From Lichina pygmaea (taxonomy: Eukaryota > Ascomycota > Lichinomycetes > Lichinales > Lichinaceae), in assembly GCA_963422465.1 (NCBI GenBank), contig OY730170.1, positions 2,046,001-2,110,000 of the forward strand: a stretch of DNA of 64,000 bases, in the 5' to 3' direction. A program made the position numbers and the translations under genes. This document shows, in pieces, positions 1 to 64,000 of the stretch. Each line of letters starts with the position of its first letter. The first letter of the stretch is position 1. A model generated the notes under the pieces. That model was not told where the DNA came from. It saw only the letters and a list, made by a program, of their open reading frames with translations, and ran no database searches.

Positions 1-2037
1 TGCAAACCCCAGGGCAGATACACCAGAAGAGGGAGTATGCACAGTCTCATGCAATTCAGAAATGTAGAATAGAAAAAGAATAGGGGATAATGGAGAACCT
101 TGAGGAACTCCACAATGAATAGGAATAGAATAAGACTCAGAATCATCAAAGACAAGAGTGGTAGAGCGCTTATCACAGAAGGAGTAGATCCAGGAAGCTA
201 GCCAGGCAGGTATTCCTTTTCTTTTCAGAATTTGCTGTAGTATCTTGGGGAGAACTCTGTCATAGGCTCCTGAGATATCCAGTGAGAGTAGGGATGCAAC
301 CATGCCTTCCTTCCAGACTTTTTCCACTTGGGAGGTTAGAAGGAAAAGTGCTGCTTCTGTGGATCTTCCTTTCCTAAAGCCCATCTGGATATCTGGCAAT
401 AGTCCAGCTTCTTCTGCTATCTTGCTTAGTCTGGCTGCAGCAATAGCTTCCATCAGCTTGCCTGTTGTGTTTAGCAGAGCTATAGGGCGCCAGGCTTTAG
501 CTTGATTGTAGGTTCCCTTGCCAGGTTTCCTCAAGCAGACTGTTTTTGCACTCTTAAATCTTTCAGGGAAGTACTCCAGTTTCCAGCATGTTGAAGTCAG
601 AATAGCTAGAGCTTGGCAGAACCTAGGCCCCAGAGCTCTCAGAAATCCATTTGGCAGCTTATCTCTCCCTCCTGCTGTGAAAGGTTTCTTCTTGGCCAGA
701 ATTTGCTCCACTTCTTCACATGTTACCTCCTGGGAGAGCTGTATCTCAGAGATAGTCTGGGAGCTTTCTGAGCCTGGTTCTGGAACTAGAGCTTTTGGAA
801 AGAACTGTTGTGAGAAGGCTTTAGTCTTTTCCTCAAAGGTTTTGGCTATTCCTTCTTGTGTTTCCAGGTCAGGAACCAGAGGAAGATCAGGAGTCTTGTT
901 GGCTTTGGACTTTCCCCACTTTGCAAGCTTCCAGAACTTTGAAGAGCTGGCCAGCTCATGGATTTGGTGTCTGAAAGTGTTCTGTTTTCCATCTCTGACT
1001 GCCTTTTTCTTGAGCTTAGTTGCTTGCTCAAGTTCCTCTTGACTTGCTTGCCTTTTTTGCACTTTTCTTCTTACTCTTCTTTCCTCTTTAACCTTGTTTT
1101 GGATCTCTTGATTCCACCAGGGAACTGAGTGGCCAGATTGCTTCTGGAGCTGTGTGGATTTGCTTGCTATTTCTTGGAGAAAGTTGTCAAGATACTCCAA
1201 GTACTCATCCACTTCATATTTGTCTTGGAAGTGGAAGGGCAGGTGTAGCTTCTCACACTCTACTCTTGCAAGGTTTGAGTCCAGTGTTCTCCAGTTTCTT
1301 TCTGGTTTCCAGATTTTCCTTGGAGGATCCAGGTCCAGGCAGGTTAGTACAGGTCTGTGGTCAGACCCATGAAAGAACTGAAGAGCCACTTTAGAGAAAA
1401 TCAGAGAGTTAGAAAGAGAAGAAGAAATAAAAGACAGATCAATAGAAGAACATGGTTTTTCAGAAAGAGATCTTGCTCTGGTAGGGGTGAAAGGTGCAAT
1501 AGCTAAATCCAGATTTAAATCTTTTATTAGGTCTTGAAACTTGTTTGCAGTCTCAGAGTACAGTTTTCTTTTCTTTGACCAGTCTGGGTGGTGAAGATTT
1601 GAGTCTGTAAGAAGAATATGTTGTCCTTGTTCTTGTAAAGCATTTTGGAGTAAACAGAGAAGAGCTTCTGATGCCTCTGTGTAGTTTTCTTGACTTGATG
1701 GGGTGAAGTAGAGATTATGTACCCAAAGAGAAGTAGAAGAGTTTTCCAAGTAGATTTCAAGAGAAACAAAGTCTTTATTCCAGAAGGTAGGATGAAGAGA
1801 AGAGAGTTTCAGATTTTTATTAATAAGAAAAAGTGTTCTGCCAATCTCTGAACAGTAGAGAGGAAGAAAGGAAGAGAAAACAGTTGAAGTGCTTGTTTCT
1901 AGGTGAGGGTTTTTCCAGGGCTCTTGAAGTGCAATAATGTCCACCTCTTGGAGAGCTGAGGTTGCTAGCAGTAGCTCTTGGACTGATTCGCTTTTTTGCA
2001 CATTATACTGGAGAAGTGTCAGCTTTGTGTCTTTCAT
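1..2037 (-). CDS. LINE-A ORF2 (endonuclease / reverse transcriptase), C-terminus outside window
   Basis: About 679 codons are open with no stop from the ATG at 2037 to the window edge. The product would nick target DNA and prime reverse transcription there. The N-terminal 230 residues carry apurinic-type endonuclease motifs (QYNVQKS, LQEPWKNP, LLTDSNLHHPDW, GSDHRPV). The reverse transcriptase follows with KAWRPIALLN, QMGFRKGRST, LSLDISGAYDRV and CGVPQGSPLSPILF; the catalytic FADD box falls at the edge. The start overlaps the ORF1 stop as ATGA (2037-2034), which suggests coupled termination and re-initiation. It is close to the complete 1080-residue ORF2 at 33351-36593. Confidence 0.93.
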   Translation of the reverse strand, partial: MKDTKLTLLQYNVQKSESVQELLLATSALQEVDIIALQEPWKNPHLETSTSTVFSSFLPLYCSEIGRTLFLINKNLKLSSLHPTFWNKDFVSLEIYLENSSTSLWVHNLYFTPSSQENYTEASEALLCLLQNALQEQGQHILLTDSNLHHPDWSKKRKLYSETANKFQDLIKDLNLDLAIAPFTPTRARSLSEKPCSSIDLSFISSSLSNSLIFSKVALQFFHGSDHRPVLTCLDLDPPRKIWKPERNWRTLDSNLARVECEKLHLPFHFQDKYEVDEYLEYLDNFLQEIASKSTQLQKQSGHSVPWWNQEIQNKVKEERRVRRKVQKRQASQEELEQATKLKKKAVRDGKQNTFRHQIHELASSSKFWKLAKWGKSKANKTPDLPLVPDLETQEGIAKTFEEKTKAFSQQFFPKALVPEPGSESSQTISEIQLSQEVTCEEVEQILAKKKPFTAGGRDKLPNGFLRALGPRFCQALAILTSTCWKLEYFPERFKSAKTVCLRKPGKGTYNQAKAWRPIALLNTTGKLMEAIAAARLSKIAEEAGLLPDIQMGFRKGRSTEAALFLLTSQVEKVWKEGMVASLLSLDISGAYDRVLPKILQQILKRKGIPAWLASWIYSFCDKRSTTLVFDDSESYSIPIHCGVPQGSPLSPILFLFYISELHETVHTPSSGVSALGFA

Positions 2038-3425
2038 GCAGACATCTCAGCATCAAAGATCTTGAAGGAGTTAGCTGGTAGCTTTCCTCCAGAGTTGGCT
2101 GATCTTGAAGAAAGAATTTGCACTTCTGGGAGTGCACCTCTGAGTCTCTCTGAGCTTCTGCTTGGCTCAGCTGTTTTACGTTTTTTCCCCCCTGGTAGAG
2201 ACTGAGAGAGAGGGAAAGACATAACTGGGGGGGGTTGTAGAGCTGGAACAGAGGTAGCTGTTGGGATCTCATATTTTCCTGGGCGTGTGTTCCATGCTTC
2301 TCTTGCCTTCTTGGCTGCTTCCTGGCGTACTGGACAGACACTGGCCCAGGCTGGGTGAGCTCCTCTGCAGTTGCAGCATTTTGGCTTGAGAAGCTGTTCA
2401 GGAACTTGGCAGGCTCTCCTTTCATGCTGGCCTCCACAGGCACCACACACAGCTTTGTTCTTGCAGAAGCGTGCTTGGTGCCCATAGCCAAAGCACTTGA
2501 AACATTGTGCAATAACTGTGTCTGCCAGAAAAGGTTCTGCTTCATGCATCCTGTGCCCCAGCACTAGCCCACTCTCAATCAAAAGATTGGCTTGTTCAGG
2601 GGTAGCCAGATCCAGGTGGAGAGAGGTAACTGGCTTCTTTTGAGCTATAGCCTTCTTAGACCAGTAGGCTCTCAGGATGGTGATTTGCTTGCTCAGAGAT
2701 GGGTTGCTGTTCTGGATTATCTGGCGGGTTTTCTCCAGGTCTTCAGGTTGGATATCTTCTGTTCTGACTCCATGGATCAGAACTGGAAATCTCTTGGGCT
2801 GGATGGTTGCTTCCTTTGTGAAGATAGCTGATACCCAGGCAGGGTTTTTCTCTAGGAAGACTTTAGTCTCTTGGCTTTCTGTGTTAATAAGGATATCCCC
2901 TGAAGGAAGTTTCCTTACTGCTCTGACCTGCTTGTTGTAGAGACTGGGTAGTCTGTCTTGAAGAGCCTGGAAAAGCTGGATGTGAGTTCTATTAGCCATG
3001 TCAGGTGGCTGGATACCAGGATGTACAAGAACTTCTTTGAGAATTCTTGCAGGTAGAGGGATTTGTGCTGGAATAGATTTTTGGACAGCCTGGGCATATG
3101 ATGGCTTGGCTTCTTGTTTGTCCAGCCGCTTGTTGATATTCTCCAGCTTCTGGAAGATTCTGTTGGTGAGGCCAGTGGAGCTAGACTGGGCTTCTGTAGG
3201 GAAGGAGTTCTTTTTGATATTTTCCCAGCTTTTCAGAATAGATTCTGGGACTGGTTGAGATTTGATCCAGGAGTCTACTAGTTTGTAGTCACTCTGGGGA
3301 GCTGGTTGGGGGGTAGGAGAGCTGGACTGGGTGCTAGCCAGACTGGGAGCTGGTTGGGAGAGTATAGCTGGTGTAGCTCTGGTGTTACTTTCTGAAAAGG
3401 TGGGTTTTTTCTTCTTGGGAGCCAT
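2034..3425 (-). CDS. LINE-A ORF1 (gag-like RNA-binding protein with CCHC knuckles), 463 aa
   Basis: This is an intact LINE ORF1. The N-terminus is basic (MAPKKKK) and rich in Ser, Pro and Gln, followed by a predicted coiled region and a central basic domain. Three zinc knuckles lie near residues 320-390: CFKCFGYGHQARFC, CGACGGQHERRAC and CCNCRGAHPAWASVC. Such proteins coat element RNA and chaperone it during target-primed reverse transcription. A Lys/Arg-rich patch near residue 415 may be nuclear-localising (inference). The start is chosen at MAPKKKK, which matches MPVKKKK in the full-length copy. The stop overlaps the ORF2 start by four bases. Confidence 0.92.
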   Translation of the reverse strand: MAPKKKKPTFSESNTRATPAILSQPAPSLASTQSSSPTPQPAPQSDYKLVDSWIKSQPVPESILKSWENIKKNSFPTEAQSSSTGLTNRIFQKLENINKRLDKQEAKPSYAQAVQKSIPAQIPLPARILKEVLVHPGIQPPDMANRTHIQLFQALQDRLPSLYNKQVRAVRKLPSGDILINTESQETKVFLEKNPAWVSAIFTKEATIQPKRFPVLIHGVRTEDIQPEDLEKTRQIIQNSNPSLSKQITILRAYWSKKAIAQKKPVTSLHLDLATPEQANLLIESGLVLGHRMHEAEPFLADTVIAQCFKCFGYGHQARFCKNKAVCGACGGQHERRACQVPEQLLKPKCCNCRGAHPAWASVCPVRQEAAKKAREAWNTRPGKYEIPTATSVPALQPPPVMSFPLSQSLPGGKKRKTAEPSRSSERLRGALPEVQILSSRSANSGGKLPANSFKIFDAEMSA

Positions 3426-3922
3426 GTTAGAGATTGTTTGGCACTGGTTGGGTGTTTCCTGTCTGCAGAGTACTGCCAGAAAGAAGAGTCACCTGGTTTC
3501 CCAGCAGTAATAATCTAGTCCTGGGACCAATCCCCAAGACTAGACTTTCCTGGGCAGCTTTTTCCAACTAAGCTCTGGGCAAAGCTAGAAGTATTAACCT
3601 AGACTAGGGACCAGACCCCCTATCTAGACTTTCCTTGAGCCAAAGACTCTGCTAGCTCCAGAGTCAGTCAGACTCTAACCATTCCTCTTATCCTGAGACT
3701 CTCTCTCTGGTTGTGGGTAGATTGCTGGTTGTTGAAGAAGAAGATCGTGGATTCAAGATCACAACTTTTGACAAACAGGTGTGATTCTCAAAGGTGATGG
3801 GTTTTCACCTTAAGGTTTGGGTGGTTTCAGAGAGGAACTCGGCTGTTTTCCAGAACATATGACAAATTGTGGTGTTTGTCAAAATTGATGGTCCTTGAAG
3901 AACGTGGTTCTGGGAAGAGTTT

Positions 3923-5903
3923 TTTGGACTTGCCCCAAGTAGAATAGGAAGTTCTAGAAAGAGAAGAGAGTGCTTTCTGTGCTTTTTGAAGAATAATCCT
4001 CTGGTGTTTGTGCCAGTGGAGCTTTGCATCTAGGTACACTCCAAGTACTCACACTTCTTCTTTTGGTTTGAGAATCACATTCCCCAGTCTGAGCTTGAGC
4101 TGAAGATTGTCTGATCTTCTTCTGGAAAAATGAAGTATTTCATATTTCTCAGGTGAGAAGACCATTCCATGTCTTGCAGCCCAGGATAGACATTTGTGGT
4201 GTGTGTTCTTTAACTTCAGAAGGTTACTTTTCAAGGAGTGACTAAAAGCAAGCAGATTTGTATCATCTGCAAACCCCAGGGCAGATACACCAGAAGAGGG
4301 AGTATGCACAGTCTCATGCAATTCAGAAATGTAGAATAGAAAAAGAATAGGGGATAATGGAGAACCTTGAGAAACTCCACAATGAATAGGAATAGAATAA
4401 GACTCAGAATCATCAAAGACAAGAGTGGTAGAGCGCTTATCACAGAAGGAGTAGATCCAGGAAGCTAGCCAGGCAGGTATTCCTTTTCTTTTCAGAATTT
4501 GCTGTAGTATCTTGGGGAGAACTCTGTCATAGGCTCCTGAGATATCCAGTGAGAGTAGGGATGCAACCATGCCTTCCTTCCAGACTTTTTCCACTTGGGA
4601 GGTTAGAAGGAAAAGTGCTGCTTTTGTGGATCTTCCTTTCCTAAAGCCCATCTGGATATCTGGCAATAGTCCAGATTCTTCTGCTATCTTGCTTAGTCTG
4701 GCTGCAGCAATAGCTTCCATCAGCTTGCCTGTTGTGTTTAGCAGAGCTACAGAGCGCCAGACTTGAGCTTGATTGTAGGTTCCCTTGCCAGGTTTTCTCA
4801 AGCAGACTGTTTTTGCACTCTTAAATCTTTCAGGGAAGTACTCCAGTTTCCAGCATGTTGAAGTCAGAATAGCTAGAGCTTGGCAGAACCTAGGCCACAG
4901 TTGAGCTATGCCGAGGCATAGCGCAGAGTCGCTATCCCTTGCAGGGTCTCTGCCACGCTTCCCCGCAGTCCTGAGGCCTTTTGCACTCCGCCGTGTACGC
5001 TCACCCCTAGGTCCTGCTTCGGAGCGCCGGGTTGCCAGCCCGGAGCCCACACTCCAACTGCAGTTTGCTCCTTGAGCCTGTTATTTGCAGCCTGAGCCTA
5101 CACTCTGTACGGACCGGCATGCGCTTCTGTCCTCTCAGGCCATATAGACAGTCTTGTAGTAGGCCCAGACCCTACTGCTGTCACTGCCATTATATGCCAC
5201 ACCCCACAGCTCTTGCTGTTTCGTGTTACCTCTGTAGATCTCTTGTACAGAGGCCGACCATGCCTCGCAGGCTCTACAGACCCTGCAGGCCATGCCAGCA
5301 CCTGCAGGACTGTCTTTCCAGCCCACTAACCAAGTAGGGAGAAGTCTCTGTCTGCCCGCTGTTGTCTGTGGGGCCCCGGTTGTACGTGGTGGCCAACTGG
5401 AGATCCAGTGCCCTGGCCCCAGTCTGTAGGTGGCCTGAAGAGAATCTGTGGGAAGACCTTAGGCAAAACCATCAAGCCAGCACTTTGAATATCACACAGC
5501 CCTTAGGTACTGGAGTGGTGGAAACTCTTTGTGCCACCTGCTCACCTTCTTTAACATGTAGTCCCTGTTCAATTAACAACACTGTGGTACAGATATCACT
5601 CCCCTCCTAGAACAAGATCCTTGATGCATCAGCTGCTGGAGACTCTGCTAGAAGGGGGGTGTGCGATAGGAACTCCTCGCATCTACTCCAGAGGTGCCCT
5701 GTCAGATGTCTAGACTTCACATCCACCAGTTGCAAGGCTGGCTTCGGGCTGTAGTGTACACAGTAGACATCTGTCAGGTGGTTTTCATAACCAGTTTGGT
5801 CGAAGTCCTCTGTTCTGCTGATGTCACTTCACAGAGGTGTCCAGGGTGCCTGCGCGACACCTCCGGTGGCCTGTCGCTCTGCGGGCACCAGCAGCTCAAC
5901 CCA
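3923..5903 (-). mobile_element. Chimeric element alpha: RepB fused to 5'-truncated LINE-A
   Basis: Read on the minus strand, RepB sequence (5903-4893) ends in GCTCAACTGTGG and is followed directly by LINE-A ORF2 from just upstream of the reverse transcriptase (4892 to 3923). The LINE half is cut off at 3923 by LINE-A copy 1. The RepB half lacks about 100 bases of its 5' end, which abuts LINE-B at 5903/5904. The junction sequence at the RepB 3' end is the same as in chimeras beta, delta and epsilon, while the LINE entry point differs. Because both outer ends are damaged, no target duplication can be checked here. Confidence 0.8.
4049..5050 (-). CDS. RepB-LINE fusion reading frame: reverse transcriptase core, truncated, 333 aa
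   Basis: The first ~55 residues (from MGSGLATRRSEAG) come from RepB. The rest is LINE-A ORF2 starting at RFCQALAILTSTCW, with the RT motifs QMGFRKGRST, DISGAYDRV, CGVSQGSPLSP and LGFADDTNLLA. The frame ends at a TGA (4049-4051) after KPKEEV, where the intact copy has CGA (Arg) followed by VLGVYLDAK, so about 300 C-terminal residues are lost. There is no endonuclease domain, so it could not act alone as a LINE. The in-frame fusion may be chance, but it recurs in chimera delta. Confidence 0.6.
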   Translation of the reverse strand: MGSGLATRRSEAGPRGERTRRSAKGLRTAGKRGRDPARDSDSALCLGIAQLWPRFCQALAILTSTCWKLEYFPERFKSAKTVCLRKPGKGTYNQAQVWRSVALLNTTGKLMEAIAAARLSKIAEESGLLPDIQMGFRKGRSTKAALFLLTSQVEKVWKEGMVASLLSLDISGAYDRVLPKILQQILKRKGIPAWLASWIYSFCDKRSTTLVFDDSESYSIPIHCGVSQGSPLSPILFLFYISELHETVHTPSSGVSALGFADDTNLLAFSHSLKSNLLKLKNTHHKCLSWAARHGMVFSPEKYEILHFSRRRSDNLQLKLRLGNVILKPKEEV

Positions 5904-8275
5904 TAGAGAGGATTAGGAGTCTGGAACATTTACTCTGAAAAGAAAGCTGGCTAGTCCTATCCTTGCTGATAGAATCTGCAAGTAAAAACTAGCTTCAGTT
6001 TTTCTCAAGTCTTTGAAAACTTTGAGATTTTTCCTTTGGGGTAGTCTGCAAAATAGCTTCCAGACTGGAGAACACTTCTGTCTGTTTGCCTGCTATCTGG
6101 CTTCCTATTTTTTCTGAAACACTTCCTGAAATTGTTTCTTAGAGTAATCTTGGTTAGTGGTTAGTTCTTCTAGCTATCTTACTTTCCAGTTAGGTGTGAC
6201 AGTAGACAGAGACTTTAGAGGTGTTCTCAGAGTAGAAACAAAAACAGTGATCTGGGAAAAGAGCTTATAAAGAAGTGAGAAAAAAAGATTAGAAGAAGTA
6301 TTAGAAAAATAGAAAGATTGTAGGAAAGTTGCTGTTCTGAATTTGAAATAAAGATCAAGAGGTGGTAGGAATAGTTCTCCTTCAATAAGAAATATAGAAG
6401 TAGCTTTAAAGACACCTCCTATAGTTTTTAGACACTTAGTCTGGAAAAGATTTAGAGAAGAAATATTAGAAAGTTTTTGGTAGGGATTAAACCAGACTTC
6501 TACTGCATAGCTGAGAAGTGATCTCAGTATTGCAGTGTAGACAAGTCTAGCAGAGAGAACAGGTAGACCCCATGTAGAAAAAGTAGTTCTGGAAAGTGCT
6601 GAGAAAAACTTGGAAGCTTTCTCTAACATGATTTTCTGGTGTTTTTTCCAGAGAAGCTTGGAATCATAGTGTAGTCCGAGAATACACACTTCTTTCTTAG
6701 GCTGTAGTACCACTTCTCCAAGTCTTAGACTGAGCTGAAGATTATCTGTTCTTCTTGGGGTGGCATGGTGTAGTGGGAAGCTGGTGAGAGTTTCCCACTA
6801 CGTGGCACCCATGACCCAGAACTAGTGGTGTCAGGCCTGGAGAACCTGACTAAACTAGTTGTCAGTTCAAATCTGACCCACCCCACATTCTGCCACAAAA
6901 ACCCCCGAGATTCATAGAACTTGTCTAAGATGTACTCCTCGCAAGATGTATGAAAACCCCCAAGAAATAGCTCACCCAATATCTGTCAAGATCCACAAAA
7001 CCCTCATTACTGTGGTTTTCCTATTTCCCCTACGGAGTTTGGGGTTTTCCCACAGTACGTACACTACAAACCACAAGGTGTACAGTAAATTTGTGAGGTC
7101 CCCGAGTCAAGTCTACCAGAGACAAAAATCCTTCAAGAAGTTCTGCATGGCTTAACAGCCAAATCAGTATAAGAATCAAATCAAATCAAAAATCTGTTCT
7201 TCTTCTAGAAAAATGGAGAAGTTCATACTTTTCAGGTGCAAACTTCATTCCATGTTTTCTTGCCCAGTCTAAACACTTGGAGTGAGTAGACTTTAGCTTC
7301 AGGAGATTGCTTTTAAGAGAAGGGGAAAATGCCAGAAGGTTTGTGTCATCTGCAAAGCCCAGAGCTGATACACCTTTCTCTGGTGTATGAACAGTATTAT
7401 GAAGATCTGAAATATAGAAAAGAAATAAAATAGGAGAGAGAGGTGAACCTTGAGAGACTCCACAGTGTACTGGAAACAAAGAAGACTCTGAATCATCAAA
7501 AACAAGAGAGGTTTTTCTTTGGGTAGTGAAAGAAAAGATCCACTTAACAAACCAGCTGGGGATTCCTTTTCTTTCCAGGATTTTCTTGAGAATTTCTGGC
7601 AGAACTCTATTATAAGCTCCTGAGATATCCAGAGAAATAAGACTGGCTACCAATCCTTCCTTCCAGACTTTTTCAACTTGGGAAGTGAGTAGAAATAGTG
7701 CAGACTCAGTTGATCTTCCTTTTCTGAAGCCCATCTGGATTTCTGGTAGCAGGTTTTCTTTCTCAGCCAGTTCACTTAGCTTTGTGGTTGCCAGAGCTTC
7801 CATCAGCTTCCCAATTATGTTGAGAAGTGCTATTGGCCTCCAAGCTTTGGCATAGCAATAGGATCCTTTGCTAGGCTTTCTCAAGCATATTGTTCTGGCT
7901 GCTTTGTATCTGTCAGGAAAATATTCTAGCTTCCAGCAGACTTCCAGAACTTTGGCTATCTTTTCATTGAAAGAGTCTCCTAATACCTTTAGAAATCCAT
8001 TGGGTAGAGTGTCTTTCCCAGGAGCTGTAAAAGGTTTTTTCTTTTTCAGAATATTGTGAATATCTTCTTTGGAGATTTCCTGAGATAGCTGGTGTTGTTG
8101 GTGGTTGGCTGGCTGGTCCTGGGATTCTGGTACTGGCTGGAGAGGTAGAGGGAAGAACTGGGTTTTGAATACTTCTACCTTTTCTGTGAAAGTTCTGGCA
8201 GTTTCTCTATCTTACTTTGTGAGCTCTGGAACAATTGGAAGTTCTGGTGGTTTGCCAGCTTTTTCTTTACCCCTC
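5904..8275 (-). mobile_element. LINE-B-like element, truncated at both ends, interrupted by SINE 1
   Basis: This is minus-strand ORF2 of the second Tad-like family. It runs from the linker before the reverse transcriptase (8275) through KPFTAPGKDTLPNGF, KAWRPIALLN, LDISGAYNRVLP, CGVSQGSPLSP and ALGFADDTNLLA. SINE 1 interrupts it within the RRR segment after the RT. It then continues (6713-6174 and below) into the C-terminal domain, ending near SARIGLASFLFR at about 5950. The remaining 3' end is missing where it meets RepB at 5903. The RT part is open from 7884 to 7205; downstream there are at least three in-frame stops (first at 6174-6176), several replacing Trp codons. It is closer to the LINE-B copies at 27960 and 42581 than to LINE-A, yet visibly distinct. 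Confidence 0.85.
6757..7191 (+). mobile_element. SINE copy 1 (tRNA-derived head, LINE-like tail)
   Basis: This is a 435-bp element inserted in LINE-B with a 13-bp target duplication ATCTGTTCTTCTT (6744-6756 and 7192-7204). The head (6757-6885) folds like a tRNA: acceptor strands GGGGTGG (6757-6763) and CCACCCC (6878-6884), and a T-arm GTCAG/CTGAC with loop TTCAAAT (6861-6877). A-box TGGTGTAGTGG is at 6766-6776 and B-box GTTCAAATC at 6865-6873, about 100 nt apart, longer than in a normal tRNA. The tail ends TCAGTATAAGAATC followed by AATCA repeats, as in the LINE 3' ends. It has no coding capacity. Transcription by RNA polymerase III and LINE-driven movement are inferred from these parts. Confidence 0.9.
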
Positions 8276-8708
8276 AGCACTCTGGTGGGCAGCCACACAG
8301 TGGGTTGTTACACTCTGTTACTGGTCAGTCATGATCACAAAGATTTTCACAATCAAAATCACCACTCTGGACTGCTTCCTTGAAGGAAAGAGTTGTCAGA
8401 ACTGTAAGAGTGCTGGAGTCTTAGCAGGACAGAGTTGTGGTAAAGGCCTGTTCCCTAGGCAGCGACTCAAAGGTTCCTGGAAGATGTTGTCAAGTAAGCC
8501 TGTAGGGTATTGCTCAATGAATAGAAACTGACAACTAGCCTCTCAACCAGTGTTGGGGGGGAGGCCTGCTTATATGAATCTTGCTTAATAATCATGTGAC
8601 TTGGTATGTACATGTCACATGACTGGTAAGTGAGATAACATGCAGCTGAACCCAGTCAGGTGCTTGCGCAAGCTGCATAGCTTCTGACAGTTATCCTGGA
8701 GCTTGCTT
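8276..8708. other. Unassigned sequence between two LINE pieces, possibly a solo LTR
   Basis: The stretch is flanked by LINE-B (left) and LINE-A 5' UTR (right) and matches neither, nor RepB, the SINE or the gypsy LTRs in this window. It begins near TGTTACACTC (8306) and a TGACA motif lies near its right end (8689), so a TG...CA LTR-like body of about 384 bp is possible. A TATA-like CTTATATGAA lies in it, with an imperfect inverted repeat around CATGTGACTT...CATGTCACATG (about 8595-8622). No 5-bp flanking duplication is evident. No coding frame is convincing. Confidence 0.35.
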
Positions 8709-8840
8709 GGCACAGGTCAACTGTTTCCAGTCTGTGGAGTGGTGCCAGAGTGAGAAGTCACCTGGTTCCCAGCAGTAATAATCTAGTCCTGGGACCAGAC
8801 CCCAAGACTAGACTTTTCTGGGCAGCTTATTCCAACTAAG

Positions 8841-11606
8841 GCCTGCGAAGACTCAAACCTCCACGCGGTGCAGACTGGGAACCTCGGGGCAGCGATGGCA
8901 GGCAGTCTCCCAAGCTGCTTGTAGTCACTGCACCAAGAGCTAATTGAGTCACCGGTCGAGCTGCTGGTGCCTGTGGAGTGACAGGCCACCGGAGGTGTCG
9001 TGCAGGCACCCTGGACACCCCTGTGAAGTGACATCAGCAGAACAGAGGACTTCGACCAAACTGGTTATGAAAACCACCTGACAGATGTCTACTGTGTACG
9101 CTACAGCCTGAAGCCAGCCTTGCAACTGGTGGATGTGAGGTCTAGACACCTGACAGGGCACCTCTGGAGTAGACGAGAGGAGTTCCTATCACACACCCCC
9201 TTTCTGGCAGAGTCTCCAGCAGCTGATGCATCGAGGATCTTGTTCTAGGAGGGGAGTGATGTCTGTACCGCGGTGTTGTTAATCGAACAGGGACTACATG
9301 TTAAAGAAGGCGAGCAGGTGGCACAAAGGGTTTCCACTGCTCCAGTACCTAAGGGCTGTGTGATAGTCAAAGTGCTGGCTTGATGGTTTTGCCTAAGTTC
9401 TTGCCACAGATTGTCTTCAGGCTACCTACAGACTGGGGCCAGAGCACTGGATCTCCAGTGGGCCACCACGTACAACTGGAACCCCACAGGTGACAGCAGG
9501 CAGATGGAGACTTCTCCCTACTTGGTTAGTGGGCTGGAAAGGTGGTCCTGCAGGTGCTGGCATGGCCTGCAGGGTCCGTAGAGTCTGCGAGGCATGGTCG
9601 GCCTCTGTACAAGAGATCTACAGAGATAACACAAAACAGTGAGAGCTGCGGGGTGTGGCATATAATAGCAGTGATGGCAGTAGGGTCTGGGCCTACTACG
9701 AGACTGTCTATATGGCCTGAGAGGACGGAAGCGCATTCCGGTCTGTACAGAGTGCAGGCTCAGGCTGCAAATGACAGGCTCAAGGAGCAAACTGCAGTTG
9801 GAGCGTGGGCTCCGGGCTGGCAACCCGGCGCTCCGAAGCAGGACCTAGGGGTGAGTGTACACGGCAGAGTGCAAAAGACCTCAGGACTGCGGGGAAGCGT
9901 GGCAGAGACCCTGCACAGGATGTCGACTCTGCGCTATGCCTCGGCATAGCTCAACTGTGGCCTATGACAGAGTTCTCCCCAAGATACTACAGCAAATTCT
10001 GAAAAGAAAAGGAATACCTGCCTGGCTAGCTTCCTGGATCTACTCCTTCTGTGATAAGTGCTCTACCACTCTTGTCTTTGATGATTCTGAGTCTTGTTCT
10101 ATTCCTATTCATTGTGGAGTTTCTCAAGGTTCTCCATTATCCCCTATTCTTTTTCTATTCTACATTTCTGAATTGCATGAGACTGTGCATACTCCCTCTT
10201 CTGGTGTATCTGCCCTGGGGTTTGCAGATGATACAAATCTGCTTGCTTTTGGTCACTCCTTGAAAAGTAACCTTCTGAAGTTAAAGAACACACACCTCAA
10301 ATGTCTATCATGGGCTGCAAGACATGGAATGGTCTTCTCTCCTGAGAAATATGAAATACTTCATTTTTCCAGAAGAAGATCAGACAATCTTCAGCTCAAG
10401 CTCAGACTGGGGAATGTGATTCTCAAACCAAAAGAAGAAGTGTGAGTACTTGGAGTGTACCTAGATGCAAAGCTCCACTGGCACAAACACCAGAGGATTA
10501 TTCTTCAAAAAGCACAGAAAGCACTCTCTTCTCTTTCTAGAACTTCCTATTCTACTTGGGACTTTCCAGTTCACACATCACGTCTGGTGTACACTGCTAT
10601 ACTGAGATCTCTACTGAGCTATGCAGTGGGGATCTGGTTTAACCCTCTAAGAAAATCCTCCAATATCTCTTCTCTTGTTTCATTTCAAAACAGATGCCTA
10701 AGACTTATTGGGGGTGCCTTCAAAGCCACTCCTTCTTTTCTATTAGAGAGTGAGCTTTTTCTTCTACCTCTAGACCTCTACTTTAAATTTCGCACTGCCT
10801 GTTTTCTTTCTTCTATTCAAAACTCCCCTCTCAAATACTTTCTTGACAGTATCTTTTCCACTATTTCCAGGTATGCCTCTCTCTTGAAGATACCTTTAAA
10901 GGAATCCTCAACTATCTCTCCTAAGTGGAAATTCACTTGGTTAAGTCAAATAACTACTAACCAGGCTAGTTCAAAGAAGGAACTACAAAAGCTCTTTACT
11001 AAAGAGTGGGAAGACCAATGGGAAGAGAAGAAAAGAAGAAGCTATCCAGGCTGGCAGACTTTCTGTCAAAAGCCACACAAAAACAATCTGAAGCTTGACA
11101 AAGAGTTCCAGAAAGCTGAGGCAAGTCTGCTACTGCAAATCAGGACTGGAAGAATTGGTCTGGCAAGTTTTCTTTTCAGAGCTGGAGTTCCTGACTTCCC
11201 TACCCCACTATGTGTGTGTGGCCAAGCAGAAGAAACTGCAAAACATATCACCTCTTCATGCTCTCTTTATTCAAGGCAAAGACAACAAGTCTCTTTTAAT
11301 CCCCAAGACTTCACCACTATTATTTCAAACCCAGAGCTACTACAGAAGTTCTTGTACTGGTTTATGTCTTTGAAAAGACTAAACCAGTTTAATCTAGCTT
11401 TCAAACTCCACTATTCCCAATCTAATACCTAGATTCTCTTCTCTTACCAGAAACTTCAAGATTTCTTTTGTTACATTCCCTAGTCACACCCTGCCTTCAG
11501 TTTTTATCCCTTCAAAGGTTTTCTGAAGGAGTTCACTATTAGCTAGAAGATCTGCATGGCTGTAAAGCTACTACCAGTGTAAGAATCAAATAAAAAATAA
11601 AAAAAA
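8841..11606 (+). mobile_element. Chimeric element beta: RepB + 5'-truncated LINE-A with target-site duplication
   Basis: A single 2.77-kb unit is flanked by the 12-bp direct repeat ATTCCAACTAAG (8829-8840 and 11607-11618). The first 1120 bp (8841-9960) are RepB, from GCCTGCGAAGACTC to CTCAACTGTGG. The rest (9961-11606) is LINE-A from inside the RT domain (just before YDRVLP) to the LINE 3' UTR and an A-rich tail. One duplication spanning both parts shows that RepB and LINE entered the genome together. The LINE half has one in-frame stop (see 9961-11432). This matches the structure known for Magnaporthe MINE elements (WEIRD sequence + MGL LINE). Confidence 0.9.
9961..11432 (+). pseudogene. LINE-A ORF2 C-terminal half in chimera beta
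   Basis: The frame starts mid-RT at AYDRVLPKILQ and keeps CGVSQGSPLSP and FADDTNLLA. After a TGA at 10443-10445 (CGA in the intact copy) it continues in the same frame through the thumb region to the C-terminal Cys/His motif CVCGQAEETAKHITSSC and ends at SNT (stop 11430-11432). Apart from that stop it is undamaged, so decay is slight. Without the endonuclease and the first RT motifs it cannot be autonomous. Confidence 0.85.
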
Positions 11607-11965
11607 ATTCCAACTAAGCTCTGGGTAAAGCTAGAAGTAATCACCTAGACTAGGGACCAGACCCTCTATCTAGACTTTCCTTGAGTTGAGAACTCTGCTA
11701 GCTCTAGAGTCACTCAGACTCTAACTATTCCTCTTATTCTAAGACTCTCTCTCTCTGATTGTGGATGGATTGCTGGTTGTTGAAGAAGATCATAGATCCC
11801 AGGATCACAACTTGTGACAAACAGGTGTGATTCTCAAAGGTGATGGGTTTTCACCTAAGGTTTGAGTGGGTTGGAACAGGATGTCAGCTGTTTTCCAGAA
11901 CATATGGCAAATTCCAGTCTTTACCAAAAGTGATGGTCCTTGAACAGTGTGGATCCAGACATGAG

Positions 11966-12043
11966 TCTTGTGAACAAAACTATAGTGTTGGCAAACAGGA
12001 GTTGCTGGCAATAGTTATGTTGTGCAAGCATTGGCACCACTGA
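11966..12043 (+). mobile_element. Scrap of Ty3/gypsy RNase H
   Basis: A short plus-strand frame encodes EQNYSVGKQELLAIVMLCKHW, the hallmark start of a Ty3/gypsy RNase H domain (usual form YS..E.E.LA.V...K.WR.YL). Nothing else of that element is recognisable on either side, and it does not look like a piece of G1-G3. It is an old fragment between LINE 5' UTR sequence and the host-like region. Confidence 0.6.
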
Positions 12044-12182
12044 TTTGAAAGATAGTGTAGTCTACATATCAGTACATACTTTTCGAGTACAGAAGTATGT
12101 AATGTCAGGGGTAGATTATTATATTGTACAAACCTCACTGCAATACATCTCTGAGAGTGGAACCAAGCATGCAGGTATCCTC
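12044..12182. other. Short spacer with a small perfect hairpin
   Basis: No gene is seen. Arms TACATACTT (12073-12081) and AAGTATGTA (12093-12101) form a 9-bp perfect inverted repeat with an 11-nt loop. This may be chance or a relic of an element end. Confidence 0.3.
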
Positions 12183-12606
12183 AACTAAACCCCTGGATTA
12201 ACCCCTTATCCAGCTCTTCTTGCACAATTGTCCGAAGTTGTGTATCTTCGCTGTCATCCTTCTTTTCCCTTCAATAGACAATACTTTCTTTCTTGCGGAG
12301 TCGTACAAGCCCTTTCTCACTTACTGGATATCCTTCTTCTTGGAGAACTTCCAACACCTCCTAGTTGTTAAGATAGGACTTGAAGATAAGGATTGCGATA
12401 CGGGCACGAAGAAGAGGAGTATCCTCAGTCCGGGTTTGCTTTGACTGATTCCACTCGTGAAGTCATCGTTCGATGGTGCGAGAAGTGACAAATACATCGT
12501 GATTATCAGCAAGGTACTTGGCCAGATCATTAGATGTTCGCCCCTGCTGGTAGAGGTCAGTGATCTGACCCCGGTACAGATCAAGATCCACTCTTGGTCG
12601 AGGCAT
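12183..12606 (-). pseudogene. Decayed fungal helix-turn-helix orphan gene
   Basis: The minus-strand frame starts MPRPRVDLDLYRGQ and continues with TSNDLAKYLADNH and VTSRTIER. This is the N-terminal HTH seen in a large family of fungal orphan genes (pattern MPR.R.DL..Y...I..L...G.....IA..L). Further along come TPLLRARIAIL, EVLEVLQEEGYPVSE and IVQEELDKGLIQGF, which fit the same family's second region. Several in-frame stops show it is broken. In many fungi this module heads longer proteins, some with an integrase-like domain; none is visible here. The function is unknown; DNA binding is inferred from the HTH. Confidence 0.6.
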
Positions 12607-13572
12607 TGGTATGTTGAGAGACTGATAGATTCTCTACTGGGGTCCTCTGAAGCCTACAGTGGCCGGCAAAAAATTTCGCTCGGAGTTTTGTCGGAGTGTC
12701 AGCTATCGTCCGCCGTACCCTGCTGATAAGACCTGAGACGTGTACGTATGTACACTTGTCTTCTTTCTGGTTGGCTGTGTTCCTAGGAGTAGCTCCTTCT
12801 AAGATCCTTCTTGATGCTCCTCGTGAATGGCCCAGTGGTAGTCCCTCAGAAGCTTTCACGTGGTCTGCGGCTAGCACCTGTCTTTGAGGCGATTCGTCCA
12901 AGACACGACTGCCATTCGACGATCCAGGAGAAGGGGTCCTTGAAGAATTACCGGTAGGTCTTGCTCCCTGAGCCCTGGTCCAATCAAGTAGCACACCGGT
13001 ATAACTTCGAAACCTGCCCTGGATATCAGCGACTTTGCGCTGTGGATGATGCTAGCTCTCCCCACGGCACCTCAAAGTCCTTGGCGATCCGCCAGTAGAC
13101 ACGGGGAACGCAAAGCGAATCACAGGAACTGGTGTTCTGAGACCGTGACCGGGTCTAAACTTTGCAGATGCCTTTTCAACGCACTTTCGGACATTGGAGT
13201 CGACAGCGACGCCCGTCCGTTCGTTGGACCAAAACTCGGCCAAGTACAACAAGTGTCGACCCCATTGGAAGAAATTAATACTCCTTACGAGGGTTCTGAC
13301 AGGTGAGTAGCAATTGCTTTGACATGGCCAGTCCTTGGGCACCGTGTACCGTCATCTTCTTCGTACGCCTCTTTGGGATACATGCGGCGAAGAGCGTTAG
13401 CCAAGCCGGCAATGCTTCTTCTTACTCCTCCCAATTTTTCAAGTCTTCCTCCTTCACAATATCGTATCCGGTAGTGCATACGATAGCATGAATGTGGAAG
13501 TAGTATACACATTTGCTGACAGCAGATCTTGGCATGCTTGACAGCCACGGGGTGAAAGCAGCTCTGACCAGC
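12607..13572. other. Non-repeat region without a recognised gene
   Basis: Open frames of 60-137 codons occur on both strands, but none resembles a known protein, and overlapping frames are equally long, as expected for moderately GC-rich non-coding DNA. The right part is the 3' flank of the glucosidase II beta gene. No repeat copies are seen. This marks the left edge of the unique host-gene island. Confidence 0.5.
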
Positions 13573-15646
13573 TCATAGCTCGTCCCTCTTATCGTCCCCG
13601 ACCTGCACTGCTGAGCTGCTGGCATCAACGGCTTTGCTCGACGCAGCAGCGATCTTGTCCTTTTCTGTTCCACCCACGGTTCCTTTCTCCTGCTTCCTCT
13701 CCGTTGCACGGACGTCTTCAACAGCGACGCCGTCGACGACGGTCGCTCCGGCTGCATCGGCCTTGGAGCCTTGACTATAACATACGGCTGTCGATCCCAC
13801 GTCCATCCTGTAAACGCACTTCTCTTCCTCGACCACCTTCATGACGGAATCCTTTTCGGCGCAGGAAAGGACCACGGTTGTGCTACGCACCGGCCCGTTC
13901 CAGCAGTGTTGGCCCTTCTCGTACTTCATTGCTAACCGCTTGACTTTGCCGTCCACGGTCCGTCCACCGCTTGCCGTGTCCTTAGGGTCTTGTCCGCCGG
14001 GTTGGTACGTGATGGCGTTGTATCCATCGTCGTCATCATCGTCACCATCCACGTAGACGACGTCGAACCCGACGAACGTGCCCATGTGCGTGTTCGACCC
14101 GCCTCGTCCGGCCAATGGCTTCTGGGTGGCGCGATCCATAAAGCAGAGCTCGTAGGTGTATTCACCCGAGTCAGTTGATATGCAAGTGCCCTTTAGTGCC
14201 CGGAACACGTCGTCGGGCCCGTGGTCGCGCGCCAGATCCTCTTGCAGCGGGACGAGCGCTGAACGGTGGTCGGATAGAGCGGTCTCTGCGAGTTGAAGAG
14301 CATTGCGGGCCGCTTGTAGGGTCTTGGACTCCATTCCCGTCGACGCTGCGGACTCTGATTCCGCAATCATGCCATTCTGCGCGAGCCATTCCCGGAGATG
14401 TCGCGATTTCTCATGAATCCATTCCCGAAGAGGGCCTGGCAGATATGCCTGGATGTTGTACACTGTAGGGCCGTCGATCCAGAAATCAGCCCAACCCGTC
14501 TTACCAGCAGAAGAAATCCAAACAAGATCAGGACACTCACAGCTATCCACCTCCGAGACCATCTCCTCCGCTAGCCAGTCCTGCCAGTGGATACCCACCC
14601 CGTCTTCTGAGCCGTCCGGCTTGACGATGTGGTCAAGATCCGTTTCCTGAAGCACGAACTCATCGTCCGCCGGATCGTCCTTCCGGGCTGCGTACTCCTC
14701 CCAGCTACGAACCGCCCGCTTGACGCCGTCGTCATTGAAGTTTGGGTTGTACTCGCCCTTGAACGTAGTCAGGATGTCCTCCAGTTCGTGGACCCTGGCG
14801 AAGGCCACGTCGCGCTGGTTTCGCACGATCGTGAGCGCCTCTCGTAACTCCTCGACTCGGTCTTTCGCCAGCGTTACGAGCGCGCTGAGCTTCCCTCCCG
14901 CACCCTTGACGATCTTGCCCTTTTCCTTCTTCTCGGTCTCCGCTAGAGCTGCTTGAAGCTGCGCGGCCTTCAACTCGGCCTCTTTGACCTTGCTCTCGGC
15001 GATCACGATGTCGCCTTCCAACTTCTTCCGGGTCGACTTGGCTTGGTCCACGAGCTCCTGTCTCCTCTTGATACCGGCTGCCATGGCCTTTTTTCGGGCT
15101 TCATCTTTGCTCCTCCACTGCTTTCCAATCTCCTTGCATCGGTCGTCGCACTTGACGCCGCCGACGCCGGCCCACTCGTCACTGCCATCACAGCAGCCGG
15201 CGTAGTCGCAGACGCCATCGTTAACCTGCGTAAAAGGAACATACATCGGCCGATGGCCCTTGTTCTTGCAGTAGTATCCAGGCAGGGCATGTGTAGTCGC
15301 ATTCTGATGTGCCAAGCCCATCAAGGCCATCGACGGTGCTGAAGACAGGTGCGAGCAAGCGGATGTGCCTGGTTCATCGGAGCCATCAGGACAGTCGCAG
15401 TAGTCATCGTTGACTTGCGCTGCAAGAAGCTGTACAGATGGAGCTGTTATACACGCGAAGACGTCCGGAGATTGGTAGTGCTTCGCGACTATGATGCTGT
15501 CAGAAGACTGTTGGTCGGAACAAAGTCGGATAGACGCGAGTTCACTTACAATCGGGGCCTACGCCTCTGGGTCTGGAGGCATCAGCAGCAAATCCATGGG
15601 CCGCGATGTAGCAGCTTAGGAGAAAGAATGGCTTCGGTCGCCCCAT
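13573..15646 (-). CDS. Glucosidase II beta subunit (PRKCSH-type), 670 aa
   Basis: This is the regulatory subunit of ER glucosidase II, which trims glucose from N-glycans in the calnexin cycle. Proposed exons (minus strand): 15646-15550 and 15488-13573, joined across a 61-nt GT-AG intron (donor GTAAGT, acceptor ATAG); total 2013 nt, in frame. Exon 1 encodes a signal peptide (MGRPKPFFLLSCYIAAHGFA) and GVGPD; exon 2 resumes FAKHYQSPDVFAC. Two LDL-receptor class A-like repeats follow (NDDYCDCPDGSDEPGT and NDGVCDYAGCCDGSDEW). A long charged coiled coil comes next (about residues 150-290), then a C-terminal MRH lectin domain (MGTFVGFD, GQHCWNGPVRS, EEEKCVYRMDV). The tail is Ala/Lys-rich and ends in RDEL, an ER-retrieval variant of HDEL/KDEL. 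It is somewhat longer than typical family members because of the central and C-terminal linkers. Confidence 0.95.
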
Positions 15647-16006
15647 GACAGAATGTTGTGCCAGGACTCAAGACTGCTTTTGATGTACGGGCGAAGCTAG
15701 GGGCTGACCATGCTACCGTATCGCTGTGCTGGACGGGCCGGATATTACGTCCAGGTCGGTTCCTGGCAGACGGCAGGTCTACGCCACAGTCGAGTATGTA
15801 GCTTGTTTACATCATCTACAGCTGTGAGTGACGACGAAGACGGCTTCCGTTAGGCCATCCCATTTATCCAAACCCAATGAAGACGCCAGTTCATTTTCGA
15901 TGCAGACGCGATCGTCTCTCCGGCAAGAACTCCTAAAGATCAACCATCATACCCCGTCCTATGCTAACGACAAGACTCTCCAACGCCCATCAGTTCTTCA
16001 GAGGAA
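15647..16006. other. Intergenic region between Rtf2 3' end and glucosidase II beta 5' end
   Basis: This 360-bp unique sequence should contain the Rtf2 terminator and the glucosidase II beta promoter, both on the minus strand. No repeat, tRNA or convincing coding frame is seen. Confidence 0.6.
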
Positions 16007-17067
16007 TTACCTCTTCGCATCAGCCGGAATGGTATATCCTCTCGTCATGAAATCGCCATTGCGATCACGTTTGCTCGAGCCAGCCCCCGACGTAAACAGC
16101 GCCTTCAAGTTCTCGTTCAGCCCAAGCTTGCGCCGCTTCTCGCGCTCCGCCTCGTCCTCCATCACCCGCGCCGTGAGCGAAGCCGTTGCTGGATTTCTGA
16201 TCATGCTGCTTGGTGTAATGATGCCATTGCTAGGCTTTGGCGCCAAAACTTGGTTGCTGATCGTTGGCGATGCTTGATGTTCTTCCTCGCCATTCTCGGC
16301 AGCAGCTGGATTGCCGTTCTTCCTCTTCCTCTTGCTAGCCCCAGATGCCTTTTTCAAGGAGTGGGTCAGACACATCTCCTTCAGCGTCTTGATTCTGGCG
16401 TTCAACCGTTCCAGTTCGCTAGATGCAGTGGGTAAGATGGGGATCACATGATCGGGTGAGAAGGGTTGATTGCACTATCGGGACTGTGTCAGCGCCAACC
16501 TTTGCAACGTGCTCACGGCAATGACGCACCTGTTGGCAAATCTCTTCCGATATCTCCTTAATGGCCGTCTCGGAGAACACATGACCGCATGGGCTGAGAT
16601 AAGCCGATCGTACACTGGCTCCCAGCTCCTTCCTCGCGACTGGGCAGACCCACTTCTCCTTTCGGTGCCTGGCGCCGCTGCCCGCCTCCATCTGAGCCTG
16701 TTCCTCGACTTCAAACTTGACCTCGACCACGTCTTTCAGGCTCCGTACTCGACCGGCCAGGAATTCCTCGCTGTCGGTCTTGCTCGTCCCGTCCTCTGAC
16801 GGCAGTAAGAATTTCAGGATCGCATCCTTGTTGTATAGCCTGCCAACGCAGTCTGACACCACCGGCTGTACCAATGAACCATGTGATAGAGGGCAGGTCG
16901 TCCAGTTGTATTCCTGCTGCTCTTGCCGGGACTCTTTTATTTCGGCGGTCGTACGATTACGCGCGGCTTCTTTGACGAGCTCACGTCTCGTCGGGATACT
17001 GTACGCATCGTCAACGAATGCTTTCGAAATATAAGCGTCTGACTTACCTTCCACCATCATTGCCCAT
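16007..17067 (-). CDS. rtf2: Rtf2 family protein (RING-like, replication termination/splicing factor), 318 aa
   Basis: Exons on the minus strand: 17067-17048, 16998-16530 and 16474-16007 (957 nt, in frame). Introns are 49 and 55 nt with GTAAGT/CAG and GTGCGT/TAG borders. Exon 1 is only 20 nt, encoding MGNDGG and part of Ser7, the invariant Rtf2 start (MGNDGGSIPTRRELVKEAA). Next come the paired Cys/His clusters of the Rtf2 RING-like fold: NWTTCPLSH, LVQPVVSDCVGRLYNKDAIL, KWVCPVARKELG, LSPCGHVFSE and, across intron 2, ICQQCNQPFSPDHVIPILPT. The C-terminus has a basic stretch (KRKRK) and ends DFMTRGYTIPADAKR. In fission yeast Rtf2 acts at the RTS1 fork barrier and affects splicing; in animals it is removed from stalled forks. 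Nuclear location is inferred. Confidence 0.93.
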
Positions 17068-17762
17068 CTTGAATACCTGAGGTTGAGGTCTGCTATGATG
17101 AATCAGTCACGCCGGTGTGATGCTGGTACCGTACAAGTACTGTATGGAATGGCTGGTACGTATGAACTAGCACCGTACGTAGGCGCAGGTGGCGGGTTAA
17201 GTTTGTTCAGAAAGTTTTGCATCCTCTGTACTTCTTCACTAGCTATGTTATAGGCTTGTATCACGTCTGAGTCTGGTATTTCAACCCCTAGAAGGGACCA
17301 CTGCACTAGGTGTGGGTATACCTATGTGTGAGTGTATGATGGCCAGCAATTGCAGCCATCGAAAAAAAAAGAAGCTAATCTGCCTGTACACCACACAAAT
17401 GTAGAACGCGTCCTCGAGGAGCTCAAAAAGATATGGGGACTTATGATGATATGCCTGATTTCGCGAAGGTCCCAAACATGCGTCCTCACATGTCTGTGTA
17501 GCATCAGTGCCAACCAGTCTCTTGGGGCCCCGCACATCAACAGCAGCCACCTCGGCGGCACATGACACTGGAACGCATTGATCCTCGAATCGAGCCACTA
17601 CTCTCATGGATGTTTACGAAAAGTTCAACTGTTCTGGCTTCACCTTTCAAGCTGTAATTGCCACAGAGAATGTATTGTAGTAGGAGCTACTAACCAACTA
17701 CTGCTTTGCACGCTGAGGTATCGTTGCTGAAATTGAGGAAAGAGAAATTTCAAACGCTCCAT
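17068..17762. other. Intergenic region upstream of Rtf2 and downstream of fumarase
   Basis: The 695 bp contain the fumarase 3' flank and the Rtf2 promoter. A minus-strand 67-codon frame (17306-17103) ends 35 bp before the Rtf2 start codon. It has a helical-looking segment (SEEVQRMQNFLNKLN) but no recognised homologue, and could be an upstream frame in the leader or chance. A run of A residues lies at 17363-17371. Nothing else is evident. Confidence 0.5.
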
Positions 17763-19845
17763 CTACTTTCCAATAGCCTCCGAGTTCTCCTTCGGTTCGA
17801 TCATCAGCTCCGGCCGAACATATCTGACAAAATCCTCCTCACTGAGCGCCTCAAGTTCCAAGGCACTCTCCCGCAGTGTGATTCCCTTCTTGTGTGCGTT
17901 CTTGGCCACCTTGGACGCCATGTCGTACCCGATGATGGGGTTGAGGCATGTGACCAGCATAAGACTTTGAAGGACTCGAGCAGTCAGCCAACTTCGTAGG
18001 TTACAGTTCACAGGGGGTAGGTCACCTCTCGTGCAGTAGAGTGGAGATCTTCCTCTCGTCAGCCCTGATGCCAACGACAAGATTGCTCTCAAAACTACGC
18101 ATACTGTCACTCAGAATGCGGACGCTATGGAGAAGATTCCGAATCATGACCGGTTTGAAGACGTTCAGCTCAAACTGGCCACTCATGCCTGATGCTGTGA
18201 TGGCAGCGTGGTTGCCCATGACCTGCGTGCAGACCATGGTCAAGGCCTCGCATTGGGTGGGGTTGACCTTGCCTGGCATGATCGACGATCCGGGCTCATT
18301 CTCGGGTAGCTGAAGCTCGCTGAGACCGCACCTCGGACCGGACCCGAGATATCTGATATCGTTGGCAATCTTGAAAAGCGAGCAGGCGAGGGTGTTGAGC
18401 GCGCCGGAAGCGGCGACGATGGCGTCATGGGCGGCCAATGCCTCGAACTTGTTCGGTGCCGTCTTGAACTCGGTTCCGGTCATACGGCTCACCTCGGCTG
18501 CGATCATCTCATCAAAGCCTTTGAAGGTATTGATGCCCGTGCCGACCGCCGTACCACCCTGGGCTAGAAGACGCAGATGGGGTAATGTTGCGTTCACCCT
18601 CTCAATGCCACGTTCAAGCTGTGTGGTGTAACCGGAGAACTCTTGGCCAAGAGTCAAGGGTGTCGCGTCTTGCAGATGCGTTCGACCGATCTTGATGATT
18701 TTCTCGAAGTCATGGCTCTTCCTTTGCAAGGCGGCTCGCAGGCTTTGCAGTGCTGGCAGAAGCTGCTCTTCGATCTCAAGCACAGCAGCAATATGCATGA
18801 CGGTAGGGAAAGTATCGTTGGAAGAGGCTGACATGTTTACATGATCGTTGGGGTGGACTGGTTTTTTAGAGCCCATTTGGCCACCTAGGATCTCGATGGC
18901 GCGATTCGATATGACCTCGTTCGCGTTCATGTTCGACTGTGTGCCAGAGCCGGTTTGCCAGACAACCAGTGGAAAATGATCAATGAGCCTCAACGATGCA
19001 ACCTCGGATGCGGCCTCCTCAATGGCCTTTCCTATCCTTTCATCTTGGGGACTGTAAGCCCTTGGTCATTAGCATCACTAGGGGTACTTTGTCATACCGA
19101 GCCCGAATTTCACGTTCACAACAGCTGCTGCACCCTTCAAGATCCCAAAAGCTCGTATGACTGGTGGCGGCATTCGGTCATGTGGCTGATTGATTCGAAA
19201 GTTTTCCAGCGACCTATAAACAGGCCTTGCATTAGAAATAGAGGATTCCCAAGTAGTTTGCCAGCCACCCAGGGCCGGCTTAGACAAGCTGATGCCTAAA
19301 GAGTTCACTAGGGTAATGATGATAGACTACTTGCCGTTCTGTTTGAGCACCCCAGTATTTTCCCGCAGGGACCTTTCAAGATGGTGGTTCATCAGGCTCC
19401 AATGCCTTGATCTAGAGCAAATCCGATAACGTCAAGCATACCTGCACTTCTCCAACGGCATCGGTTTCGGTTCTAGTTCGCAAATCGGCTGCCTGCCACT
19501 CCATGCGTCAGCAATGATAAGTTATAAGTGATCATATTATAAGACCTCTAGCTTCTCAACCTGCCGACGGAGACTGCTGTCATGCACCGGTTGGCGAGCC
19601 GTAGAGCAACTTACCATGGTTGCGCTTACGCTAAGATGTCTCGTTCGATTTTCATGGATAATCACGAGGCGCCAGGGAAAAGAACTTGCCGCGGTTCCAC
19701 TCGCATGTGCGATGGAACCGGCTGCCGATCCCTTCTTCAAATCAAGCCGGGAGCACGCAAAGGAGGTGAGACTGGCTAACTGAGCGGGAGCGAACGCTAG
19801 TCTGGGCCAGGGCAAGCCCGCGGAAGCAGCTAACCGCCACAGCAT
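17763..19845 (-). CDS. Fumarate hydratase, class II, mitochondrial, 551 aa
   Basis: This enzyme interconverts fumarate and L-malate in the TCA cycle. Six exons on the minus strand sum to 1656 nt in frame: 19845-19615, 19492-19442, 19372-19335, 19213-19098, 19043-18026 and 17964-17763. Exon 1 (77 residues) is Arg/Ala/Ser-rich and ends [11 protein letters not shown], a mitochondrial presequence. The core follows: [79 protein letters not shown], the signature [15 protein letters not shown], and [12 protein letters not shown] near the C-terminus. Four introns are GT-AG; the third (19334-19214) starts GCAAGT, a GC-AG intron. Exon 3 is only 38 nt. An in-frame ATG at 19504 inside intron 1 could begin a cytosolic form. 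Exon joins were chosen by frame and by the family's conserved residues. Confidence 0.95.
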
Positions 19846-20025
19846 GTGCTCGACCGCGTTAGAGATTTAGACGATGGTCACAGTAAGCTGGCCTTCTGGA
19901 GAGCTTCCTCAAGTATCGATGAGAATTTGGTTAGGTACGTACCCGTGCCGACGAGGTACTCCCGTACCACCCACTCGTGCACCTTTACAGTAATCGATCA
20001 CGTGGCGCTCAGTACCACCCAACAC
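19846..20025 (-). promoter_or_regulatory. Presumed fumarase promoter region
   Basis: This 180-bp unique sequence lies between the fumarase start codon and the first transposon base. The promoter must lie here or within the flanking LTR. No clear TATA box is visible. The LTR begins only 180 bp upstream, so regulatory influence of the transposon is possible but unproven. Confidence 0.45.
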
Positions 20026-20391
20026 TGTTGAAGTTGGGCAATCTGCAACGTCATACCACGTGACTTACAGAAGGGCGCTAACCCTAGATTGGGAAGAAGG
20101 GTTTTCTTATTTTTTCATTGTACACAAATGTCTTAGAACATCCTATTGAATATAAGATCCTATTGTCTTCTAAGTGCCTCGTCATTCTGAAGTGTCACCG
20201 ACACCGATTATCCCAACAGGTTATGAGTCCGGGAATTCCGTTGACAAGGTTCAATCGACTGTGAAGAAGTCGAAGAAGAAGACGAGAAGAAGAGCCTAGA
20301 GGAAAAGGCTGCAAAGAAGGGCCTAGAGGAAAAGGCCGTAAGGAAGGGCTAGCCACGACGTTAGCAGAAGGCAAGCCAATAGGATGGAAGA
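20026..20391 (+). mobile_element. Ty1/copia-type LTR stub with primer-binding site, truncated
   Basis: A 193-bp TG...CA unit (20026-20218) begins TGTTGAAGTTGG and ends TATCCCAACA, ends typical of fungal copia LTRs. It is followed at once by GGTTATGAGTCCGG, which resembles the complement of the initiator tRNA-Met anticodon arm used as primer by some copia elements. About 170 bp of internal sequence with a lysine-rich, partly repeated GGAAAAGGC-type pattern follow. Then the element is cut off by G1. Only the stub is left; it is an old fossil. Confidence 0.55.
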
Positions 20392-20872
20392 TGTTACGAC
20401 CCAGGAGGAACACAGTCTTTATACTCACAGAAAGCAGCAGACAGGATACTGGATGGAAGTACCAGGCAGCATAACACGGGAAGCAGTCACGTGACCGGCG
20501 AGACCGACCAGAGGTTGCTCGCCGCAGCACGCATATGCGTGAGCAAAGTGAGCAGAGCTCACCCAGCTCGCTGCAGCATGCATAAGCAGTGAGCAAAGTG
20601 AGCAGAGCTCACTGAGCTCACAGACTGAGCACTATATAGTCCGGCGATAGTTCCCTTATGGAATGATTGTCTTCAACTCATGTTGTGATCCAGACAACTA
20701 GATCTACTTCAATACAATCTTGTACGAAGCCACTGATCAGGTGTCATCACCACCACGTTCCACCAAACCCCTTCATACTCCTTGACACTCCTCTCCTGCG
20801 AAAACCAACCCGCCTTCCGTATCTCACCCTAATCCTATACTCGGATAGGACAGTACAGTACAGACCGCAATA
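20392..20872 (+). repeat. G1 5' LTR (481 bp)
   Basis: It begins TGTTACGACCC and ends next to the primer site ACTTTGAAGACC. The U3 part holds a 50-bp tandem duplication: GTGAGCAAAGTGAGCAG recurs at 20539 and 20589. A TATA-like CACTATATAGT follows at about 20629. The 3' LTR has only one unit. Differences between the two LTRs are nearly all transitions, many at CpG in this copy. Confidence 0.88.
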
Positions 20873-23243
20873 CTTTGAAGACCCTCAAGGATGAGTACCT
20901 CAGGAGCAACCAACCCCAGATTCCCAGATGGAAAGATTAGCGTCACCAAGCCAGACCTGTTCTACAGTGAAAGAAACAAGGTTGACGACTGGCTCATACA
21001 ACTCCAAGTCTACTTTCAATTCCAACCAGAGACGAAGCTGCCTAAGGAAAAGTAGCCCCTCTTCGTAACCACTTACATGAGAGGTAATGCTTATTGATGG
21101 ATCAAGCCCTACATCAAGAAACATCCCTCAGGAAACAGAGACCACGACAGCATGACAGAATGGATGACGAAATGGACATGATTCAAGGACAAGATCAAAA
21201 GGATCCTTGGACTATCTAACAAAAACAAAGTGGCTATACGAATGATCCAGCACATCAAACAACAACGCTCAGCCGCAGAGTACACCACGTAGTTCAAACA
21301 ATACTCAGTACTGACTGATTAGGACAACAACACCCTGATAGTCATGTACCAACATGGACTCAAGGAAAACATGAAGGATAAAATCACCTTTGACAGACAA
21401 ACAGTCGACACACTGGATAAGCTTATCACACAAGCAATCAACATCGATGACAAGCTATTCAAGCGAGTGATAGAGAAACACCATAACAGAGGATACAGCT
21501 ACCCTGCATGGCATGTGAGCAACCACTACAAGCCACCTAACAAGACACCACCACATGACCCATATGGCTACGCACCCATGGAGCTGGATGCAGTCCACCA
21601 CAGAGGAAGGTTCACGAAGGGAAGGAACAACAAGAAGGGGAAAGCACTGAAGTGCTATACCTGTGGCAAGCTAGGCCACATGGTGAAAGACTATTGTTTA
21701 AAGAACAAGGTGTACTGACAGTAACTTAATACGCTCAACAGAGACTAGAATGTCATCAAGCCAGAGGACCCACCAGGAGAGGCTCAGCTATCTCTTGAAC
21801 AATAGGATAACTACGATCAGACATTGGAAGTAGCCCACTAACTGGCAACATCAGGAGGCAAGGATCTACCAGAACAGACAGGTCAGGACAAGAGACAGGA
21901 GCCTTTAACTATCTCTGATAGGGACTGAGACAAACCCATGTCTATCAAAGAAGAAATACTACAAGGAAGCTATACTTACAGCATGGACTCATGAAACCTA
22001 CGGCATGGCAAACTACAGTGGAGGTTTTGCACAAAGCACTACTGCACCTACCATGAACAACTACAAAGGTACGGAGGACATTCACCCTACCACACCACCT
22101 GCCACAAGTATTAGGTCAATTGCAAGAAGGATGCGTGTGAGATCTATCTCTGGGATAAACACCAACACACCGCATTCCCCGGGCACATACATGATTGGCA
22201 TGAACACCTCATATTCCTACAGCAAGACAACAACCACAACTGCTACATCAACAATTGGTAGTACTGCCTCAAGCCTGGATGTGACAAGCATCAGCAAGAC
22301 AAATTCATGAACAGATTCCTCAGAACTGATAGGAATAGCTGGACCTATTGCCCAGTCAGTGGAAAGACACTTCAATCAGGAAAAGATTGAACTCCCTTGT
22401 CAAGGGGCAACATCGGGAGCTCAACAACATAACTCCTAGCAATGTAAAGCACCTGCGATTGCCTGTGTCACTACACACCAACACGCCAGTACGGATATAC
22501 GCACTTGTTGACTCTGGAGCCAGTGGAAACTGTATTTCAAGACAACTTTACAACACCCTCGGCACTGGAAGAAGACGCAAGCGGCAGTCCTACCAGCTTA
22601 CGATAGCAAATAGACAGACAGAGCTAGTCTGCCATGAGATGTAGCCAATGGAAATAATTACCAGACACCATGCTGAAAGGATCCACCTTGATATTGTCGA
22701 GTTCACCACTCAGGATATTTATTTGGGGATGCCTTGGCTAAAGAAGCATAACCCAGTTGTTAACTGGAGGACAGGAGTACTTATGTTTAGGAACTGCACT
22801 AACAACACAGCTCAGACCTGTTACCAGCCGCAGAAGTTGTGGACAGATGAGGGAAGAAGTTCTTAGTGGAACCTCACTGACAGAAACAACAACTCTCAAG
22901 AGAAGAGGTCTGCCTTGACAGGCACACCCCAGAACCAGGTGGCCAAACAGTCAGAGATAAAGAGAGAGGAAGTTATTAACTCTCTGGAGATCCCTGAAGA
23001 GTACTGACCTGGGTATGCTAACCTCTTTCAGGAAAAGACAACAACAGCAGTGTTGCCTAAGCACCAACCTTGAGATCATGAGATCAAGTTACAACCAGAG
23101 ACAGAGCCAGGATTTAGACTAATTTACCAGTTATCAGAGAAAGAGCTCCAAGTACTTCGCGAGTACCTGGAGGAAAACCTGAAAAAGAGTTTCATTCAAG
23201 AATCTTAATCGCCAGCAGGATACCCAATACTATTTGCACTAAA

Positions 23244-23661
23244 TTTTATTTTTTTTATTTTATTTGATTCTTACACTGGTAGTAGCTTTACAGCCATGCA
23301 GATCTTCTAGCTAATAGTGAACTCCTTCAGAAAACCTTTGAAGGGATAAAAACTGAAGGCAGGGTGTGACTAGGGAATGTAACAAAAGGAATCTTGAAGT
23401 TTCTGGTAAGAGAAGAGAATCTAGGTATTGGATTGGGAATAGTGGAGTTTGAAAGCTAGATTAAACTGGTTTAGTCTTTTCAAAGACATAAAGCAGTACA
23501 AGAACTTCTGTAGTAGCTCTGGGTTTGAAATAATAGTGGTGAAGTCTTGGGGATTAAAAGAGACTTGTTGTCTTTGTCTTGAATAAAGAGAGCATGAAGA
23601 GGTGATATGTTTTGCAGTTTCTTCTGCTTGGCCACACACACATAGTGGGGTAGGGAAGTCC
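23244..23661 (-). mobile_element. 5'-truncated LINE-A tail inserted in G1
   Basis: It contains 418 bp of LINE-A 3' end on the minus strand: the last ORF2 residues (CVCGQAEETAKHITSSC to SNT), the 3' UTR, and an A/T-rich tail at the left. It is flanked by the 12-bp duplication ATTTGCACTAAA (23232-23243 and 23662-23673), so it is a bona fide target-primed insertion into the gypsy RT region. Confidence 0.93.
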
Positions 23662-25422
23662 ATTTGCACTAAAGAAAGACAGAAGTCTTTGACTTTGTGT
23701 GGATTACAGGAAACTCAACAACATTACTATCAAAAACTAATATCTGTTGCCAAATGCGAACAAATTGCAAGACAAGATCAGCCAAGCTACAACCTTCACC
23801 AAGCTGGACTTGAAAGAAGTATACAACCTGATACACATGAAAGAAGGAGAAGAATGGAAGACAGCCTTCAGAACCTGATACAGACACTATGAGTATCTGG
23901 TTATACTATTCAGACTCACAAACACACCAGCAACATGTCAAGCATTGATCAACAACATCATCAGAGCATACCTGGACCAAACAGCTATCACCTACTTGGA
24001 CAACATTCTTGTCTACTCGAACACGCAACAGAAACATACTAAACATGTGAAGGATATTCTACGATGCCTACAAGAGGTAGAGCTCAAGCTCAACCTGAAG
24101 AAATACAAGTTCAACAAACCAGAAGTTAAATTCCTCAGATACATCATAGGAATTGAAGAGATCAAGATTGACTCTGAGAAAATTAAAGTGATTTAACAAT
24201 AGCCAACACTGACATCAGTTAAGGAAGTACAAGCCTTCCTAGGATTTGCCAACTTCAACTGACAGTTCATTAAGAACTACTCACAGACAGTAACACTACT
24301 GACAGAACTTACAAAGAAGAATGTGGAGTACTGGTGGACAGAGAGATAACAAAAAATATTCCAGCAGCTCAAGGACACTTGCGCCAAGGAACCAGTTCTC
24401 CTCAACTTCAAGACAGACCAACTGACACAAATCAAAACAGACACTTCAGACCAAGCAGTGGGAGTATGTCTATACCAACAGGTAGACAACAAGTGATACC
24501 CAGTTACCTACTACTCACAGAAAATAACACAAGTGGAACAGAACTATGATATCCACAACAAAGAGCTACTGGCAGTCATCAACACACTTGAACACTGGAG
24601 AGTGTACACAGAAAGCAGTTCTGAACTCACCATTCTCACAGACCACAAGAATCTGACAACATTCACAACAACCAAGAAGTTGAACAGATAACAAGTCAGA
24701 TGGGCTGAACTCCTAGGGCAACACAAGTTCAAGATCTTGTACACCCCTGGAAAAGACAATAGGAAAGCAGACACACTAAGCTGACAAAAAAACTACATGG
24801 AAGATGATGAACGCCAAGGAACAATCTTACAGTAGGACTAGCAAGGAAACCTGGTACCTTGACCACAGATCAACAAGCTCACAGCAGAAGACACTGAAGA
24901 ATTAATAAGGAACTACTATGACAATCCAGCACATAGTCACCCAGGAATCACTAAAACTACAGACCTTATCCAACAGACAGGGAACAATATCATCAAACTC
25001 TGACAATATATCACAAGCTACATCAGCAAATGTCTACTATGCCAGAAAAACAAACATGGAAGACACAAGCTATATGGAGAAGGACACTCAAACATGATAC
25101 CAAGAGGCCTGTGGGAAGACATGTCAATGCACTTCATCACGAAGCTGCCCAAGTCCAAAGACCCAGTCACAGGAATCACCTACAACTTGATTATAGTGAT
25201 AGTGGACAGATTCAAAAAATATCTGATAGTAGTACTATTCAAGAAGACCCACACAGCAGAACAGTTGGGACACCTCTTACTGGACAGATTAATCAGAGAC
25301 CACAGAGTTCTAATCATGATTATTACAGACAGAGACAAACTCTTCACATCCAACTACTGGAAGACAATCAGTGCAGCCATGGGAACAAAACCCAAAATGT
25401 CTACAGTCTATCACCCACAAAC

Positions 25423-25852
25423 AGGGGTGGCATGGTGTAGCAGGAAGCTGGTGAGAGTTTCCCACTACATGGCACCTATGACCTGGAACTAGTGGTGTCA
25501 GGCCTGGAGAACCTGACTAAACTAGTTGTCAGTTTGAATCTGACCCACCCCACATTCTGCCACAAAAACCCCTGAGATTTATAGAACTTGTCTAAGATGT
25601 ACTCCTTGCAAGATGTATGAAAACCCCCAAGAAATAGCTCACCCAATATCTGTCAAGATCCACAAAACCCTTATTACTGTGGTTTTCCTATTTCCCCTAC
25701 AGGGTTTGGGGTTTTCCCACAGTACGTACACTACAAACCACGGGGTGTACAGTAAATGTGTGAGGTCCCCGAGTCAAGTCTACCAGAGACAAAAATCCTT
25801 CAAGAAGTTCTGCATAGCTTAACAGCCAAATCAGTGTAAGAATCAAATCAAA
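25423..25852 (+). mobile_element. SINE copy 2, in G1 integrase region
   Basis: It is 430 bp with the same tRNA-like head and AATCA tail as copy 1. The 13-bp target duplication ATCACCCACAAAC is at 25410-25422 and 25853-25865. Confidence 0.92.
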
Positions 25853-26692
25853 ATCACCCACAAACTGACAGCCAGACAGAGTGAGCAAACCAAGTCCTGG
25901 AGACTTATTTGCAGTATTACATCAACCAGACCCACAGTAATTGGGTACAGTTATTACCAGTGGCACAGCTGGCAATCAACCAGCACAGATCAGACTCAAC
26001 AAAGGAATCACTATTCTTTGCTAATTTTGGACAACATGTGAACATCAGAATGCCAAGTAGAGCTTCACCAAACACAGAGAAAGCACTCCAATATAACAAG
26101 CTCCTGCAACAAACACACACAATGATAAGGCACTACCTTCAAGAGACCTCGGAAAACATACAGTGTCAAATAGACAAAAAATTGAAAATGGCACCTCAGC
26201 TAAAGAAGGGGGATAAAGTCTACCTCCTCACAAAAAATTGGAAAACAAAAAAGCCAAAAACAAAGAAACTTGACAATATCAAGGTCGGACTATTTTCAGT
26301 CAAAGAGAAAACAGGACCAGTTAACATCAAGATACGACTACCAAGGGATGCCAGAGTCTATCTAAACTTTCATATATCAATGATTGAACTAGCTGACCAG
26401 AGCACACCCTTGCAGAAGACATTCTATTACCAACCTGAAGAAGAACAAGAGTTTGAAGTTGAACAGATCCTGGCTAGAAAAGGTTAGCAATACCTTGTCA
26501 AGTGGAAAGAATACCCAGACTTGGAGAATACCTGAGAACCACTCAAGAACCTTGCGAACTGCCAGCTTCTTCTGCAACAGTTTTGGCAGGAGCAGGACTG
26601 AACAGCTCAGCCTGCAGGAGGGATGTGTCAATAACTGATCAAGTCAAATCCTTACTATCTGACTCTATCTCTTTCACTAGACACTGAAGCTT

Positions 26693-26920
26693 CTACCTTG
26701 TACAGACCTCAGCATCTTCCAACAGCTTTTGCTTCCAAGACAGATGAACTTGCACTGTGGCAAGTTGTTTGAAGAGTGTGTCACATGTTACCTCTTCAGT
26801 GGCCACATCCTCACAAAAGTTATCCTGGGATATGTTCAGAGATTCCCAGGACACAGAGACATAAGACCTCCTGCACTGAGTGCACACAGTACATTTTAAC
26901 TTATCATCTTCTCCTAGCAT
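26693..26920 (-). other. Antisense small frame of G1 (Cys motif plus SWESL)
   Basis: It lies between the chromodomain and the 3' LTR, antisense to pol. It begins MLGEDDKLKCTVCTQC and contains SWESLN followed by an acidic, coiled-coil-like stretch. The same frame occurs in G2 (from 48562) and G3 (from 53301). The Cys-x2-Cys plus SWESL pattern resembles small hypothetical proteins common in fungal genomes. It is part of a fossil; whether it was ever translated is unknown. Confidence 0.5.
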
Positions 26921-27028
26921 CTGGAAGCACAGACAACCACAGAAAACACAAAAATCACAGGGCTCCCACACGACTTTGGAGACATAACCAAGTTTCATCA
27001 AGACAATGAAAGATGGAGAGGAGGATAG

Positions 27029-27459
27029 TGTTATGACCCAGGAGGAACACAGTCTTTATACTCACAGAAAGCAGCAGACAGGATACTGGACAGAAGTACC
27101 AGGCAGCATAACACAGAAACCAGTCACATGACTGGCAAGACTGACCAGAGGTTGCTTGCCACAGCACACATATGTGTGAGCAAAGTGAGCAGAGCTCACT
27201 GAGCTCACAGACTGAGCACTATATAGTCTGGCGATAGTTCCCTTATGGAACAATCATCTTGAACTCATGTTGTGATCCAGACAACTAGATCTACTTCAAT
27301 ACAATCTTGTACAAAGCCACTGATCAGGTGTCATCACCACCATGTTCCACCAAACCTCTTCACACTCCTTGACACTCCTCTCCTGCGAGAACCAACCCGC
27401 CTTCCACATCTTGTGCTAATCCTATACTTGGATAGGACAGTACAGTACAGACTGCAACA
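27029..27459 (+). repeat. G1 3' LTR (431 bp)
   Basis: It begins TGTTATGACCC directly after the purine tract GATGGAGAGGAGGATAG and ends CTGCAACA. It is 50 bp shorter than its partner because it has one copy of the U3 tandem unit. It is CpG-poor where the 5' LTR is CpG-rich, for example CACATATGTG against GCATATGCG. Confidence 0.88.
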
Positions 27460-27959
27460 ATTGGATGTTGGGGGATCTGGGAGCCAGTATAGAGATTGGT
27501 ACTCTAGAGTTGTATTGAGGATGACTGGGTTTTTTCTTTTTTGAGGCCATGGCTCTGGGTGTCCAGTAGTGATATCTTTAGGGAGTTGAGAGAGTTGAGG
27601 GAAAGAGAAGAGTACTCTGACTTCCCAGCAGTAGTGATCTAGCTCTGAGTCCAGACCTCAGAGCTAGACTTTCCTGAGGAGCTTCTTCCCTCTAAGTTCT
27701 GAGGTAGGTCTGGGAATAATCACCTAGACTAGAGACCAGACCCCCTATCTAGACTTTCCTTGAATTCTTGGATTCTGCCAGCCAAGAGTAGAGCTCAAGT
27801 TATTCCACTTTTCCACTCTCTGTTTTCCTCTTGAACTGGGAGTACTTACTCAATCCTGGGACCACACCCCAAGACTGAGTGTTCCTAGGTAATTGGGGCC
27901 TGTCCCCAGTTCTCCAGAAAACCACTGGCCTCTCTCTCTCTTGTTATTGGTAGTCTGTT

Positions 27960-30381
27960 TCAGCCAAGACAATCTGCCTAAGGAAACCTGGCAAGAGATC
28001 CTACTGTCAAGCAAAAGCATGGCGCCCTATAGCTCTCCTGAATACAATTGGGAAGCTAATGGAAGCTATTGCAGCTGCAAGACTAAGTGAACTAGCTGAG
28101 AAAGAAAATCTCTTGCCAGAAATCCAGATGGGATTCAGAAAAGGAAGATCAACAGAATCAGCACTTTTTCTTCTGACCTCCCAGGTAGAAAAGATCTGGA
28201 AAGAAGGAATAGTTGCTAGTCTTCTCTCTCTAGACATCTCTGGAGCCTATGACAGAGTCTTGCCAGAAGTTCTCAGAAAGATCCTGATTAAGAGAAAGAT
28301 TCCTAAGTGGTTTGTATCCTGGATCTTTTCCTTCACTACTTCATGTACTACCTCTCTGGTGTTTGATGACTCAGAATCCCCCCAGTTCCCTATATACTGT
28401 GGAGTCCCTCAAGGATCACCTTTCTCTCCTATTCTATTTCTTTTCTATATCTCAGAACTGCACAATACTGTACACACCCCTGAGAAAGAAGTTTCAGCAC
28501 TTGGTTTTGCAGATGACACTAATCTTCTTGCATTCTTCTCTTCCTTGAAAAGCAACCTTCTCAAGTTGAAGTCTACACATTCCAAATGTCAGGACTGGGC
28601 AAGAAAACATGGTATGAAGTTTGCACCTGAAAAGTATGAACTTCTTCATTTTTCTAGAAGAAGAAAAGACAATCTTCAGCTCAGTCTAAGACTTGGAGAA
28701 GTGGTACTTCAACCAAAAGAAGAAGTGCGCATCTTGGGACTTTACTTTGATTGAAAACTTGTCTGGAAAAAACACCAAAAAATCATGTCACAGAAAGCTT
28801 CCAAATATTTCTCAGCTTTATCCAGAACAACCTACTCTACTTGGGGACTACCAGTCCTAACAGCACGTCATGTCTACACTGCTATACTAAGATCTCTTCT
28901 TAGTTATGCAGTAGGAGTCTGGTTCAATCTCCAAAAGAAACTCTCTGATACTATTTCATTATCTACTTTCCAAAATAAATGTTTAAGAACTATAGGAGGT
29001 GTCTTTAAAGCCACTCCTATTTTCCTACTTGAATCAGAACTATTTCTACCCCCTCTAGACTTATACTTCAAGCTGAGAACAGCATGTTTTCTTTCATCTT
29101 TCTATTCAAACACACTACCCAACTCTCCTTCTACACTCCTCCACAAACTACACAGTCAAATTTCTCTCTGTTTCTTCTCTCAGAACTACACCAAAGTCTC
29201 TGACAACTATTTCTCTAAACTGGAGAACAGTCTGGCTGGAACAACCAACCACTAACCAAGACTTCTCAAAGAAAAGTCTACAGGAGGTTTTCCACAAAGA
29301 ATGGGAAGCCAGATGGCAGTTAAGCAGAGGAAATTGTTCTGCTGTTTGGGACATGTTCACCAGAAGGCCACAGAAGAAAAACCTCAATATCTTCAAAGAT
29401 TTGAGAAAAGCTGAGTCTAGTCTATTTCTTCAAATTCTGTCAGCAAGAATAGGACTGGCCAGTTTTCTTTTCAGAGCAAATGTTCCAGACTTTAACTCCC
29501 CTCTATGCACATGTGGTTTTGGAGAAGAAACAGCCCAACACATCACTTTTTTCTGTAACAAATTTTCAAACCAAAGACAACAAGTCCAATTCCCTCTACA
29601 AGATTTCCCATCTATCTTATTCTCCTCCAAGCTACTTCCTAAACTTCTTTTCTGGTTTATGTCTTTGAAAAGACTTGACCAGTTCAACCTAGCCCACCAA
29701 CTCTCTTTCTAAGCTCTACCAAGTCAACTGTTTGTTTTAACAAATAGCTACATGTACAAATTTGAGGCGGCATGGTGTAGCGGGAAGCTGGTGAGAGTTT
29801 CCCACTACGTGGCACCCATGACCTGGAACTAGTGGTGTCAGGCCTGGAGAACCTGACTAAACTAGTCGTCAGTTCGAGTCTGACCCACCCCACATTCTGC
29901 CACAAAAACCCCCAAGATTCATAGAACTTATCTAAGATGTACTCCTCGCAAGATGTATGAAAACCCCCAAGAAATAGCTCACCCAATATCTGTCAAGATC
30001 CACAAGACTCTCATTACTGTGGTTTTCCTATTTCCCCTACAGGGTTTGGAGTTTTCCCACAGTACGTACACTACAAACCACAGGGTGTACGGTAAATGCG
30101 TGAGGTCCCCGAGTCAAGTCTACCAGAGACAAAAATCCTTCAAGAAGTTCTGCATGGCTTAACAGCCAAATCAGTGTAAGAATCAAATCAAATCAAATCA
30201 AACATGTACAAATTTTCTTAGCTACTGCATATTCCACAAGATTTTCCCTAGTCTTTCCCAAGCTCCAGTTTTTATTCCTCCAAAGGTTTTCTGGAGAAAC
30301 AAACATGTATCTAGAAGTTCTGCATAGCTCTACAGCTAAATCAGTGTAAGAATAAAATAAAATAAAATAAAATAAAATACA
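27960..30381 (+). mobile_element. LINE-B, 5'-truncated, with target duplication and nested SINE 3
   Basis: The insertion begins in ORF2 just before the RT core (AKTICLRKPGKRS region) and ends with the LINE-B 3' UTR and AAATA repeats. It is flanked by the 14-bp duplication ATTGGTAGTCTGTT (27946-27959 and 30382-30395). The RT core (28059-28754) keeps DISGAYDRV, CGVPQGSPFSP and FADDTNLLA. A TGA follows the LYFD segment (28752-28754), and a two-base deletion near 29170 relative to the copy at 42581 shifts the frame. The C-terminal Cys/His motif (CTCGFGEETAQHITFFC) is still readable at 29353-29712. It is very similar to the 42581-48139 copy, so the two insertions are relatively recent. Confidence 0.9.
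29764..30201 (+). mobile_element. SINE copy 3, in LINE-B 3' UTR
   Basis: The same ~440-bp SINE is inserted in the 3' untranslated part of LINE-B, with a duplication ACATGTACAAATTT (about 29750-29763 and 30202-30215). The head carries CGAGTC in the T-loop region, closer to a canonical B-box than in copy 1. Confidence 0.88.
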
Positions 30382-30590
30382 ATTGGTAGTCTGTTGCTTG
30401 TTGAAGTTGAAGATCATAGTGTCTGGGATCACAACTTTTGACAAACAGGTGAAGGTTTCCAAAGTGATGGGTTTTCACCTTAAGGTTTTGGTGGTTTGAG
30501 GGTGGAACTCGGCTGGTTTCCAGGACTTCTCACAAAATGCGTCGATTGTCAGAAGTGATGGTCCTTGGATTTAGTTGTACTGGGAAGAGA

Positions 30591-31017
30591 TTATGAGTAT
30601 ACTGCTTGAGCATAGAAATGATTAGATGCTGGTGTTTGCATATTTTTCTCAATTCTGTTCAGTCTCTGGAGAACTTTCTGGATCTCTTGTCCAGTGGTGG
30701 AAGGTGTAGCTATATGGCTTGCTAGCTGGGTGGTGATTTTGTTCCATACTGCCTGTACTTTTGGGGGAGCTTTAGACTGGTTTAGCCAGACTTCAACAAT
30801 CTGGGATACTGGCAGTGTGTTTTCTCCAGCTTGTTGATCTGGTATTGCCAGAGAGGTATCTTGTTAGCTTGGCTCTGGGGGAATAGATAGAGAAGAAGAG
30901 CTGGATTGGATGTTGGGGGATCTGGGAGCCAGTATAGACATTGGTACTCTAGAGTTGTATTGGGGAGGACTGGGTTTTTTCTTTTTTCAGACTATAGCTC
31001 TGGGCCACAGTTGAGCT
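30591..31017 (-). mobile_element. LINE-C ORF1 N-terminal fragment fused to 12 bp of RepB
   Basis: A second copy of the LINE-C ORF1 start (30904-31005 repeats 27460-27557) continues into further ORF1 sequence to about 30591. At its right end CCACAGTTGAGC (31006-31017) is the reverse complement of the RepB 3' terminus, as in the chimeras. This suggests another RepB-LINE fusion of which almost all RepB is lost. Confidence 0.55.
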
Positions 31018-31270
31018 TTTTTATTTTTATTTCTATTTGATTCTTACACTGGTAGTAGCTTTACAGCCATGCAGATCTTCTAGCTAATAGTGAACTTCTT
31101 CAGAAAACATTTGAAGAGATAAAAACTGAAGGCAGGGTGTGACTAGGGAATGTAACAAAAGAAATCTTGAAGTTTCTGGTGAGAGAAGAGAATCTAGGTA
31201 TTAGATTGGGAATAGTGGAGTTTGAAAGCTAGATTAAACTGGTTTAGTCTTTTCAAAAACAGAAACCAGT
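31018..31270 (-). mobile_element. 5'-truncated LINE-A tail
   Basis: About 250 bp of LINE-A 3' UTR with the last ORF2 codons on the minus strand; the A/T tail is on the left (TTTTTTTATTTTTATTTC). It sits between the RepB stub and RepB copy gamma. No target duplication is evident, so one side has been rearranged. Confidence 0.75.
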
Positions 31271-33069
31271 AGGCCTGCAACAACTCAAACCTCCACGTGG
31301 TGCAGGCTGGGAACCTCAGGGCAGTCGATGGCGGGCGGCTTCCCAGACTGCTCGTAGTCGCTGCACCAAGAGCTAATCAAGTCACCAGTCGAGCTGCTGG
31401 TGTTGCGGAGTGTCGGGCCACTGGAGGTGTTGCGCAGGCACCCTGGACACCCCTGTGAAACAGCTACAGCAGAACAGAGGACTGTGACCAAGCTTGGGAG
31501 ATGAAAACCACCTGACAGACAACTACTGTGTACCCTACAGCTTGAAGCCATCCCCACATCTGGTGGATCTGAAGTCTAGGTGTCTGATAGGGCACCTCTG
31601 GAGTAGTTGACAGGAGTTCTTGTCACGTCACCCTTCTAGCAGTCTCCAGCTAACGCATGAGGATCTGCTAGGGGGGGAGTGGCCTTGGCACTGTAGTGTT
31701 GTTAATCAAACACAGACCACCTGTTAAAGAAGGAGAGTCGTCGTACAAGGAGACGTCACCACTCCAGTGCCTAAGGGCTGTGTGATAGCCAAAGTGCTGG
31801 CTCAATAGTTTTGCCTAAGGCCTTGCCACAAAGTCTCTTCGTACGATCCACAATCTGGGGCCAGGGGACTGGGTTATCCAGTGGGCCAACAGGTGCAACC
31901 AGGACCCCACAGGCGACAGCGGACTAAGGAGAACTTCTCCCTACTTGGTTAGTGGGCTGGAAAGACAGCCCTGCAGGTGCTGGCACAGCCTGCAGGGTCT
32001 GTAAGGCCTGCGAGGCATAGTTGGCCTTTGTACAAGAGATCTGCGAAGGTAACACAAAACAGTTAACAACTGCGAGGTGTGGTATATAATAGCAGTGACA
32101 GAGGTAGGGCCTGGGCCTACTACAAGACTGTCTATATAGTCTGAGAGGACAGATGCGTATACCAGTTCGTACAGAGTGCAGGCATAGGCTGCAAACAGGT
32201 TCTGCCCAGCTCTAGCTATTCTGACTTCAACATGCTGGAAACTGGAGTACTTCCCTGAAAGATTTAAGAGTGCAAAAACAGTCTGCTTGAGGAAACCTGG
32301 CAAGGGAACCTACAATCAAGCTAAAGCCTGGCGCCCTATAGCTCTGCTAAACACAACAGGCAAGCTGATGGAAGCTATTGCTGCAGCCAGACTAAGCAAG
32401 ATAGCAGAAGAAGCTGGACTATTGCCAGATATCCAGATGGGCTTTAGGAAAGGAAGATCCACAGAAGCAGCACTTTTCCTTCTAACCTCCCAAGTGGAAA
32501 AAGTCTGGAAGGAAGGCATGGTTGCATCCCTACTCTCACTGGATATCTCAGGAGCCTATGACAGAGTTCTCCCCAAGATACTACAGCAAATTCTGAAAAG
32601 AAAAGGAATACCTGCCTGGCTAGCTTCCTGGATCTACTCCTTCTGTGATAAGCGCTCTACCACTCTTGTCTTTGATAATTCTGAGTCTTATTCTATTCCT
32701 ATTCATTGTGGAGTTCCTCAAGGTTCTCCATTATCCCCTATTCTTTTTCTATTCTACATTTCTGAATTGCATGAGACTGTGCATACTCCCTCTTCTGGTG
32801 TATCTGCCCTGGGGTTTGCAGATGATACAAATCTGCTTGCTTTTAGTCACTCCTTGAAAAGTAACCTTCTGAAGTTAAAGAACACACACCACAAATGTCT
32901 ATCCTGGGCTGCAAGACATGGAATGGTCTTCTCACCTGAGAAATATGAAATACTTCATTTTTCCAGAAGAAGATCAGACAATCTTCAGCTCAAGCTCAGA
33001 CTGGGGAATGTGATTCTCAAACCAAAAGAAGAAGTGCGAGTACTTGGAGTGTACCTAGATGCAAAGCTC
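31271..33069 (+). mobile_element. Chimeric element gamma: RepB + LINE-A, 3' end lost
   Basis: RepB (31271-32197) starts GGCCTGCAACAACTC and stops about 190 bp short of the usual RepB 3' end. It is joined at TGCAAACAGG to LINE-A (TTCTGCCCAGCTCTAGC, 32198 on). The LINE half runs through the RT core to KPKEEVRVLGVYLDAK, where chimera delta begins at 33070. Here the Arg codon (CGA) that is a stop in alpha, beta and delta is intact. RepB in this copy is CpG-poor compared with the delta copy. Confidence 0.8.
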
Positions 33070-33174
33070 CGGCCTGCGAAGACTCAAACCTCCACGTGGT
33101 GCAGGCTGGGAACCTCGGGGCAGCGATGGCAGGCAGTCTCCCAAGCTGCTTGTAGTCGCTGCACCGAGAGCTAA
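32287..33174 (+). pseudogene. LINE-A RT core in chimera gamma, truncated by another insertion
   Basis: The frame begins MRKPGKGTYNQAKAWRPIAL (a natural internal Met) and holds QMGFRKGRST, LSLDISGAYDRV, CGVPQGSPLSP and LGFADDTNLLA. After LGVYLDAKL it runs into RepB of chimera delta and reads about 35 unrelated residues before a stop. The thumb and C-terminal domains are missing, so no functional protein is expected. Confidence 0.75.
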
Positions 33175-33350
33175 TTTTGATTTTTGATTTGATTTGATTC
33201 TTACACTGTTTGTAGCTTTACAGCCATGCAGATCTTCCAGCTAATAGTGAACTTCTTCAGAAAACCTTTAAAGGAATAAAAACTGAAGACAGGGAGGTGA
33301 CTAGAAAGTGTAGCAAAAGGAAATCTTGTAGTGTCTGGTAGGAAAAGCTT

Positions 33351-36300
33351 CTAGATGTTGGAGTGTGAATAGTGAAGTTTGAAAGCCAGATTAAATTGGT
33401 TTAGTCTTTTCAAAGACATAAACCAGTACAGAAACTTCTGTAGAAGCTCTGGGTTTGAAATAATAGTAGTGAAATCTTGGGGGTTAAAGAGAGCATGTTG
33501 TCTTTGACTTGAGTAGAGAGAGCATGAAGAGGTGATATGCTTTACTGTCTCTTCTGCTTGACCACACATGCATAGGGGGGTAGGAAAGTCAGGGACTCCA
33601 GCTCTGAAAAGAAAACTTGCTAGACCAATTCTCCCAGTTCTGGTTTGCAGTAGTAGACTTGCCTCAGCTTTCTGTAGCTCTTTGTAGAGCTTTAGGTTGT
33701 TGTAGTGAGGTTTTTGGCAAAACACCTGCCATCCAGCATAGCCTTTTCTTTTCTTCTCCTCCCATTGGTTTTCCCACTCTTTAGTAAAGAGTATTTGTAG
33801 TTCTTTCTTTGAACTAGCCTGGTTAGTAGTTATTTGACTTAACCAAGTGAACTTCCAATTAGGAGAGATAGTTGAGCATTTCTTTAAAGGTTTCCTCAGT
33901 GAAGAAGCATAGGAAGAAATAGTAGAAAAGGTACTGTCAAGAAAGTCTTTCAGAGAGGAGGTTTGGATAGAAGATAGAAAACAAGCTGTGCGAAATTTAA
34001 AATAGAGATCTAGAGGTAAAAGAAAAAGCTCACTCTCTAATAGAAAAGAAGGAGTGGCTTTGAAAGCACCCCCAATAAGTCTCAGACATTTGTTTTGGAA
34101 TATGATAAGAGAGGAAATATTAGAGGATTTTCTGAGTGGGTTGAACCAAATTCCCACTGCATAGCTCAGTACAGATCTGAGTATTGCAGTGTACACAAGG
34201 CGTGCTGTGAGAACTGGAAAGCCCCAGGTGGAGTAAGAGGTTCTAGAAAGAGAAGATAGTGCTTTTTGTGCTTTTTGAAGAATAATTCTCTGGTGTTTGT
34301 GCCAGTGGAGTTTGGCATCCAGGTACACTCCCAATACTCGCACTTCTTCTTTTGGTTTTAGAATCACATTCCCAAGTCTAAGCTTGAGCTGCAGATTGTC
34401 TGATCTTCTTCTGGAAAAATGAAGTATTTCATATTTCTCAGGAGAGAAGACCATTCCATGTCTTGCAGCCCAAGATAGACATTTAAGATGTGTATTCTTC
34501 AACTTCAGAAGGTTGCTTTTAAGAGAGTGTCCAAATGCAAGCAGATTTGTATCATCTGCAAATCCCAGAGCAGAAACACCAGTAGTAGGAGAATGTACAG
34601 TCTCATGAAGTTCAGAAATATAGAATAGAAAAAGAATAGGAGACAAAGGGGAACCTTGGGGAACTCCACAGTGAATAGGAATAGAAGAGGACTCAGAGTC
34701 ATCAAAAACTAGGGTGGTGGTACGTCTGGTACAGAAAGAGAAGATCCAAGAAGTTAGCCAGAGAGGGATTCCTTTTCTCTCCAGAATCTTTTGAAGAATC
34801 TCTGGAAGAACTCTGTCATATGCTCCTGAGATGTCCAGAGAAAGTAGAGATGCAACCATGCCTTCTTTCCAGACTTTTTCCACTTGGGAAGTTAGAAGGA
34901 AGAGTGCTGATTCAGTTGATCTGCCTTTCCTGAACCCCATCTGGATTTCTGGCAAGAGTTTAGCCTCTTCTGCTACCTTGCTTAGTCTGGCTGCTGTAAT
35001 AGCTTCCATCAGCTTGCCAGTTGTGTTTAGCAGAGCTATAGGGCGCCAGGCTTTAGCTTGGTTATAGATTCCCTTGCCAGGTTTTCTTAGACAGACTGTT
35101 TTTGCATTCTTGAATTTCTCTGGAAAGTATTCCAGTCTCCAGCATGTTGATGTGAGAACAGCTATAGCTTGGCAGAACTTGGGACCCAGAGCTTTCAGAA
35201 ATCCATTTGGCAGCTTGTCTTTTCCTCCTGCTGTAAAAGGTTTCTTCTTGTTCAGAATTTGCTCCACTTCTTCAGTGGTAACCTCCTGAGAAAGCTGGAT
35301 CTCTGGGGTACTCTGGTGACTTTCTGTACTTGGTTCTGGAACACGTGCTTCTGGAAAGAATTGAGCTGAGAAAGATTTTGTCTTCTCCTCAAAGCTTTTG
35401 GCTAGTCCTTCTTGAGTCTCCAGATCAGGGACCAGAGGAAGATCAGGGGTCTTGTTAGCTTTTGATTTTCCCCACTTTGCAAGCTTCCAGAATTTTGAGG
35501 AACTGGCTAGCTCATGAACTTGTTTTCTGAAGGTGTTCTGTTTGCCTTCTCTGACAGCTTTCTTCTTGAGCTTAGTTGCTTCTTCTAGCTCTTCTTGGCT
35601 TGCCTGTCCTCTGAGCACTTGTCTTCTTATTCTTCTTTCCTGCTTAACTTTAGTTTGGATCTCTTGGTTCCACCAGGGGACTGAGTGGCTAGATTGCTTC
35701 TGGAGTTCTGTGCATCTGTCTGCTATTTCTTGGAGAAAGTGGTTAAGATATTCCAAGTACTCGTCCACTTCATGTTTATCTTGAAAGTGGAAGGGCAGCT
35801 GCAAATTATTACACTCTTGTTTTGCCAGGTTTGTGTCCAGTGTTTTCCAGTTCCTTTCTGGCTTCCAGGTTTTTCTTGGTGAGTCCAGGTCCAGGCTAGT
35901 TAGCACAGGTCTGTGGTCAGACCCATGAAAGAACTGCAAAGCAATTTTAGAAAAGATTAGAGAGTTAGAAAGAGAAGAAGATATAAAGGAAAGATCAATA
36001 GGTGAACAGGGTTTGTGGGAAAGAGATCTAGCTCTTGTGGGTGTAAAAGGTGCAATAGCTAACTCCAGATTTGAGTTTTTCATTAGAGTTTGGAACTTGT
36101 GTGCAGTGTCAGAATATAGTCTTCTTTTCTTTGACCAGTCAGGGTGGTGAAGATTTGAGTCTGTAAGAAGAATATGCTGCCCTTTTGCTTGTAAAGCATT
36201 TTGGAGTAGACAGAGAAGAGCTTCTGATGCTTGTAGGTAGTTCTCTTGACTTGAGGGAGTGAAGTATAGATTATGCACCCACAGAGAAGTAGAGGTGTTT

Positions 36301-36593
36301 TCCAGATGAATTTCAAGAGAAACAAAGTTTTTACTCCAGAAAGTAGGGTGGAGAGATGACAGATTCAGGTTTTTGTTAATAAGAAAAAGAGTTCTACCAA
36401 TCTCTGGAGAAAATAAAGGAAGAAAAGAAGAAAAAACAGTTGAGGTGCTGGTTTGAAGGTGAGGATTCTTCCAGGGTTCTTGAAGTGCAATAATATCTAC
36501 TTCTTGAAGAGTTGGGGTTGCTAGAAGTAGCTCTTGGACTGATTGGCTTTTCTGCACATTGTATTGAAGAAGTGTGAACTTTGTATTCTTCAT
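33351..36593 (-). CDS. LINE-A ORF2: endonuclease / reverse transcriptase, 1080 aa, intact
   Basis: The N-terminal endonuclease (about 1-230) carries TLLQYNVQKS, ALQEPWKNP, LLTDSNLHHPDWSK and HGSDHRPVLTS. A Lys/Glu-rich linker follows. The RT (about 440-760) has KAWRPIALLNTTGKLME, QMGFRKGRSTESALF, LLSLDISGAYDRVLP, HCGVPQGSPLSPILFLFY and the catalytic LGFADDTNLLAF, then HGMVFSPEKYEILHFSRRR. The C-terminus holds CMCGQAEETVKHITSSC, the Cys/His motif typical of many LINE ORF2 proteins. I see no RNase H motif (no YTDGS), which canonical Tad1 has. Its ATG overlaps the ORF1 stop by four bases. It should nick DNA and copy the LINE RNA at the nick. Confidence 0.95.
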   Translation of the reverse strand: MKNTKFTLLQYNVQKSQSVQELLLATPTLQEVDIIALQEPWKNPHLQTSTSTVFSSFLPLFSPEIGRTLFLINKNLNLSSLHPTFWSKNFVSLEIHLENTSTSLWVHNLYFTPSSQENYLQASEALLCLLQNALQAKGQHILLTDSNLHHPDWSKKRRLYSDTAHKFQTLMKNSNLELAIAPFTPTRARSLSHKPCSPIDLSFISSSLSNSLIFSKIALQFFHGSDHRPVLTSLDLDSPRKTWKPERNWKTLDTNLAKQECNNLQLPFHFQDKHEVDEYLEYLNHFLQEIADRCTELQKQSSHSVPWWNQEIQTKVKQERRIRRQVLRGQASQEELEEATKLKKKAVREGKQNTFRKQVHELASSSKFWKLAKWGKSKANKTPDLPLVPDLETQEGLAKSFEEKTKSFSAQFFPEARVPEPSTESHQSTPEIQLSQEVTTEEVEQILNKKKPFTAGGKDKLPNGFLKALGPKFCQAIAVLTSTCWRLEYFPEKFKNAKTVCLRKPGKGIYNQAKAWRPIALLNTTGKLMEAITAARLSKVAEEAKLLPEIQMGFRKGRSTESALFLLTSQVEKVWKEGMVASLLSLDISGAYDRVLPEILQKILERKGIPLWLTSWIFSFCTRRTTTLVFDDSESSSIPIHCGVPQGSPLSPILFLFYISELHETVHSPTTGVSALGFADDTNLLAFGHSLKSNLLKLKNTHLKCLSWAARHGMVFSPEKYEILHFSRRRSDNLQLKLRLGNVILKPKEEVRVLGVYLDAKLHWHKHQRIILQKAQKALSSLSRTSYSTWGFPVLTARLVYTAILRSVLSYAVGIWFNPLRKSSNISSLIIFQNKCLRLIGGAFKATPSFLLESELFLLPLDLYFKFRTACFLSSIQTSSLKDFLDSTFSTISSYASSLRKPLKKCSTISPNWKFTWLSQITTNQASSKKELQILFTKEWENQWEEKKRKGYAGWQVFCQKPHYNNLKLYKELQKAEASLLLQTRTGRIGLASFLFRAGVPDFPTPLCMCGQAEETVKHITSSCSLYSSQRQHALFNPQDFTTIISNPELLQKFLYWFMSLKRLNQFNLAFKLHYSHSNI

Positions 36594-37990
36594 GTAGACA
36601 TTTCATCTTCAAAGATCTTGAAGGGGTTGACTGACTGCTTTCCCCCTGTGTTTGTTGATCTTGTAGACAGAATTTGCACTTCTGGAGACCCTTCTCTGAG
36701 TCTCTCTGAGCTTCTAGTTGGCTCTGTGGTTTTCCGTCTTTTTCCCCCTGGAAGAGTCTGTATGAAGGGGAAAGTAACTGGAGACTGTGTGACTGGGACA
36801 GTGGTAGCAGTGGAGATCTCATACTTCCCTGGGCGGGAAATCCATGCCTCTCTTGCCTTCTTGACTGCTTCTTGGCGTACTGGGCATGTGCTAGCCCAGG
36901 CTGGGTGAGCTCCTTTGCAGTTGCTGCATTTTGGCTTTAGCAGTTGCTCAGGGATTTGGCAGGTTCTTCTTTCATGCTGGCCTCCACAGGCACCACATAC
37001 AGCTTGATTCCTGCACAGGCGAGCTTGGTGTCCATACCCAAAGCACTTGAAGCATTGTGCCACCACTGTGTTAGCCAGAAAAGGCTCTGCCTCATGCAAT
37101 CTGTGGCCCAGCACTACTCCACTCTCAATTAGAAGATTGGCCTGTTCCGGGGTGGCCAGATCCAGGTGGAGTGAAGTAACTGGTTTCTTTTGAGCTATAG
37201 CCTTCTTTGACCAGTAGGCTCTTAGAATAGTGATTTGCTTGCTCAGGGATGGGTTGCTGTTCTGGATAGTCTGGCGAGTTTTTTCCAGGTTTTCTGGCTG
37301 GATGTCTGTGGTTCTGACTCCATGAATCAACACTGGGAATCTCTTGGGTTGGATAGTTGCTTCCTTGGTAAAAATAGCTGATATCCAGGCAGAGTCTTTC
37401 TCCAGAAAACTCTTAGTCTCTTGGGTTTCAGTGTTAATAAGAATGTCCCCTGAGGGAAGTTTTCTCACTGCTCTGACTTGTTTATTATAGGGACTGGGGA
37501 GTCTGTCTTGGAGAGCTTGAAAAAGCTGGATGTGAGTCCTGTTGGCCATATCAGGTGTCTGGTTACCAGGGTGGACAAGAACTTCCTTCAGAATCCTTGG
37601 AGCTAGAGGGATTTGAGCTGGGATATGTTTCTGAACAGCCTGGGCATATGATGGCTTAGATTCTTGCTTGTCTAGCCGCTTGCTAATATTCTCCAGCTCC
37701 TGGAAAATCTTGTTGGTCAGACCAGTGGGGAGAGACTGGGTTTTGGTGGACTGGGCTTCATTAGTACAAGAGTTTTTCTTAATATTCTCCCAGCTTTTCA
37801 GTACAGATTCTGGGGTAGCTTGAGTCTTGAGCCATGAGTCCAGTAGGTTGTAGTCATTCTGGAGAGCTGGATAGGGGGTAGAAGAACTAGGCTGAGTACC
37901 AGCAGAACTGGGAGCTGGCATTGTTGGAGAAGGTGTTGTTTTTCTGGTAGTGTTCTGGGAGGAGTCCGGTTTCTTCTTTTTGACAGGCAT
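36590..37990 (-). CDS. LINE-A ORF1: RNA-binding protein with three zinc knuckles, 466 aa
   Basis: The frame is open upstream to 38032, but the Met at 37990 (MPVKKKKPDSSQNTTRK) is chosen because it aligns with the start of copy 1 (MAPKKKK). A Ser/Thr/Pro/Gln-rich N-terminus is followed by a helical stretch (LENISKRLDKQESKPSYAQA), then the conserved middle (VRAVRKLPSGDILIN, FPVLIHGVRT). Knuckles CFKCFGYGHQARLC, CGACGGQHERRTC and CSNCKGAHPAWASTC follow, and a basic patch GGKRRKTTEPTRSS. It probably coats LINE RNA. The stop TGA overlaps the ORF2 ATG. Confidence 0.93.
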   Translation of the reverse strand: MPVKKKKPDSSQNTTRKTTPSPTMPAPSSAGTQPSSSTPYPALQNDYNLLDSWLKTQATPESVLKSWENIKKNSCTNEAQSTKTQSLPTGLTNKIFQELENISKRLDKQESKPSYAQAVQKHIPAQIPLAPRILKEVLVHPGNQTPDMANRTHIQLFQALQDRLPSPYNKQVRAVRKLPSGDILINTETQETKSFLEKDSAWISAIFTKEATIQPKRFPVLIHGVRTTDIQPENLEKTRQTIQNSNPSLSKQITILRAYWSKKAIAQKKPVTSLHLDLATPEQANLLIESGVVLGHRLHEAEPFLANTVVAQCFKCFGYGHQARLCRNQAVCGACGGQHERRTCQIPEQLLKPKCSNCKGAHPAWASTCPVRQEAVKKAREAWISRPGKYEISTATTVPVTQSPVTFPFIQTLPGGKRRKTTEPTRSSERLREGSPEVQILSTRSTNTGGKQSVNPFKIFEDEMST

Positions 37991-39495
37991 AGGGTAGGTA
38001 ACCTGCACAGTGGGTTGTTCACAAAGGGTCACCTGGTTCCTAGCAGTAATTGCACAATCCTGGGACCACTCCCCAAGACTGTACTTTCCTGGGCAGTCTT
38101 TTCCAACTAGACTCTAGGGAAATCTGGCTGTATTAACTCAAGCTGGAGACCACACCCCCTGCCTGAGCTTTCCTAGAGTTTTTCAACTCTACCAGCACTA
38201 GAGGCAAGCTCTAAACCATTTCTCTTATCCTGGGAGCCCTGATCTCCTTGATGCTAGATGTTTCTCTTGAGAGAAGTTCAAGCTGTTATCTGTCTGACTG
38301 GGAGTACTTGCTCAATCCTGGGACCACACCCCAAGACTGAGTGTTCCTAGGTAATTGGGGCCTGTCCCCAGTCTTTCAGAATCCCACTGGCCACTCTCTG
38401 CCTTGTTATAGATAGTCTGTTGGTTGTTGAAGTTGAAGATCGAAGATTCAGAGATCACAACTTTTGACAAACAAGCTGGGTTACCCAAAGTGATGGGTTT
38501 TCACCTTAAGGTTTTGGTGGTTCCCAACAGATACTCGCTTCGTTTCCAGAACTTCTGACAAAGTCCGGTGATTATCAGAAGTGATGGTCCTTGAACGTAG
38601 TGGTACTGGGAAGAGTTTGACTGAGAGCTAATTGAGTCACCGGTCGAGCTGCTGGTGCCCGTGGAGCGACGGGCCACCGGAGGTGTCGTGCAGGCACCCT
38701 GGACACCCCCGTGAAGTGACATCAGCAGAACAGAGGACTTCAACCAAACTGGTTATGAAAACCACCCAACAGATGTCTACCGTGTACGCTACGGCCCGAA
38801 GCCAGCCTTGCAACTGGTGGATGTGAAGTCTAGACACCCGACAGGGCACCTCTGGAGTAGACGAGAGGAGTTCCTATCGCACACCCCCCTTCTGGCAGAG
38901 TCTCCAGCAGCTGATGCATCGAGGATCTTGTTCTAGGAGGGGAGTGATGTCTGTACCACGGTGTTGTTAATCGAACAGGGACTACGTGTTAAAGAAGGCG
39001 AGCAGGTGGCACGAAGGGTTTCCGCTACTCCAGTACCTAAGGGCCGTGTGATAGTCAAAGTGCTGGCTTGATGGTTTTGCCTAAGGTCTTGCCACGGATT
39101 CTCTTCGGGCCACCTACAGACCGGGGCTAGGGCACTGGAGGTTCTCCAGTGGGCCACCACGTACATCCGGGGTCCCACAGGCGACAGCGGGCAGACGGAG
39201 ACTTCTCCCTACTTGGTTAGTGGGCTGGAAAGGCGGTCCTGCAGGTGCTGGCATGGCCTGCAGGGTCCGTAGAGCCTGCGAGGCATGGTCGGCCTCTGTA
39301 CGAGAGATCTACAGAGATAACACGAAACAGCGAGAGCTGCGGGGCGTGGCATATAATGGCAGTGACGGCAGTAGGGTCTGGGCCTACTACGAGACTGTCT
39401 ATATGGCCCGAGAGGACAGAAGCGCATGCCGGTCCGTACAGAGTGCAGGCTCAGGCTGCAAATGACGGGCTCAAGGAGCAAACTGCAGTTGGAGC

Positions 39496-41427
39496 GTGGG
39501 CTCCGGGCTGGCAACCCGGCGCTCCGAAGCAGGACCTAGGGGTGAGCGTACACGGCGGAGCGCAAAAGACCTCAGGACTGCGGGGAAGCGTGGCAGAGAC
39601 CCTGCACGGGATGTCGACTCTGCGCTATGCCTCGGCATAGCTCAACTGTGGTCTGACACTGCACACAAGTTCCAAACTCTAATGAAAAACTCAAATCTGG
39701 AGTTAGCTATTGCACCTTTTACACCCACAAGAGCTAGATCTCTTTCCCACAAACCCTGTTCACCTATTGATCTTTCCTTTATATCTTCTTCTCTTTCTAA
39801 CTCTCTAATCTTTTCTAAAATTGCTTTGCAGTTCTTTCATGGGTCTGACCACAGACCTGTGCTAACTAGCCTGGACCTGGACTCACCAAGAAAAACCTGG
39901 AAGCCAGAAAGGAACTGGAAAACACTGGACACAAACCTGGCAAAACAAGAGTGTAATAATTTGCAGCTGCCCTTCCACTTTCAAGATAAACATGAAGTGG
40001 ATGAGTACTTGGAATATCTTAACCACTTTCTCCAAGAAATAGCAGACAGATGCACAGAACTCCAGAAGCAATCTAGCCACTCAGTCCCCTGGTGGAACCA
40101 AGAGATCCAAACTAAAGTTAAGCAGGAAAGAAGAATAAGAAGACAAGTGCTCAGAGGACAGGCAAGCCAAGAAGAGCTAGAAGAAGCAACTAAGCTCAAG
40201 AAGAAAGCTGTCAGAGAAGGCAAACAGAACACCTTCAGAAAACAAGTTCATGAGCTAGCCAGTTCCTCAAAATTCTGGAAGCTTGCAAAGTGGGGAAAAT
40301 CAAAAGCTAACAAGACCCCTGATCTTCCTCTGGTCCCTGATCTGGAGACTCAAGAAGGACTAGCCAAAAGCTTTGAGGAGAAGACAAAATCTTTCTCAGC
40401 TCAATTCTTTCCAGAAGCACGTGTTCCAGAACCAAGTACAGAAAGTCACCAGAGTACCCCAGAGATCCAGCTTTCTCAGGAGGTTACCACTGAAGAAGTG
40501 AAGCAAATTCTGAACAAGAAGAAACCTTTTACAGCAGGAGGAAAAGACAAGCTGCCAAATGGATTTCTGAAAGCTCTGGGTCCCAAGTTCTGCCAAGCTA
40601 TAGCTGTTCTCACATCAACATGCTGGAGACTGGAATACTTTCCAGAGAAATTCAAGAATGCAAAAACAGTCTGTCTAAGAAAACCTGGCAAGGGAATCTA
40701 TAACCAAGCTAAAGCCTGGCGCCCTATAGCTCTGCTAAACACAACTGGCAAGCTGATGGAAGCTATTACAGCAGCCAGACTAAGCAAGGTAGCAGAAGAG
40801 GCTAAACTCTTGCCAGAAATCCAGATGGGGTTCAGGAAAGGCAGATCAACTGAATCAGCACTTTTCCTTCTAACTTCCCAAGTGGAAAAAGTCTGGAAAG
40901 AAGGCATGGTTGCATCTCTACTTTCTCTGGACATCTCAGGAGCATATGACAGAGTTCTTCCAGAGATTCTCCAAAAGATTCTGGAGAGAAAAGGAATCCC
41001 TCTCTGGCTAACTTCTTGGATCTTCTCTTTCTGTACCAGACGTACCACCACCCTAGTTTTTGATGACTCTGAGTCCTCTTCTATTCCTATTCACTGTGGA
41101 GTTCCCCAAGGTTCCCCTTTGTCTCCTATTCTTTTTCTATTCTATATTTCTGAACTTCATGAGACTGTACATTCTCCTACTAATGGTGTTTCTGCTCTGG
41201 GATTTGCAGATGATACAAATCTGCTTGCATTTGGACACTCTCTTAAAAGCAACCTTCTGAAGTTGAAGAATACACATCTTAAATGTCTATCTTGGGCTGC
41301 AAGACATGGAATGGTCTTCTCTCCTGAGAAATATGAAATACTTCATTTTTCCAGAAGAAGATCAGACAATCTGCAGCTCAAGCTTAGACTTGGGAATGTG
41401 ATTCTAAAACCAAAAGAAGAAGTGTGA
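39496..41427 (+). CDS. RepB-LINE fusion frame: partial endonuclease + RT, 643 aa
   Basis: About 52 residues from RepB (MGSGLATRRSEAGPRGERTR to GIAQLW) continue in frame into LINE-A ORF2 at SDTAHKFQTLMKNSNLE, in the second half of the endonuclease. The frame then passes through the linker and the whole RT core, with FADDTNLLAFG, and ends at a TGA after KPKEEV (41425-41427) where the intact copy has CGA. LINE sequence goes on in the same frame but with further stops at 41725 (TAA) and 42001 (TAG for Trp). The normal ORF2 stop is also lost, so the last piece reads on to 42564. The endonuclease is incomplete, so autonomy is unlikely. Confidence 0.65.
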   Translation: MGSGLATRRSEAGPRGERTRRSAKDLRTAGKRGRDPARDVDSALCLGIAQLWSDTAHKFQTLMKNSNLELAIAPFTPTRARSLSHKPCSPIDLSFISSSLSNSLIFSKIALQFFHGSDHRPVLTSLDLDSPRKTWKPERNWKTLDTNLAKQECNNLQLPFHFQDKHEVDEYLEYLNHFLQEIADRCTELQKQSSHSVPWWNQEIQTKVKQERRIRRQVLRGQASQEELEEATKLKKKAVREGKQNTFRKQVHELASSSKFWKLAKWGKSKANKTPDLPLVPDLETQEGLAKSFEEKTKSFSAQFFPEARVPEPSTESHQSTPEIQLSQEVTTEEVKQILNKKKPFTAGGKDKLPNGFLKALGPKFCQAIAVLTSTCWRLEYFPEKFKNAKTVCLRKPGKGIYNQAKAWRPIALLNTTGKLMEAITAARLSKVAEEAKLLPEIQMGFRKGRSTESALFLLTSQVEKVWKEGMVASLLSLDISGAYDRVLPEILQKILERKGIPLWLTSWIFSFCTRRTTTLVFDDSESSSIPIHCGVPQGSPLSPILFLFYISELHETVHSPTNGVSALGFADDTNLLAFGHSLKSNLLKLKNTHLKCLSWAARHGMVFSPEKYEILHFSRRRSDNLQLKLRLGNVILKPKEEV

Positions 41428-43291
41428 GTATTGGGAGTGTACCTGGATGCCAAACTCCACTGGCACAAACACCAGAGGATTATTCTTCAAAAAGCACAGA
41501 AAGCACTATCTTCTCTTTCTAGAACCTCTTACTCCACCTGGGGCTTTCCAGTTGTCACAGCACGCCTTGTGTACACTGCAATACTCAGATCTGTACTGAG
41601 CTATGCAGTGGGAATTTGGTTCAACCCACTCAGAAAATCCTCTAATATTTCCTCTCTTATCATATTCCAAAACAAATGTCTGAGACTTATTGGGGGTGCT
41701 TTCAAAGCCACTCCTTCTTTTCTATAAGAGAGTGAGCTTTTTCTTTTACCTCTAGATCTTTATTTTAAATTTTGCACAGCTTGTTTTCTATCTTCTATCC
41801 AAACGTCCTCTCTGAAAGACTTTCTTGACAGTACCTTTTCTACTATTTCTTCCTATACTTCTTCACTGAGGAAATCTTTAAAGAAATCCTCAACTATCTC
41901 TCCTAATTGGAAGTTCACTTGGTTAAGTCAAATAACTACTAACCAGGCTAGTTCAAAGAAAGAACTACAAATACTCTTTGCTAAAGAGTGGGAAAACCAA
42001 TAGAAGAAGAAGAAAAGAACAGGCTATACTGGATGGCAGGTGTTTTGCCAAAAACCTCACTGCAACAACCTAAAGCTCTACAAAGAGCTACAGAAAGCTG
42101 AGGCAAGTCTACTACTGCAAACCAGAACTGGGAGAATTAGTCTACCAAGTTTCCTTTTCAGAGCTGGAGTCCCTGACTTTCCTATCCCCCTATGCATGTG
42201 TGGTCAAGCAGAAGAGACAGTAAAGTATATTACCTCTTCATGCTCTCTCTACTCAAGTCAAAGACAACATGCTCTTTTTAACCCCCAAGATTTCACTACT
42301 ATTATTTCAAACCCAGAGCTTCTACAGAAGTTTCTGTACTGGTTTATGTCTTTGAAAAGACTAAACCAATTTAATCTGGCTTTCAAACTTCACTATTCAC
42401 ACTCCAACATTGAGAAGTTTTTCCTACCAGACACTACAAGATTTCCTTTTGCTACACTTTCTAGTCACCTCCCTGTCTTCAGTTTTTATTCCTTTAAAGA
42501 TTTTCTGAAGAAGTTCACTATTAGCTGGAAGATCTGCATGGCTGTAAAGCTACAAACAGTGTAAGAATCAAATCAAATCAAAAAAAATAGATTTCCAGCT
42601 GTCGACCCAACTCTTCCCAGTACCACATCGTCAAAGGACCATCACTTTTGACAATCAGCGAAATTTGTCATAAGTCCTGGCAACCAGTCGCGAAGCTTGC
42701 TGAAACCACCCACTTCCCAAGGGTGAAAACCCATCACTTTTCTGAATCAGCCCTATTGGTCAAAAGTTGTGATCCCAGAACTCACGTCTTCTTGCTTCAA
42801 CTACCAACCACCCAGCCACAACAAGAGTGAGAGGGACCAGAGGTAACCTGAAGGACTGGGCAAAGCCCTACCTACCTTGGAACAATCAGCCCTGAGACCA
42901 AAACTCAGGATTAAGCCAGTACTCCCAGTCTATCAGAGATAAAACACCAAACCTCTCCTAAAAGTGAGAAACATCCACCAACAAGGAGATCAGAGCTCCC
43001 AGGATAAGAGGAATAGTTTAGAGCTTGCCTCTAGTGCTGGTAGAGTTGAAAAACTCTAGGAAAGCTCAGGCAGGGGGTGTGGTCTCTAGCTTGAGTTAAT
43101 ACAACCAGATTTCCCTAGAGTCTAGTTGGAAAAGACTGCCCAGAAAAGTACAGTCTTGGGGAGTGGTCCCAGGATTGTGCAACTACTGCTAGGAACCAGG
43201 TGACCCTTTGCGAACAACTGGAAGAAGCCTCCAAAAGAGTCTCACCAATCTCAGCCAAAAAGAACTACTGGAAGATATCTAAAATCATATA

Positions 43292-44692
43292 ATGTTAAAG
43301 AAAAAACCAGAGAAAGAGAAAGAAAACCAGTCTTCTCCAAGCTCCCAGCAACCCCCAGTGGCCAACTCCCTGACAGACCAATCCCAGACTCAAGAAAAAG
43401 AAGAAGAGAAGGGGCTGACACTTCCCCAGCTAGTGGAAGAATAGCTTATCCACACAAAAGCTCCCCAACACATCAAAAAAGCATGGGATAGTATTCTGTC
43501 CAAAGTGGCAGAAGCTCTGGACAAAGATGTCCCCACTCACTCACCTAACTCCCAGAGTCTCCACAAGATACTTGAGAGACTGGACAGTATTGAGAAACAA
43601 GTCCAAAAACAAAACACCAAGCCAACATATGCTCAGGCAGCCCAGAAAACAATAGGACAGGAAATCCCTGTTCCAACCAGAATCTACAGTGAAATCACTA
43701 TCAGACCTGGAACTCAGACTGGCCAGCTAGCAAACAGAACACCAGCCCAGCTTATGGAAGCTCTCAAGAAGAAAACACCACTCTCCTGCCAAAAAGAAAT
43801 AAGAGCAGCCAGAAAACTACCCTCAGGAGATATTATAATCTCTCTGGAAACTCCTCAAGCCAAGACTCAGCTAGAGGAAAACAAGGACTGGATTCCAGCT
43901 GTCTTTACAGCAGAGTCCAAGATATCACCCAGAATCTTTCCAGTGCTAGTCCATGGGGTGCAGACAAAAGACTTCAAGCCAGAGAACCTGGAGAAAACAA
44001 AAAAGGCAATCTTCTCCCAAAACTCTGGGATGGAAAGTAAGGTCAACATCCTAAGAACCTACTAGTCCAGAAAAGCCAAACTACTCCAGAAGCCAGTCAC
44101 ATCTCTACATCTGGATCTAGCCACCCCAGAGCAAGCAAACCTCCTAATTGAGAAAGGAGTAGTTCTAGGATACACTCTACATGAAGTAGAACCAGCCCTG
44201 CTAGCAACATCAGTCACCCAGTGCTACAAATATGCTAGGTTTGGACACCAAGCACACACTTGCCAAGCCCAAGCCCAGTGCACAGCCTGTGGAGGAAAGC
44301 ATGCCAGAAGAGACTGCCAGACTTCTCCAGAAACTCTAACACCAAAATGTGCAAACTGCAAGGGAAACCACCCAGCCTGGTCAAAGTCGTGCCAGAAAAA
44401 ACAGGAAGCAATCCAGAAAGCAAGAGAGGCATGGCTAGCAAGACCAGGGAGGTACACAACAGCTCCCAGACTAGCTCTACCTCAGACTCCCTCAACACAA
44501 GAAAAAGGGCCAAGTCTACAAGACAGACGAGAAGCTAAGAAAAGAAAACAAGAGGAAGTACTAAGAGCATGCTCAAGCTCAAGACTGAACACTCAGCTCC
44601 CCACTTTCCCACTTGCACAGAACTCAGAGTTCCAAATCAACATACCCAGAAACAAAGCTACTGAGATCTTGGAAGACTCTAGCCAAGATTAA
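43292..44692 (+). pseudogene. LINE-B ORF1, 466 codons with two in-frame stops
   Basis: It begins MLKKKPEKEKENQ, then a helical PTYAQAAQKTIGQE region, RAARKLPSGDIIIS and FPVLVHGVQTKDF, and ends SSQD. Two TAG codons break it: one at 43442-43444 and one at 44063-44065 (in place of the Trp of LINE-A AYWSKKA). The first zinc knuckle has lost its second Cys (CYKYARFGHQAHTC); the others persist (CTACGGKHARRDC, CANCKGNHPAWSKSC). It is the same length as LINE-A ORF1 after the start is adjusted, so the two families share one architecture. Confidence 0.85.
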
Positions 44693-47600
44693 TAAGTTAC
44701 TCCACACTTAACCTTGTCCAGTACAATGTCCAGAAAAGCCAGATATGCCAAGAACTTCTACTGGCAAACTCTAGACTACAGGAAGTGGACATCATCACTC
44801 TGCAAGAACCCTGGAAAAACCCCCACCAAGAATCAAGCATCTCTACAACATTCTCAGCCTTCTACCCTTTACAAAGCCAGGAGCTAGGAAGAACACTTGT
44901 TCTTGTTAACAGAAGAATTTTGCAGTCATCTATAAGCCTAATTTTCTGGAGTAAAGATCTAGTCTCCTTGGAGATAAGAGTTCAAACAAAGTCATTCTGG
45001 ATCCACAACCTCTATTTCATACCAACAAGCCAAAGGAACTATAGAGAGTCAGCTCAGACTCTTCTAGACCTACTGGAACAAGCTATCCAAAAAGAGGGTG
45101 AACATATTCTCCTGACAGACTCAAATCTCCACTACCCAAGTTGGTCAAAGTCAAGCCAGCTATACTCAGAACTGGCCTTATCCTTCAAGAACCTAACAGA
45201 CAAATGGGGACTAGAGCTGCCAATAGCTCCCTACACACCAACAAGAGCAAGTACTCTTCTAGAACCACCTTCATCAGCAATTGATCTTTCTTTTATTTCA
45301 AGTTCTTTACTTAATTCTCTTATTTACTCACAAATTAACATGAGATTCCACACAGGGTCAGACCACAGACCAGTGCACACAATTCTCAGTCTGGAGACTC
45401 CAAGAAAAACCAGAACAGACAAAAAGAACTGGAGAACTCTGGATGCTAGTCAAGCAAGACAAGAAGCTGATAACCTACCACCTATTCTATCTCTAACCAG
45501 CAAGAAAGAAGTGGATGATTACCTGGAAAGACTGGACAAAACTCTCCAAGAAATTGCAAACAAGACAACCCAACCTTGCAAAGAGTCCAGGTATGCAGTA
45601 CCATGGTGGAACCAGGAAATTAAAGAAATAATCCAGGAGGAAAGAAAATTAAGAAGAAAAGTACTCCAAGGCCAAGAGGAAACCACCAGACTAGAGGAGA
45701 TAACTAAAAAGAAAAAGAGTCTGATCAGACAGGCCAAAAGAAAGACATTCAGAAAACATCTCCACCAGCTAGCAGAAATCCAGGACTACTGGAGAATTGC
45801 CAAATAGGGAAAAGAAAAAGCTGGCAAAGTTCCTGACCTACCAATAGTCCCAGAACTTATAGGACAACAAGGACAGCTGGCAAAGTGTTTTGAAGAGAAA
45901 ACAGAAGCTTTCAGGACTCAATTCTTCCATCTTCCCCTACAGCCAGAGCCAGAGGAACAGGACCTGCCAGAAGAAACCCAGGAATGGCAACTATCCCAAG
46001 AAGTCTCCAAGGAAGAAGTACAAGAGGTTCTAAAGAAGAAAAAACCTCTCTCAGCACCAGGCCAAGATACTCTACCAAATGGATTTCTAAGAGTACTGGG
46101 AGACCCTTTCAACAAAAGAATTGCTAAGGTTTTGGAGACTTGCTGGAGACTGGAATACTTTCCAGACAGGTACAAGTCAGCCAAGATAATCTGCCTAAGG
46201 AAACCTGGCAAGAGATCCTACTGTCAAGCAAAAGCATAGTGCCCTATAGCTCTCCTGAATACAATTGGGAAGCTAATGGAAGCTATTGCAGCTGCAAGAC
46301 TAAGTGAACTAGCTGAGAAAGAAAATCTCTTGCCAGAAATCCAGATGGGATTCAGAAAAGGAAGATCGACAGAATCAGCACTTTTTCTTCTGACCTCCCG
46401 GGTAGAAAAGATCTGGAAAGAAGGAATAGTTGCTAGTCTTCTCTCTCTAGACATCTCTGGAGCCTATGACAGAGTCTTGCCAGAAGTTCTCAGAAAGATC
46501 CTGATTAAGAGAAAGATTCCTAAGTGGTTTGTATCCTGGATCTTTTCCTTCACTACTTCACGTACTACCTCTCTGGTGTTTGATGACTCAGAATCCCCCC
46601 AGTTCCCTATACACTGTGGAGTCCCTCAAGGATCACCTTTCTCTCCTATTCTATTTCTTTTCTATATCTCAGAACTGCACAATACTGTACACACCCCTGA
46701 GAAAAGAGTTTCAGCACTTGGTTTTGCAGATGACACTAATCTTCTTGCATTCTCCTCTTCCTTGAAAAGCAACCTTCTCAAGTTGAAGTCCACACATTCC
46801 AAATGTCAGGACTGGGCAAGAAAACATGGTATGAAGTTTGCAACTGAAAAGTATAAACTTCTCTATTTTTCTAGAAGAAGAAAAGACAATCTTCAGCTCA
46901 GTCTAAGACTTGGAGAAGTGGTACTTCAACCAAAAGAAGAAGTGCGCATCTCGGGACTTTACTTTGACTGAAAACTTGTCTGGAAAAAACACCAAAAAAT
47001 CATGTCACAGAAAGCTTCCAAATATTTCTCAGCTTTATCCAGAACAACCTACTCTACTTGGGGACTACCAGTCCTAACAGCACGTCATGTCTACACTGCT
47101 ATACTAAGATCTCTTCTTAGTTATGCAGTAGGAGTCTGGTTCAATCTCCAAAAGAAACTCTCTAATACTATTTCATTATCTACTTTCCAAAATAAATGTT
47201 TAAGAACTATAGGAAGTGTCTTTAAAGCCACTCCTATTTTCCTACTTGAATCAGAACTATTTCTACCCCCTCTAGACTTATACTTCAAGCTGAGAACAGC
47301 ATGTTTTCTTTCATCTTTCTATTCAAACACACTACCCAACTCTCCTTCTACACTCCTCCACAAACTACACAGTCAAATTTCTCTCTATGTTTCTTCTCTC
47401 AGAACTACACCAAAGTCTCTGACAACTATTTCTCTAAACTGGAGAACAGTCTGGCTGGAACAACTAACCACTAACCAAGACTTCTCAAAGAAAAGTCTAC
47501 AGGAGGTTTTCCACAAAGAATAGGAAGCCAGATGGCAGTTAAGCAGAGGAAATTGTTCTGCTATTTGGGACATGTTCACCAGAAGGCCACAGAAGAAAAA

Positions 47601-47931
47601 CCTCAATATCTTCAAAGATTTGAGAAAAGCTGAGTCTAGTCTATTTCTTCAAATTCTGTCAGCAAGAATAGGACTGGCCAGTTTTCTTTTCAGAGCAAAT
47701 GTTCCAGACTTTAACTCCCCTCTATGCACATGTGGTTTTGGAGAAGAAACAGCCCAACACATCACTTTTTTCTGTAACAAATTATCAAACCAAAGATAAC
47801 AAGTCCAATTCCCTCTATAAGATTTCCTATCTATCTTATTCTCCTCCAAGCTACTTCCTAAACTTCTTTTCTGGTTTATGTCTTTGAAAAGACTTGACCA
47901 GTTCAACCTAGCCCACCAACTCTCTTTCTAA
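44692..47931 (+). pseudogene. LINE-B ORF2, 1080 codons in one frame with about six stops
   Basis: The expected start codon reads ATA at 44692, overlapping the ORF1 stop TAA. The endonuclease is nearly intact (VQYNVQKSQ, TLQEPWKNP, LLTDSNLHYPSWSK, TGSDHRPVHT). Stops lie after WRIAK (45806, Trp to TAG), in the KAWRPIA motif (46237, with Arg to Cys beside it), after LYFD (46969), at 47521 (Trp), 47797 and 47818. RT motifs DISGAYDRV, CGVPQGSPFSP and FADDTNLLAFSS are still present, as is the C-terminal CTCGFGEETAQHITFFC. The stops are mostly TAG or TAA in place of Trp or Gln codons, the signature of C-to-T mutation. Confidence 0.85.
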
Positions 47932-48139
47932 GCTCTACCAAGTCAACTGTTTGTTTTAACAAATAGCTACATGTACAAATTTCCTTAGCTACTGCATATT
48001 CCACAAGATTTTCTCTAGTCTCTCCCAAGCTCCAGTTTTTATTTCTCCAAAGGTTTTCTGGAGAAACAAACATGTATCTAGAAGTTCTGTATAGCTCTAC
48101 AGCTAAATCAGTGTAAGAATAAAATAAAATAAAATAAAA

Positions 48140-48394
48140 TCACCAGACTATATAGTGCTCAGTCTGTGAGCTCAGTGAGCTCTGCTCACTTTCCTTACTG
48201 CTTATGCATGCTGCAGCAAGCTGGGTGAGCTTTGCTCACTCTGCTCACACATATGTGTGCTGCGGCAAGCAACCCCTGGTCAGTCTCGCCAGTCACATGA
48301 CTGCTTCCTGTGTTATGCTGTCTGGTACTTCTGTCCAGTATCCTGTCTACTGCTTTCTGTGAGTATAAAGACTGTGTTCCTCCTGGGTTGTAAC
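48140..48394 (-). repeat. G2 3' LTR, partial
   Basis: About 255 bp of the U3 side are present: on the minus strand it begins TGTTACAACCCAGG (48394) and runs to the TATA-like ACTATATAGT, where LINE-B now abuts. It is of the GTGAGCAAAGTGAGCAGAG U3 type seen in G1. A purine tract lies just beyond 48394. Confidence 0.8.
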
Positions 48395-48561
48395 ACTATC
48401 CTCCTCTCCATCTTTCATCATCTTGATAAAACTTGGTCATGTCTCCAAAGTCATGTACAACTATTAGCTGAACTCAGCTTGCTGCTCAAATCCACAATCA
48501 GGATTTTGTTTTGTGTACGCCCTGTGATTTTTGTGTTTTCCGTGGTTGTCTGTGCTTCCAG

Positions 48562-48900
48562 ATGCCAGGAGAAGATGATAAGTTGAAATTTGCTGTGTGC
48601 ACTCAGTGCAGGAGGTCTTGTGTCTCTGTGTCCTGGGAATCCCTGAACATATCCCAGGACAACCTTTGTGAGGATGTGGCTGCTGAAGAAGCAACATGCG
48701 ACACACTCTTCGAACAACTTGCTGTAGTGCAAGTTTGTTTGTCTTGGAAGTGAAAGGTGTTGGAAGGTGCTGAGGTCTGTACAAGGCAGAAGCTTCAGTG
48801 TCTGGTGAAAGAGATGGAGTCAGATAGCGAGGATTCGACTTGATCAGTTATTGACACATCCCTCCTGCATGCGGAGCTGTTTAGTCCTACTCCTGCCAAA
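48562..48900 (+). other. Antisense small frame of G2
   Basis: It is the counterpart of the G1 antisense frame: MPGEDDKLKFAVCTQC, then SVSWESLN and an acidic helical stretch, placed between the 3' LTR and the chromodomain and read opposite to pol. It overlaps the antisense of the chromodomain end. Fossil; coding status unproven. Confidence 0.5.
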
Positions 48901-49629
48901 ACTGTCGCAGAAGAAGCTGGCAGTTCACAAGGTTCTTGAGTGGTTCCCAGGTATTCTCCAAGTCTGGGTATTCTTTCCACTTGACAAGGTATGGCTGACT
49001 TTTTCTAGCCAGGATCTGTTCAACTTCAAACTCTTGTTCTTCTTCAGGTTGGTAATGAAATATCTCCTGCAAGGGTGTGCTCTGGTCAGCTAGTTCAATC
49101 ATTGATATATGAAAGTTTGGATAGACTCTGGTATCCCTTGGTAGTCGTATCTTGATGTTAACTGGTCCTGTTTTCTCTTTGACTGAAAATAGTCTGACCT
49201 TGATATTGTCAAGTTTCTTTGTTTTTGGCTTTTTTGTTTTCCAATTTTTTGTGAGGAGGTAGACTTTATCCCCCTTCTTTAGCTGAGGTGCTATTTTTGA
49301 TTTTTTGTCTATTTGACACTGTATTTTTTCTGAGGTCTCTTGAAGGTAGTGCCTTATCATTGTGTGTGTTTGTCACAGGAGCTTGTTATGTCAGAGTCCT
49401 TTCTCTGTGTTCAGTGAAGCTCTGCTTGGCATTCTGATGTTTGCATATCATCTAAAATTAGCAAAGAATAGTGATTCCTTTGTTGAATCTGATCTGTGCT
49501 GGTTGATTGCCAGCTGTGCCACCAGTAATAACTGTACCCAATTGCTGTGGGTCTGGTTGATGTAATGCCACAAGTAAGTCTCCAGGACTTGGTTTGCTTG
49601 CTCTGTCTGGCTGTCTGTCTGTGGGTGAT

Positions 49630-50078
49630 TTTTGATTTTGATTTTGATTTTGATTTGATTGTTACACTGATTTGGCTGTTAAGCCATGCAGAACTTCTTG
49701 AAGGATTTTTGTCTCTGGTAGACTTGACTTGGGGACCTCACGTATTTACTGTACACCCTGTGGTTTGTAGTGTACATACTGTGGGAAAACCCCAAACCCT
49801 GTAGGGGAAATAGGAAAACCACAGTAATAAGGGTTTTGTGGATCTTGACAGATATTGGGTGAGCTATTTCTTGGGGGTTTTCATACATCTTGCGAGGAGT
49901 ACATCTTAGACAAGTTCTATGAATCTCGGGGGTTTTTGTGGCAGAATGTGGGGTGGGTCAGATTTGAACTGATGACTAGTTTAGTCAGGTTCTCCAGGCC
50001 TGACACCACTAGTTCTGGGTCATGGGTGCCACGTAGTGGGAAACTCTCACCAGCTTCCCACTACACCATGCCACCCCC
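49630..50078 (-). mobile_element. SINE copy 4, in G2 integrase region
   Basis: Minus-strand SINE of 449 bp with an extended AATCA-type tail at the left. The 11-bp duplication CTGTGGGTGAT is at 49619-49629 and 50079-50089. Head features are as in copy 1. Confidence 0.92.
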
Positions 50079-51904
50079 CTGTGGGTGATAGGCTGTAGAT
50101 ATTTTGGGTTTTGTTCCTATAGCTGCACTGATTGTCTTCCAGTATTTGGATGTGAAGAGTTTGTCTCTGTCTGTAATGATCATGATTAGAACTCTGTGGT
50201 CTCTGACCAATCTGTCCAGTAAAAGGTGTCCCAACTGTTTTGCTGTATAGGTCTTCTTGAATAGTACCACTATCAGATATTTTGTGAATCTGTCCACTAT
50301 CACCACAATCAAGTTGTAGGTGATTCCTGTGACTGGGTCTTTGGACTTGGGTAGCTTTGTGATGAAGTCCATTGACACATCTTCCCACAGACCTCTTGGT
50401 ATTGTGTTCAGGTGTCCTTCTCTATATAGCTTGTGTCTTCTATGTTTGTTTTTCTGGCACAGTAGACATTTGCTAATGTAGCTTGTGACATGTTGTCAGA
50501 GATTGATAACATTGTTCCCTGCCTGTTGGATAAAGTCTGTGGTCTTGGTGATTCCTGGGTGACTATGTGCTGGGTTGTTGTGGTAGTTTCTTATTAATTG
50601 TTCAGTGTCTTCTGCTGTGAGCTTGTTGATCTGTGGTCAAGGCACCAGGTTTCCTTGCTGATCCTGCTGTAAGATTGTTCCTTGGTGTTCATCATTTTCC
50701 ATGTGGTCTTTTTGTTGGCTTAGTGTGTCTGCTCTCCTATTGTCTTATCCAGGGGTGTACAAGATCTTGAACTTATATTGCTCTAGGAGTTCAGCCTATC
50801 TGACTTGTTGTCTGTTCAGCTTCTTGGTTGTTGTGAACATTGTCAGATTCTTGTAGTCTGTGAGAATGGTGAGTTCAGAACTGCTTTCTGTGTACACTCT
50901 CCAGTGTTTGAGTGTGTTGACAACTGCCAGTAGCTCTTTGTCATGGATATCATAGTTTTGTTCCACTTGTGTCATCTTGTGTGAGTAGTAGGCAACTGGG
51001 TGCCACTTGTTGTCTGCCTGTTGGCATAAACATGCTCCCACTGCTTGGTCTGAAGTGTCTGTTTTGATTTGTGTCAGTTGGCCTGTCTTGAAGTTAAGGA
51101 GAACTGGTTCCTTGGCGCAAGTGTCCTTCAGCTGTTGGAATACTTTTTGTTATCTCTCTATCCACCAGTACTCCACATCCTTCTTTGTGAGTTCTGTCAG
51201 TGGTGTTGCTATCTGTGAGTAGTTCTTAATAAACTGTCAGTTGAAGTTGGCAAATCCTAGGAAGACTTGTACTTTCTTAACTGATGTCAGTGTTGGCTAT
51301 TGTTAAATCACTTTGATTTTCTCAGGGTCAATCTTGATCCTTTCAATTCCTATAATGTATCTGAGGAATTTAACTTCTGGTTTATTGAACTTGTATTTCT
51401 TCAGGTTGAGCTTGAGCCCTACCTCTTGTAGGTATTGTAGAACATCCTTCAAATGTTTGGTATGTTCCTGTTGTGTGTTTGAGTAGACAAGAATGTTGTC
51501 CAAGTAGGTGATAGCTGTTTGGTCCAGGTGTGCTCTGATGATGTTGTTGATCAATACTTGACATGTTGCTGGTGTGTTCGTGAGTCTGAATAGCATAACC
51601 AGATACTTGTAGTGTCTATATCAGGTTCTGAAGGCTGTCTTCCATTCTTCTCCTTCTTTCATGCATATCAGGTTGTATACTCCTTTCAAGTCCAGCTTGG
51701 TGAAGGTTGTAGCTTGGCTGATCCTGTCTTGCAGTTTGTTCACATTTGGCAACAGATATCAGTTTTTGATAGTAATATTGTTGAGTTTCCTGTAGTCCAC
51801 ACAAAGTTGAAGACTTCTGTCTTTCTTTAGTGCAAATAGTATCGGATATCCTGCTGGTGATTAAGATTCTTGAATGAAACTCTTTTTCAGGTTCTCCTCC
51901 AGGT

Positions 51905-52345
51905 GGGGCGGCATGGTGTAGTGGGAAGCTGGTGAGAGTTTCCCACTACGTGGCACCCATGACCCGGAACTACTGGTGTCAGGCCTGGAGAACCTGACTA
52001 AACTAGTCGTCAGTTTGAATCTGACCCACCCCACATTCTGCCACAAAAACCTCCGAGATTCATAGAACTTGTCTAAGATGTACTCCTCGCAAGATGTATG
52101 AAAACCCCCAAGAAATAGCTCACCCAATATCTGTCAAGATCCACAAAACCCTCATTACTGTGGTTTTCCTATTTCCCCTACAGGGTTTGGAGTTTTCCCA
52201 CAGTACGTACACTACAAACCACGGGGTGTACGGTAAATGCGTGAGGTCCCCGAGTCAAGTCTACCAGAGACAAAAATTCTTCAAGAAGTTCTGCATGGCT
52301 TAACAGCCAAATCAGTGTAAGAATCAAATCAAAATCAAATCAAAA
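51905..52345 (+). mobile_element. SINE copy 5, in G2 reverse transcriptase region
   Basis: 441 bp; 12-bp duplication TCTCCTCCAGGT at 51893-51904 and 52346-52357. Same tRNA-like head and AATCA tail. Confidence 0.92.
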
Positions 52346-52827
52346 TCTCCTCCAGGTACTTGCAAAGTACTTGGAGCTCTTTCTCTGATAACTGGTAAAT
52401 TGGTCCAAATCCTGGCTCTGTCCCTGGTTACAACTTGATCTCATGATCCCAAGGTTGGTGCTTAGGCAACACTGCTGTTGTTATCTTTTCCTGAAAGAGG
52501 TTATCATACCCAGGTCAGTACTCTTCAGAGATCTCCAGAGAGTTAACAACTTCCTCTCTCTTCATCTCTGACTGTTGTTGCAGTCTGTACTGTGCTGTCC
52601 TAACTGAGTATAGGATTAAGGGTGAGATGTGGAAGGTGGGTTGGTTCTCGCAGGAGAGGAGTGTCAAGGAGTGCAAAGGGGTTTGGTGGAACGTGGTGGT
52701 GGTGACACCTGATCAATAGCTTCGTACAAAAGGATTATATTAAAGTTGATCTAGTTGTCTGGATCACAACATGAGTTGAAGACGATTGTTCCATAGGGGA
52801 ACTATCATCAGACTATATAGTGCTGGC

Positions 52828-52857
52828 CTGTCAAGACAATCAAGATTGTCTTGACAG
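52828..52857. repeat. Perfect 14-bp-arm palindrome in G3 LTR
   Basis: CTGTCAAGACAATC, a two-base AA spacer, then its exact reverse complement. The same palindrome is at 60740-60769 in the other LTR. The word CTTGACAG recurs nearby, so it may be a protein-binding site. Confidence 0.9.
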
Positions 52858-52920
52858 TCTTGATGTCAAGACAGGTGAGATTGTCTTGACAGTCCCACCA
52901 TTTTATGCACCCTGCGTTGA

Positions 52921-53004
52921 GACTGGTGAGATTGTCTCGATGCTTCATGCATCCTGTGTCAAGACTGGTGAGATTGTCTTGATGCTTCATGCATCCTGTG
53001 TCAA
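52921..53004. repeat. 42-bp tandem repeat, two units, in G3 3' LTR U3
   Basis: GACTGGTGAGATTGTCT starts at 52921 and again at 52963, an exact 42-bp period. Units include TTCATGCATCCTGTGTCAAG. They lie in U3, where such arrays often act as enhancers (inference). Confidence 0.9.
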
Positions 53005-53300
53005 GACTCCTGTGTGTCTTGACAGTCACGTGACCCCTTGTTGGTTGGTCACTTGACTTCCATGGTGTCCTCTTGCCTGGCCCACAGCCTGATTGCCTAT
53101 AAATAAGTGGCTCTCTTCCTATGGGTTGTAAAACTACCCTCCTCTCCTTCATTCATTATCCTGATGAATTCTTGAGTATGTCTGCAAAATCACGTGCCTC
53201 TGCTTACTGAAAACAACTGGCAGCCCAGATCTGTGATCATAACTTTGTGTCACTTGCTCTGTGTGACTTCTGTGTTTTGAACTACAAGCCCTGCTTCTGA

Positions 53301-53486
53301 ATGTCTGACAACAACAATAAGTTGAAGTGTGCTGAATGCACTCATCATGGGAAGTCCTGTGTGTCACTTTCTTGGGAGTCGCTAAACATGACCCGAGATA
53401 ACTTTCGCAAGAATTTGGCTGTTGATGAGGCCAAGCAGGACACTCTTGTTGAGCAGCTTACCAAGCTGCAGGCTTGTGTGTCCTGA
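53301..53486 (+). other. Antisense small frame of G3
   Basis: It starts about 170 bp inside the 3' LTR and is antisense to pol: MSDNNNKLKCAECTHHGKSC, then SLSWESLN and an acidic helical segment with regularly spaced Leu. It is homologous to the frames in G1 (26920) and G2 (48562). The pattern Cys-x2-Cys-x6-Cys before SWESL is the conserved core. Part of a fossil; expression unknown. Confidence 0.55.
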
Positions 53487-56400
53487 AAGTGAAAAGTTGT
53501 TGAAGGTGCTGAGGGTTGAGCAAAGAAGAAGCTCCAGTGCCTTGTTGCTGAGATAGAGGTGGATGGTGAAGACTTGTTGGCGACAGTCATTGACGTGTCT
53601 GTACTGCAGGCTGAGCTGTTCAGTCCTGCTACTGCTGGAACTGCTGCAGAAGGAGCTGGCAGTTCATGAGGTTCCTGAGTGGTTCCCAGGTATTTTCCGA
53701 GTCTGGGTAGTTTTTCCACTTGACAAGGTATTGCTAACCTTTTCTCTTCAAGATCTGTTTGAACTCAAATTTCTGTTCTTCCTCTGGTTGGTAATGAAAT
53801 GTTTCCTGCAAGGGTGTGCTCTGGTTGGCTAATTTGATCATTGAGATGTGAAAGTTTGGGTGTACCTGAGCGTCTCTCAGTAGTTGCAGTCTGATGTTGA
53901 CTGGTCCAGTTCTTTCTTCAACTGAAAATAGTCTGACCTTGACATAGTCCAGTTTCTTTGTTCTTGGTTTCTTGACTTTCCAATTTTTTGTGAGGAGGTA
54001 GACTTTATCCCCTTTCTTCAGCTGAGGTGCTATTTTCAATTTTTTGTCTATTTGGCGTTGCATCTTTTCTGAGGTCTCTTGAAGGTAATACCTTATCATT
54101 GTGTGTGTTTGTCGTAGGAGCTTGTCATGTTGGAGTGCTTTCTCCGTGTTTGGTGAAGCTCTGCTTGGCATTCTGATGTTTGTGTGTCACCCAAAATTGG
54201 CAAAGAATAGTGATTCCTTTGTTGAGTCTGATCTGTGCTGGTTGATGGCCAGCTGTGCCACTGGTAATAATTGTACCCAATTGCTGTGGGTCTGGTTGAT
54301 GTAATGCCGCAAATAAGTCTCCAGGACTTGGTTTGCTCACTCTGTCTGGCTGTTGGTTTGTGAGTGATAGGCTGTAGACATTTTGGGTTTTGTTCCTATG
54401 GCTGCACTGATTGTCTTCCAGTAGTTGGATGTGAAGAGTTTGTCTCTGTCAGTAATGACTGTGATTGGAACTCTGTGGTCTCTGACCAATCTGTCCAGTA
54501 GGAGGTGTCCCAACTGCTCTGCTGTGTGGGTTTCCTTGAATGGTACCACTATTAGATATTTTGTGAATCTGTCCACTATCACCATAATCAAGTTGTAGGT
54601 GATTCCTGTGACTGAGTCTTTGGACTTGGGTAGCTTTGTGATGAAGTCTATTGACACATCTTCCCACAGGCCTCTTGGTATTGTGTTCGGGTGTCCTTCT
54701 CCATATAGCTTATGTTTTCTGTGTTTGTTTTTCTGGCACAGTAGACATTTGCTGATGTAGCTTGTGACATGTTGTCAGAGGTTGATGACATTGTTCCCTG
54801 CCTGTTGGATAAGGTCTTTGGTCTTGGAGATTCCTGGGTGACTATGTGCTGGATTGTCGTGGTAGTTCCTTATTAGTTCCTCAGTGTCTTCTGCTGTGAG
54901 CTTGTTGATCTGTGGTCAAGGTACCAGGTTCCCTTGCTGGTCCTACTGTAAGATCATTCCTTGGTGTTCATCATCTTCCATGTGGTCTTTTTGTCAGCTT
55001 AGTGTGTCTGCTCTCCTGTTGTCTTGTCTGGGGGTGTACAAGATCTTAAACTTGTGTTGCCCTAGGAGTTCAGCCTATCTGACTTGCTGTCTGTTCAGCT
55101 TCTTGGTTGTCGTGAATGTTGTCAGATTCTTGTGGTCTGTGAGAACAGTGAGTTCAGAACTGCTTTCCGTGTACACTCTCCAGTGTTTGAGTGTGTTGAC
55201 AACTACCAGTAGCTCTTTGTTGTGGATATTATAGTTTTGTTCCGCTTGTGTTATTTTTCGTGAGTAGTAGGCAACTGGGTGCCACTTGCTGTCTGCCTGT
55301 TGGCATAAACATGCTCCCACTGCCTGATCTGAAGTGTCTGTCTTGATTCGTGTCAGTTGGCCTGTCTTGAAGTTGAGGAGAACTGGTTCCTTGGTGCAAG
55401 TGTCCTTGAGCTGCTGGAATACTTTTTGTTGTCTCTCCATCCACCAGTACTCCACATCCTTCTTTGTGAGTTCTGTCAGTGGTGTTGCCATCTGTGAGTA
55501 GTTCTTAATGAACTGTCAGTTGAAGTTGGCAAATCCTAGGAAGGCTTGTACTTCCTTAACTGATGTCAGTGTTGGCTATTGTTGAATTGCTTTGATTTTC
55601 TCAGGGTTGATCTTGATCTCTTTGATTCCTATGATGTATCTGAGGAATTCATCTTCCAGTTTGTTGAACTTGTATTTCTTTAGGTTGAGCTTGAGCCCTG
55701 CCTTTTGTAGGCATCGTAGAACATCCTTCACATGTTTGGTATGTTCCTGTTGTGTGTTTGAGTAGACAAGAATGTTGTCCAAGTAGGCGATAGCTGTTTG
55801 GTCTAGGTATGCTCTGATGACATTGTTGATCAATGCTTGACATATTGCTGGTGTGTTCGTGAGTCTGAATAGCATAACCAGATACTTGTAGTGTCTGTAT
55901 CAGGTTCTGAAGACTGTCTTCCATTCTTCTCCTTCTTTCATGTGTATCAGGTTGTATGCTCCTTTCCAGTCCAGCTTGGTGAAGATTGTAGCTTGGCTGA
56001 TCCTGTCTTGCAATTTGTTCACGTTTGGCAACAGATATCAGTTCTTGATGGTAATGTTGTTGAGTTTCCTGTAGTCTACACAAAGTCGAAGACTTCTGTC
56101 TTTCTTTGGTGCAAATAGTATCAGGTGTTCTGCTGGCAATTGAGATTCTTGAATGAAACTCTTTTTCAGGTTTTCCTCCAGGTACTCGCAAAGTACTTGG
56201 AGCTCTTTCTCTGATAACTGGTAAATTGGTCTAAATCCTGGCTCTGTCCCTGGTTGTAACTTGATCTCATGATCCCAAGGTTGGTGCTTAGGCAACACTG
56301 CTGTTGTTGTCTCTTCCTGAAAGAGGTTATCATACCCAGGTCAGTACTCCTCAGAGATCTCCAGAGGGTTAACAACTTTCTCTCTCTTCATCTCTGACTG

Positions 56401-57820
56401 TTTGGCCACCTGGTTCTGGGGTGTGCCTGTCAAGGCAGACCTCTTCTCTTGAGAGTTGTCCTTTCTGTTGGTGAGGTTCCACTGAGGACTCCTTCCCTCA
56501 TCTGTCCACACCTTCTGCGGCTGGTAACAGGTCTGAGCTGTGTTGTTAGTGCAGTTCCTAAATGTGAGTACTCCTGTTCTCCAGTTAACAACTGGGTTGT
56601 ACTTCTTTAGCCAAGGCATCCCCAAATAGATATCCTGAGTGGCCAACTTGACAATATCAAGGTGGATCCTTTCAGCATAGTGTCTGGTAACTATTTCCAT
56701 TGGCTGCGTCTTATGGCAGACTAGCTCTGTCTGTCTATTTGCCATCACAAGCTGATAGAGCTGCTGCTTGCGTCTCCTCCCAGTGTCAAGGGTGTTGTAA
56801 AGTTGTCTTGAAATGTAGTTTCCACTGGCTCCAGAGTCAACAAGTGTGTATGTCTGTACTGGCGTGTTGGCGTGTAGTGACACAGGTAATCGCAGGTGCT
56901 TTGTGTTGCTAGGGGTCATGTTGTTGAGCTCCCAATATCACCCCTTGACAAGGGAGTTCAGTCTTTTCCTGATTGAAGTGTCTTTCCACTGACTGGGCAA
57001 TGGGTCCAGCCATTCCCATCAGTTCTGAGGAATCTGTTCATGAATTTGTCTTGCTGATGCTTGTCACATCCAGGCTTGAGGCAGTACTGCCAATTGTTGA
57101 CGTAGCAGTTGTGGTTGTTGCCTTGCTGTAGGAACATGAGGTGTTTGTGCCAATCATGTGTGTGCCCAGGGAACACAGTGTGTTAGTGTTTGTCCCAGAG
57201 ATAGATCTCACACACATCCTTCTTGCAATTGACCCAATGTTTGTGGCAGATGGTGCGGTAGGGTGAATGTCCTCTGTACCTTCGTAGTTGTTCGTGGTAG
57301 GTGTAGTAGTGCTTTGTGCAAAACCTCCACTGTAGTTCACTGTGCTGTAGATTTTGTGGGTCCATACTGTAAGCATAGCTTCCTTGTGGTATTTCTTCTT
57401 TGATAGACACAGGTTTGTCTTAGTCTCTATCAGAGGTGGTTAAGAGCTCCTGTCCCTTGTCCTGACCTGTCTGTTCTGGTAGGTCCTTGCCTCCTGATGT
57501 TGCCAGTTGGTGGACTCCTTCCAATGTCTGATTGTAGTTGTCCTATTGTTTGAGGGATAGCTGAGCCTCTCCTGGTGGGTCCTCTGGCTTGATAACATTC
57601 CAGTCTCTGTCAAGTATATTAAGTTGCTGTCAGTGCACCTTGTTCTTTGAACAACAGTCTTTCACCATGTGGCCTAGCTTGCCACAGGTATAGCACTTCA
57701 GTGCTTTCCTTTTTTTGTTATTCCTTCCCTTCATAAACCTTCCCTTGTGGTGGACTGCATCCAGTTCCATGGGTGCATAGCTATATAGGTCATGTGGCAG
57801 TGCCTTGTTAGGCGGCTTGT

Positions 57821-59820
57821 TTTTTTTTTATTTTATTTATTTATTTGATTCTTACACTGGTAGTAGCTTTACAGCCATGCAGATCTTCTAGCTAATAGTG
57901 AACTCCTTCAGAAAACCTTTGAAGGGATAAAAACTGAAGGCAGGGTGTGACTAGGGAATGTAACAAAAGGAATCTTGAAGTTTCTGGTAAGAGAAGAGAA
58001 TCTAGATATTGGATTGGGAATAGTGGAGTTTGAAAGCTAGATTGAACTGGTTTAGTCTTTTCAAAGACATAAACCAGTACAAGAACTTCTGTAGTAGCTC
58101 TGGGTTTGAAATAATAGTGGTGAAGTCTTGGGGATTAAAAGAGACTTGTTGTCTTTGTCTTGAATAAAGAGAGCATGAAGAGGTGATATGTTTTGCAGTT
58201 TCTTCTGCTTGGCCACACACACATAGTGGGGTAGGGAAGTCAGGAGCTCCAGCTCTGAAAAGAAAACTTGCCAGACCAATTCTTCCAGTCCTGATTTGCA
58301 GTAGCAGACTTGCCTCAGCTTTCTGTAACTCTTTGTGGAGCTTCAGATTGTTTTTGTGTGGCTTTTGACAGAAAGTCTGCCAGCCTGGATAGCTTCTTCT
58401 TTTCTTCTCTTCCTATTGGTCTTCCCACTCTTTAGTAAAGAGCTTTTGTAGTTCTTTCTTTGAACTAGCCTGGTTAGTAGTTATTTGACTTAACCAAGTG
58501 AATTTCCACTTAGGAGAGATAGTTGAGGATTCCTTTAAAGGTTTCTTCAAGAGAGAGGCATAGCTGGAAATAGTGGAAAAGATACTGTCAAGAAAGTATT
58601 TGAGAGGGGAGTTTTGAATAGAAGAAAGAAAACAGGCAGTGCGAAATTTAAAGTATAGGTCTAGAGGTAGAAGAAAAAGCTCACTCTCTAATAGAAAAGA
58701 AGGCCACAGTCGTAGTATGCCAGAACATAGTGTAGAGTTGGCACCCTCCCACAGGGTCTCTACCACGCTTTCCCACAGTCCCGAGGTCTCTTGCACTCCA
58801 CTGTACGTGCTCACCCCTGGGATCCTGCTTCGGAGCGCTGAGTCACCAGCCCAGAGCCCACGCTCCAACTGTAGTTTGCTCTCTGAGCTTGTCGTTTGCA
58901 GCCTAATCCTGCACTCCGTACGAACCGGCATGCGCATCTGTCCTCTCGGGCCATATAGACAGTCTTGTAGTAGGCCCAGGCCCTACCTCCGTCACTGCCA
59001 TTATATGCCACACCTCACAGTTGTGAACTGTTTCGCGTTACCTTCGCAGATCTCTCGTACAAAGGCCGACCATGCCTCGCAGGCCTTACGGATCCTGCAG
59101 GCTGTGCCAGCACCTGCAGGGCTGCCTTTCCAGCCCACTAACCAAGTAGGGAGGAGTTCTCCTTGGTCCGCTGTCGCCTGTGGGGCCCCGGTTGCACCTG
59201 TTGGCCCACTGGATAACCCAGTCCCCTGGCCCCAGATTGTGGATTGTACGAAGAGACTTCGTGGCAAGGCCTTAGGCAAAACCATCAAGCCAGCACTTTG
59301 GCTATCACACAGCCCTTAGGCACTGGAGCGGCGACATCTCCTCGTACGACCACTCTCCTTCTTTAACAGGTGGTCCCTGTTCAATTAACAACACCGCGGT
59401 GCCAAGGCTACTCCCCCCCTAGCAGATCCTCACGCGTTAGCTGAAGACTCTGCTAGGAGGGTGACGTGACGAGAACTCCTCTCGACTACTCCAGAGGTGC
59501 CCTATCAGACGCCTAGACTTCACATCCACCAGCTGTGGGGCTGGCTTCGGGCCGTAGCGTACACGGTAGTCGTCTGTCAGGTGGTTTTCCTCTCCCAAGC
59601 TTGGTCGCAGTCCTCTGTTCTGCTGTAGCTGTTTCACGGGGGCATCCAGGGTGCCTGCGTGACACCTCCGGTGGCCCATCACTCCGCAACACCAGCAGCT
59701 CGACTGGTGACTCGATTAGCTCTCGGTGCAGCGACTACGAGCAGCCTGGGAAGCCGCCCGCCATCGACTGCCCCGAGGTTCCCAGCCTGCACCACGTGGA
59801 GGTTCGAGTTGTTGCAGGCC
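57821..59820 (-). mobile_element. Chimeric element epsilon: RepB + LINE-A with 12-bp target duplication
   Basis: A 2000-bp unit in G3 gag, flanked by TAGGCGGCTTGT (57809-57820 and 59821-59832). On the minus strand RepB runs 59820-58704, beginning GGCCTGCAACAACTCG, and joins LINE-A in the ORF2 thumb region (SFLLESELFLLPLDLYFKF). LINE-A continues to the 3' UTR and an A/T tail at 57821. As in beta, a single duplication encloses both parts, which proves joint insertion. Within RepB a minus-strand frame reads through the position where the delta copy has a stop (GLGCKRQAQRANYSWSVGSG), so this frame was once longer. Confidence 0.93.
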
Positions 59821-60739
59821 TAGGCGGCTTGTAGTGGTTGCTCACATGCCATGCAGGGTGGCTGTATCTTCTGTCATGGTGCTTCTCCATCACTTGCTCA
59901 AATAACTTGTTGTTGATGTTGATTGCTTGTGTGATGAGTTCATCCAGTGTGTTGACTGCTTGTCTGTCAAAGGTGATCTCATCCTTCATGTTTTCCTTGA
60001 GTCCACGTCAGTACATGACTATCAGGGCATTGTCATCCCAGTTGGTCAGTACTGAGTATTGTTTGAACTGCGTGGTGTACTCTGCGGCTGAGTGTTGTTG
60101 TTTGATGTGCTGGATCATTTGTATAGCCACTTTGTCTTTGTTAGATAGTCTAAGGATTCTTTTGATCTTGTCCTTGAATTGTGTCTATTTTGTCATCCAT
60201 TCTGACATACCATCATGGTCTCTGTTTCCTGAGAGATGTTTGTTGACGTAGGGCTTGATCTATCAATAAGCATTACCTCTCATGTAAGTGGTTGCGAACA
60301 GGGGCCACTTCTCCTTAGGCAGCTTTGTCTCTGGTTAGAATTGAAAGTAGACTTGGAGTTGCATAAGCCAGTCATCAACCTTGTTTCTTTCACTGTAGAA
60401 CAGGTCTGGCTTGGTGACACTAATCTTTCTATCTGGGAAGTTGGGGTTGGTTGCTCCTGAGGTACTCATCCTTGAGGGTCTTCAAAGTGTTGCAGTCTGT
60501 ATTGTGCTGTCCTAACTGAGTATAGGATTAAGGGTGAGATGTGGAAGGCAGGTTGGTTCTTGCAGGAGAGGAGTGTCAAGGAGTGTGAAGGGGTTTGGTG
60601 GAACGTGGTGGTGGTGACACCTGATCAATGGCTTTGTACAAAAGGATTGTATTGAAGTTGATCTAGTTGTCTGGATCACAACTTGAGTTGAAGACAATTG
60701 TTCTATAGGGGAACTATTGTCAGACTATATAGTGCTGGC

Positions 60740-60769
60740 CTGTCAAGACAATCAAGATTGTCTTGACAG
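60740..60769. repeat. Perfect 14-bp-arm palindrome in G3 5' LTR
   Basis: Second copy of the palindrome at 52828-52857, fully conserved despite LTR divergence around it. Confidence 0.9.
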
Positions 60770-60832
60770 TCTTGACGTCAAGATAGGTGAGATTGTCTTG
60801 ACAGTCCCACCATGTTATGCACCCTGCGTCAA

Positions 60833-60958
60833 GACTGGTGAGATTGTCTTGATACTTCATGCATCCTGTGTCGAGACTGGTGAGATTGTCTTGATACTTC
60901 ATGCATCCTGTGTCAAGACTGGTGAGATTGTCTTGATGCTTCATACATCCTGCGTCAA
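60833..60958. repeat. 42-bp tandem repeat, three units, in G3 5' LTR U3
   Basis: GACTGGTGAGATTGTCT starts at 60833, 60875 and 60917. The third unit is absent from the 3' LTR. Confidence 0.9.
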
Positions 60959-61321
60959 GACTCCCGTGTGTCTTGACAGTCACGTGACCCCTTGTTGGTT
61001 GGTCACTTGACTTCCATAGTGTCCTCTTGCCTGGCCCGCGGCCTGATTGCCTATAAATAAGTGGCTCCCATCCCACGGGTCATAACAACTGTTTGGCCAC
61101 CTGGTTCTGGGGTGTACCTGTCAAGGTAGACCTCTTCTCTTGAGAGTTATTCTTTCTGTCAGTGAGGTTCCACTGAGGATTCCTTCCCTTATCTGTCCAC
61201 AACTTCTGCGGCTGGTAACAGGTCTGAGCTCTGTTGTTAGTGCAGTTCCTAAACATGAGTACTCCTGTCCTCCAGTTAACAACTGGGTTGTCCTTCTTTA
61301 GCCAAGGTATCCCCAAATAGA

Positions 61322-61760
61322 GGTGGCATGGTGTAGTGGGAAGCTGGTGAGAGTTTCCCACTACGTGGCACCCATGACCCAGAACTAGTGGTGTCAGGCC
61401 TGGAGAACCTGACTAAACTAGTCGTCAGTTCAAATCTGACCCACCCCACATTCTGCCACAAAAACCCCCGAGATTCATAGAACTTGTCTAAGATGTACTC
61501 CTCGCAAGATGTATGGAAACCCCCAAGAAATAGCTCACCCAATATCTGTCAAGATCCACAAAACCCTCATTACTGTGGTTTTCCTATTTCCCCTACAGGG
61601 TTTGGGGTTTTCCCACAGTATGTACACTACAAACCATGGGGTGTACAGTAAATGCGTGAGGTCCCCAAGTCAAGTCTACCAGAGACAAAAATCCTTCAAG
61701 AAGTTCTGCATGGCTTAACAGCTGAATCAGTGTAAAAATCAAATCAAAAATCAAATCAAA
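61322..61760 (+). mobile_element. SINE copy 6, in G2 protease region
   Basis: 439 bp; 13-bp duplication ATCCCCAAATAGA at 61309-61321 and 61761-61773. Head and tail as in the other copies. Confidence 0.92.
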
Positions 61761-63619
61761 ATCCCCAAATAGATATCCTGAGTGGCCAACTTGACAATAT
61801 CAAGGTGGATCCTTTCAGTTTAGTGTCCGGTAACTATTTCTATTGGCTGCATCTTATGGCAGACTAGCTCTGTCTGTCCATATGCTATCGCAAGCTGATA
61901 GGGCTGCCGCTTGTGTCTTCTTCCAGTGCTGAGGGTGTTGTAAAGTTATCTTGAGATGTACTTTCCACTGGCTCCAGAATCAACAAGTGTGTATGTCTGT
62001 ACTGGCATATTGTGTGTGTAGTGACACAGGTAATCGCAGGTGCTTTGTGTTGCTAGAGGTTATGTTGTTGAGCTTCTGATATCACCCCTTAACAAGGGAG
62101 TTCAATCTTTTCCTGATTGAAGTGTTCTTCCACTGACTGGGCAATAGGTCCAGCTATTCCCATCAGTTCTGAGGAATCTGTTCATGAATTTGTCTTGCTG
62201 ATGCTTGTCACATCCAGGCTTGAGGCAGTACTGCCAATTGTTGACATAGCAGTTGTGGTTATTGCCTTGCTGTAGGAACATGAGGTGTTTGTGCTAATCA
62301 TGTGTGTGCCCGGGGAATGTGGTGTGTTGGTGTTTGTCTGAGAGATAGATCTCACACACATCCTTCTTGCAATTAACCCAATACTTGTGGCAGGTGGTGT
62401 GGTAGGGTGAATAGCCTCCATATCTTTGTAACTGTTCGTGGTAGGTGCAGTAGCACTTTGTGCAAAACCTCCACTGTAGTTCACTGTGCTGTAGGTTTTG
62501 TGGGTCCATGCTGTAAGTATAGCTTCCTTGCAGTATTTCTTCTTTGATAGACACAGGTTTATCTTGGTCCCTATCAGAGGTGGTTAAGGGCTCCTGTCCT
62601 TTGTCCTGACCTGTCTGTTGTGGTAGGTCCTTGCCTCCTGATGTTGCCAGTTGGTGGGCTGCTTCCAATGTCTGATCGTACTTGTCCTATTGTTCGAGAG
62701 ATAGCTGCACCTCTCCTGGTGAGTCCTCTGGCTTGATAATACTCCAGTCTCTGTCAAGTGTATTAAGTTGCTGTCAGTGCACCTTGTTCTTTGAATGACA
62801 GTCTCTCGCCATATAGCCTAGCTTGCCACATGTATAGCACTTCAGTGCCTTCCCCTTCTTATTGTTCCTTCCCTTTGTGAACCTTCCCTTGTGGTGGACT
62901 GCATCCAGTTCTATAGGTGCATAGCCATATAGGTTATGTGGTGGTGTCTTGTTAGGCAGCTTGTAGTGGTTGCTCACATGCTATGTGGGGTGGCTGTATC
63001 CTCTGTCATGGTGTTTCTCTATCACTCACTTGAATAGCTTGTTGTTGATGTTGATTGCTTGTGTGATGAGCTTGTCCAGTGTATCAACCACTTGTCTGTC
63101 AAAGGTGATTTCATCCTTCATGTTTTCCTTGAGTCTACGTCAGTACATGATCATCAGGGTGTTGTCATCCCAGTCAGTCAGTACTGAGTATTGCTTGAAC
63201 TGTGTGGTGTACTCAGCGGTGGAGTGTTGTTGTTTGATGTGCTGGATCATTTGTATAGCCACTTTGTCTTTGTTAGAAAGTCTAAGGATTCTTTTGATCT
63301 TGTCCTTGAATTGTGTCTATTTTGTCATCCATTCTGACATACCATCATGGTCTCTGTTTCCTGAGAGATGTTTGTTGACATAGGGCTTGATCCATTGATA
63401 AGTATTACCTCTCATGTAAGTGGTTGCGAAGAGGGGCCACTTCTCCTTAGGCAGCTTTGTCTCTGGTTAGAATTGAAAGTAGACTTGGAGTTGTATAAGC
63501 CAGTTATCAACCTTGTTTCTTTCACTGTAGAACAGGTCTGGCTTGGTGACACTAATCTTTCCATCTGGGAATCCAGAGTTGGTTGCTCCTGAGGTACTTA
63601 TCCTTGAGGGTCTTCAAAG

Positions 63620-64000
63620 TGTTGTGGTCTGTACTGTACTATCCTATCCAAGTATAGGATAAGGGTGAGAGGTGGAAGGTGAGTTGGTTCTTGGAGGAGA
63701 GGAGTGTCAAGGAGTGTGAAGGGGTTTAGTGGAACATGGTGGTGATGACACCTGATCAGTGGCTTTGTACAAGATTATATTGAAGTAGATCTAGTTGTCT
63801 GGATCACAACATAAGTTGAAGACAATTGTTCCATAGGGGAACTATCACCAGACTATATAGTGCTCAGTCTGTCAGCTCAGTGAGCTCTGCTCACTTTGCT
63901 CACTGCTTATGCATGCTGCAGCAAGCTGGGTGAGCTTTGCTCACTCTGCTCACATATATGCGTGCTGCGGTGAGCAACCTCTGGTCAGTCTCACCAGTCA
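63620..64000 (-). repeat. G2 5' LTR, cut by window edge
   Basis: The LTR's internal end is at 63620 (TGTTGTGGTCTG on the plus strand), followed inside by the primer-site sequence CTTTGAAGACC. It shares R/U5 sequence with G1 and G3 and the GAGCTCAGTGAGCTCTGC-type U3 with G1. It runs off the window. Confidence 0.85.

Follow-up and report, generated by a model that had tools for sequence, protein, structure and literature searches.

The closest described counterpart of the locus analysed here is MINE of Magnaporthe, a chimera of WEIRD (1,113 nt) and MGL (PMC2104539). As far as the excerpted text of that 2007 paper goes, WEIRD has no gene, function or relatives, yet it has sharp ends; the switch motif is given as GCC*A/U, with a published site list that is itself variable, and six pairs share switch sites. 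Excerpts of PMC2104539 and PMC13174262 present mammalian U6-L1 and other L1 chimeras as products of a switch from a truncated LINE RNA to a complete structured RNA, with partners that are mostly known cellular RNAs. In Drosophila, hybrid R2/R1 SIDEs join a ribozyme 5' end to the 3' end of another LINE, and the R2 reverse transcriptase jumps to a second RNA (U12 snRNA, tRNA); the SIDEs, which occupy fixed rDNA sites, are explained there by recombination or repair events that joined the ends of elements (PMC3414825, in excerpt). HDV-like ribozymes are also described at the 5' ends of R2 and other LINEs, where cleavage falls at or near the 5' junction (PMC3774820, in excerpt).

Here, we analyse a 64-kb stretch of DNA (hereafter the window), which is the sample for all unit counts given below. 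BLAST and a RepB profile search recovered five copies of a sequence named RepB in the window, all five joined to a LINE, and further profile matches had E values of 0.25 or weaker. We consider it probable (roughly 0.85) that a RepB-LINE unit is the product of one retrotransposition event in which the LINE reverse transcriptase jumped to a separate RepB RNA, and that this has happened repeatedly.

The unit at 57821-59820 (U1) is flanked on both sides by a 12-bp target duplication, TAGGCGGCTTGT, and this exact word occurs twice in the whole window (57809-57820 and 59821-59832). Allowing up to one mismatch gives four matches, compared with a mean of 0.12 in 100 shuffles, none of which reached four; in a chance control of random 35-nt flank pairs from the window, 30 of 20,000 pairs share at least 12 nt. 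The remaining two one-mismatch matches (21528, minus strand; 62953, plus strand) lie in the same gag stretch of related elements that have no insert. Both flanks of the U1 site align to these relatives at 86–88%, the sequence runs uninterrupted across the site, and neither RepB nor the LINE is present there, which answers in the negative the concern that gag relatives might already carry RepB without a LINE. The duplication was also sought at the internal joint between LINE and RepB and does not recur there. Because the 12-bp duplication is an outer one and the gag relatives are free of the insert, the ends of U1 are secure and so is its arrival as a single piece. The original prediction, that RepB and a 5'-truncated LINE share one duplication and that the gag host makes the ends unambiguous, is thus borne out for this unit.

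Table 1 Coordinates of the RepB-LINE units and of the complete LINE in the window.
Feature	Position	Strand	Remark
U1 target duplication, LINE 3' side	57809..57820	+	TAGGCGGCTTGT
U1 LINE part (LINE 3' end, 5'-truncated)	57821..58703	-	BLAST
U1 RepB, type B, complete, 1,117 nt	58704..59820	-	
HDV-like ribozyme fold, U1 RepB 5' end	59709..59820	-	RF00094 match 59822-59706
U1 target duplication, RepB 5' side	59821..59832	+	TAGGCGGCTTGT
U2 whole unit	8840-11606	plus	
U2 target duplication, left	8829..8839	+	ATTCCAACTAA; 10 bp when its leading A is counted as tail
U2 RepB, type A, complete, 1,121 nt	8840..9960	+	
U2 LINE part	9961..11606	+	LINE point about 3801
U2 target duplication, right	11607..11617	+	
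U3 whole unit	3932-5901	minus	
U3 RepB, type A	4895..5901	-	first ~112-114 nt missing
U3 LINE part	3932..4894	-	LINE points 3443-4403, ended by later LINE insertion
U4 RepB, first 106 nt	33071..33176	+	with 5' part of ribozyme fold
U4 RepB, rest (type A)	38623..39651	+	
U4 LINE part	39652..42593	+	LINE point 2511
U5 LINE 3' end	31018..31271	-	
U5 RepB, type B	31272..32196	+	inverted relative to U5 LINE 3' end, last ~190 nt missing
U5 LINE part	32197..33070	+	LINE points 3443-4317, <=3 nt from U3 site; exact joint by eye
U6 trace, RepB last 12 nt	31005..31016	-	GCTCAACTGTGG
Complete LINE, inserted in U4 RepB	33177..38622	-	11-bp duplication GAGAGCTAATT

Stand-alone RepB, which the original prediction had named as the finding that would speak against it if such copies were in the majority and had duplications of their own, accounts for none of the five copies in the window, and no solo source of RepB was seen there. 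All four copies that reach the RepB 5' end (U1, U2, U4 and U5) start at the identical G, and two of the five copies are incomplete at one end (U3 lacks ~113 nt at the 5' end and U5 ~190 nt at the 3' end). The further expectation of one duplication around both parts holds in the window for two of the four units that have both outer ends there, U1 (12 bp) and U2 (10–11 bp), and fails for U4 and U5, which abut each other and have no target duplication, the longest words shared by their flanks being 5 nt each; the 3' end of U3 is outside the window. The U2 duplication, written (A)TTCCAACTAA, encloses the RepB and LINE parts together, and a related empty site at about 3562 has neither. In size, the duplications of U1 and U2 match those of LINE copies free of RepB, which are 12 bp for a truncated copy (23244-23661) and 11 bp for the complete one.

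These observations bear on the explanation that the units are two separate neighbouring insertions, with a LINE landing beside an older RepB element or the reverse. Nested insertions are abundant in the window, and the missing duplications of U4 and U5 would be compatible with such a history. It would, however, require repeated hits exactly at the RepB 3' end, and in U1 and U2 the duplication lies outside both parts and the empty sites contain neither RepB nor LINE. Sequential insertion is therefore rejected for U1 and U2, on the single outer duplication and the empty sites, but not for U4 and U5, and as a general explanation we give it a probability close to nil.

Between 31018 and 42593, U5 and U4 form a RepB-LINE-RepB-LINE array that reads the same way throughout; both of its outer ends carry a LINE tail, and a target duplication is lacking. 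It could have been produced by several template jumps, by copying that began at both nicks, or by nested insertions accompanied by a deletion. Within U5, RepB and part of the LINE are inverted relative to the LINE 3' end, an arrangement that we take to be the one expected from twin priming.

The joints themselves have a fixed RepB side and a variable LINE side. The RepB 3' end is common to all four of U1-U4 (..CAACTGTGG, in U1 ..CGACTGTGG) and ends in ..TGTGG, and the bases that follow equal the parental LINE in each of the four (CCT, CCT, CCTA and TCT, respectively); in U1, the first three bases of the LINE part, CCT (58703-58701), are also compatible with a RepB that ends in CCT. The LINE is met at four different points, at about 2511, 3443, 3801 and 4572. 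Written in the notation of Gogvadze 2007, the parental LINE switch sites of U1-U4 are TCC*T, GCC*T, GCC*T and TTC*T, so that two fit GCC*A/U exactly, one with one change and one with two. The LINE part begins with CC at three of four junctions, with 6.05% expected from the LINE (P = 8.5e-4, for a motif picked post hoc). Either the LINE enzyme leaves its template at this motif or the cDNA pairs briefly with the RepB 3' end, GGCC(U), and the data fit both. The GGCCT at the RepB 5' end recurs at the 3' joint of U1, U2 and U3, which, under the bolder reading given below, would fit a tandem or circular RepB RNA; among features of retrozymes or viroid-like circular RNAs, tandem RepB was not found in the window.

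The same joints can be read against splicing, in which RepB RNA would have been joined to LINE RNA, in cis or in trans, before copying. An AG does precede the parental LINE joint in one of four cases (U2). The two LINE bases before the joint in U1-U4 are CT, AG, GG and AT, however, so the AG of an intron end is missing in three of four, and placing the joint behind the shared bases turns them into CT, CT, TA and CT, with AG in none. On the three sites without AG we reject splicing, which we regard as extremely improbable.

Evidence for repeated joining comes from the relationships among copies. RepB falls into two types, A (U2, U3 and U4) and B (U1 and U5), with a between-type identity of 78.8–82.0%, and the LINE parts fall into different groups, U1, U2, U3 and U5 together and U4 separate. 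All ten pairs of units were compared at non-CpG sites, the LINE parts overlapping in eight of them. U1 and U2 diverge by 14.1% in RepB versus 1.7% in the LINE (p 9e-25) and U3 and U5 by 16.2% versus 1.2% (p 2e-31), and for U2 and U4 the relation is reversed, with 1.9% in RepB versus 13.9% in the LINE (p 2e-27). Conflict at p <1e-4 is seen in six of the eight comparable pairs; in the other two there is no clear conflict, it being weak for U4-U5 (p 0.048) and absent for U1-U4 (p 0.94). The U1-U5 comparison, made through the other LINE piece of U5 and over all sites, likewise gives no conflict (p 0.15). Even within type A, U2 and U3 differ at non-CpG sites by 4.8% in RepB versus 0.84% in the LINE, hence the RepB templates themselves were varied. 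Differences between RepB copies are often C/T or G/A at CpG (19 to 54 per pair; LINE parts, 0 to 2), a pattern that CpG decay in this genome would produce, although CpG content differs between the RepB and LINE parts and these figures are uncorrected.

As the conflicts run in both directions, the fusions arose repeatedly, and neither faster change in one part nor a single master is sufficient to account for them. A chimeric master that formed once and has since been copied as a unit would agree with the fusion of all five RepB copies in the window and with the LINE joints of U3 and U5, which are at most 3 nt apart. Yet there are four different LINE points, the RepB and LINE pedigrees disagree both ways, and U3 and U5, although they share a LINE site to within 3 nt, carry different RepB types. 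One chimeric master is thus rejected on the pedigree conflicts, and we hold it to be very unlikely. Comparing the pedigrees of the two parts is a clean way to demonstrate repeated joining from sequence alone.

The complete LINE encodes an ORF1 of 480 aa and an ORF2 of 1,080 aa; endonuclease and reverse transcriptase domains lie in ORF2. It has a different 5' region and no RepB of its own, and the LINE 5' ends at about 3922 and 42605 likewise have a 5' region that is not RepB; the Rfam scan of the window up to E 5 gave no ribozyme match at the LINE's own 5' ends. These three 5' ends count against the explanation that a single LINE family normally has RepB as its 5' region and that the units derive from this longer element by internal deletions, each beginning at the RepB 3' end, which would also need the same deletion base four times and swaps of RepB type between nearly identical LINEs. 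In its favour, HDV-like ribozymes are known at LINE 5' ends (excerpts of PMC3774820), and the U6 trace seems, by eye, to pass from the RepB end into LINE-like sequence near the start of ORF1, where there is no BLAST match, and could be the intact arrangement. On balance, we consider this explanation improbable.

A coding function for RepB was rejected: each of the five copies has stops in all six frames, indels of 1 to 4 nt separate types A and B, and neither of the two ORFs lying over U1 has a match in Pfam. In U1, a run of 204 antisense codons is free of stops, a length that none of the other four copies equals. ARAGORN found no tRNA. Fold stability of the whole of RepB, measured against 40 shuffles each, gave z values of -3.18 (U1) and -1.74 (U2), and because ten control stretches include strand differences equally large, we draw nothing from the strand bias of RepB. 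In a consensus fold of the five copies, 24 of 335 pairs are changed on both sides and the covariation term is slightly unfavourable (+1.56).

At its 5' end, RepB, which the original prediction had left unassigned, probably carries an HDV-like ribozyme, whose activity is predicted from the modelled fold. A whole-window Rfam scan returned nothing at or above the gathering score, and up to E 5 it returned two matches, one of which is HDV_ribozyme at the RepB 5' end of U4 (30.5 bits, E 1.9). In searches of short stretches, the first 111 nt of U1 RepB match RF00094 over the full model with 35.1 bits (E 0.00099, 261-base search) and the 5' end of U2 RepB matches with 30.0 bits (E 0.042). All three scores are below the RF00094 gathering score of 50, and we therefore call the fold HDV-like and not a member of RF00094. 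The cut predicted by the model falls just 5' of the G at 59820, which is the exact 5' boundary of RepB as set independently by the target duplications.

The modelled fold has the nested double pseudoknot of the class, with P1, P2, P3, P1.1 and P4. In U1, P1 is GGCCUGC/GCAGGCU, P3 is ACC/GGU and P1.1 is CC/GG, accompanied by a long P4 and GCUAA; P2 is ACUCGA/UCGAGU in U1 versus ACUCAA/UUGAGU in U2 and U4, one pair being changed on both sides. In U1 and U2, AGCUAA aligns to GGCuAA of the model, and the C of this GCUAA stretch before P2 is presumably the catalytic C of an HDV-like ribozyme. All 42 of 42 pairs form in U1, with P4 itself derived from the U1 fold, and over four copies 158 of 168 cells are paired (94%) versus 27–38% when slid, for a structure that comes partly from U1's own fold. 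Covariation adds little: no more than two pairs are changed on both sides, a number also reached by 453 of 500 shuffles. One pair in P1 is broken in U2 and two in P2 are broken in U5, so these two copies are probably inactive; in the Rfam match of U4, the 3' half is built from other bases than in the favoured fold. A home-made and loose geometric ribozyme search returned 3 hits here, U1 among them, against 64 in 20 random windows. Because the long P4 arm (59722-59777) is nearly self-complementary, the RepB model also gives weak scores on the opposite strand at this position, as well as in U2, U4 and U5. Searched up to E 10, the opposite strand of U2 RepB has no ribozyme match.

In position, fold and predicted cleavage at the 5' junction, the RepB head resembles the ribozymes at LINE 5' ends described in the excerpts of PMC3774820, with the difference that it heads the captured partner and not the LINE. 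It also recalls the Drosophila SIDEs of PMC3414825, as excerpted, in which a ribozyme 5' end precedes the 3' end of another LINE, and the jump proposed here resembles those of R2 to a second RNA; in the RepB units, by contrast, LINE points vary, targets differ and the partner matches no known element. The likeness to the mammalian L1 chimeras (PMC2104539 and PMC13174262, in excerpt) lies in the switch from a truncated LINE RNA to a complete structured RNA, and the difference in the partner, which here is 1.1 kb long, has a ribozyme-like head and matches no known RNA. Pattern scans for RepB found 0 matches in two contig collections, and a search of viral contigs for the LINE ORF2 confirmed 0 of 3 candidates; these results say little, given that the collections are viral, bacterial and archaeal.

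In the mechanism that we favour, the LINE protein would nick the target and copy LINE RNA starting at its 3' tail, and the reverse transcriptase would quit this RNA mid-copy at a GCC*T-like site and resume on the 3' end of a RepB RNA. RepB would be a separate non-coding RNA, copied up to a 5' end that may have been made through self-cleavage by the predicted HDV-like ribozyme. The hybrid cDNA would then be sealed in, yielding one 12-bp target duplication as in U1, and several independent rounds would have used different LINE molecules and different RepB RNAs. Such a jump, which had been proposed in the original prediction and which we infer here, explains why the RepB ends are fixed while the LINE points vary, why there is a single duplication and why the pedigrees are mixed. 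Counted against it are the units without duplication (U4 and U5), the incomplete RepB copies (2 of 5) and the ribozyme scores below 50.

The structure had been likened beforehand to MINE, and the likeness holds for the 5' part, the LINE truncation, the duplication and the switch motif, with WEIRD and MGL compared by description. In both systems, taking MINE as the excerpts of PMC2104539 present it, the partner is non-coding and about 1.1 kb long (1,113 nt there; 1,117 and 1,121 nt for RepB) and forms a complete 5' part, the LINE 3' part is 5'-truncated at varying points, and one duplication of 10–20 bp surrounds both parts (here U1 and U2). For MINE no solo partner was found, and of the five RepB copies within the window none is solo. 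Switch sites resemble GCC*A/U in both, and some pairs share sites. The similar lengths of RepB and WEIRD are suggestive of kinship, for two sequences likened by published description and not by sequence; one MINE primer, whose place within MINE is unspecified in the excerpt of PMC3978060, has no match in the window within 4 mismatches. RepB differs from the MINE partner in comprising two types that are about 79–82% alike, and in the HDV-like fold at its head, the whole word 'ribozyme' being absent from the text of PMC2104539. Searches of open-access papers returned none that describes a ribozyme in WEIRD or MINE, and the whole word 'ribozyme' (singular) is absent from the open-access papers that name WEIRD, MGL and Magnaporthe. 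Judging by sequence and modelled fold, the RepB units are chimeras of the MINE type in which the partner is headed by an HDV-like ribozyme fold: RepB is a partner like WEIRD in size and behaviour whose 5' end coincides with a predicted self-cleavage site. This makes it testable why one RNA is captured repeatedly, and whether it is the LINE's victim or its parasite.

A bolder reading, which we find unlikely, is that RepB is a retroelement with a way of life not seen before, and that the same perhaps holds for WEIRD. In contrast to SINEs, which imitate the LINE tail, such an element would catch the LINE enzyme mid-copy. The RepB 3' end (..GUGG, possibly ..GUGGCCU) would then be a landing place for the LINE enzyme, the predicted 5' ribozyme would cut a clean end from any host transcript, and RepB would persist solely in fused form or as a population of RNAs that lacks a DNA master. 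This reading draws on the diversity of the RepB templates while the LINE is nearly uniform (U2-U3).

Several other features were noted in the window. A diverged LINE (27963-30378) lies within the 5' region of another LINE and has a 14-bp duplication, ATTGGTAGTCTGTT. Host genes are likely at 13573-18993 (glucosidase II beta-like, Rtf2-like and a Lyase_1 family protein), and a fragment of a chromodomain LTR retrotransposon is found at 48887-49360, a content that would suit a fungus. A short element at 6757-7194 combines tRNA-like boxes, recognized by eye, with the LINE 3' tail and has a 13-bp duplication, ATCTGTTCTTCTT; it is probably a SINE that shares the LINE tail. LINE-tail matches of 50–65 nt at 25804, 30144, 49635, 52285 and 61700 may be more such SINEs.
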